Of a DNA stretch of 31,554 bases, positions 1-31,554 are shown piece by piece. A program made the position numbers and the translations under genes. Origin of the DNA: a virus; the IMG/VR virus record IMGVR_UViG_3300046002_007711, positions 1-31,554 of that record; one strand, written 5' to 3'. The first letter of the stretch is position 1. The number at the start of each line of letters is the position of its first letter. The notes beneath the pieces were generated by a model, which was given only the letters and a program-made list of their open reading frames with translations, was not told the DNA's origin and did not search any database.

Positions 1-276
1 TTTTTGCAAAAATTCAGGAGTTTTAATATTACCTTCAGAATCAATTACTGTTTTACTACCGGGTTTGCCTTTATTTTCTATTGCTGATTTTTCTTCTGCA
101 TAGTGAGTTTGCATTTGTTGAAAAGTAAAACGACGAAGCCAAATTGGCATATTGTAAACAGTATGCCAATCATATCCTCCATTACCATGAAAAACTATTT
201 GGTGAATTTGTGTAAATAAATTAGATCGATTTTGGGATGCTGTATCAAGCGTCAGGCCAAAAAAAGCTAATCCCAA
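1..276 (-). CDS. Tail-assembly-type downstream frame, partial, no ATG start
   Basis: An open frame runs from the left edge up to a stop at 319-321, overlapping the end of the gp26-like gene in another frame. It reads ...LTLDTASQNRSNLF, then QIHQIVFHGNGGYDWHTVYN, then MPIWLRRFTF. The Gly-rich/aromatic stretch and PIWLRRF block look like real protein and resemble the short product that often follows gp26-like genes in T4-type phages (recalled family pattern, not searched). There is no ATG before 150-148, which would delete the most protein-like part. The only conventional alternative is TTG at 276-274, without a visible ribosome binding site. It may instead be made as a frameshift extension of the upstream protein (see 259-265). 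It continues past the window edge. The frame is well supported; the start and function are uncertain. Confidence 0.6.
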   Translation of the reverse strand, partial: MGLAFFGLTLDTASQNRSNLFTQIHQIVFHGNGGYDWHTVYNMPIWLRRFTFQQMQTHYAEEKSAIENKGKPGSKTVIDSEGNIKTPEFLQK

Positions 277-976
277 TTGGGATATTGATTCTATCTGAAC
301 TTTCGTTGGGAAAAAAAGTTAAATCAACATCTGGTTGAATTTCTTTAATATATTCTCTTAGCGCTCGTGAGTCTTTGGCTAAGAAATAATTTTCTACAAA
401 ATCTCGTATATCCTTCCTTTCTCTATTACCTTCAATAGAGGTAATCATATATTTTAAACGTGTTGAAAGTTCTGGGGATGTGTCTTTATTAATTTTTTTA
501 AGACCTTCTAATTCACGGTTAATATCTTGTTCATCTTTATGGGTTAAAAACCTAAAAGTAATTGCATTTTTTGAATGGGGTAAAGTAAATTCAAACTCAT
601 TTACTTTATTTTGAAATAACTCTTCTTTAAGTGGTTTATTTTCTATAGTAGATAAATCAACAGTATGTGACTCTCCTAAATAATCAAATGTATACTCTGA
701 CCCATATCCTAAAATGCGAGATGCTACTAGGATTGCGTTTTTATCACCAATTAATAGATCATCATAGTTAATTTTTGAAACAATTAAAGATTTCATTATT
801 TTATCTAAAACCGTACCATTTTTAATATATGATTGATTAGTTAAAATATCTTCTTCCTTAGCGGTCATATACTTTAATTCAATAGTACCTTTTGCTAATT
901 CAGAATCTTCAGGGTAAAGTAAACCTTTAGAGGGTAAGTCAATGGTTTCTGTAGGTAATTTAAATTTTTCGTCCAT
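245..976 (-). CDS. T4 gp26-like baseplate hub / tail-assembly protein
   Basis: 243 aa, starting at ATG 976 after an A-rich leader (AAATAAAAATTATG). The N-terminus has the LPSKGLLYP motif (about residues 14-22) and the C-terminus ends in FFWPDA, both of which I associate with the T4 gp26 baseplate family. T4 gp26 is close in size and acts in hub assembly. Some relatives carry a Cys-rich zinc ribbon just before the FFWP end; here the matching stretch (NESSDRINIPIGIS) has no cysteine. It follows the 123-aa gene and overlaps the next frame. In long-tailed phages, a protein in this place often acts as a tail-tape chaperone made in two lengths. That role is inferred here from the overlap. Confidence 0.65.
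   Translation of the reverse strand: MDEKFKLPTETIDLPSKGLLYPEDSELAKGTIELKYMTAKEEDILTNQSYIKNGTVLDKIMKSLIVSKINYDDLLIGDKNAILVASRILGYGSEYTFDYLGESHTVDLSTIENKPLKEELFQNKVNEFEFTLPHSKNAITFRFLTHKDEQDINRELEGLKKINKDTSPELSTRLKYMITSIEGNRERKDIRDFVENYFLAKDSRALREYIKEIQPDVDLTFFPNESSDRINIPIGISFFWPDA
259..265 (-). other. Candidate programmed ribosomal frameshift site (T7 run)
   Basis: On the coding strand the gp26-like gene ends AGC TTT TTT TGG CCT GAC GCT TGA. The run of seven T would let a ribosome slip +1 (or -2) and continue as GGC CTG ACG CTT GAT, straight into the open frame that runs to the left edge. A second T7 run lies at 311-317 and would enter the same frame earlier. Tail chaperone genes in other phages use -1, -2 or +1 slips, so the arrangement is plausible. 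No stimulatory RNA structure was identified. Confidence 0.45.
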
Positions 977-1018
977 AATTTTTATTTAATATAACTTTAT
1001 TTGTCTTATATACATATA

Positions 1019-1390
1019 TTAAAGAGTAGTAATATTATCAGGGTTTACATTAAATGATAAAACTCCTTCTACTTTTAATATTTCTTTGCGTATTTCTAGC
1101 ATTTTTGATCTATCAAATCCACCTTTTGCAATCCAAGGATGTCCATCTACTTTAACAGTCATTAAAGCTTGAAATTTAGATTGGTCTTGTTGACTAAATT
1201 CTAAAGGTTCTTTAGATGATATAACTGTAATGCCCGGGATAGAACGAATATCTGAATATATTTCTTTTTGTGGTCTTAGATCAATGTTGGTAATAAGCAT
1301 ACCTATCATTTTAAACTTATCTTGATATTCCTCAGTTAAACGGTGGTTTAATGTTTCTTTTACTAGCGCACGTAAATTATTTAATTTCAT
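1019..1390 (-). CDS. Conserved-looking hypothetical protein, 123 aa
   Basis: Function not recognised. The order of segments suggests an alpha/beta ferredoxin-like fold: an N-terminal helix (about 1-25), a strand MIGMLITNI, a helix DIRSIPG, a strand TVIS, a charged loop, a strand FQALMTVKV, a helix MLEIRKEILKVEG and a last strand VLSFNV. There is no signal peptide or membrane segment. It starts at ATG 1390 with the ATATTTATAA element 13 nt upstream and follows the terminator behind the tail tube, so it probably heads a new transcription unit with the gp26-like gene, 42 nt downstream. A tail-assembly role is possible from position only. Confidence 0.75.
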   Translation of the reverse strand: MKLNNLRALVKETLNHRLTEEYQDKFKMIGMLITNIDLRPQKEIYSDIRSIPGITVISSKEPLEFSQQDQSKFQALMTVKVDGHPWIAKGGFDRSKMLEIRKEILKVEGVLSFNVNPDNITTL

Positions 1391-1403
1391 GTTGTGATAT
1401 ATG

Positions 1404-1413
1404 TTATAAATAT
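1404..1413 (-). promoter_or_regulatory. Recurrent ATATTTATAA element
   Basis: Coding-strand ATATTTATAACAT, 13 nt before the start at 1390 and downstream of the terminator at 1456-1494. This is the position expected of a new promoter. Confidence 0.4.
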
Positions 1414-1455
1414 GGGTAGATATAGTTTAATTAACGTGTTAATGTGATAATATAC

Positions 1456-1494
1456 AATAAAAAAATAAAAGCTCCAACGAAAACGTTGAAGCTT
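1456..1494 (-). terminator. Rho-independent terminator after tail tube gene
   Basis: On the minus strand the 11-bp stem AAGCTTCAACG/CGTTGGAGCTT (one G-T pair) closes a TTTT loop at 1469-1494. It is followed by TTTATTTTTTTAT. It lies 25 nt after the tail tube stop codon and would end the sheath-tube transcript. Confidence 0.85.
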
Positions 1495-1518
1495 ATATAA
1501 TTATTTTTAATATTAATT

Positions 1519-2007
1519 TTAAAAATTTAAAATGCAATAATCTGGTTGTACTTCTAAGGCAATATTTACTATTGCTCCGTCATCATCCCAATTGTAATCT
1601 CCAAAGGCAGCACTTGTAATTACGGCTCCTTTAATTATCCATTCTGAAACAATGTCTCCAACAGGGCCAAGTACATTAAATGTTAAATCTTTTTTATAAA
1701 AATCAGAATAACCATCTCTACCAGTTACAGATTCGTGCCCTAAACGTACCCATTCCATTACAGCTTGTGCTCCAGAAGGAGTTATAGATTCATATAAAGT
1801 CATTGAAATTGCACCCCAAGTAGTTTTTCCTTTTACATAACGTTGAACGTTAATGTGGTTAAGAGCAACTGCGTTTTGAGCTATATTTATTCCTCCCACA
1901 CCTTTTACTAAAAATGATGGAATACCATCCATATAAAGGATAAAGCGATTTGTTTGTTTAGGTTCAAATGCAGTGTAAAAAATTTCGTTTGGGTTTAAAA
2001 TTGCCAT
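1519..2007 (-). CDS. gp19: Tail tube protein (T4 gp19 family)
   Basis: 162 aa, the usual length for gp19, which stacks as hexameric rings to form the inner tail tube. The sequence starts MAILNPNEIFYTAFEPKQTN and continues with RFILYMDGIPSFLVKGV, then KTTWGAISMTLYESI, WVRLGHESVTGRDGYSDFYK and a closing strand VNIALEVQPDY. This pattern of an N-terminal arm, a beta barrel and a conserved segment around GRDGY fits the T4 gp19 tube family. It follows the two sheath genes directly, as tube follows sheath in most myoviruses, and has its own terminator. Start ATG 2007 is preceded by AAACAAAAATAAA without a Shine-Dalgarno sequence. Confidence 0.88.
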   Translation of the reverse strand: MAILNPNEIFYTAFEPKQTNRFILYMDGIPSFLVKGVGGINIAQNAVALNHINVQRYVKGKTTWGAISMTLYESITPSGAQAVMEWVRLGHESVTGRDGYSDFYKKDLTFNVLGPVGDIVSEWIIKGAVITSAAFGDYNWDDDGAIVNIALEVQPDYCILNF

Positions 2008-2033
2008 TTTATTTTTGTTTTATTTTTGTTTTA

Positions 2034-2044
2034 TTATAAATATT
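2034..2044 (-). promoter_or_regulatory. Recurrent ATATTTATAA element
   Basis: Coding-strand AATATTTATAATAAAA, 26 nt before the tail tube start at 2007, in the 51-nt gap after the second sheath gene. It contains a TATAAT box. Confidence 0.4.
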
Positions 2045-2058
2045 CTATTTTTTTATTT

Positions 2059-3774
2059 TTAACCCGGAAATTCAGCTCCTGTTGGTAATAAGATAAAATC
2101 TAATGAAATAAATTCTGCTGTTCTTGTTGGTTGAACATAAATTTGGCCTATTAATTGATTTTGATCAATTACTGCGGGTCCGTTATTTGATTCATCCATT
2201 ACTACTTTAAAAGCATATAATCCTTGTTTTTGTTGGATATTTTCTAAATATGGAGTAACTTTAGCTAAAAATGAGTTTCTTGTTGAGATTGTGTTTTGTT
2301 CAAATAATATTGTATCTGCAATTTGGCGAATATATATTTTTAATTCAAGTAATAAACGTCTTACATTTACACGGTCAAGAGCAGATACTTCTTTTTGTAA
2401 TGTTTTTTGTCCAAATACTACAACACCATTTTTAGGTAATGTAGCTAATGGATTTATATTATTGCTATATAATATATCTTTATTAGCTTGATTTAATAAT
2501 TGTTCAGCTCTTAATACTGTAGATAAACCACCACGATTAATACCTGCTGGAGCAAACCATGGAGCTGCTATTTTATCATTAAATGCATATACTCCGGGAA
2601 TTACAGTTGATGCTGGGGACCAAATTTGTTTTCCTGTTGCTGGGTCTAGTATTTTTACCCAAGGCCAATATGTTGCTGCAAATGAATTATTTATACCTGA
2701 TGCTTGTGTTACTGTAGATGCAACAGTGCTATTATAATCAATTAAGTCTAGTACATATAAATTATCTCCTCTATTTTGAGTATTTGAAACAATTGTATTA
2801 ACTTGAGTAGGATGTTTACTATGTAATAATCCTGGGGTGAATAGTAAATTAAATTGGAATAAATCTTTATTAGAAAATAAAGTAATCATATTATCATAAT
2901 CAGATCCTGCTAATCCTTGTGTTGTTGTGCTTATTAAGTCATACATTGATGCTCCTACATTTGCTGCAATTGTGCCTGTAGCTGAACCAAATGAACCACT
3001 TCCATTTGCTGGTAAAGATCCTGTATATGAGGCATTTGAAATGGTTCCGTTTGAATTTAAATATGTTGGAGTTGAATAATTAACTGATTTAACTCGTACA
3101 TAATTAGAATTATTACTATAATCTCCTGTTAAAGTTATTTGATTAGTAGTAGAATTATATGATTGTTTTTGATCACCAATTATTGTAGAGATATAACGAA
3201 CAGAATTTGGATCTAAATTAACATTATTAAATGATTCAAGTATATTTTTATTACTTGTTGTATCATTTCCTTGTCTAATTAATACATTAAATGTACCTGA
3301 TCCTGTATTTACATTAGTAATTTCAAATCGTATATTATCTCTTGAACCACTAACTAAAGATCCAGACACTTCTGATCCAGAATTATTCATAATAATTCCT
3401 TGTGAAATTGTTTCTAAAACAAATGGAGATAAACCTGTAGTTGGTCCTGATGAACCAGTTGGTATTAAACTAGATGTTGCTGAGGTAAATGATCCACTTG
3501 CTACTCTAGCTACTGTTAAAAGTTTTCCACCATAATTAAAATAATTATAAGCTGCAATTGATGTTAAATATGAATAATCAACACCCCCAGAAACAAAAGA
3601 ATCTCCAAATTTAATTTGAAAATCTGAATAAGAAGTTACTAAAGTTGGGGTTTCGTAAGGACCTTTAACTGTTGGGCCTATTATAGCGGCTCCAGGAAGT
3701 AATGGTTGTCCCGATAAAAATGTTTGATCTAATTCATTAGTTGTTACACCAGGAGATACTGTAAAATTTGCCAT
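2059..3774 (-). CDS. gp18: Tail sheath protein, second copy (571 aa)
   Basis: Contractile sheath subunit of the T4 gp18 / phage tail sheath family. The N-terminus VSPGVTTNELDQTF...GAAIIGPTVKG is the usual sheath opening. The C-terminal third carries the strongly conserved YWPWVKILDP, APWFAPAGINRG, NPLATLPKNGVVVFGQKTLQ and ALDRVNVRRLLLELK blocks, and the chain ends in FILLPTGAEFPG. It aligns end to end with the 699-aa gene immediately upstream but lacks the roughly 130-residue insert that the latter carries after residue 105. The length is close to T4 gp18 (about 660 aa) or slightly shorter. No frameshift or loss of conserved blocks is visible, so both copies look functional. It starts at ATG 3774 after an A-rich leader. 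Confidence 0.93.
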   Translation of the reverse strand: MANFTVSPGVTTNELDQTFLSGQPLLPGAAIIGPTVKGPYETPTLVTSYSDFQIKFGDSFVSGGVDYSYLTSIAAYNYFNYGGKLLTVARVASGSFTSATSSLIPTGSSGPTTGLSPFVLETISQGIIMNNSGSEVSGSLVSGSRDNIRFEITNVNTGSGTFNVLIRQGNDTTSNKNILESFNNVNLDPNSVRYISTIIGDQKQSYNSTTNQITLTGDYSNNSNYVRVKSVNYSTPTYLNSNGTISNASYTGSLPANGSGSFGSATGTIAANVGASMYDLISTTTQGLAGSDYDNMITLFSNKDLFQFNLLFTPGLLHSKHPTQVNTIVSNTQNRGDNLYVLDLIDYNSTVASTVTQASGINNSFAATYWPWVKILDPATGKQIWSPASTVIPGVYAFNDKIAAPWFAPAGINRGGLSTVLRAEQLLNQANKDILYSNNINPLATLPKNGVVVFGQKTLQKEVSALDRVNVRRLLLELKIYIRQIADTILFEQNTISTRNSFLAKVTPYLENIQQKQGLYAFKVVMDESNNGPAVIDQNQLIGQIYVQPTRTAEFISLDFILLPTGAEFPG

Positions 3775-3786
3775 TTTATTTTTTTA

Positions 3787-3797
3787 TTATAAATATT
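3787..3797 (-). promoter_or_regulatory. Recurrent ATATTTATAA element
   Basis: Coding-strand AATATTTATAATAAA, 12 nt before the start at 3774, in the 47-nt gap between the two sheath genes. Confidence 0.4.
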
Positions 3798-3821
3798 GAA
3801 TCTTTTTTTTAAAATGTATTG

Positions 3822-5921
3822 TTATGAAGGAAATGTTGCCCCTGTAGGTAAAATATTAAAATCTAATACAATAAATTCAACTGTTTTTGTTGGTTGTAAA
3901 TAAATTTGACCTACTAATTGATTATTATCTATTACATTAGGAGTATTATTTGATTCATTCATTATTACTCTAAAATCTGTTAAACCTTGTTGTTGTTGTA
4001 TTGATGATAAATAAGGATTAACTTGAGATAAAAAATTATTGCGTGTAATAAGATTATTTTGTTCAAATACTAAACTATCTGCTATTTGAGATATATAATT
4101 TTTTAACTCAATTAGTAAACGTCTTACATTTACACGATCAAGAGCACTTTTTTTCTTTTGTAATGTTTTTTGTCCAAATACTACTACTCCTGTGTTTGGA
4201 AAAGTTGCAATTGAATTTACATTACTTTCATACAAAGTATCTCTATTCCCTTGAGTTAAATAACGCTCTGCTTGTATTACATTACTTAATACACCACGAT
4301 TAATACCTGCTGGAGCAAACCATGGAGCTGCTATTTTATCATTAAATGCATATATTCCAGGGATCATAACAGATGTTGGTACCCAAACTTGATTACCTGT
4401 ATTAGGATCAACGGTTTTTACCCAAGGCCAATATGCTGCTGCATAAGAAGTATTGTAAGTAATTGAATTTATTGTTACTGGGGTTATATTAGAGCCATAT
4501 CCTACAAGATCTAATATAGTCATTGAATCTCCTCTGTCTTGTACTGTATTAAGTAAAAGATTAACAGCATTAGTATGAAGTGGGTAATTTGTTGAATCTG
4601 CTATTAATCCAGGAGCAGTTAATAAATTGTATTTATATGCATCTTTATTAGCAAGTAATGATATTGAAGAGGTATAATCATTTGCAGATAATCCTTGAAT
4701 ACTACTATTTGTAATATTTTCAAAATATTTTCCAGTAGTATTTGGAATATTTTTACCAGTTGCTGTTGCAAATTCACCATTATATAGATATGGAATAGAA
4801 CCAGTAAATTGAGATTTTGAAGCTCCATTATTATCTAAATATTCTGGTGTTGGGAGTAATACATTTTTAACTCTAATATATCTAGATTGGTTTAAAAAAC
4901 TTCCTATAGATTGTAAATAATATTCTCCGTTATCCTCAAGTACTGTTTCTTTTTGATTACCTATTACTTTTTCAACATAATTTGAAGCTAATGGATCTAA
5001 TGATAAATTACTCCAAGTTTCTAAAATTGAAGGAAATAATGATGTGTCATTTCCTTGTCTAATAACTAAAGAAAAAGTTCCATCATTAATATTATTATTA
5101 GTTATTTGCCATCTAAAATTTTCAGAAGAACCACTTAATAACGATCCGTTAGATCCAGTTGGTCCAACACTATTCATAATTTCTCCTTCAGATAAAGTTT
5201 CTAAAGTAAAGGATGTTGTGTTAGTTCCACCAGTAAAATATGTTGTTGAACCAGAATTATGATAAAATAAATTTCCTGCTAATCCGTTAGGATTAATTGA
5301 GGTTAATACTAAATTTGGAGAGGAATTACTTGAACTTATAAATTGTAAAGAAGCACTATAGGGGGCTATTGAACGACTAACATTAAATATTGCAGAAGAA
5401 GTAGTTACATAATCCGCTACTGTTGATGCAGCAAATGAACCTGTTCTAATATAAATTATATTTGATGTGTTTGCAGGTAAAGTTGCTGATCCAGTGTAAA
5501 ATAAAGTAATACCATTTACATTTAAAGATTGAGAACCAACAGATGCTAAACTTGCGGAAATATATGTTAAATTAACTGTTGATGATGCAGAAGTTGCTGC
5601 AATTGAAGAATATATAGAGGATGTTGCTGAAGTAAAGGTTCCACTTACTACACGTGTTACTAGTAATGTATCTCCTCCACTATTAAAATAGTTATATGCT
5701 GCAATAGAGGTAAAATATGTGTAAGTTTGGCTACCACTTAAAAATGTAGAGCCAAATTTATTTAAATAATCACTATAAGTAGTACATAAAACAGGAATAC
5801 CAACTTTACCTTTTGGTGTTGGGCCTATAATAGCGGCACCAGCTTGTATAGGTTGTTGGGTTATAAATGATTGATCATTTTCTATAGCTAATACACCAGG
5901 TGATACGATTGTTTCCGCCAT
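3822..5921 (-). CDS. gp18: Tail sheath protein, first copy with inserted domain (699 aa)
   Basis: Paralogue of the next sheath gene. It shares the VSPGV...GAAIIGPTPKGK opening and the YWPWVKTVDP, APWFAPAGINRG, TGVVVFGQKTLQ and ALDRVNVRRLLIELK blocks, and ends in ILPTGATFPS. Residues about 108-235 (nt 5217-5600) are an insert rich in Ser, Thr, Asn and Ala with alternating beta-type patterns (for example SLNVNGITLFYTGSATLPA and SASLQFISSSN). It is missing from the shorter copy and is probably an extra surface domain on the outer face of the sheath. The C-terminal interlocking domain, which makes sheath-sheath contacts in this family, is conserved in both copies. Start ATG 5921 follows the short leader AACAA. 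Confidence 0.93.
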   Translation of the reverse strand: MAETIVSPGVLAIENDQSFITQQPIQAGAAIIGPTPKGKVGIPVLCTTYSDYLNKFGSTFLSGSQTYTYFTSIAAYNYFNSGGDTLLVTRVVSGTFTSATSSIYSSIAATSASSTVNLTYISASLASVGSQSLNVNGITLFYTGSATLPANTSNIIYIRTGSFAASTVADYVTTSSAIFNVSRSIAPYSASLQFISSSNSSPNLVLTSINPNGLAGNLFYHNSGSTTYFTGGTNTTSFTLETLSEGEIMNSVGPTGSNGSLLSGSSENFRWQITNNNINDGTFSLVIRQGNDTSLFPSILETWSNLSLDPLASNYVEKVIGNQKETVLEDNGEYYLQSIGSFLNQSRYIRVKNVLLPTPEYLDNNGASKSQFTGSIPYLYNGEFATATGKNIPNTTGKYFENITNSSIQGLSANDYTSSISLLANKDAYKYNLLTAPGLIADSTNYPLHTNAVNLLLNTVQDRGDSMTILDLVGYGSNITPVTINSITYNTSYAAAYWPWVKTVDPNTGNQVWVPTSVMIPGIYAFNDKIAAPWFAPAGINRGVLSNVIQAERYLTQGNRDTLYESNVNSIATFPNTGVVVFGQKTLQKKKSALDRVNVRRLLIELKNYISQIADSLVFEQNNLITRNNFLSQVNPYLSSIQQQQGLTDFRVIMNESNNTPNVIDNNQLVGQIYLQPTKTVEFIVLDFNILPTGATFPS

Positions 5922-5940
5922 TTGTTATAAATTATTTTTA

Positions 5941-5950
5941 TTATAAATAT
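5941..5950 (-). promoter_or_regulatory. Recurrent ATATTTATAA element
   Basis: Coding-strand ATATTTATAATAAAAA, 19 nt before the first sheath start at 5921. It contains a TATAAT box. Confidence 0.4.
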
Positions 5951-5968
5951 GGCAAAAATTTGAATATA

Positions 5969-6241
5969 TTAATTTGATTTAATAATTTCGCCTGTTTCTG
6001 GGTCTAGGTTAAATTTTCCATATTTATCAAATAAAGTTTTTGTAAATTCTTTTTCTTGATTTGATATCTCTGTTAGGTATGATTTTGCTGATTCATATCT
6101 ATTTTCAACTTGGATTTTAATTAGTGATATTTCACCTAACTCTACTACTATAGATTCGGTTTTGTTTTGGATTTCTTTTAATGTAGTTTTTTCTTCTTCT
6201 GTTAAAAACTTTTTTTCTGTAACTTCTTGAATAATTGACAT
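5969..6241 (-). CDS. Small helical hypothetical protein, 90 aa
   Basis: Function not recognised. The protein is charged and almost entirely helical, with Leu/Ile heptad spacing over about residues 12-70 (LTEEEKTTLKEIQNKTESI, then ISLIKIQVENRYESAKSYL), so a coiled-coil hairpin is likely. It ends in a short polar tail, NLDPETGEIIKSN. It lies between the giant fibre gene (40 nt upstream) and the first sheath gene. Small coiled-coil proteins of this type in structural modules may be fibre-assembly chaperones or minor virion parts; the sequence does not decide. Upstream there is only a weaker relative (TTATATATT at 6264-6272) of the recurrent AT-rich element. Confidence 0.75.
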   Translation of the reverse strand: MSIIQEVTEKKFLTEEEKTTLKEIQNKTESIVVELGEISLIKIQVENRYESAKSYLTEISNQEKEFTKTLFDKYGKFNLDPETGEIIKSN

Positions 6242-6280
6242 AGTTTATTTATTTTGTTTGTGGTTATATATTAAATTGGT

Positions 6281-9200
6281 TTATGGTCGTCTAGCGGTTC
6301 TTATCCATATTCCTTCCATATTTACAAAAGTGTCTGCTTGACTGGTACCAATTACTGAAATTGTTGTACCACTTGGATCTTGTGGTTGATGAGTGGCACC
6401 GTAATACCCGGCATATGTAGTGTCTGCATTAATAATAATTATGGTTTGTCCATCTGCTTTAGTAGATGGGTTTGGGAAGTTTATATAATAAGCTCCCCCT
6501 GAATCCATTGTTGTAAAACGATAAACTCCTGGTTCAGATATTGTATAATCGGCACCAACAGTAGTTAAACTTCCTAAAGCATTTTGTGGGATAAAATATC
6601 CGGTTGCAGAAATTGGGTTTGCGGTAATTGTAGTACCGTCAAAAGTAAGTGTACTTGTACCAGCTAATACTCCTGCATTATTATATTGTATTTGAGTATC
6701 CGAACCTGCAGGAGAGGCTGTTCCTAAAAGTGAACCAGTAAATGATGTTGCTGTTAAAGATCCAGAAATATCTACTGTTTTTGCGGCAAAATCACCTTTT
6801 ATCAATGGTGTACCGGAGCCAGAGGCAATATATAGTTTATTGCTTTCTTGAGTGTCAGATGAAGGTCCTGCTCCAAATCCAATTGCTATGTTGTTTGAGG
6901 AACTTCCGGAAAAATTTGATCCCGCATTTTGTCCAAATGCTATATTGTTACATCCTACTGTGTTACAACATAAAGCAGCACGTCCTATTGCTGCATTATT
7001 ACATCCTGTTGTATTAAAAACTAAAGCATTAAATCCTATTGCTGTGTTGTAACATCCTGTTGTGTTATTTTGTAAAGCTGTTCTTCCTATTGCTGCATTG
7101 TAATTTCCTACTGAATTTGAGGTTAAAGTGCGATAACCTAATGCTATGTTGGCGCGTCCTGTTGTATTAGCACGTAAAGAACAATATCCTATTGCTGTAT
7201 TATTAGATCCGGATGTATTAGTACATAAAGCCTGAAGTCCTATTGCTGTGTTAAAGTTTCCTACTGAGTTATTTTTTAAAGAAGTATTTCCTATTGCTGT
7301 ATTGTTACATCCTATTGTATTGGCGCGTAAAGCACAATATCCTATTGCTGTATTGTTAGTTCCTGTTGTATTAGAGTATAAAGCCTGAAGTCCTATTGCG
7401 GCATTGTAGTTTCCTGTTGTATTAGTAAATAAAGCACTATTGCCTATTGCTGTGTTACTACATCCTAATGTGTTACAGCGTAAAGCACTACTTCCTATTG
7501 CTGTATTAGCGGTTCCGGATGTGTTTTTTTCTAAAGCTCTACGTCCTATAGCGGTATTAAGGGTTCCTCCTGTATTAGCACATAAAGCATAACGTCCTAT
7601 TGCTGTGTTGTATCCGCCCGTTGAATTAGAAAATAAAGCACGGTAACCTATTGCTGCATTATGATTTCCTGTTGTATTAGCTCGTAAAGCACATTGACCT
7701 ATTGCTGTATTATTGGATCCGGATGTGTTAGTATATAAAGCTTCAAGTCCAATTGCTGTGTTAAAGTTTCCTACTGAGTTACAGCGTAAAGCATTATTTC
7801 CTAGTGCTGTATTATTGCATCCTATTGTATTACAGCGTAAAGCACGAGATCCTATTGCTGTATTGTTATTTCCTGTTGTATTAATATTTAAAGCATATTG
7901 TCCTATTGATGTGTTGTAACATCCTATTGTATTACAGCGTAAAGAATCTCTTCCTATTGCTGTATTGTTAGTTCCTGTTGTATTTTCGTACAAAGCAGAG
8001 CTTCCTATTGCTACATTGTTTTGTGCTGTTGTGTTTTTAGCTAAAGTAAATCGTCCTATTGCTGTATTATGAAGTCCTGTTGTGTTAGAACATAAACTAT
8101 ATTGACCTATTGCTATATTATATGCTGTTGTATTAGCTTGTAAAGCTTTATTTCCTATCGCTACATTATTGGATCCGGATGTATTAGTACATAGAGCTTC
8201 AAATCCTATTGCTGTATTAAAGTTTCCTACTGAATTTGATCTTAAAGCACGATTACCTATTGCTGTATTATTGCATCCTATTGTATTAGAACATAAAGCA
8301 TATGGTCCTATTGCTGCATTGTTGCATCCTGTTGTGTTAGCTCCTAAAGCACTTCTTCCTATTGCTGTATTATTGGATCCTGATGTGTTAGTGCACATAG
8401 CAAGAGTTCCTATTGCTGTATTGTGGGATCCTACTGAGTTACAACCTAAAGCAGTATTTCCTATTGCTGTATTGCTTTGTCCTGTTGTATTAAGGCATAA
8501 AGCAGCTTTTCCTATTGCTGTATTGCTTTGTCCTGTTGTGTTAGCACATAAAGCAAAAAGTCCTATTGCTGTGTTATATTGTCCTGTTGTATTATTTCTT
8601 AAAGCATTTTGACCTATTGCTGCATTAAAAGATCCGGATGTATTACTATTTAAAGCATAATGTCCTATTGCTGTGTTATGGTTTCCTACTGAATTAGAGA
8701 GTAAAGCACGATAACCTATTGCTGTATTGCATCCTCCTATTGTATTATTATTTAAAGCACTTCTTCCTATTGCTGTATTGCTAGCTCCTGTTGTATTAGT
8801 AGTTAAAGCATAATGTCCTATTGCTGTATTGTGGCGTGCTGTAGTATTACAGCATAACGCTTTACGTCCTATTGCTGTATTATAGTTTCCTGTTGTATTA
8901 GCGCGTAAAGCATATTGTCCTATTGCTGTATTATAGTTTCCTGTTGTATTACAAGCTAAAGTATAACGTCCTATTGCTGTGTTATTAGATCCAGAATTTA
9001 GGCGTAAAGCATTATTTCCTATTGCTGTATTGTTGGTTCCTGTTGTATTAGCACATAAAGCTTGATATCCTATTGCTGTATTGTTATTTCCTGTTGTATT
9101 ATAGCGTAAAGCACAAAATCCTATTGCTGTGTTGAAGCATCCAGTGTCGTTACTTTGTAAAGCACTCTGGCCTATCCCAACATTCCTGTTTCCTGTTGTG

Positions 9201-12200
9201 TTAGAGAGTAAAGCCTGGAATCCTATTGCTGTATTATGAATTCCTGTTGTATTATTGCGTAAAGTATAACATCCTATTGCTGTATTGTTGCATCCTGTTG
9301 TATTAGCTTGTAAAGCATATTGTCCTATTGCTGTATTGTTGCATCCTGTTGTATTAGTTCGTAAAGCACAACATCCTATTGCTGTATTGTTGCATCCTGT
9401 TGTATTATTGCGTAAAGCAGTAAAACCTATTGCTGTATTAAAGTTTCCTGTTGTATTAGCTCTTAAAGCACATTGACCTATTGCTGTATTGTTAGATCCG
9501 GATGTGTTAGTGTATAAAGCTTCAAGTCCAATTGCTGTATTAAAGTTTCCTACTGAATTTGATCTTAAAGCACGATTACCTATTGCTGTATTATTGCATC
9601 CTATTGTGTTAGCTTGTAAAGAGCCAGATCCTATTGCGGTATTAAAGCATGCTGTTGTATTATAAAATAATGCACAATGTCCTATTGCTGTATTGTGAAG
9701 TCCTGTTGAATTTTTACATAAAGCTTGACATCCGATTGCTATGTTAAAGTTTCCAAATGTGTTATTTACTAAAGTATCACGTCCTATTGCTATATTGTTA
9801 CATCCTGAGCAGTTATTAAGTAAAGCAAATGATCCTAATCCTATATTATTGTATCCTGATGAATTACTAAGTAAAGTGCTACGTCCTATTGCTATATTGT
9901 AGCGTCCTGTTGTGTTAATTTTTAAAGCACCATAACCTATTGCTGTATTGGCGTTTCCTGTTGTATTATCGCGTAAAGCTTGACGACCTATTGCTTGATT
10001 GTCACAACCTGTTGTATTAGCTCGTAAAGCACATTGACCTATTGCTGTGTTATAGGCTCCTGTTGTATTTTTAGATAAAGATCCACTTCCTGCTGCAAAA
10101 TTATGTGTACCTGTTGCAGAGGAGCTAAAGTTTGTTGTTGCACCAATTGAGATATTTGTAGAAATATTTCCACCACCTGTGCTAATAAGTAAATTGTTAA
10201 TTGAACCTGTTACACCTAAAGATCCTGTTATTTGAGCGGATCCTGTGAATGGAAATGCTGCACCCCCTGCACTTGGGGCCCATGAAGCAGATACAGCAAA
10301 TGAAGCAGTACCAAACAATGATCCGGTGAAACCTGCTGTTGCAATAACGCTACCTGTTACTTGAACTTGAGAGCCTGAAGCAAAGATTAGATTTGATCTT
10401 GCTGCACCTGATACACCATTACCTACTATAAATGCAGATTGAGCTGAGGATTCTATGTTATATTGCCCTTGTACGTGTTGGTTTGATCCAGATGCTATTG
10501 TACCCCAACCTTCTGCGTGTGAATAGTCTCCTAAAGCTATGGTATCATGACCTTCTGCGTGTGAGAATACTCCGGTTGATGTTGAACCACCACCTTCTGC
10601 GTGTGAGAATGCTCCGGTTGATGTTGTACTACCACCTTCTGCGTGTGAGTGTTGTCCGGTTGCTATTGAACCAGCACCTTCTGCGTGTGAGCCATCTCCG
10701 GTTGCTGATGTACTACCGCCTTCTGCATGTGAATAGGCTCCTGAAGCTGTTACGTCAGAGCCTTGAGCATGAGCAAATAGTCCGGATGCTAAAGATGCAG
10801 ATCCTTGGTTGAATGATCCAGTTACTCCTAACGACCCTGTAATTTGAGCTGATCCGGTAAATGGAAAGGCAGGTGCATATGAAGCACTTAGTGCTTGTGT
10901 TGCATATGAAGCTGTTCCTAAAAGTGAACCCGTAAGAGATGTTGCTGTTAAAGAACCGGAAATATTTACTGTTTTTGCTGCAAAATCACCTTTTATCAGT
11001 GGTGTGCCGGAACCAGAGGCAATATATAGTTTGTTGCTTTCATCTGTAAATGTTGAAGGGCCAGCTCCAAATCCAATTGCTATATTGTTTGAGGAACTTC
11101 CGGAAAATAAACATCCTGCATTTTGTCCAAATGCTATATTATTTGATCCTGAAGTATTAATACATAAAGCATTTTGTCCTATTGCTGTATTATGTACTCC
11201 GGTTGTGTTAGATTCTAAAGCTCTATATCCAATTGCGGTATTATATCCTCCGGTTGTATTTTGTTGTAAAGCAGATATTCCTATTGCTGTGTTGTAGTTT
11301 CCTGTTGTGTTAGCATATAAAGCACTATTTCCTATTGCTGTATTATTAAGTCCTGTTGTATTATAGCGTAAAGCATTTATTCCTATTGCTGTATTGTAGT
11401 TTCCTGTTGTATTGCTATTTAAAGCATTATTTCCTATTGCTGTGTTGTTGTTTCCTGTTGTATTAAAAGTTAAAGCAAAACCTCCTATTGCTGTATTGTA
11501 GTTTCCTGTTGCATTGGAATTTAAAGTATTACGTCCTATTGCTGTATTGTCGGTTCCTGTTGTATTATAGCCTAAAGCACATATTCCTATTGCTGTGTTA
11601 TGGGATCCTGATGTATTAGAGTATAAAGTACAAAATCCTATTGCTGTGTTGTGGGATCCTGATGTGTTAAATTGTAAAGCAGATTGTCCTATTGCTGTAT
11701 TATCGCATCCTCTTATATTATAGAATAAAGCTTGACTTCCTATTGCTGTGTTGCCATTTCCTGTTAAATTATCCGATAAAGCAGCCTTTCCTAGTGCTAT
11801 ATTGTTGTTTCCTGTTGTATTATGAAGTAAAGCACCATTTCCTATTGCTGTGTTGTAGTTTCCTGTTGTGTTAGTAGATAAAGCACTATTTCCTATTGCT
11901 GTGTTGCTGTTTCCTGTTGCAGAGGAACTAAAGGCTGTTGTTGCACCAATTGAAATGTTTGAGGAAATGTTTCCTCCACCTGTGCTTATAAGTAAATTGT
12001 TAATTGAACCTGTAACACCTAAAGATCCTGTTATTTGTGCGGATCCTGTGAATGGAAATGCAGGTGTGGATGGTGCATATGAAGCACTTAGTGCTTGTGT
12101 TGCATATGAAGCAGTACCGGTTAATGTTCCTGTAAATGAACCACTGAATGATCCAGTGTTTGAAAGGAATTGATCTACTCTATTTGCTGTTACAATAAGT

Positions 12201-12883
12201 GAAGGAATTCCTGGTACTATTCCAAATGCTGGTTCTGCATGTAAACGAACGTTTGCATCTGGTGAATACCACATTAATTGAAAGTAATCACCTGCGGCCG
12301 CATTTACAAAGAAATTCCATGCTGCTACATAATGAGCTCCATTACCAGTTAATTGTACTGATGTTGCTGTATCTGATAAATCGGTACCGTTTTTTCTAAT
12401 CCATATCCATATCTCATCGGTTCCACTATCTGTTTTATCTACTTGAGCAGAAAATTGTATATCATATACTCCAGCATTTTCTGTTTTAATATATGTGTTG
12501 TATGGATTAGTTGAACCGGAAATAGATACTCCGTTTGTAATGTCTGTTATATTAAGTGACATTGATCTAGCTGTACCCGCTACATTTGTTTGTGTTTGTG
12601 TAGAATAGAAGCTACCATATGAGCCTGTTGCTGTATTAAAATTTGTACTTCCACTTAATGTAGCACTAACTGTTACTTGACCTAAACCATTGGTTGGTGA
12701 TAATGTAACATTTGGACCTGCTAATAGTTGTGTAACACCACCATTTAAAGCATATGAAGCACTTAATGCTTGAGTTGCATATGAAGCGGTTCCTAAAAGT
12801 GATCCAGTTATACCGTTTGATACGATAAGTGAATTTAGTGAGGCATTTGAGCCTGATACAACTACTTTATTCCAGTTTGGCAT
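6281..12883 (-). CDS. Giant repeat fibre/adhesin protein, 2200 aa
   Basis: The opening MPNWNKVVVSGSNASLNSL matches the start of the 482-aa fibre gene and probably anchors the fibre. Next comes a jelly-roll-like domain at about 95-235 (MSLNITDITNGVSISG, EIWIWIRKNGTDL, GDYFQLMWYSPDAN). Two cassettes follow. Each has an N-cap (FPFTGSAQITGSLGVTGS), an array of 17-residue NTAIG repeats and a C-cap (SNNIAIGFGAGPS, SNKLYIASGSGTPLIKGDF). Array 1 is residues 322-593 (16 copies) and array 2 is residues 923-1991 (63 copies). Between them lies a patch of 14-residue SHAEG repeats. A small beta domain ends in EGIWIRTARRP. The repeats resemble Hep_Hag/YadA-head beta-rolls and NTAIG proteins of Bacteroidota. 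The likely role is a trimeric fibre for host binding. No S74-type intramolecular chaperone is seen. Array 2 is rich in cysteine. Confidence 0.88.
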   Translation of the reverse strand: MPNWNKVVVSGSNASLNSLIVSNGITGSLLGTASYATQALSASYALNGGVTQLLAGPNVTLSPTNGLGQVTVSATLSGSTNFNTATGSYGSFYSTQTQTNVAGTARSMSLNITDITNGVSISGSTNPYNTYIKTENAGVYDIQFSAQVDKTDSGTDEIWIWIRKNGTDLSDTATSVQLTGNGAHYVAAWNFFVNAAAGDYFQLMWYSPDANVRLHAEPAFGIVPGIPSLIVTANRVDQFLSNTGSFSGSFTGTLTGTASYATQALSASYAPSTPAFPFTGSAQITGSLGVTGSINNLLISTGGGNISSNISIGATTAFSSSATGNSNTAIGNSALSTNTTGNYNTAIGNGALLHNTTGNNNIALGKAALSDNLTGNGNTAIGSQALFYNIRGCDNTAIGQSALQFNTSGSHNTAIGFCTLYSNTSGSHNTAIGICALGYNTTGTDNTAIGRNTLNSNATGNYNTAIGGFALTFNTTGNNNTAIGNNALNSNTTGNYNTAIGINALRYNTTGLNNTAIGNSALYANTTGNYNTAIGISALQQNTTGGYNTAIGYRALESNTTGVHNTAIGQNALCINTSGSNNIAFGQNAGCLFSGSSSNNIAIGFGAGPSTFTDESNKLYIASGSGTPLIKGDFAAKTVNISGSLTATSLTGSLLGTASYATQALSASYAPAFPFTGSAQITGSLGVTGSFNQGSASLASGLFAHAQGSDVTASGAYSHAEGGSTSATGDGSHAEGAGSIATGQHSHAEGGSTTSTGAFSHAEGGGSTSTGVFSHAEGHDTIALGDYSHAEGWGTIASGSNQHVQGQYNIESSAQSAFIVGNGVSGAARSNLIFASGSQVQVTGSVIATAGFTGSLFGTASFAVSASWAPSAGGAAFPFTGSAQITGSLGVTGSINNLLISTGGGNISTNISIGATTNFSSSATGTHNFAAGSGSLSKNTTGAYNTAIGQCALRANTTGCDNQAIGRQALRDNTTGNANTAIGYGALKINTTGRYNIAIGRSTLLSNSSGYNNIGLGSFALLNNCSGCNNIAIGRDTLVNNTFGNFNIAIGCQALCKNSTGLHNTAIGHCALFYNTTACFNTAIGSGSLQANTIGCNNTAIGNRALRSNSVGNFNTAIGLEALYTNTSGSNNTAIGQCALRANTTGNFNTAIGFTALRNNTTGCNNTAIGCCALRTNTTGCNNTAIGQYALQANTTGCNNTAIGCYTLRNNTTGIHNTAIGFQALLSNTTGNRNVGIGQSALQSNDTGCFNTAIGFCALRYNTTGNNNTAIGYQALCANTTGTNNTAIGNNALRLNSGSNNTAIGRYTLACNTTGNYNTAIGQYALRANTTGNYNTAIGRKALCCNTTARHNTAIGHYALTTNTTGASNTAIGRSALNNNTIGGCNTAIGYRALLSNSVGNHNTAIGHYALNSNTSGSFNAAIGQNALRNNTTGQYNTAIGLFALCANTTGQSNTAIGKAALCLNTTGQSNTAIGNTALGCNSVGSHNTAIGTLAMCTNTSGSNNTAIGRSALGANTTGCNNAAIGPYALCSNTIGCNNTAIGNRALRSNSVGNFNTAIGFEALCTNTSGSNNVAIGNKALQANTTAYNIAIGQYSLCSNTTGLHNTAIGRFTLAKNTTAQNNVAIGSSALYENTTGTNNTAIGRDSLRCNTIGCYNTSIGQYALNINTTGNNNTAIGSRALRCNTIGCNNTALGNNALRCNSVGNFNTAIGLEALYTNTSGSNNTAIGQCALRANTTGNHNAAIGYRALFSNSTGGYNTAIGRYALCANTGGTLNTAIGRRALEKNTSGTANTAIGSSALRCNTLGCSNTAIGNSALFTNTTGNYNAAIGLQALYSNTTGTNNTAIGYCALRANTIGCNNTAIGNTSLKNNSVGNFNTAIGLQALCTNTSGSNNTAIGYCSLRANTTGRANIALGYRTLTSNSVGNYNAAIGRTALQNNTTGCYNTAIGFNALVFNTTGCNNAAIGRAALCCNTVGCNNIAFGQNAGSNFSGSSSNNIAIGFGAGPSSDTQESNKLYIASGSGTPLIKGDFAAKTVDISGSLTATSFTGSLLGTASPAGSDTQIQYNNAGVLAGTSTLTFDGTTITANPISATGYFIPQNALGSLTTVGADYTISEPGVYRFTTMDSGGAYYINFPNPSTKADGQTIIIINADTTYAGYYGATHQPQDPSGTTISVIGTSQADTFVNMEGIWIRTARRP
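6713..6910 (-). repeat. C-cap module of giant fibre, copy 2
   Basis: Encodes the roughly 66-residue closing module after the 63-copy array (SNNIAIGFGAGPS, ESNKLYIASGSGTPL, IKGDFAAKTVDISGSLTATS). It is nearly identical in protein, and very similar in DNA, to 10907-11104. Confidence 0.85.
6911..10117 (-). repeat. 63-copy array of 51-bp (17-aa) repeats
   Basis: Direct tandem repeat with consensus T-T-G-x-N-N-T-A-I-G-x-x-A-L-x-x-N. The span of 3207 nt equals 61 units of 51 bp plus two of 48 bp (units 23 and 40 lack one residue). Every unit keeps the frame. Positions 4, 11-12 and 15-16 vary and often hold Cys. A three-unit super-repeat (T-I-G-C / S-V-G-N / T-S-G-S) recurs, for example at 9455-9607, 8132-8284, 7676-7828 and 7166-7318. 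Confidence 0.95.
10118..10258 (-). repeat. N-cap module of giant fibre, copy 2
   Basis: Encodes AFPFTGSAQITGSLGVTGS, INNLLISTGGGNISTNISIG and ATTNFSSS ahead of the 63-copy array. It is nearly identical to 11921-12061, differing at only a few residues. Confidence 0.85.
10500..10785 (-). repeat. 42-bp (14-aa) SHAEG repeats
   Basis: Six copies of G-x-x-S-H-A-E-G-x-x-(T/S)-x-(A/S)-(T/S) at about 42-nt spacing; the complement CCTTCTGCGTGTGA recurs near 10509, 10551, 10593, 10635, 10677 and 10719. Degenerate units flank it (FAHAQGSDVTAS, NQHVQGQYNIES). This is a typical beta-roll (YadA-head/Hep_Hag style) segment between the two cassettes. Confidence 0.9.
10907..11104 (-). repeat. C-cap module of giant fibre, copy 1
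   Basis: Closing module after the 16-copy array, paired with 6713-6910. It differs mainly at TFTDES versus SDTQES and NISG versus DISG. Confidence 0.85.
11105..11920 (-). repeat. 16-copy array of 51-bp (17-aa) repeats
   Basis: Exactly 816 nt = 16 x 51, running from ATGNSNTAIG to the terminal unit NIAFGQNAGCLF. It has the same consensus as the 63-copy array but only about five cysteines. Confidence 0.95.
11921..12061 (-). repeat. N-cap module of giant fibre, copy 1
   Basis: Opening module of the first cassette, paired with 10118-10258. The DNA is almost unchanged over the INNLLISTGGGNIS coding part. Confidence 0.85.
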
Positions 12884-12967
12884 TTAATAAATTTATTACG
12901 GTTGGTTACACAGAATATGCTGTGTCCACTTCCTTTTTAGGCCTATAATACAGTTATAAATATATTA
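12884..12967 (-). promoter_or_regulatory. Leader of the giant fibre gene
   Basis: An 84-nt gap. At 12954-12964 it holds the recurrent element (coding strand TATATTTATAACTG), 70 nt from the ATG, much farther than at other genes. In between is a 6-bp inverted repeat, ACACAG/CTGTGT with a 6-nt loop (12908-12925), without a T-run. An untranslated leader with a small hairpin is possible. Confidence 0.35.
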
Positions 12968-13201
12968 TTATTTTTTTCTAGTTAATTTAACTTCTTCAGT
13001 TTCTAGAATTTGTTGAAGAGTTACATTTTTGTTTTGTTCTTCTTCCTTAATTATTCGAGTAATTTCTTCTAACTCGTGTTCAAGTTTTAATTGAAGATTA
13101 GCACAAAATTTAGCATCTTTACCTTGGATATTTACTGTTTCTAATGCTTGACGTAAAAAATTTAATTCACTATGGGTAAAATCTAAAGAAAATAAATTCA
13201 T
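12968..13201 (-). CDS. Small helical-hairpin protein, 77 aa
   Basis: Function not recognised. It reads FTHSELNFLRQALETVNIQG, then KDAKFCANLQLKLEHELEEI, and ends with a Lys/Glu-rich tail. The pattern of helix, Gly-x-Asp turn and helix matches the 62-aa protein encoded 7 nt upstream (SIQEIEVLL...FLGEDIEHLYNLIVKLQ), so the two look like diverged paralogues. No membrane segment or signal peptide is present. It sits just before the giant fibre gene. A minor assembly factor or fibre chaperone is possible, on context alone. Confidence 0.72.
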   Translation of the reverse strand: MNLFSLDFTHSELNFLRQALETVNIQGKDAKFCANLQLKLEHELEEITRIIKEEEQNKNVTLQQILETEEVKLTRKK

Positions 13202-13208
13202 AACTTAA

Positions 13209-13397
13209 TTATTGAGTTTGTTCTGTATATTGATTTTGCAGCTTAACGATTAAATTATATAAATGCTCTATGTCTTCTCCAAGGAAATTTGATCGTTTTA
13301 TCATAGAAAGTAAAACTTCTATTTCTTGAATAGATAATTGATTTAAAGCCAATTCAGGGATTATTGGTTTTGGTTTGATTCTGTCTAGAATACTCAT
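13209..13397 (-). CDS. Small helical-hairpin protein, 62 aa
   Basis: Function not recognised. A Pro-rich N-terminus (KPKPIIPEL) is followed by a helix (SIQEIEVLLSMIKRS), the turn FLGED and a second helix (IEHLYNLIVKLQNQY). It shares this layout with the 77-aa protein that follows. It is the first gene after the terminator at 13405-13440, so a promoter should lie close by, but none is obvious. A regulatory or assembly role cannot be told from sequence. Confidence 0.7.
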   Translation of the reverse strand: MSILDRIKPKPIIPELALNQLSIQEIEVLLSMIKRSNFLGEDIEHLYNLIVKLQNQYTEQTQ

Positions 13398-13404
13398 AAC
13401 ATTG

Positions 13405-13440
13405 ATTTTAAAAATTAATGGGTAAGCATTACGCTTACCC
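13405..13440 (-). terminator. Rho-independent terminator after 482-aa fibre gene
   Basis: On the minus strand the perfect 8-bp stem GGGTAAGC/GCTTACCC with loop GTAAT (13420-13440) is followed by ATTAATTTTTAAAAT. It lies 7 nt past the stop codon of the fibre gene at 13448. Confidence 0.8.
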
Positions 13441-13447
13441 TATTTTA

Positions 13448-14896
13448 TTAAGCGTAAATAAAAATATCTCCTGTACTTGAATTAACATGAATATTACCAA
13501 ATCCATTTGAAGCACCTCCATATAATGGAGCAGCTGATGGATTTGAGGCAGCAAATTCAGTTGTAGTAATATATGCTGCAGGTGTAAATGAAGCTCCATT
13601 AGCTGTAAAACTTGAGGTAAATGCCCAACGATTAGTAGCACTATCATATCCATATAATTCACCTATATTTTGAGTACCTTGTTGAATAACAATACCACCA
13701 TCACCCGCTGTATTTGAACCAGAAGCAAATAATACAAATCTATCTGCTACCTCTAAGTTAGTTGTGTTTTGGAATGAAGCTGTACCTTGTACTGTTAAGT
13801 TACCTGTAATAATCTCATTACCAGTTACGGTTAATGTAGTACCATCAAATGTTAAATTTCCTTCACCATTAATTGTACCACCACCTGTTGCTGTTAATAC
13901 TCTGTTATCGGTATTATTGGTAATAGCATTAGTAATATTATTAGTAGAAGCAGCATATGAAGCACTTAATGCTTGGCTTGCAAATGAAGCTGTTGTAGTT
14001 AATGTATTTGTTGTAGCATTATAAGTCAATCCGGTTGAATCAATTCTTTGGGCTACATTACCTGTTGTAGTATCAACAAATGTAACATAATAAGGTCCTG
14101 TACCAGTTGTTGTGTCTGTTACTGCGGTATTGGCAGCATTTGTTGCATTAGTAGCATTTGTTGCCCAAGATGAAGTACCTTGTAATGAACCTGTAAAACT
14201 AGTAGAAGATACTGAAGTTAAACCTGTAATTGTAGTTGCTAGAGCTAAACTATCTGTACCTTCAACTGCTAAATTAGTTCCTGCTAAGTCAGTTAATAAA
14301 TTACCATAAGTTACAAACTTACTAGCACCATCATTAATAAAGAATTTATCAGTATTAGATAAATCGGTTTTTGCAGTTATAGGAAAACTAGCTGCTACTC
14401 CAGATAATCCTGATCCATCTCCGAAAAATGATCCACTAAATGATCCTGATAGGTTTGAAGATGCCCCAGTTAACTGTAATGAAGTAGTGCCTGTAATTGT
14501 AGAACCATTATCTGTTAATGATGAGTTAGTAAATGCTGTACCTGACCATTTATTAATATTATTAGTGCTTAAAGTAGAGGCACCACTTACTGCTACGGTT
14601 GCTGTTGTAGCACCATCATAAGTAAATGTTGTAATACCTGTACCTTGAGTTAAATCAGGTAAGTTGGTAGTACCAACAAAATTACCTTGAAATGATCCAC
14701 TAAATGAACCAGAATGTACTAATCCTGTAGCAGCTGTTGTTGCTACAATATTGCCAGTACCATTAATTGCTGTTGTAGTTAAGTTACCTGCGGTACCACC
14801 ACCTATTACTACATTTCCAGATGTTAAACCATCTACCTGCACGTTTGCTAGGTTGGCTGTACTGCCCGATACTATTACTTTTTTCCAAGTTGCCAT
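13448..14896 (-). CDS. Fibre-like structural protein, 482 aa
   Basis: The start MATWKKVIVSGSTANLANV corresponds to that of the giant fibre (MPNWNKVVVSGSNASLNSL), suggesting a shared anchoring segment. The body is a Thr/Ser/Gly/Asn-rich beta-repeat chain with fibre modules: HSGSFSGSFQGNFVG, SFTGSLQGTSSWATNATNA, FASQALSASYAAS and GNLTVQGTASFQNTT. The C-terminal part (DRFVLFASGS, GGIVIQQGTQNIGELYGYD, NRWAFTSSF) looks like a small globular tip. No membrane segment or signal peptide is present. It is the third fibre gene of the row and is followed by a terminator. The likely role is a virion fibre; the attachment site (neck, head or baseplate) is not shown. Confidence 0.78.
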   Translation of the reverse strand: MATWKKVIVSGSTANLANVQVDGLTSGNVVIGGGTAGNLTTTAINGTGNIVATTAATGLVHSGSFSGSFQGNFVGTTNLPDLTQGTGITTFTYDGATTATVAVSGASTLSTNNINKWSGTAFTNSSLTDNGSTITGTTSLQLTGASSNLSGSFSGSFFGDGSGLSGVAASFPITAKTDLSNTDKFFINDGASKFVTYGNLLTDLAGTNLAVEGTDSLALATTITGLTSVSSTSFTGSLQGTSSWATNATNATNAANTAVTDTTTGTGPYYVTFVDTTTGNVAQRIDSTGLTYNATTNTLTTTASFASQALSASYAASTNNITNAITNNTDNRVLTATGGGTINGEGNLTFDGTTLTVTGNEIITGNLTVQGTASFQNTTNLEVADRFVLFASGSNTAGDGGIVIQQGTQNIGELYGYDSATNRWAFTSSFTANGASFTPAAYITTTEFAASNPSAAPLYGGASNGFGNIHVNSSTGDIFIYA

Positions 14897-14913
14897 GTTT
14901 GTTTTTTATTTTA

Positions 14914-14924
14914 TTATAAATATA
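14914..14924 (-). promoter_or_regulatory. Recurrent ATATTTATAA element
   Basis: Coding-strand TATATTTATAATAAAA, 17 nt before the 482-aa fibre start at 14896. It contains a TATAAT box. Confidence 0.4.
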
Positions 14925-14931
14925 TGTTTTT

Positions 14932-15453
14932 TTAGTCTAATCCAATAAAAAGTGAAGATGATGTAAAATATATTGCTCCATTTGGTGCTGTACCTGTAGG
15001 GTCTATAGATTGAGTTGCTAATGTTACGATTCCACTTTGAGATACAGTTAAAATAGGTTGATTACTAGCATTCTTAATTAAAAATAAATTAGTAGCACTT
15101 CCCGATATAGTTGTTAATCCAGTACTAGATACTGTAAATGGATTATAGCTTCCGGATCTAATAATAAAAATATCTCCAGTTACATCAACACTTGCAGTTA
15201 CACTTCCAGTTGATATAAAACTACCTCCACTCCCCGTCCCAAAGCTAACTAATGTCCATCCTCCGGTTGAGCTATAGCTACCGGTATCTGTTAAAACATA
15301 TAACTCGTTTGCATCTCGTTGATATACTACTAAACCTTCATAAACATTAGCTGCAGAAAACCCTAATCGAGCGGCTTGATCGGAAACCGAAAACCTTGCA
15401 TCAATCGGATCGACGTTCGTAATGTTAAACCCACTAGGTAATATAATTGCCAT
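14932..15453 (-). CDS. Short fibre-like structural protein, 173 aa
   Basis: The N-terminal half looks like a compact domain: NVDPIDARFSVSDQAAR, VYEGLVVYQRDANELYVLTD and GGWTLVSFGTG. This is a PIDxR ... LYVL ... GW pattern that recurs in phage structural proteins (recalled, not searched). A Gly/Ser linker and a beta-rich C-terminal half follow (VTGDIFIIRSGSYNPFTV, NQPILTVSQSGIVTLAT), ending in IYFTSSSLFIGLD. It begins 8 nt after the 613-aa fibre gene and is surely co-transcribed. It is probably a small fibre or a fibre-attachment protein. No catalytic motif was seen. Confidence 0.75.
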   Translation of the reverse strand: MAIILPSGFNITNVDPIDARFSVSDQAARLGFSAANVYEGLVVYQRDANELYVLTDTGSYSSTGGWTLVSFGTGSGGSFISTGSVTASVDVTGDIFIIRSGSYNPFTVSSTGLTTISGSATNLFLIKNASNQPILTVSQSGIVTLATQSIDPTGTAPNGAIYFTSSSLFIGLD

Positions 15454-15461
15454 TTCTTATT

Positions 15462-17303
15462 CTATGTTAATACATATGTTATGCTTGTTCCGGCCCCACC
15501 TGCTTGTAGTGTGTTTGATCTATATACTTTATATTGTCCTACTGTTGTCAATGTGAATGAACTAAATACACCAAATCCACCCGTTGTTATGTTTGTTAAA
15601 CTTGCTAGTGAACTATTGAATGCTATATAATGGTACTTGTCCCCAGTCCAAGTTATTGTTAATGTTTGTCCACTCGCTGTTGTTGTTCCCTTCGATACAG
15701 TTCCAACTGTACCACCTAGAGTAGTATCCCATGCCGCTAGATTTTCTAATTCTGTAGATGTAAAGGATGTTGTAGATGATGCTCCATATCTTAAACTTCT
15801 AATCTTTGTATATGTGAATGAGTTTGTAGATGTTATTGTCAATGCTGGACTATTGTCAGATCCTAATACCCCTGATGAAGAATAATTTGATGTTGCAGTT
15901 GCGGTTATTGAACTTGATCCAGTTGCAGAACCAGTTACAAATATAGGTGATGTTACATTTGTTGAAGTAAAATTATGAACCCAAGAATTTGCTGTTCCAG
16001 AAGCTGATACAAATGAAATACTACCTGTAGCTCCTTGTTCTATTTGGTTTGATGTTGAACCCAGCTGTACCGTTGCTGTTGGTGTAATTGTTGGTGATCC
16101 TGGATTGGTTTTTGATAGGGTTCCTGTAAGTGTAGTTGATTGCATGTTCAACGTATTGTCTAATGGGCTTGATGCCGTTACTTGCAGACTATATGTATGA
16201 CTTCCAGTTGTAGTTGTGTTATAAACTAATTGAGTTGCTAGTGATCCAGTAGATGTTAATAAAACACCACCTTCGTATAGTGATGCACTTATTAAAGTAT
16301 ATCCACCTACTGCTATTGTACCGGTTACTGTATAATTATCTGTTACTTTATTAAATCTATCTGTTGCAAATGTACTATTAAAAGAAGCTACTGGTGCTGA
16401 TGGTACTGTAGGTGTTCCAAATATAAATTTAAGTCTTCCGTTAACAAATGTTACAGCTACGTTGCTATCATAATCAGCTACTTCAATTTCACTCAATGGA
16501 TTATTGCTAGCAGATACATATGTAACCCCGGCGCCAAATCCGCTAGCAGCTGCAGATTGAGATATAAACGTTGGATTAATAAATGATGCCGTTTGCGCAT
16601 TTTGAGCAAAGGATGCTGTTAATGCATATGAAGCGCTTATTGCATTTGATACTGAACCACTAAAAAATGAAGCTGTTTGTGCGTTTTGAGCAAATGAAGA
16701 AGTTAAAGCATATGAAGCAGTTATAGCTAAGGATGATCCTTTATCTGATATAACTATGTTTTTAGTTGTACCACCTGTCTCTTTAGTACCTATTACAAAA
16801 CGAGATGATCCATCCGGATCATCTTCAACACTAAGACTACTAGATATTGTTGGAGCTCCAAAACTCTCTGACAAAAAGAATATAGTACCGTGATTAACAT
16901 ATAAATGATTCCATGCAGAAGTTGGTGATCCTAGATTATATGGTGAAATACCTTCAGGATTTGGTTTTCGGGGAACCCAATCACCAAATGGTTCGTCTGC
17001 TAATAGTGCATTACTTGCTAAATTTGCGTTATTAGCAAAGTTTGCAGTAGTAGCAAAGGTTGCAAGTGATGCAGTACCTTGTAATGATCCAGTAAATCCT
17101 GCTGTTGCTTTAACGCTTCCAGTAACTGCTAATGAACCTGTAATTATTGCGGATCCAGTAAATGGAAACGAGCTACCGCCTCCTCCTCCGTTTAATGCAA
17201 AAGAAGCAGTCAATGCAAAATTTGCATATGAAGAGGTTCCAAATAACGAACCCGTTATATTGTATGAACCCGATCGTAACTGTTCCGGTTTAATTAATGC
17301 CAT
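15462..17303 (-). CDS. Fibre protein with Ig-like C-terminal region, 613 aa
   Basis: The N-terminal third is built of the same fibre modules as the giant gene: NITGSLFGTSSYANFALTAS, FPFTGSAIITGSLAVTGSV and AGFTGSLQGTASLATFATTA. A distinct block follows at about 100-190 (DWVPRKPNPEGISPYNLGSP, AWNHLYVNHGTIFFLSE). Then there are two copies of ISASYALTASFAQNAQTASF-type sequence. The C-terminal half (from about 300) is Ser/Thr-rich beta sandwich material with Ig-like spacing. Start ATG 17303 has a good AAGGA seven nt upstream. It is first of the fibre row after the neck genes and the 48-aa protein, the position of the whisker gene wac in T4, so a neck or head fibre is possible. Confidence 0.8.
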   Translation of the reverse strand: MALIKPEQLRSGSYNITGSLFGTSSYANFALTASFALNGGGGGSSFPFTGSAIITGSLAVTGSVKATAGFTGSLQGTASLATFATTANFANNANLASNALLADEPFGDWVPRKPNPEGISPYNLGSPTSAWNHLYVNHGTIFFLSESFGAPTISSSLSVEDDPDGSSRFVIGTKETGGTTKNIVISDKGSSLAITASYALTSSFAQNAQTASFFSGSVSNAISASYALTASFAQNAQTASFINPTFISQSAAASGFGAGVTYVSASNNPLSEIEVADYDSNVAVTFVNGRLKFIFGTPTVPSAPVASFNSTFATDRFNKVTDNYTVTGTIAVGGYTLISASLYEGGVLLTSTGSLATQLVYNTTTTGSHTYSLQVTASSPLDNTLNMQSTTLTGTLSKTNPGSPTITPTATVQLGSTSNQIEQGATGSISFVSASGTANSWVHNFTSTNVTSPIFVTGSATGSSSITATATSNYSSSGVLGSDNSPALTITSTNSFTYTKIRSLRYGASSTTSFTSTELENLAAWDTTLGGTVGTVSKGTTTASGQTLTITWTGDKYHYIAFNSSLASLTNITTGGFGVFSSFTLTTVGQYKVYRSNTLQAGGAGTSITYVLT

Positions 17304-17304
17304 T

Positions 17305-17451
17305 TTATTTTCCTTGTGCTGCGTAAGGTTTTACGTAGTTTTTACTATTTTTACTTTTGCTAAATTTTGTTTTAGCATGAATTCCTGGTCTTTTTACTTT
17401 AGGTTTTCTTACAAATGAAATTGTTGCTTGTGATTTTGCTTTTGCTGCCAT
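17305..17451 (-). CDS. Small basic protein, 48 aa
   Basis: A complete short gene in the gap between the gp15-like and 613-aa fibre genes. It begins MAAKAKSQATISFVRKPKVK, continues RPGIHAKTKFSKSKNSKNYV and ends KPYAAQGK. About a quarter of residues are Lys/Arg, almost none acidic. The RPGIHAKTK...SKNY core resembles a small protein I recall next to structural genes of marine T4-type phages; function unknown. A nucleic-acid or virion-binding role fits the charge. Its stop (TAA 17307-17305) almost touches the next start at 17303, and the next gene's AAGGA lies inside it, so the two are translationally linked. The ATATTTATAA element is only 5 nt upstream. Confidence 0.72.
   Translation of the reverse strand: MAAKAKSQATISFVRKPKVKRPGIHAKTKFSKSKNSKNYVKPYAAQGK
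17311..17315 (-). promoter_or_regulatory. Ribosome binding site AAGGA for 613-aa fibre gene
   Basis: AAGGA with a 7-nt gap to ATG 17303, inside the end of the 48-aa gene. It is one of few clear Shine-Dalgarno sites in the window. Confidence 0.6.
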
Positions 17452-17455
17452 TTTA

Positions 17456-17466
17456 TTATAAATATT
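17456..17466 (-). promoter_or_regulatory. Recurrent ATATTTATAA element
   Basis: Coding-strand AATATTTATAATAAAATG. Its TATAAT box ends only 3 nt before the ATG of the 48-aa gene, too near for a promoter serving that gene. It may serve the following fibre gene or act at the RNA level. Confidence 0.4.
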
Positions 17467-17471
17467 AAACG

Positions 17472-18734
17472 TTAACTACTAAATTTTCCAATTGCTACTA
17501 CCTCATCTTGAGCATTAAAACTATATCCTAATTCTAAAGATATAATAACTAATGTTGATGTATTATTACCGTTATCAATGAATGAAGATATAGCTGCATT
17601 TTCAATTAAAGTACCATTACAGAATATAGAAAAATTATTTAAAGATGTAGATGGTAGTCCAGCAGGAGCAGGTAACCAACCACTAGCAAATGTTATTGTA
17701 GTTGAATCAATAAATGTTCCTAATTTTTGTATATTTGTATTTAAATATTGAAGCACAGCCGGATCTATATAATTTATTATTTGTTTTGAGTCATCTATAA
17801 ATATTGGAGAAAGTTTTTTGGTTGTTGATTTAACCTCGGATAAATTATTTACTGTTTCTAATCCAATTATAACTTGAGATTTACTGTTATATTTTTTAAT
17901 TGCTGTTAATTCTTTTTGAATTGTATCAGGTACTACATATCCAAATAATTTAATAGAAAATGTTCCTTTTACAATTCTATTTGTATTATCTGTAATTTCT
18001 ACAGTTGTTGCATATGAATCAATAGATGCTTTAAATTTAAACCGTTCTGGGTCTCCCCAGTATGAATCTGAAGCATAGTTAACGGCCTCAATTATTTTGT
18101 TTAATTGTTCAACATAGTATGTTTGGATAGTACAACTATATGTTAAAGTTACATAATCAGGCACTACATTTACTACAAATTGTTCAGTTGGAATTCTATT
18201 ATTTAATAAATTAAAATTTGAATAATCATTTTTTAAATTATATGTTTTTTTAAAAGATGTATATAAATGGGGTGTATTAGCATCTAATTTATTTGAAAGA
18301 GAACGATTTTTATCAATTGTATCTCGTTTAAACATAATTAAAGGAGACATAATTGCACCATTTTTATCCTTATAGTATCCATCTTTTTGAGTAGATTTCC
18401 ATCTTTCAGGAGATCCATATATAATAGGTACCGGTATTCTTACACCATTTTGTAAAACAGTAGGTCTAATAACATTTTGAAAATAATACATTATTGACTC
18501 ATCTATGTCCTGTAAACCTAAAGTAAATGGTTTTGTTGTATCACCTTTAAATGACATTTGATTAGATCGATTAAAATCAACTCCATTTTGATCATTTGCA
18601 GAAAATTGATTAAATTCTATTTGAGTATTTGGGTTACCTAAAGATTGACCTGTTTCAGGAGAGATATAAGGATCTACTAAACCATTTGATATCTCTTTTT
18701 GGGATTTTGGTTGTGGTTTTCTAATTGATGGCAT
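17472..18734 (-). CDS. gp15: Tail completion / sheath stabiliser protein (T4 gp15-like)
   Basis: 420 aa, longer than T4 gp15 (272 aa). The middle follows the gp15 order: YYFQNVIRPTVLQNGVRIPV and PIIYGSPERWKS (compare IRVPITYASKEHF in T4), a segment with SPLIMFKRD, then VTLTYSCTIQTYYVEQLNKI (compare IYELSIFTRYEDDMFQIVEQ) and GTFSIKLFGYVVPDTIQ. T4 gp15 caps the sheath-tube and joins tail to neck. The first 60 residues are polar and probably disordered. The extra 100 C-terminal residues (after about 310) include the beta-rich TITFASGWLPAPAG and are not recognised. It directly follows the gp14-like gene with a 4-nt gap, matching the 13-14-15 order of T4. Confidence 0.68.
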   Translation of the reverse strand: MPSIRKPQPKSQKEISNGLVDPYISPETGQSLGNPNTQIEFNQFSANDQNGVDFNRSNQMSFKGDTTKPFTLGLQDIDESIMYYFQNVIRPTVLQNGVRIPVPIIYGSPERWKSTQKDGYYKDKNGAIMSPLIMFKRDTIDKNRSLSNKLDANTPHLYTSFKKTYNLKNDYSNFNLLNNRIPTEQFVVNVVPDYVTLTYSCTIQTYYVEQLNKIIEAVNYASDSYWGDPERFKFKASIDSYATTVEITDNTNRIVKGTFSIKLFGYVVPDTIQKELTAIKKYNSKSQVIIGLETVNNLSEVKSTTKKLSPIFIDDSKQIINYIDPAVLQYLNTNIQKLGTFIDSTTITFASGWLPAPAGLPSTSLNNFSIFCNGTLIENAAISSFIDNGNNTSTLVIISLELGYSFNAQDEVVAIGKFSS

Positions 18735-18738
18735 GGTT

Positions 18739-19248
18739 TTATATCCTTTCTTTAGTTATACCTACTTTATCTGAAGGAACATAATGAGCAGTACATGTAA
18801 TAGATATATCAGCACCAAAATTTTCTAGTCCAGGGTTTAAAGGATTTGGGCTGTATGGGTAATCTGGGTCTTTGCCTACAAATAGTTGATTATCTGCTAC
18901 GTTATTTAATTCCCAATATCCTTCATACCACATTATTATATCTCCAACTTTAGGTAAAATATTAGCATCAATTAAATCATCTCTAAAAAACTTAAATGTA
19001 ATTGGTAAATCATAATCTACACCCATATCTCCAGTTGGAGATGATATATCTCCTAAATCAAGTAACATATTTAAAATTACAGGTTCTTCATAATATTTTG
19101 CACCTGCGGATTCACCATATATGTTTACTTTAGTTTCTGCTGCTTGTAATTGATAAAATACACACTGTTGGGAAATAATATCATGTAACAACTCACGATT
19201 AATGTGTCTAATTAATGAAACGTCTCGAGATGTACCGTAAAGAGCCAT
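18739..19248 (-). CDS. gp14: Neck protein (T4 gp14-like)
   Basis: 169 aa, shorter than T4 gp14 (256 aa). The central block, FKFFRDDLIDANILPKVGD then IIMWYEGYWELNNVADNQLF then VGKDPDYPY, follows the T4 pattern of PKEGDLIYFP...LFEINWV...FYQLGQ. The N-terminal part (INRELLHDIISQQCVFYQL, YGESAGAKYYEEPVILNML) resembles the LxxEsIxmrGxxcyYvPRE start of that family. gp14 binds gp13 at the head-tail junction. It lies 1 nt after the gp13-like gene and 4 nt before the gp15-like gene, so the three are one operon. Start ATG 19248 has AGGA 4 nt upstream. Confidence 0.65.
   Translation of the reverse strand: MALYGTSRDVSLIRHINRELLHDIISQQCVFYQLQAAETKVNIYGESAGAKYYEEPVILNMLLDLGDISSPTGDMGVDYDLPITFKFFRDDLIDANILPKVGDIIMWYEGYWELNNVADNQLFVGKDPDYPYSPNPLNPGLENFGADISITCTAHYVPSDKVGITKERI
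18744..18747 (-). promoter_or_regulatory. Ribosome binding site AGGA for gp15-like gene
   Basis: GAAAGGA within the end of the gp14-like gene, 9 nt before ATG 18734. Confidence 0.45.
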
Positions 19249-19249
19249 A

Positions 19250-20401
19250 TTATCCTATAAAAATTGTCATTGGTACTTGTGCTATAGTTTTATTCTGGTA
19301 TTCTGCTTCAAGTGATTTATTTTCAAGTAAAACTTTACGTGATGTTGTATCTAAATAGGCTCTTAAACGTTCAATCAGTGCTTGTTTTTCTGTTGTTGCT
19401 GCAGAAATTAAATCTCCTTGGTTTAAAGTTACTTCAGATCCAGGAATTGGTATAGTTGAATATTTACCTCTTACATATCCTAAAATTTCTTTAACTATTG
19501 CTAGTCCATATTCAAATACCCATTGACGACCAATCGAGTTTATCGTAGTATATGTTGGGTTAGTATATGGTACATTAGAGGCGTTGGTAATTATACTTTG
19601 GCCGTTTCGTTCAACATATGGTTGATTACGATCCGATAATAAAATATATTCAAATCGTAATTTATCTACACCTCCATTTGGAATAGGAAATATTCTTAAC
19701 ATATTATTTACTAATTCAAACGAATATTGAGATTTTCTGATTTGATCATTAAATTCAATCATTTGAAATTTTTGCATGTCGTAACTTAAAGGCATTAACA
19801 TAAAGTTCATTGCAGGAGAATATCCTCCAAATCCCATACTATCCATCATGCTCATCATTCCAGCTCCTGCACCCGCATACGGGTCAAAATATCTAGTAAT
19901 GGCTGGTGTATTTTCGTAAAAAATACGTTTAATTTCAATACCACCTTGAATATTTTGGGACGTTGCCCAAGATTTCATATCGTAATTTTGTACTCCAGGA
20001 GTTAATGTAAGTGATCCTGTATACCAAGAAACAGTTCCTCCAACTCCAGCTTCCGTTCCATATTGGTTTGAAAGTAAAATAACATTAGATAAACTTCCTT
20101 GAACTAATTCATTGTTACCAGGTGCTGTATTTGTTGGAGCTCCTTGTAAAGTTAATAAATTTTCAGCTACTTGATAAGCATATATTTCATTTCCGTATGT
20201 GGTAATTGCTTCCTCAAATGCAGCATAAAAATTTAAATCTTGTAATTCAATTTCAACTATTGGATATCCTAATCGACGAGAAGCAAATACAGCAAACTTA
20301 TCAATATCTACTTGAAATTGTAAATCGTTATCATAAAAACCAAATGGTGTTTCTCCGGGGGTAAATGTAGAGCTTCCGCTCCATATGGGAATATTTGCCA
20401 T
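19250..20401 (-). CDS. gp13: Neck protein (T4 gp13-like)
   Basis: 383 aa (T4 gp13 is 309). Residues about 38-75 carry the typical opening RRLGYPIVEIELQDLNFYAA, FEEAITTYGNEIY, AYQVAENLLTLQG. A beta-rich middle and IKRIFYENTPAITRYFDPYA follow, then a Met/Gly-rich loop (AGAGMMSMMDSMGFGGYSPA), then LRIFPIPNGGVDKLRFEYIL and WVFEYGLAIVKEILGYVRGK, and a closing helical segment LIERLRAYLDTTSRKVLLE. In T4, gp13 forms the ring under the portal that seals the filled head and receives the tail. The Gly/Met loop is a local oddity that relatives may lack. It is first of the 13-14-15 block, starting 4 nt after the beta-rich 148-aa gene. Confidence 0.75.
   Translation of the reverse strand: MANIPIWSGSSTFTPGETPFGFYDNDLQFQVDIDKFAVFASRRLGYPIVEIELQDLNFYAAFEEAITTYGNEIYAYQVAENLLTLQGAPTNTAPGNNELVQGSLSNVILLSNQYGTEAGVGGTVSWYTGSLTLTPGVQNYDMKSWATSQNIQGGIEIKRIFYENTPAITRYFDPYAGAGAGMMSMMDSMGFGGYSPAMNFMLMPLSYDMQKFQMIEFNDQIRKSQYSFELVNNMLRIFPIPNGGVDKLRFEYILLSDRNQPYVERNGQSIITNASNVPYTNPTYTTINSIGRQWVFEYGLAIVKEILGYVRGKYSTIPIPGSEVTLNQGDLISAATTEKQALIERLRAYLDTTSRKVLLENKSLEAEYQNKTIAQVPMTIFIG
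19253..19256 (-). promoter_or_regulatory. Ribosome binding site AGGA for gp14-like gene
   Basis: ATAGGATAATATG: AGGA 4 nt before ATG 19248, overlapping the end of the gp13-like gene. Confidence 0.45.
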
Positions 20402-20405
20402 GTTT

Positions 20406-20852
20406 TTAAGAGTTTACTAGTGTATATTCTACATCAATGCTGCCACTTATAGCGTATGCTTGAATAAAATTAATATCGTCTCCAAAAGTACCATTAAATT
20501 TACTTGAGGTAACATTTGAGCTTATAACAAATATACTTGATTGAGGTAATACCTCTTGAGTAAATGAGGTTATTGAACCACTTATTGTTAAAGCAATATT
20601 ATTTGTATTATCTAAATTTGTAATACGAGCATATTTTAAACTACTTGAAGGAAATGTGCCCGCCCCTGGGTTAGGGCCATTTAAATTAAATAAATTAATT
20701 GATGTGGTTTGAGGGCATGTTAATATTCTCCTATCAACATTAGTTACATTAGAGATAGAGTACACACTATCGTTTTGAATAGTTTTATTTTTAACTATTT
20801 GCTCTTCTGAGATAGTTACTTTAAATGTTGATGGTGTTAAAGTAGTTGACAT
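20406..20852 (-). CDS. Beta-rich hypothetical virion protein, 148 aa
   Basis: Function not recognised. I place the start at ATG 20852 (MSTTLTPSTFKVTISEEQIV). The frame stays open to a TTG at 20879, but the ATG sits 11 nt behind the recurrent AT-rich element and the upstream part would overlap that element. The rest alternates short strands: YARITNLDNTNNIALTISGS, FTQEVLPQSSIFVISSN and a closing strand SIDVEYTLVNS, suggesting a small beta sandwich. There is no signal peptide or membrane helix. It lies between PhoH and gp13, 4 nt before the latter. A capsid decoration or neck protein is possible from position only. Confidence 0.72.
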   Translation of the reverse strand: MSTTLTPSTFKVTISEEQIVKNKTIQNDSVYSISNVTNVDRRILTCPQTTSINLFNLNGPNPGAGTFPSSSLKYARITNLDNTNNIALTISGSITSFTQEVLPQSSIFVISSNVTSSKFNGTFGDDINFIQAYAISGSIDVEYTLVNS

Positions 20853-20863
20853 TTGATATTTTG

Positions 20864-20874
20864 TTATAAATATT
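20864..20874 (-). promoter_or_regulatory. Recurrent ATATTTATAA element
   Basis: Coding-strand AATATTTATAACAAAA, 11 nt before ATG 20852. It supports that start over the upstream TTG. Confidence 0.4.
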
Positions 20875-20896
20875 GACAAAAACTTTAATCTTAATT

Positions 20897-21595
20897 CTAT
20901 GCTCTAAGGTTTTTATATATGTCTAAAATATATTCTACAATTTCGTGTCTGTGATTTTTTTCTAAGGTAATTACCTCAAATCCAGGTACATCTTTCATAT
21001 GTTTACATACAACATCAAATCCAGAAGATTTACGATCTTTTAAGTCAATTTGGGCACCATCACCACAAAATACCATTTTTGAACCATGGCATATACGAGT
21101 TAATAAAAGTTCCATTTGTGTATCTGTTAAGTTTTGAGCTTCATCAATTACAACTAAACAATTTGTAAAATTTCTACCACGCATAAACGATACAGGAACA
21201 ATTTCAATTTCACCATCTGCTATACATTTTTCAATTTTTTCTTTATTGTATAGGCGATGCATATTTTCATATACAGGAGCAGTAAATGGAGCTAATTTTT
21301 CGTTTACATCTCCTGGCAGGAATCCAATATCTTGTCCTGCTACTACAGTTGGACGAGTAATGATTATTTTTTCAATTTCTCTACTAAAAAGTAAATCTAA
21401 AGCAATATTTGCTGCTAATAGCGATTTACCAGATCCAGCTTTACCTTTTAAAACAGTTACAGTGTTGTAAAGAATTTGTTCTTTAGCACGTTTTTGCTCT
21501 TCGTTTAATTGGATGTTAAATCTAATGGGACCTTTTGGTTTTCTTTTTTCTTGAAAAACCTTTTTTGCTTCCGGAGTTCGGTTAAAATCATTCAT
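20897..21595 (-). CDS. phoH: PhoH-like P-loop ATPase
   Basis: 232 aa, complete. Walker A is GKAGSGKS (residues 51-58), Walker B LVVIDEAQ (about 147-154), and the GDGAQIDL (178-185) and EKNHRH (212-217) motifs match PhoH proteins. The ITRPTVVAGQDIGFLPGD segment (79-96) is another family hallmark. PhoH ATPases bind and hydrolyse ATP and are linked to RNA metabolism; host PhoH is phosphate-starvation-induced. The gene is very common in phages, but its job there is unknown. Here it is wedged between the capsid and neck genes, just after a terminator and with its own AT-rich element, so it can be expressed apart from the capsid gene. No KH or PIN domain is fused. Confidence 0.93.
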   Translation of the reverse strand: MNDFNRTPEAKKVFQEKRKPKGPIRFNIQLNEEQKRAKEQILYNTVTVLKGKAGSGKSLLAANIALDLLFSREIEKIIITRPTVVAGQDIGFLPGDVNEKLAPFTAPVYENMHRLYNKEKIEKCIADGEIEIVPVSFMRGRNFTNCLVVIDEAQNLTDTQMELLLTRICHGSKMVFCGDGAQIDLKDRKSSGFDVVCKHMKDVPGFEVITLEKNHRHEIVEYILDIYKNLRA

Positions 21596-21610
21596 ATAAC
21601 TATATTTGTT

Positions 21611-21620
21611 GATAAATATT
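21611..21620 (-). promoter_or_regulatory. Variant AATATTTATC element before phoH
   Basis: Coding-strand AATATTTATCAAC, about 15 nt before ATG 21595 and downstream of the terminator. It has one change (TATC for TATA) from the other copies. Confidence 0.3.
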
Positions 21621-21630
21621 AGTAAAAGAC

Positions 21631-21656
21631 TAAAAAAGCCGAACTTTCGTTCGGCT
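21631..21656 (-). terminator. Rho-independent terminator after major capsid gene
   Basis: Perfect 8-bp stem AGCCGAAC/GTTCGGCT with a GAAA tetraloop, then TTTTTTAG on the minus strand. It starts 25 nt after the capsid stop codon. The plus strand is also T-rich, but no plus-strand gene approaches it. Confidence 0.88.
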
Positions 21657-21680
21657 CTTTATTTTAGTTAAAATTAACTA

Positions 21681-23393
21681 TTAGATACTAGCTAAATCAT
21701 TAACAAATACACGACCAAAGAATTCTGGACGGATCATTTTCTTAGCGTAACGAGTCAATAAACCTTTACGTGGAGTAAATGTTACTGGATCGTACACAAG
21801 AGGTGTCATGATTAACGGTACATATGGAGCAAATACAGCACCAGTTTCAAGGAATTGAGCTCCTCTATAACCCATCAAAATAACGTTTTCTGTCATGTAA
21901 GGGTTTTTGTAAACTGTGTAACGGCTGTTAAATTGACCTGCTTTTTGGATACCAAAAGCATATGAACCTTTAGTAACATCACCATCTGAAGATGAAGCAA
22001 ATCCTGGGATTGATTCAATGATAGTTGCTACTGCTGGGGAACATACTAAGAAATTAGCACCACCTCTAAGAGTCTTTTGGTGAATCTTATTGCTTACTTT
22101 TTGGAATTTAGTACCTAAAGTTTGGAACCACTGACCTTGTGTGTTGTAGAATCCTGTTTGAGAAACAGATGTTGGTGTTTCCCAAGCTGTTCTTGCAGCA
22201 TTTAGGTTATTATTGTTTTTAGCTGACCAATACTCATCTGCAGCAGAAGCATCTTGGATTAACATATCTAAGTTTTCAAGATCTATTTCTAGAGCAATAT
22301 ATTCAGACATGATTGATGTTAATTCAGCTTCAGCATCTAATGATTGGTATGCGTTTAAATCCTGTGCAAATTCTGGTGTCCATTGTGCTTTTAACTTACG
22401 AGTTTTAGCAACAATAGCTTCAGATTTCATTTGGATATTGATTTCTGGGATAGCTAATGCATCTGTTGATGTTGAGTTGGCATTATAATATCCTCCTCCA
22501 TTTTTATCTTCAAAATCACCACGTGTATTATCTGCAGGTTGTTTGTTATACCAAACTGTGTTAGTACCACCATTCAATGGAAGGATTGCACCTACGTTAA
22601 CTGAACCTGAAGCGATAAAGTATACGTTAGTACCATCAGTAGAAGTATATTGAGGTAAATAACGTAATTGTTGAGCAGCAGTTAAAACAGATCCTGAAGC
22701 AACAACAAATGCACGAACACCTTTAAGATCTGAACCAGATAATGAAGTTACAGGGACTGCAACTTTAGAGTAGGAGTTAGTTGCAATTGAAGCTGATAAT
22801 GTTGAATCATAATCTACATCTGCCCAAGAAGCTGTAGTTACTGTAGTAGTTACAGAAGCTGAGAATTGGTTGATTGAGAATGCAAATCGACCAGCACCAT
22901 ATAAACCTTGAGATGCATCAGCATTTGCTCCTGGGTCTGTGTTACCGTACATTGAAGAAGTAGCACCATAAGTATTTCCAGCAGGACCAAAAGGACCTGT
23001 TGGAGCATTTTTCCCATCTGGATCACCATATTGGAAATCTAAGAAAAATACAAGACCTGAAGGTAGATTCATTGGTTGTACAGACATGAATTCTTTAGTT
23101 GATAAAGAACCAAATACTTTACGTACCAATGGAAGAGCTACACCAGCCCATTGTTCACCTTGACCAGCTGTAAAACTGCCTTGAGTACCTGCTCCACCTG
23201 TTGATGATTGCTCAGTTACTAACTGTTTTGCTTGGTTTTCGAGGATCATAGCCATGTTATTTTTGTTAACTTCGCTACCAAGTCCCTCTAAGAGACCTGT
23301 TTTACCCCATTTTGATGCCATTCTAGCGGCATCGTTCTGCATGTTTTTCCATCCGGAAGCAGAACTTTCGAGTAATGAATTAATTGTTGACAT
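21681..23393 (-). CDS. gp23: Major capsid protein (T4 gp23 family)
   Basis: 570 aa (T4 gp23 is 521). Landmarks are KNNMAMILENQAKQLVTEQ near residue 44, GVALPLVRKVFGSLSTKEFM, SVQPMNLPSGLVFFLDFQYG, AIPEINIQMKSEAIVAKTRK with LKAQWTPEFAQDLNAYQSLD, and the C-terminal ENVILMGYRGAQFLETGAVF, APYVPLIMTP. These define the gp23-type HK97-fold subunit that forms the capsid hexamers. The N-terminus should be a delta region removed by the prohead protease; LLE-G at residues 34-37 fits the T4 (I/L)xE cleavage rule (inference). A Gly/Asn-rich stretch at about 150-310 replaces the T4 insertion domain. It is bounded by its own terminator and follows the scaffold gene by 29 nt. No separate gp24-type vertex gene is seen here. 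Confidence 0.93.
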   Translation of the reverse strand: MSTINSLLESSASGWKNMQNDAARMASKWGKTGLLEGLGSEVNKNNMAMILENQAKQLVTEQSSTGGAGTQGSFTAGQGEQWAGVALPLVRKVFGSLSTKEFMSVQPMNLPSGLVFFLDFQYGDPDGKNAPTGPFGPAGNTYGATSSMYGNTDPGANADASQGLYGAGRFAFSINQFSASVTTTVTTASWADVDYDSTLSASIATNSYSKVAVPVTSLSGSDLKGVRAFVVASGSVLTAAQQLRYLPQYTSTDGTNVYFIASGSVNVGAILPLNGGTNTVWYNKQPADNTRGDFEDKNGGGYYNANSTSTDALAIPEINIQMKSEAIVAKTRKLKAQWTPEFAQDLNAYQSLDAEAELTSIMSEYIALEIDLENLDMLIQDASAADEYWSAKNNNNLNAARTAWETPTSVSQTGFYNTQGQWFQTLGTKFQKVSNKIHQKTLRGGANFLVCSPAVATIIESIPGFASSSDGDVTKGSYAFGIQKAGQFNSRYTVYKNPYMTENVILMGYRGAQFLETGAVFAPYVPLIMTPLVYDPVTFTPRKGLLTRYAKKMIRPEFFGRVFVNDLASI

Positions 23394-23412
23394 TGTTTTG
23401 TTTTTTGTTTTT

Positions 23413-23420
23413 AATTTATA
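23413..23420 (-). promoter_or_regulatory. TATAAATT box before capsid gene
   Basis: Coding-strand TATAAATT, one base from the T4 late promoter TATAAATA, 19 nt before the capsid ATG in a 29-nt AT-only gap. It is a candidate late promoter for strong capsid expression. Confidence 0.35.
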
Positions 23421-23422
23421 AT

Positions 23423-24634
23423 TTAAATAATTCCAGCCAATTTTTGCATTCTTAAAAATGCCTCGTTTGACTCTACGATTGGTTTTTTAACGTTAGGTGC
23501 CATTGTTCCTTTTGAAGCTCTACCTAGGTTTTCGTTAATAGTATTTTTTGAAACTTTGATTCCCTCATTTAATGTTTCAAATACCATTTTTACTTCACCT
23601 ACGTTTTTAGCTTTGTCAAAAGAACTTAACACTTTTACTTTTTGATTTTCATTTAAAGTTTTAGACTTGAAGATTTTGTTTGTGTAAAGCAATTTAGCAT
23701 TTAACAAATTAATCTCGTTTAATTCAGACTTTAAAGTTTCAATAGTAGAATAAGCTTCTTCAAGATCTCCTGAACCACCCATTCCTGTATCACTGATATC
23801 TTTTCCAGTTTTAACTGCGGAATCGTACCATTGTTTCCATTTTGGGTCTGTTTCTGCTCTTTTTTTAGCATATTCCTGAGCTTTTCTTACTCCAAAAGAT
23901 GCAGAAAAAAGTGCAACCATACCTGCTATTACAGCAATTATTGAAACGGGTTCTTCATTAAGAGAAGTAGTTGATGATTCCATTAATTGATCTTCAATAG
24001 CTTTCATTTTTTTAAAATCTGGATCTGAAAAATCTGAATCTACTTCATTAACTGGTTTTTCGTTATCTTCCATTTCTTCAATTTCTCTTAACAATTCTGC
24101 TAAATCTACTTCTTCGTCTTCAGGTTCCATTTCCATGTCCATGTCCATTTCATCTTCTTTACTTTCGGAACCAGCTTCAAGTTCACCTGATTTGATCATG
24201 TCTGCGATTACATCTTCAATCATTGATTTTAGATCTTCATCTGTCATGTCTTCAAGGTCGATTGGTTCGCCTTCATCTTCTGTTTCTTCTTCGTCAGACA
24301 TTTCCATGTCTTCTTCATTTTCTTCAGCTTCATAAAGACCTTCTTCCATTTTGTCCTCTTTTTCTAATTCAGCCAAAAGCTCTTCTAAATCAACTTCTTC
24401 CATTGTATCTTTTTCATCATACATTTCTTTAAGATTTTCATCTTCTTCGGACATATATGTTTCTTCAAAATTGTCCTCTTCGAGGTCCATTTCTTGAAGT
24501 TTCATTGATAACATTGACTTAAGTTGAGGTGTGAAGGCTTCTTCTAGGGCTGCTTTTGCGTTTGCTATTGCTGTTTCTTTTACAGCTTTAGCGTCAGCGA
24601 TTGCTTCTTTAAGCATTGCTCTGTTTGTTGCCAT
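23423..24634 (-). CDS. Prohead core scaffold protein (T4 gp22-like)
   Basis: 403 aa. Residues 45-200 are extremely acidic (runs such as EENEEDMEMSDEEETEDEGE and DEMDMDMEMEPEDEEVDLAE), flanked by helical ends. This is the usual composition of the T4-type scaffold, which fills the prohead and is later digested. The C-terminal third (LEEAYSTIETLKSELNEINL, LNAKLLYTNKIF, KVKVLSSFDKAKNVGEVKM, then FLRMQKLAGII) matches the gp22-like helical region. It lies between the protease and capsid genes, exactly as in T4. Odd point: residues 230-249 (SIIAVIAGMVALFSASFGV core) form a 20-residue uncharged hydrophobic segment followed by RKAQEYAKKR, like a membrane helix, which T4 gp22 is not known to have. Start ATG 24634 has AGGA 5 nt upstream. 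Confidence 0.85.
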   Translation of the reverse strand: MATNRAMLKEAIADAKAVKETAIANAKAALEEAFTPQLKSMLSMKLQEMDLEEDNFEETYMSEEDENLKEMYDEKDTMEEVDLEELLAELEKEDKMEEGLYEAEENEEDMEMSDEEETEDEGEPIDLEDMTDEDLKSMIEDVIADMIKSGELEAGSESKEDEMDMDMEMEPEDEEVDLAELLREIEEMEDNEKPVNEVDSDFSDPDFKKMKAIEDQLMESSTTSLNEEPVSIIAVIAGMVALFSASFGVRKAQEYAKKRAETDPKWKQWYDSAVKTGKDISDTGMGGSGDLEEAYSTIETLKSELNEINLLNAKLLYTNKIFKSKTLNENQKVKVLSSFDKAKNVGEVKMVFETLNEGIKVSKNTINENLGRASKGTMAPNVKKPIVESNEAFLRMQKLAGII

Positions 24635-24773
24635 TTTTTTCCTAAATTTAATTTTGTTGGGAAAGTACGTTTATTTAAAAAACGTAATAGATATTCATTT
24701 AATTAATACCATATATGTTGAGGGGGATGGTATATTCTAGTATACGTATGTATAAGATTATTAAAGTCGCGTT
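24635..24773 (-). promoter_or_regulatory. Longest gap in the head operon, upstream of scaffold
   Basis: 139 nt without a gene. It holds the AGGA ribosome site (24640-24643), a 7-bp inverted repeat TACGTTT/AAACGTA with 7-nt loop (24666-24686), an ATACGTAT palindrome (24742-24749), and several TATA-rich stretches. None matches the ATATTTATAA element exactly. A promoter for the scaffold-capsid pair is likely here by position, since these two are needed in large amounts. Confidence 0.4.
24640..24643 (-). promoter_or_regulatory. Ribosome binding site AGGA for scaffold gene
   Basis: TTTAGGAAAAAAATG: AGGA 5 nt before ATG 24634. Confidence 0.5.
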
Positions 24774-25406
24774 TTAAAATAAAGGACAAGTTCCTTTTGC
24801 GCAAAGAATTTCGGTAATAATTGAGTTGGTTTTTGAATATGGGTCTAAAAATGTAGTACGTGATTCATTTAATGCACCATTTTTCATCCATGAATCTGGA
24901 TTTGAAGGGTTTGAGACTAAATCCCATGTTAATAGTTCAAAATCATCTTGTACCTCCATTACTTCACCCATTTGTTTTAATGAGCCCATTCCACGAGAGG
25001 AAATACCAATAACTAAGCCATTTTTAACTAATGCTCCTGCAATACGACCTGAGGTAGTGCCTTTATCACCCATGTCACAGAATATTTCTACTTTGCCATG
25101 GATTTCATCTCCAACCCACCATAAATCACGAACGGCATGAGATGCATTTTTTAAATTAATTACTTGAGAATCGGGGTGGTCTAGTTCACCTACAGTTTCT
25201 GTAGATTTTTGTTTAATTTTATTTTGAAAATTTTCAATTTCACGATCCCATAACTCTTTTTTATAGTATCTTCCATTACCATTTTTTACTTCAACAGTAG
25301 CTAAAATACCTTCAACAAATACATTACCACCATTACCCATTCCTTCAATTAAGCGAACTGGTTTTGGGGTAAATTGTCTGGTTTCTATTAAAAGTTCTTT
25401 GTTCAT
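24774..25406 (-). CDS. gp21: Prohead core protease (T4 gp21 family)
   Basis: 210 aa, the same size as T4 gp21 (212). This serine protease digests the scaffold and trims the capsid proteins before packaging. Visible motifs are VEGILATVEVKNGNGRYYKK (residues 31-50), TVGELDHPDSQVINL with the catalytic His77, VRDLWWVGDEIHGKVEIF, and GRIAGALVKNGLVIGISSRG with the catalytic Ser136. All of these are typical of the herpesvirus/T4-type prohead proteases. The Leu/Ile-x-Glu site near the C-terminus (IITE, 196-199) could be a self-cleavage point (inference). It is adjacent to the scaffold gene as in T4 and starts 1 nt after the stop of the 587-aa gene. Confidence 0.92.
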   Translation of the reverse strand: MNKELLIETRQFTPKPVRLIEGMGNGGNVFVEGILATVEVKNGNGRYYKKELWDREIENFQNKIKQKSTETVGELDHPDSQVINLKNASHAVRDLWWVGDEIHGKVEIFCDMGDKGTTSGRIAGALVKNGLVIGISSRGMGSLKQMGEVMEVQDDFELLTWDLVSNPSNPDSWMKNGALNESRTTFLDPYSKTNSIITEILCAKGTCPLF

Positions 25407-25407
25407 C

Positions 25408-27171
25408 TTAGTTTTCCATTCCGTTCATTTTACCTTCTAGATCATCAAATAATCTTTCTTGATCTTCGTCAGATAAATTTGTATAATTTGACATAATTGA
25501 ATCAATTTCTTCACCTTTATCATATCTATTTTCAGCATCTTTTTTAGCAGCTAAATATTCTTCAGTTGGTTGAACATTAACTTCATCAATAGTTTCATCG
25601 GTTTCATCAATTACCTCTTTACGTGGAGATTTTGCTTTACCTTTATGCATCATTTTCTCTAATTTAGCTTTTGCTTTTTCTAGTGATTTGATGTCTTTTG
25701 AAATTTCTTTAACTTTTTTAGCGTCAGTAAGATCTTTTAAATCTTCATCTTCATCTAATCTAGAAATTTGAGCTTGCTTTTTATCAATTAATGTTTGTAC
25801 TTTTTCTAATTTAGAAGCAATAATTTCATGTTCTGCTTCTTTATTGATGGCAGCCAATTCTTTTTCAACGCTTTCCTTTAAGGATTCCATTGGTTTATTA
25901 TATTTTGGATTTAAAACTTTAATTACTAAACTTCCATCTTTATTTAAAGTAGCATTATTAAGTATTTTATATGTTGTCATCTCTCCTATCCTTGTTGGTA
26001 ATTTTTTTTCTCCACCCAAATTATTTGTATCAGTTAAAAAACTTTTAAAATCTGTAGGAATATCTATTCCAAGTTTATCTAAATTATCTGTAGTTTTACC
26101 TAAATTTTTAGAAGAAATAGGAGCTAATGTAGCACGAATAGCAAGTGTAACATTTTCTGGGTTAGATGGGTTTCTAAGGATTCTTAAGTGTTGATTTTTA
26201 GTAAGTGAATCTACTACTGAAGGTTTAATATACGTTGTAAGGAATTGTTGAGGATCTCTCTCATTTCTTTCTTTATCACTTTTTAAAGGATTAATATTAA
26301 CTAATTGATATGCTTCTTCAAGTTCAGCATCAATCATCTCACGAATTACTTTACGTAATTTAGATTCTTCTTCATTTACAGGAAGTTCTTCTTCTCCCCA
26401 TCCAAGATATGAACCATACTCACGAGCTATTTTTAAGTACTCATCTTTTTTCTTAGGATCTTTTTCACCTAGGTATGCATCATAGTACCAATTAGCTCTT
26501 TCTTTATTATTTTCTTGTTCGTCAAAATCACCATCAGAATCACCATACATTACACCTTCATTTAAATCACCGTATCCCGATGCTTTATATTTTCCTTTAG
26601 GTTCTTTAGGTTCACCTAAACCGGGATGATCTACTGAATATCCTAAACCTTTAACTCCAAATTGTCCCTCTTTTGTATAAAAGATTGGATCTTTCTGCAA
26701 GTTTTTAAATACCATGTCTTTTAATTCTTGCATGGTTTTATCTGCATTTTTAGGATCTTTCATTTCCGTATAATAACCCGTCATAATTTGATCAAATATC
26801 AAGTTATCAGGATTTTTATCATCTTTATAATCAAAGTTATGCTCTAAATCTTTTTCTACTTGTTTTGATGTAGCTTTTAATTCAGCTTTTTCATCTTCTT
26901 CTTTTTTCTTTTTAGCTTCTGCTAAAAAGTTTTCAAATGCTAACTCATATGATTCCTTTTTTTTAGGTTCAAATATAGAATTAATAGCATTTAAACCAAT
27001 TACATTTTCCGATATAATATTTTTAGTTTTAAGACAAGATGATGCTTCCTCAAATGTAGCGGCGTTGCGTACAATATTTGGGAATTGACGTTTTGCATCT
27101 GCAAGGAAAACTCCTTTATGTCCTTTACCTTCTTTAATCAATAAATACTGGTCTTGTAGTGTCTTTTTCAT
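25408..27171 (-). CDS. Unassigned charged head-region protein, 587 aa
   Basis: Function not recognised. The N-terminus (QYLLIKEGKGHKGVFLADAK, RQFPNIVRNAATFEEASSCL) looks like a small folded domain. A Lys/Glu-rich stretch (about 80-115), a Gly/Asp-rich middle, and a long C-terminal region of heptad-spaced charged helix follow (about 430-520: KLEKVQTLIDKKQAQISRL, IKSLEKAKAKLEKMMHKGK). The end is acidic. No enzyme motif or membrane helix was seen. It lies between portal and protease, where T4 has the small core proteins gp67 and gp68, so it may be an internal head or core protein and a substrate of the protease. It starts 2 nt after the 143-aa gene. Confidence 0.72.
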   Translation of the reverse strand: MKKTLQDQYLLIKEGKGHKGVFLADAKRQFPNIVRNAATFEEASSCLKTKNIISENVIGLNAINSIFEPKKKESYELAFENFLAEAKKKKEEDEKAELKATSKQVEKDLEHNFDYKDDKNPDNLIFDQIMTGYYTEMKDPKNADKTMQELKDMVFKNLQKDPIFYTKEGQFGVKGLGYSVDHPGLGEPKEPKGKYKASGYGDLNEGVMYGDSDGDFDEQENNKERANWYYDAYLGEKDPKKKDEYLKIAREYGSYLGWGEEELPVNEEESKLRKVIREMIDAELEEAYQLVNINPLKSDKERNERDPQQFLTTYIKPSVVDSLTKNQHLRILRNPSNPENVTLAIRATLAPISSKNLGKTTDNLDKLGIDIPTDFKSFLTDTNNLGGEKKLPTRIGEMTTYKILNNATLNKDGSLVIKVLNPKYNKPMESLKESVEKELAAINKEAEHEIIASKLEKVQTLIDKKQAQISRLDEDEDLKDLTDAKKVKEISKDIKSLEKAKAKLEKMMHKGKAKSPRKEVIDETDETIDEVNVQPTEEYLAAKKDAENRYDKGEEIDSIMSNYTNLSDEDQERLFDDLEGKMNGMEN

Positions 27172-27173
27172 TT

Positions 27174-27605
27174 TTATTTACTTAATAGTTCTTTTGCTTT
27201 TTTAATATATTCTAAGGCCATTGATGTAGGTTTGTATACGCTAAATTGGCCTGGGTTTGCTGTATAGTATTCTATGGTTTGGTTTTTTGCGTTTGAGATA
27301 AGAGAATTTAGTTCGTTTTGTATTTCATCAAATTCGTTTAATCTTGCTTCTTGAAATTTTTTAACATCTGTTTTTTCTTTTTCTTCTTCCCAAAGTTGTT
27401 TAACTTGTAAACTAGATCCTTTAATTTTATTAGGTACAGGTTTATAACCTAATTTGTAATAATATTTAGGTGGTTTTGAAGTTTTAGAAAAAGCAAATGG
27501 AGTAGCATATGTTTCACCACTTCCCGCACTAAAAGAAGAACCGCCTTGATTAGTAGCGGACATTTCTTTTAATTTTTTTCTAATTATTTCTTTAAGATTA
27601 CTCAT
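27174..27605 (-). CDS. Unassigned head-region protein, 143 aa
   Basis: Function not recognised. A basic helix (SNLKEIIRKKLKEMS) is followed by a Gly/Ser/Ala-rich linker (GGSSFSAGSGETYATPFAF), a Lys/Tyr/Pro-rich stretch (KPPKYYYKLGYKPVPNKIKG) and a long charged helical C-terminus. Its start overlaps the end of the 285-aa gene by 8 nt (ATGAGTAA), so the two are probably translationally coupled. By position it could be a prohead core component like T4 gp67/68, but it shows no specific similarity that I can see. Confidence 0.7.
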   Translation of the reverse strand: MSNLKEIIRKKLKEMSATNQGGSSFSAGSGETYATPFAFSKTSKPPKYYYKLGYKPVPNKIKGSSLQVKQLWEEEKEKTDVKKFQEARLNEFDEIQNELNSLISNAKNQTIEYYTANPGQFSVYKPTSMALEYIKKAKELLSK

Positions 27606-28455
27606 TTACAGTTTCTAATTCATTAATTAAGTCATAATACTGTAACAAATCAACTAAATCATTATCTGTAATCTTAGCATTTTTCAATGGTGGTGTGATA
27701 ATAGATATAATTTCGTTAATTTTAATTTTTGTAACTTTATTTTTAGTTCTTTTATTCAAATCAGCTAATTCTGTTTTAATTTCATTTATTTTATTAGTAT
27801 AAAATTCTTTTAAACGAGAAGTATTATCTACTGATGTAATATATTCTTTTAAGATTGTTTTTTGATTAGTATGTAATGTATCGTATTTTACATTAAAGCT
27901 CTCTAATAACATTTTATATGCTATAAAACGAACATCTTTATCTGATTTTTCAAATTCACTCATTACTTCATCTTTAATTTTAGTTGATTTAATTTGAGCA
28001 GCTGTTAAATGCTCTAATATAGTAACTTTATTGTTGATGATTTGTTCTGGGTCTATTTGGTTTGTTGAATTAGATATTTCTAGCAATGTATAGAATGCCG
28101 CGTGTACTTTATAGTTGGGTAATTTATGGTTAAAAAATTCATTTAAATCATAATGATTTTGAATTTCTTTAATTAAATTGTATTTTTGTCTTTTAATAAC
28201 ACCTTTATTTAAAGATTTAGATGAATCTAGCAATGTATTAGTAATAATATTTGCTTTAGTTTCAGTTAAAGATGTTTTTTTTAATAGAGTTTCATATAAC
28301 TTGTACTCACGACCTAATTCCGTTTTAACGAAATATTTTTTAAGTATATTCGTTGCCTGTGAATCCTTACTATCTAATGTATCATTAGTAATTTGGCGAA
28401 TTAAAAGCTCAAATAGGATACCAGTATTTTTATACTTGGAATGATTAATTTGCAT
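27598..28455 (-). CDS. Unassigned all-helical protein next to portal, 285 aa
   Basis: Function not recognised. The N-terminus (INHSKYKNTGILFELLIRQI) leads into almost continuous Lys/Leu/Ile/Asn-rich helices, including KKYFVKTELGREYKLYETLL and RLKEFYTNKINEIKTELADL. No membrane segment, Cys motif or catalytic signature was seen. Together with the 143- and 587-aa genes it forms a three-gene set between portal and protease, replacing the short gp67-gp68 segment of T4. A core, portal-vertex initiation or internal head role is possible. Start ATG 28455 is 18 nt behind an element that here contains TATAAATA on the coding strand. Confidence 0.72.
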   Translation of the reverse strand: MQINHSKYKNTGILFELLIRQITNDTLDSKDSQATNILKKYFVKTELGREYKLYETLLKKTSLTETKANIITNTLLDSSKSLNKGVIKRQKYNLIKEIQNHYDLNEFFNHKLPNYKVHAAFYTLLEISNSTNQIDPEQIINNKVTILEHLTAAQIKSTKIKDEVMSEFEKSDKDVRFIAYKMLLESFNVKYDTLHTNQKTILKEYITSVDNTSRLKEFYTNKINEIKTELADLNKRTKNKVTKIKINEIISIITPPLKNAKITDNDLVDLLQYYDLINELETVNE

Positions 28456-28470
28456 TCTATTATATTTGTT

Positions 28471-28484
28471 TATTTATAAATATA
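28471..28484 (-). promoter_or_regulatory. Candidate late promoter with TATAAATA
   Basis: Coding-strand TATATTTATAAATA. This copy of the recurrent element also contains the exact T4 late promoter box TATAAATA in the direction of transcription (plus-strand TATTTATA 28471-28478). It lies in the 39-nt gap after the portal gene. Confidence 0.45.
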
Positions 28485-28494
28485 TGGAGCTTAT

Positions 28495-30393
28495 TTACTC
28501 TCGTATCTGTGATTCATCTAATAATGAATTTCCTTTAATATCAGCTTCAAAAATCATTTGTTTCTTTTGATTTTTAATATCGTTAAACATTTTAGAATTT
28601 TTATTTCTAGTGGTTTTTGTTTCTAGCGCCAATGGAGATCCACCTTGATATTTTGGTTTAGTTGAATCTGATTCATCGTTATCTTTTTTCATATCTGATG
28701 CTCCAATTCTGTCTTTGCCAAAAGCATTATCTTGAGTATTTCTATCAGTTACTTTTTCTGCTGGTCTGCCTAAAGTTTCTTTTTCATCATATCCAACAGG
28801 AACTTCACCATCTTCATATCTACTTCTACCATATAGGGAAGCTAAATCATGTGGTGTTCCATAAGATTTACCTGTTTCTAATGGATCATTACCTTCGTTT
28901 TCAATTTGAGTTATTCTAAATTTACGTTTAGCATCTTGAACAAGTAAGTCTCTATTTTCATCGTATTGATCTTCACTTAAGTGGAATATATTTTCATATA
29001 TCCAATCTGTAGACATAATTTTTTGCTCTATCATTTGAGAAGCTAAATCTACTTTTTCTTTTAGTAAAGCAACTCTTTCTTGATCGTAAATGATTGATGG
29101 AGTTGTTAATGAAAGAGTAAAATTAGTTAAACTTTCATCTGTGTATCCCTGCGCGTATAAATGTACTAATGCGATTTTAGTTAATTCAGACACCATAATG
29201 CGTTGTATGCGTTCAACTGTACGAGCAAAACGAATATCTTCAGCCGCTAATGTAGCTTTACCTGTTAAATCTTTTTCGTAGCCCATAAATGCTTTAGGTA
29301 CTTTTAAAGCAGCAAATAATTTGTCTCTTAAATACTCAACATCTTGGATTCCATCATACTGTAAACCACCTAAATTATCTATTTTAGTTGCTTGATCTGT
29401 TCCTCTAACAGGAATATAAAAATCTTCAAGCAAGTTTTGCATGTTGTATTTTAAATTGTAATCGCCTGTTTCTTGATCAATGTATGGAGTACGTTTCATT
29501 TTTGAAATCGTTTTCTGCATAAAGTTTTCTACCTCAGCAGGTGCAATATTTCCTACATTAATATAAAATATACGTTTTTCTGGTGCTCTAACAATTCTAT
29601 GGATTAGCATTGCATCCTCCATCATAGTGTATTGTTTAAATAATTTACGTCCTGGTTCTAGGTAAGATCTACCATAAGGTAAAAAGTTAGTATCCGTTAA
29701 TAAACGGAAGTGAGCCATTTCATAATTATCAAAATAAATAGCATTTGCTTGATTTCCAGAATTTGGAACATTGTAAAATCCATAACTTGAGGCAGCTGTA
29801 ATTCCATCTGGATCAAATTTAAATCTTATAGATGCAGGGTGTTCTTTATCGTATCCATCTTGTCTTTCAATATGAAAGGCATTGTATGGGATAACATTAT
29901 ATACACCAAATTTTTCTGCTATTTCTAATTTTAAAAAGAAATCTCCATATTTCAACATATTTCTAACCCATGGCCATAGATTAAATTCTATGTTTAATAC
30001 ATCGTAAAATAGATTGTATAGTATTTTTTGTACATCTTCATCGGAGCTACGTATTTGAAGTACTTCTCCCATATCATTACGTAATGTACTTTCATCAGCA
30101 ATTATATCTAAAGCAGAGGCGACAATAGCATCTGTATCCATTGAGTCATATTCAGAATAAAGCGTAGGGCGTATTGTTTGATAGTTGAAACTACTTTGGT
30201 ATCCATAAATTGAAGTGTTTGTGTTTGTAAATATTCTAGAAAATCGGTCTACTAGGGAATTTGTTTCATATTCTCCTGAAACTTGTATTTTGTTGATGTC
30301 AAATACTTTTAGTTTATTATCTCCTTCATTTCGGATAATAACATCAGTTGAAAATAAACGTTGTAATCTTTTAAATAAGCCTGTGTCTGCCAT
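28495..30393 (-). CDS. gp20: Portal protein (T4 gp20 family)
   Basis: 632 aa (T4 gp20 is 524). Conserved stretches include YDSMDTDAIVASALDIIADE near residue 80, WPWVRNMLKYGDFFLKLEIA, RIVRAPEKRIFYINVGNIAP, DVEYLRDKLFAALKVPKAF, and GKATLAAEDIRFARTVERIQ with RIMVSELTKIALVHLYAQGY. These are the stem, wing and crown-helix parts of the gp20 portal, the dodecameric ring through which DNA enters and leaves. The last 130 residues (from about 500) are polar and low in complexity, an extension relative to T4. It follows the terminase by 9 nt. In T4 the sheath and tube genes lie between 17 and 20; here they are at the far end of the module. Confidence 0.93.
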   Translation of the reverse strand: MADTGLFKRLQRLFSTDVIIRNEGDNKLKVFDINKIQVSGEYETNSLVDRFSRIFTNTNTSIYGYQSSFNYQTIRPTLYSEYDSMDTDAIVASALDIIADESTLRNDMGEVLQIRSSDEDVQKILYNLFYDVLNIEFNLWPWVRNMLKYGDFFLKLEIAEKFGVYNVIPYNAFHIERQDGYDKEHPASIRFKFDPDGITAASSYGFYNVPNSGNQANAIYFDNYEMAHFRLLTDTNFLPYGRSYLEPGRKLFKQYTMMEDAMLIHRIVRAPEKRIFYINVGNIAPAEVENFMQKTISKMKRTPYIDQETGDYNLKYNMQNLLEDFYIPVRGTDQATKIDNLGGLQYDGIQDVEYLRDKLFAALKVPKAFMGYEKDLTGKATLAAEDIRFARTVERIQRIMVSELTKIALVHLYAQGYTDESLTNFTLSLTTPSIIYDQERVALLKEKVDLASQMIEQKIMSTDWIYENIFHLSEDQYDENRDLLVQDAKRKFRITQIENEGNDPLETGKSYGTPHDLASLYGRSRYEDGEVPVGYDEKETLGRPAEKVTDRNTQDNAFGKDRIGASDMKKDNDESDSTKPKYQGGSPLALETKTTRNKNSKMFNDIKNQKKQMIFEADIKGNSLLDESQIRE

Positions 30394-30402
30394 GATTTGT
30401 TT

Positions 30403-31554
30403 TTAAAGTAACCAAGAAATATCTTCTTGTTCGTTTGAATAAGGGTTATCAATATTAAATGGATTGTTATTGTATTTGTCTGCATATGCTGCTCCAGAAG
30501 AATACCCACCCGAATATTTAGCGGTATTAGTTGATATAGCGTTAAGCATACTTCTAGTCATATCCATATTTGACTGTCTAAATTTAAATGAGGTATCACG
30601 TAAATAACAACCTATAGCAAACGCCATCATTAAGTCATCATTGTAGCCTGATTGGGCTTCTGCTCTACCATTTCTCCATATAAATACTTTCATTTCCTCT
30701 AGTAATCGATTAGAGTAAAAAGTAACTCCTTTGTCTTGTATTGCTTCTTGAAATTTACCAATAGCAATAGGTCGAGTATTTGTAGTCATAGAGAATCCAG
30801 GTGTCATTCTACTTGTATCCATATATGGATCAAAATACGAATCTGTACTCATATTTCCACCTTTAGGTGAATAGTAGAAATTTTGGTAACCTCTATCTAA
30901 AATAGTTTGAATAGTAGACCATCCTATGTTAGAATTTTCTACTGAAAGTAAAGCATTATTATATTCTGTAGCCATACCTACTAACATATGACCATATTCT
31001 TTTGTACCAATTTGTCCTCTATATTCCCCTACTTGAGTAAATGTTTCTACATCAAAAATGTGAAATGCAGAATAATCTTTTCCATCTCCTCGGGCTACAT
31101 CAGCCGCAATTAAATAGTTTTTTGAATAATCTGCAGGTTCCCAAATCCATAGATTTTGGTCTACTCCTCGTTTTTCTAATGGATCTTTTATAAATGTTTT
31201 TTCGTAAAATGTTATATCGTCAGGATAAAATACAGTATCTCCAGATGTAGAAAAGTCACAGTCACATTCCTGTGCTGCCATTCTAATTCCTAAATCAGAA
31301 TCTTGTCTATCTCTCCATACTTGATCTCGTTCAGGGTGAACTTGCCAAGGTAATCTAATTGGTAAAAAACTGTTTTCTGCCATTTCGGCAGCAACCCATG
31401 TTTGGTGAAACCAATTACCTGTACCATAAGGAGTAGATAAAGCAATACATCCACCACCTGTAGCTAATGTTTGCTGTGCTGAAGCCCATATTTCTCCAAT
31501 GTTGTTAATAAATGCGGCCTCATCTATGATTAGCAAAGAAACGGCTTCTGATTC
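30403..31554 (-). CDS. gp17: Terminase large subunit, C-terminal part (T4 gp17 family)
   Basis: A 5'-truncated gene; the frame is open to the right edge, so an apparent start at TTG 31536 is not the real one. The 383 visible residues begin just before Walker B (SLLIIDEAAF; D11, E12). Motif III follows (ALSTPYGTGNW, about 38-48). The RNase H-like nuclease domain shows the acidic triad LIAADVARGDGKDYSAF (D152), LLSVENSNIGW (E206) and SGYNDDLMMA (D306/D307). The terminase packages the genome with its ATPase and cuts the concatemer with its nuclease. All visible catalytic residues are kept, so the enzyme should be active. Walker A lies beyond the window. Confidence 0.95.
   Translation of the reverse strand, partial: ESEAVSLLIIDEAAFINNIGEIWASAQQTLATGGGCIALSTPYGTGNWFHQTWVAAEMAENSFLPIRLPWQVHPERDQVWRDRQDSDLGIRMAAQECDCDFSTSGDTVFYPDDITFYEKTFIKDPLEKRGVDQNLWIWEPADYSKNYLIAADVARGDGKDYSAFHIFDVETFTQVGEYRGQIGTKEYGHMLVGMATEYNNALLSVENSNIGWSTIQTILDRGYQNFYYSPKGGNMSTDSYFDPYMDTSRMTPGFSMTTNTRPIAIGKFQEAIQDKGVTFYSNRLLEEMKVFIWRNGRAEAQSGYNDDLMMAFAIGCYLRDTSFKFRQSNMDMTRSMLNAISTNTAKYSGGYSSGAAYADKYNNNPFNIDNPYSNEQEDISWLL

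What the first reader, a model, noticed from the sequence alone, without database searches (positions are those of the whole stretch)
6911..10117. 63-copy in-frame 17-residue repeat array in a phage fibre
Directly countable: 3207 nt = 61 units of 51 bp plus two of 48 bp, consensus TTGxNNTAIGxxALxxN. If each unit is one turn of a beta-roll or beta-helix at about 0.48 nm, the array would be a rod of about 30 nm, and the 16-copy array about 8 nm. Because the unit length is a multiple of three, slippage or recombination changes fibre length without breaking the frame. This points to a length-variable adhesin on a T4-type virion.
Basis: partly seen in the sequence, partly recalled or inferred. Interest (0 to 1): 0.75.

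Follow-up and report, generated by a model that had tools for sequence, protein, structure and literature searches.

The report
Long repeat rod in phage fibre
A virus that probably infects Bacteroidota bacteria carries a large tail-associated protein with 63 copies in a row of a 17-amino-acid building block, which probably stack into a stiff rod about 28-30 nm long; this kind of repeat is common in phages, giant viruses and bacteria, so the find is a large example of something known, with an unusual richness in cysteine as its one odd feature.

Summary
Observation confirmed. The gene is on the minus strand (12883..6281, 2200 aa). Its 63-unit array (61 x 51 nt + 2 x 48 nt, 6911-10117) and a 16-unit array are real, in frame, and identical in a second contig. 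The same 17-residue repeat occurs in 130 phage records, giant viruses and Bacteroidota proteins (up to 120 units), and PHROGs matches it strongly. It is a new member of a known kind.

The neighbourhood is T4-type (terminase, portal, protease, gp23-like capsid, PhoH, contractile sheath); the nearest isolate is a Flavobacterium phage. AlphaFold2 gives a regular beta-solenoid with one strand per unit. Handedness is not trustworthy: a YadA-like control array was not recovered correctly.

"Length-variable" is half right. Relatives differ by whole units (-44, +17, -9, +1, +1). But neighbouring units are no more alike than random ones, and a near-identical genome has the same count. This argues against ongoing slippage and suggests occasional block recombination.

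Unexpected: all 55 cysteines of the protein lie in the 17-residue-unit regions, nearly all at variable positions. Viral arrays have a median of 7.6% Cys at those positions, bacterial ones 0%. This is unexplained.

The parts
6281..12883 (-). Modular fibre-like protein, 2200 aa
   Evidence: single open frame; PHROG 23837, 6002 and 4636, E down to 7e-294
6911..10117 (-). Array 2: 63 units of the 17-residue repeat (residues 923-1991), 61 x 51 nt + 2 x 48 nt
11105..11920 (-). Array 1: 16 units of the same repeat (residues 322-593)
10448..10795 (-). Third array of 14-residue YadA-head-type repeats (SHAEG.....ATG)
   Evidence: Pfam YadA_head E 7e-4, below its gathering score; phmmer to the BpaC structure 7o23, E 1.9e-7
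11921..12058 (-). N-terminal linker and cap of array 1 (FPFTGSAQITGSLGVTGSINNLLISTGGGNIS.NISIGATT.FSSSATG)
   Evidence: duplicated before array 2, 135 of 150 nt identical
10118..10255 (-). N-terminal linker and cap of array 2
10964..11104 (-). C-terminal cap of array 1 (SGSSSNNIAIGFGAGPS...SNKLYIASGSGTPLIKGDFAAKTV)
   Evidence: duplicated after array 2, 209 of 258 nt identical; same cap in relatives
6770..6910 (-). C-terminal cap of array 2
12173..12640 (-). N-terminal globular domain, C1q/TNF-like by annotation of its hits (residues 82-237)
   Evidence: tblastn hits annotated 'complement C1q-like protein 3 roll fold' and 'cerebellin-1 domain'; domain shared with L091/L092, which lack the array
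6284..6751 (-). C-terminal domain (residues 2045-2200), possible tip
   Evidence: conserved in L082 and L163 at 82-89%; function inferred only
12825..12883 (-). N-terminal motif MPNWNKVVVSGSNASLNSL, possible virion anchor, resembling the start of ORF 13448-14896 (MATWKKVIVSGSTANLANV)
   Evidence: sequence
2059..5921 (-). Context: two adjacent tail sheath paralogues
   Evidence: Pfam PF17482/PF04984; phrog_23, E 1e-64 and 6e-70
20897..31554 (-). Context: PhoH, gp23-like capsid, maturation protease, portal, terminase

Best explanation
The gene encodes a large modular fibre-like structural protein of a T4-type phage that probably infects Bacteroidota. The 17-residue units most likely stack one per turn into a beta-solenoid, giving a stiff rod of about 28-30 nm (63 turns at 0.44-0.48 nm), with a second rod of about 7-8 nm. 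N- and C-terminal caps close each rod and globular domains lie at both ends. The framework residues (N, A, I, G, L) hold the solenoid. Six variable positions per turn form a long, patterned surface that may contact the host or only space the tip from the virion. Array length changes between lineages by rare recombination of whole-unit blocks, not by frequent slippage. Shown: the repeat, its conservation, the whole-unit differences. Predicted: the solenoid. Inferred: virion location, adhesion, trimer.
For: Array and count. PHROG structural and tail-spike families. T4-type neighbourhood, capsid 59% identical to Flavobacterium phage immuto, which has syntenic head genes and a tail spike with a short stretch of the repeat. 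AlphaFold2 on the last 8 units plus cap, 41-row alignment: pLDDT mostly 76-89 over the array, ten strands at 17-residue spacing. BFVD models of the same repeat agree (TM 0.76-0.79, rmsd about 2). Whole-unit offsets against homologues: L133 -44 units (2238 nt = 42 x 51 + 2 x 48); L147 +17, -9, +1, +1 units. Selection pattern in aligned homologous units: 17 nonsynonymous of 330 framework codons against 39 of 180 variable codons. No excess likeness of neighbours; two-unit cassette SVG->TSGS, 6 of 6, 0 of 200,000 shuffles. A published prasinovirus FhaB model is a 30-48-strand solenoid of 13.6-21.2 nm, about 0.44 nm per strand (PMC12906663).
Against: No experiment shows that the protein is in the virion or binds anything. 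The monomer prediction has modest confidence, and a control on the YadA-type array fitted right-handed solenoids better (rmsd 2.5-3) than left-handed ones (about 7), so handedness from this pipeline is unreliable. No solved structure matches at E<0.001. The direction of the length changes (gain or loss) is unknown. The record is a 31.5-kb fragment.
Confidence: 0.7

Rival explanations
1. The arrays are true YadA-type left-handed beta-rolls: a trimeric head in which each 17-residue unit is a longer form of the 14-residue Ylhead repeat.
For: The unit core NTAIG resembles YadA's NSVAIG motif (named in a reference title in PMC2942831). A 14-residue YadA-type array lies in the same protein.
Against: Pfam YadA_head does not detect the 17-residue array even at E 10. 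The model shows one strand per unit, whereas the 14-residue control shows about two strands per unit.
Confidence: 0.3
2. Active length-switching adhesin: replication slippage changes copy number within the population and tunes reach or host range.
For: Unit length is a multiple of three; homologous arrays differ by whole units, including two single-unit steps. [quoted passage not shown] 1996, seen only as a citation).
Against: Neighbouring units are not more alike than random. Count unchanged in L086. P-SSM2 and P-SSM5 fibre genes have the same length to within 1 nt.
Confidence: 0.12
3. Passive spacer: the array only sets the distance of the tip domain and its variable positions drift without a binding role.
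For: Framework strongly kept, variable positions change freely. Related phages carry the same N-terminal domain without the array (L091/L092).
Against: Variable positions are not free: acidic residues and Lys are avoided, Cys and Arg enriched; a two-unit cassette is kept in order.
Confidence: 0.4
4. Assembly artefact with a wrong repeat count.
For: Metagenome contig with a 3.2-kb tandem array.
Against: Longest exact repeat 77 nt; second contig identical through the gene.
Confidence: 0.03

Closest known systems
PHROG 23837 / 6002 / 4636 (virion structural protein, tail spike protein)
   Same: Same repeat, E 7e-294 to 3e-238, many stretches
   Different: Window array is longer and more regular than the isolate-phage arrays examined (up to 33 units in L242)
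Tail fibres of pelagiphages HTVC111P/112P, Methylophilales phage Venkman, cyanophage P-SSM2, Flavobacterium phage immuto
   Same: 17-residue units with the NTAIG-like core
   Different: Fewer units (about 5-33); Venkman ends in Peptidase_S74, the window protein has no Pfam S74 match
FhaB-like adhesion proteins of giant viruses (Bodo saltans virus; prasinoviruses)
   Same: BFVD structural match with 43% identity to the Bodo saltans virus protein; the published prasinovirus model is a long single-sheet solenoid
   Different: I did not check that the prasinovirus proteins carry this exact repeat
Bacteroidota surface-type proteins with the same repeat (for example Flavobacterium fontis L259, Bacteroidetes MAG L251)
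   Same: Same 17-residue unit, 44 and 120 units
   Different: Many end in an S74-like chaperone tail; almost no Cys in the arrays
YadA / BpaC trimeric autotransporter heads
   Same: The SHAEG array of this protein matches
   Different: The 17-residue arrays do not match the Pfam model; no autotransporter anchor seen

Membership tests
Phage 17-residue-repeat fibres (PHROG 23837/6002/4636) | significant match to the family profile over the repeat | tested here: met
   E 7.4e-294, 2.5e-282, 3.2e-238
YadA-like head (PF05658) - 17-residue arrays | match to the Pfam YadA_head model | tested here: not met
   no match even at E 10 for the 207-aa array segment
YadA-like head (PF05658) - 17-residue arrays | left-handed parallel beta-roll | tested here: inconclusive
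   the model fits right-handed helices, but the YadA-type control behaved the same way
YadA-like head (PF05658) - 14-residue SHAEG array | sequence match to YadA-type heads | tested here: met
   phmmer to 7o23 (BpaC) E 1.9e-7 and 1p9h E 0.001; Pfam 20.3 bits, below its cut-off of 25
Trimeric autotransporter adhesin | C-terminal YadA membrane anchor | tested here: not met
   no Pfam match for the whole protein or for the C-terminal domain
Trimeric autotransporter adhesin | homotrimer | not testable with these tools
   only monomers can be predicted here
T4-type myovirus | gp17, gp20, gp21, gp23 homologues and a contractile sheath | tested here: met
   PHROGs 2, 213, 207, 138 and 23; sheath Pfam

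The most novel reading that the evidence does not exclude
Viral arrays of this repeat have been shaped into Cys- and Arg-rich, acid-poor rods, with cysteine at the variable positions. They would be assembled reduced inside the cell and could cross-link by disulfides, or bind metal or thiols, after release. This chemistry is nearly absent from the bacterial versions of the same repeat.
Probability: 0.25. Interest if true: 0.6.

Novelty: new member of a known kind. Interest (0 to 1): 0.32.

Why it matters
The repeat is widespread but poorly described: neither Pfam nor NCBIfam has a model that matches it. This example gives a clean system to test how far a repeat rod sets fibre reach, and the relatives show whole-unit length differences that can be compared. 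The cysteine bias in viral but not bacterial copies is a concrete, testable puzzle about how phage fibres are stabilised.

Tried and rejected
Paper search for the motif 'NTAIG' matched only ordinary words such as Montaigne. Searches for phage tail fibre with beta-solenoid and AlphaFold, and for tandem-repeat copy-number variation in phage adhesins, found no paper. A ladder of cysteines at the same position in successive turns was tested and rejected (8 neighbours against 8.3 expected). Diversity-generating mutagenesis was considered because variable codons end mostly in T or C; I did not pursue it (the variation lies among 63 units within one gene, and I noticed no reverse transcriptase among the window ORFs, but did not search for one). 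Foldseek against the PDB gave no match below E 0.001. YadA-type structures did not appear among the top 50 rows for either the 17-residue or the 14-residue model, which is why I do not use the structural search to decide handedness. The first alignment for structure prediction (A1) was out of register and was replaced by A2.

Full report
What is there. The window is a 31.5-kb virus record. Its ORF 12883..6281 on the minus strand encodes 2200 residues. A 16-unit array precedes it (11105-11920). Between them lies a third array of 14-residue SHAEG repeats (10448-10795), which the finding did not mention. Tandem Repeats Finder gives the same period of 51 for both 17-residue arrays. Only one frame is open through the array.

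Architecture. From the N-terminus: a short motif resembling the start of the neighbouring ORF 13448-14896; a globular domain whose hits are annotated as C1q-like; a linker and cap; array 1; a cap; the SHAEG array; a linker and cap; array 2; a cap; a C-terminal domain.

Is the count real? The longest exact repeat in the array is 77 nt, so ordinary reads can place the units. Contig L086, 99.86% identical over 17,960 nt, has the same gene with no difference. Its 25 mismatches all lie at 4927-5916, in the first sheath gene. The two contigs are separate records, but I do not know whether they come from independent samples.

What kind of phage. Homologues of terminase, portal, maturation protease, gp23-like capsid, PhoH, sheath and tube are present. 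The capsid is closest to Flavobacterium phage immuto (59%), whose head genes have the same order and which carries a short stretch of the repeat in a tail spike. A Bacteroidota host is therefore an inference.

Is the repeat known? Yes. It matches PHROG families of virion structural and tail spike proteins with E down to 7e-294, and 130 phage records. It is also found in predicted structures of giant virus proteins and in bacterial genomes, mostly Bacteroidota, with up to 120 units in one MAG. Pfam and NCBIfam have no model that reports it. Among the loci I fetched, the window array is the longest viral one but not the longest overall.

Structure. AlphaFold2 on the last eight units plus cap, with 41 aligned rows, gives block pLDDT mostly 76-89 through the array and ten strands one unit apart (17 residues, once 18 at the cap). 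BFVD models of the same repeat superpose. VIA-align places it on right-handed parallel beta-helices (Z up to 12.5, about 168 residues, rmsd 3.0). As a control I modelled the SHAEG array, which has sequence relatives of known left-handed structure (YadA, BpaC). It too fitted right-handed helices at rmsd 2.5-3 and left-handed ones only at about 7, and no YadA-type chain was listed. Handedness from this pipeline is therefore not evidence. What survives is a regular solenoid with one strand per unit. At 0.44-0.48 nm per turn, 63 units make 28-30 nm and 16 units 7-8 nm.

Does length vary? Between lineages, yes, in whole units. Blocks of homologous units at 87-93% identity are separated by offsets that equal whole units: L133 lacks 44 units (42 x 51 + 2 x 48 nt) and L147 shows steps of +17 (870 nt, which fits 16 x 51 + 54), -9, +1 and +1. 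The choice of homologous blocks was made after looking at the alignments, and background identity between random units is already 68%, so the smaller blocks are less secure. Within a lineage, no change was seen: L086 is identical, and P-SSM2 and P-SSM5 fibre genes are the same length to within 1 nt. Recent slippage should leave neighbours alike, but neighbours average 0.673 identity against 0.682 +/- 0.006 in shuffles. Instead, the closest pairs sit mostly far apart, and a two-unit cassette (an SVG unit followed by a TSGS unit) occurs 6 of 6 times in order, never reached in 200,000 shuffles. The cassette was noticed before it was tested, so that figure is descriptive. The best four-unit block (mean identity 0.873) lies above the shuffle mean of 0.809 but below the shuffle maximum of 0.892, so block duplication is suggested rather than proven. 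Block recombination fits better than slippage.

Selection. In 30 homologous unit pairs picked for similarity, framework columns carry 17 nonsynonymous and 18 synonymous codon changes in 330 codons; variable columns 39 and 14 in 180. No model-based dN/dS was run.

Unexpected. All 55 cysteines of the protein are in unit regions and none in the other 791 residues. Cys is 10.8% of variable-position residues, against 0.33% in 18 other window ORFs. Across 26 viral and 41 bacterial arrays recruited on framework columns only, the median is 7.6% against 0% (Mann-Whitney p 2e-7). Related arrays are not independent, seven viral arrays have 1% or less, and cyanophage P-SSM2, Venkman and a roseophage have none, so this is a feature of part of the viral set. 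Viral arrays are also more basic (median +0.52 against 0.0 per unit). I have no tested explanation.

Verdict.

Noticed in passing
6911-11920 (arrays), with L133, L147, L151, L103 and others: All 55 Cys of the fibre lie in the 17-residue unit regions, nearly all at variable positions; viral arrays have median 7.6% Cys there, bacterial ones 0%. Unexplained.
   Followed up: partly
4927-5916 compared with L086: The only 25 mismatches in 17,960 nt between the window and L086 lie in the first sheath gene, which looks like a recombination tract.
   Followed up: no
2059-3774 and 3822-5921: Two adjacent, different tail sheath genes.
   Followed up: no
10448-10795; L016, L019, L058, L090, L171 and others: SHAEG 14-residue arrays of up to about 20 units are frequent in related viral contigs.
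   Followed up: partly
L251:2643-10535: A Bacteroidetes MAG encodes 120 consecutive units of the same repeat.
   Followed up: no
L243:8494-11777 (P-SSM5): The P-SSM5 homologue of the P-SSM2 fibre gene is split into two ORFs, apparently by a single-base difference.
   Followed up: no
L030:718-4227: Long TGAQGTTG collagen-like repeat region in a related viral contig.
   Followed up: no
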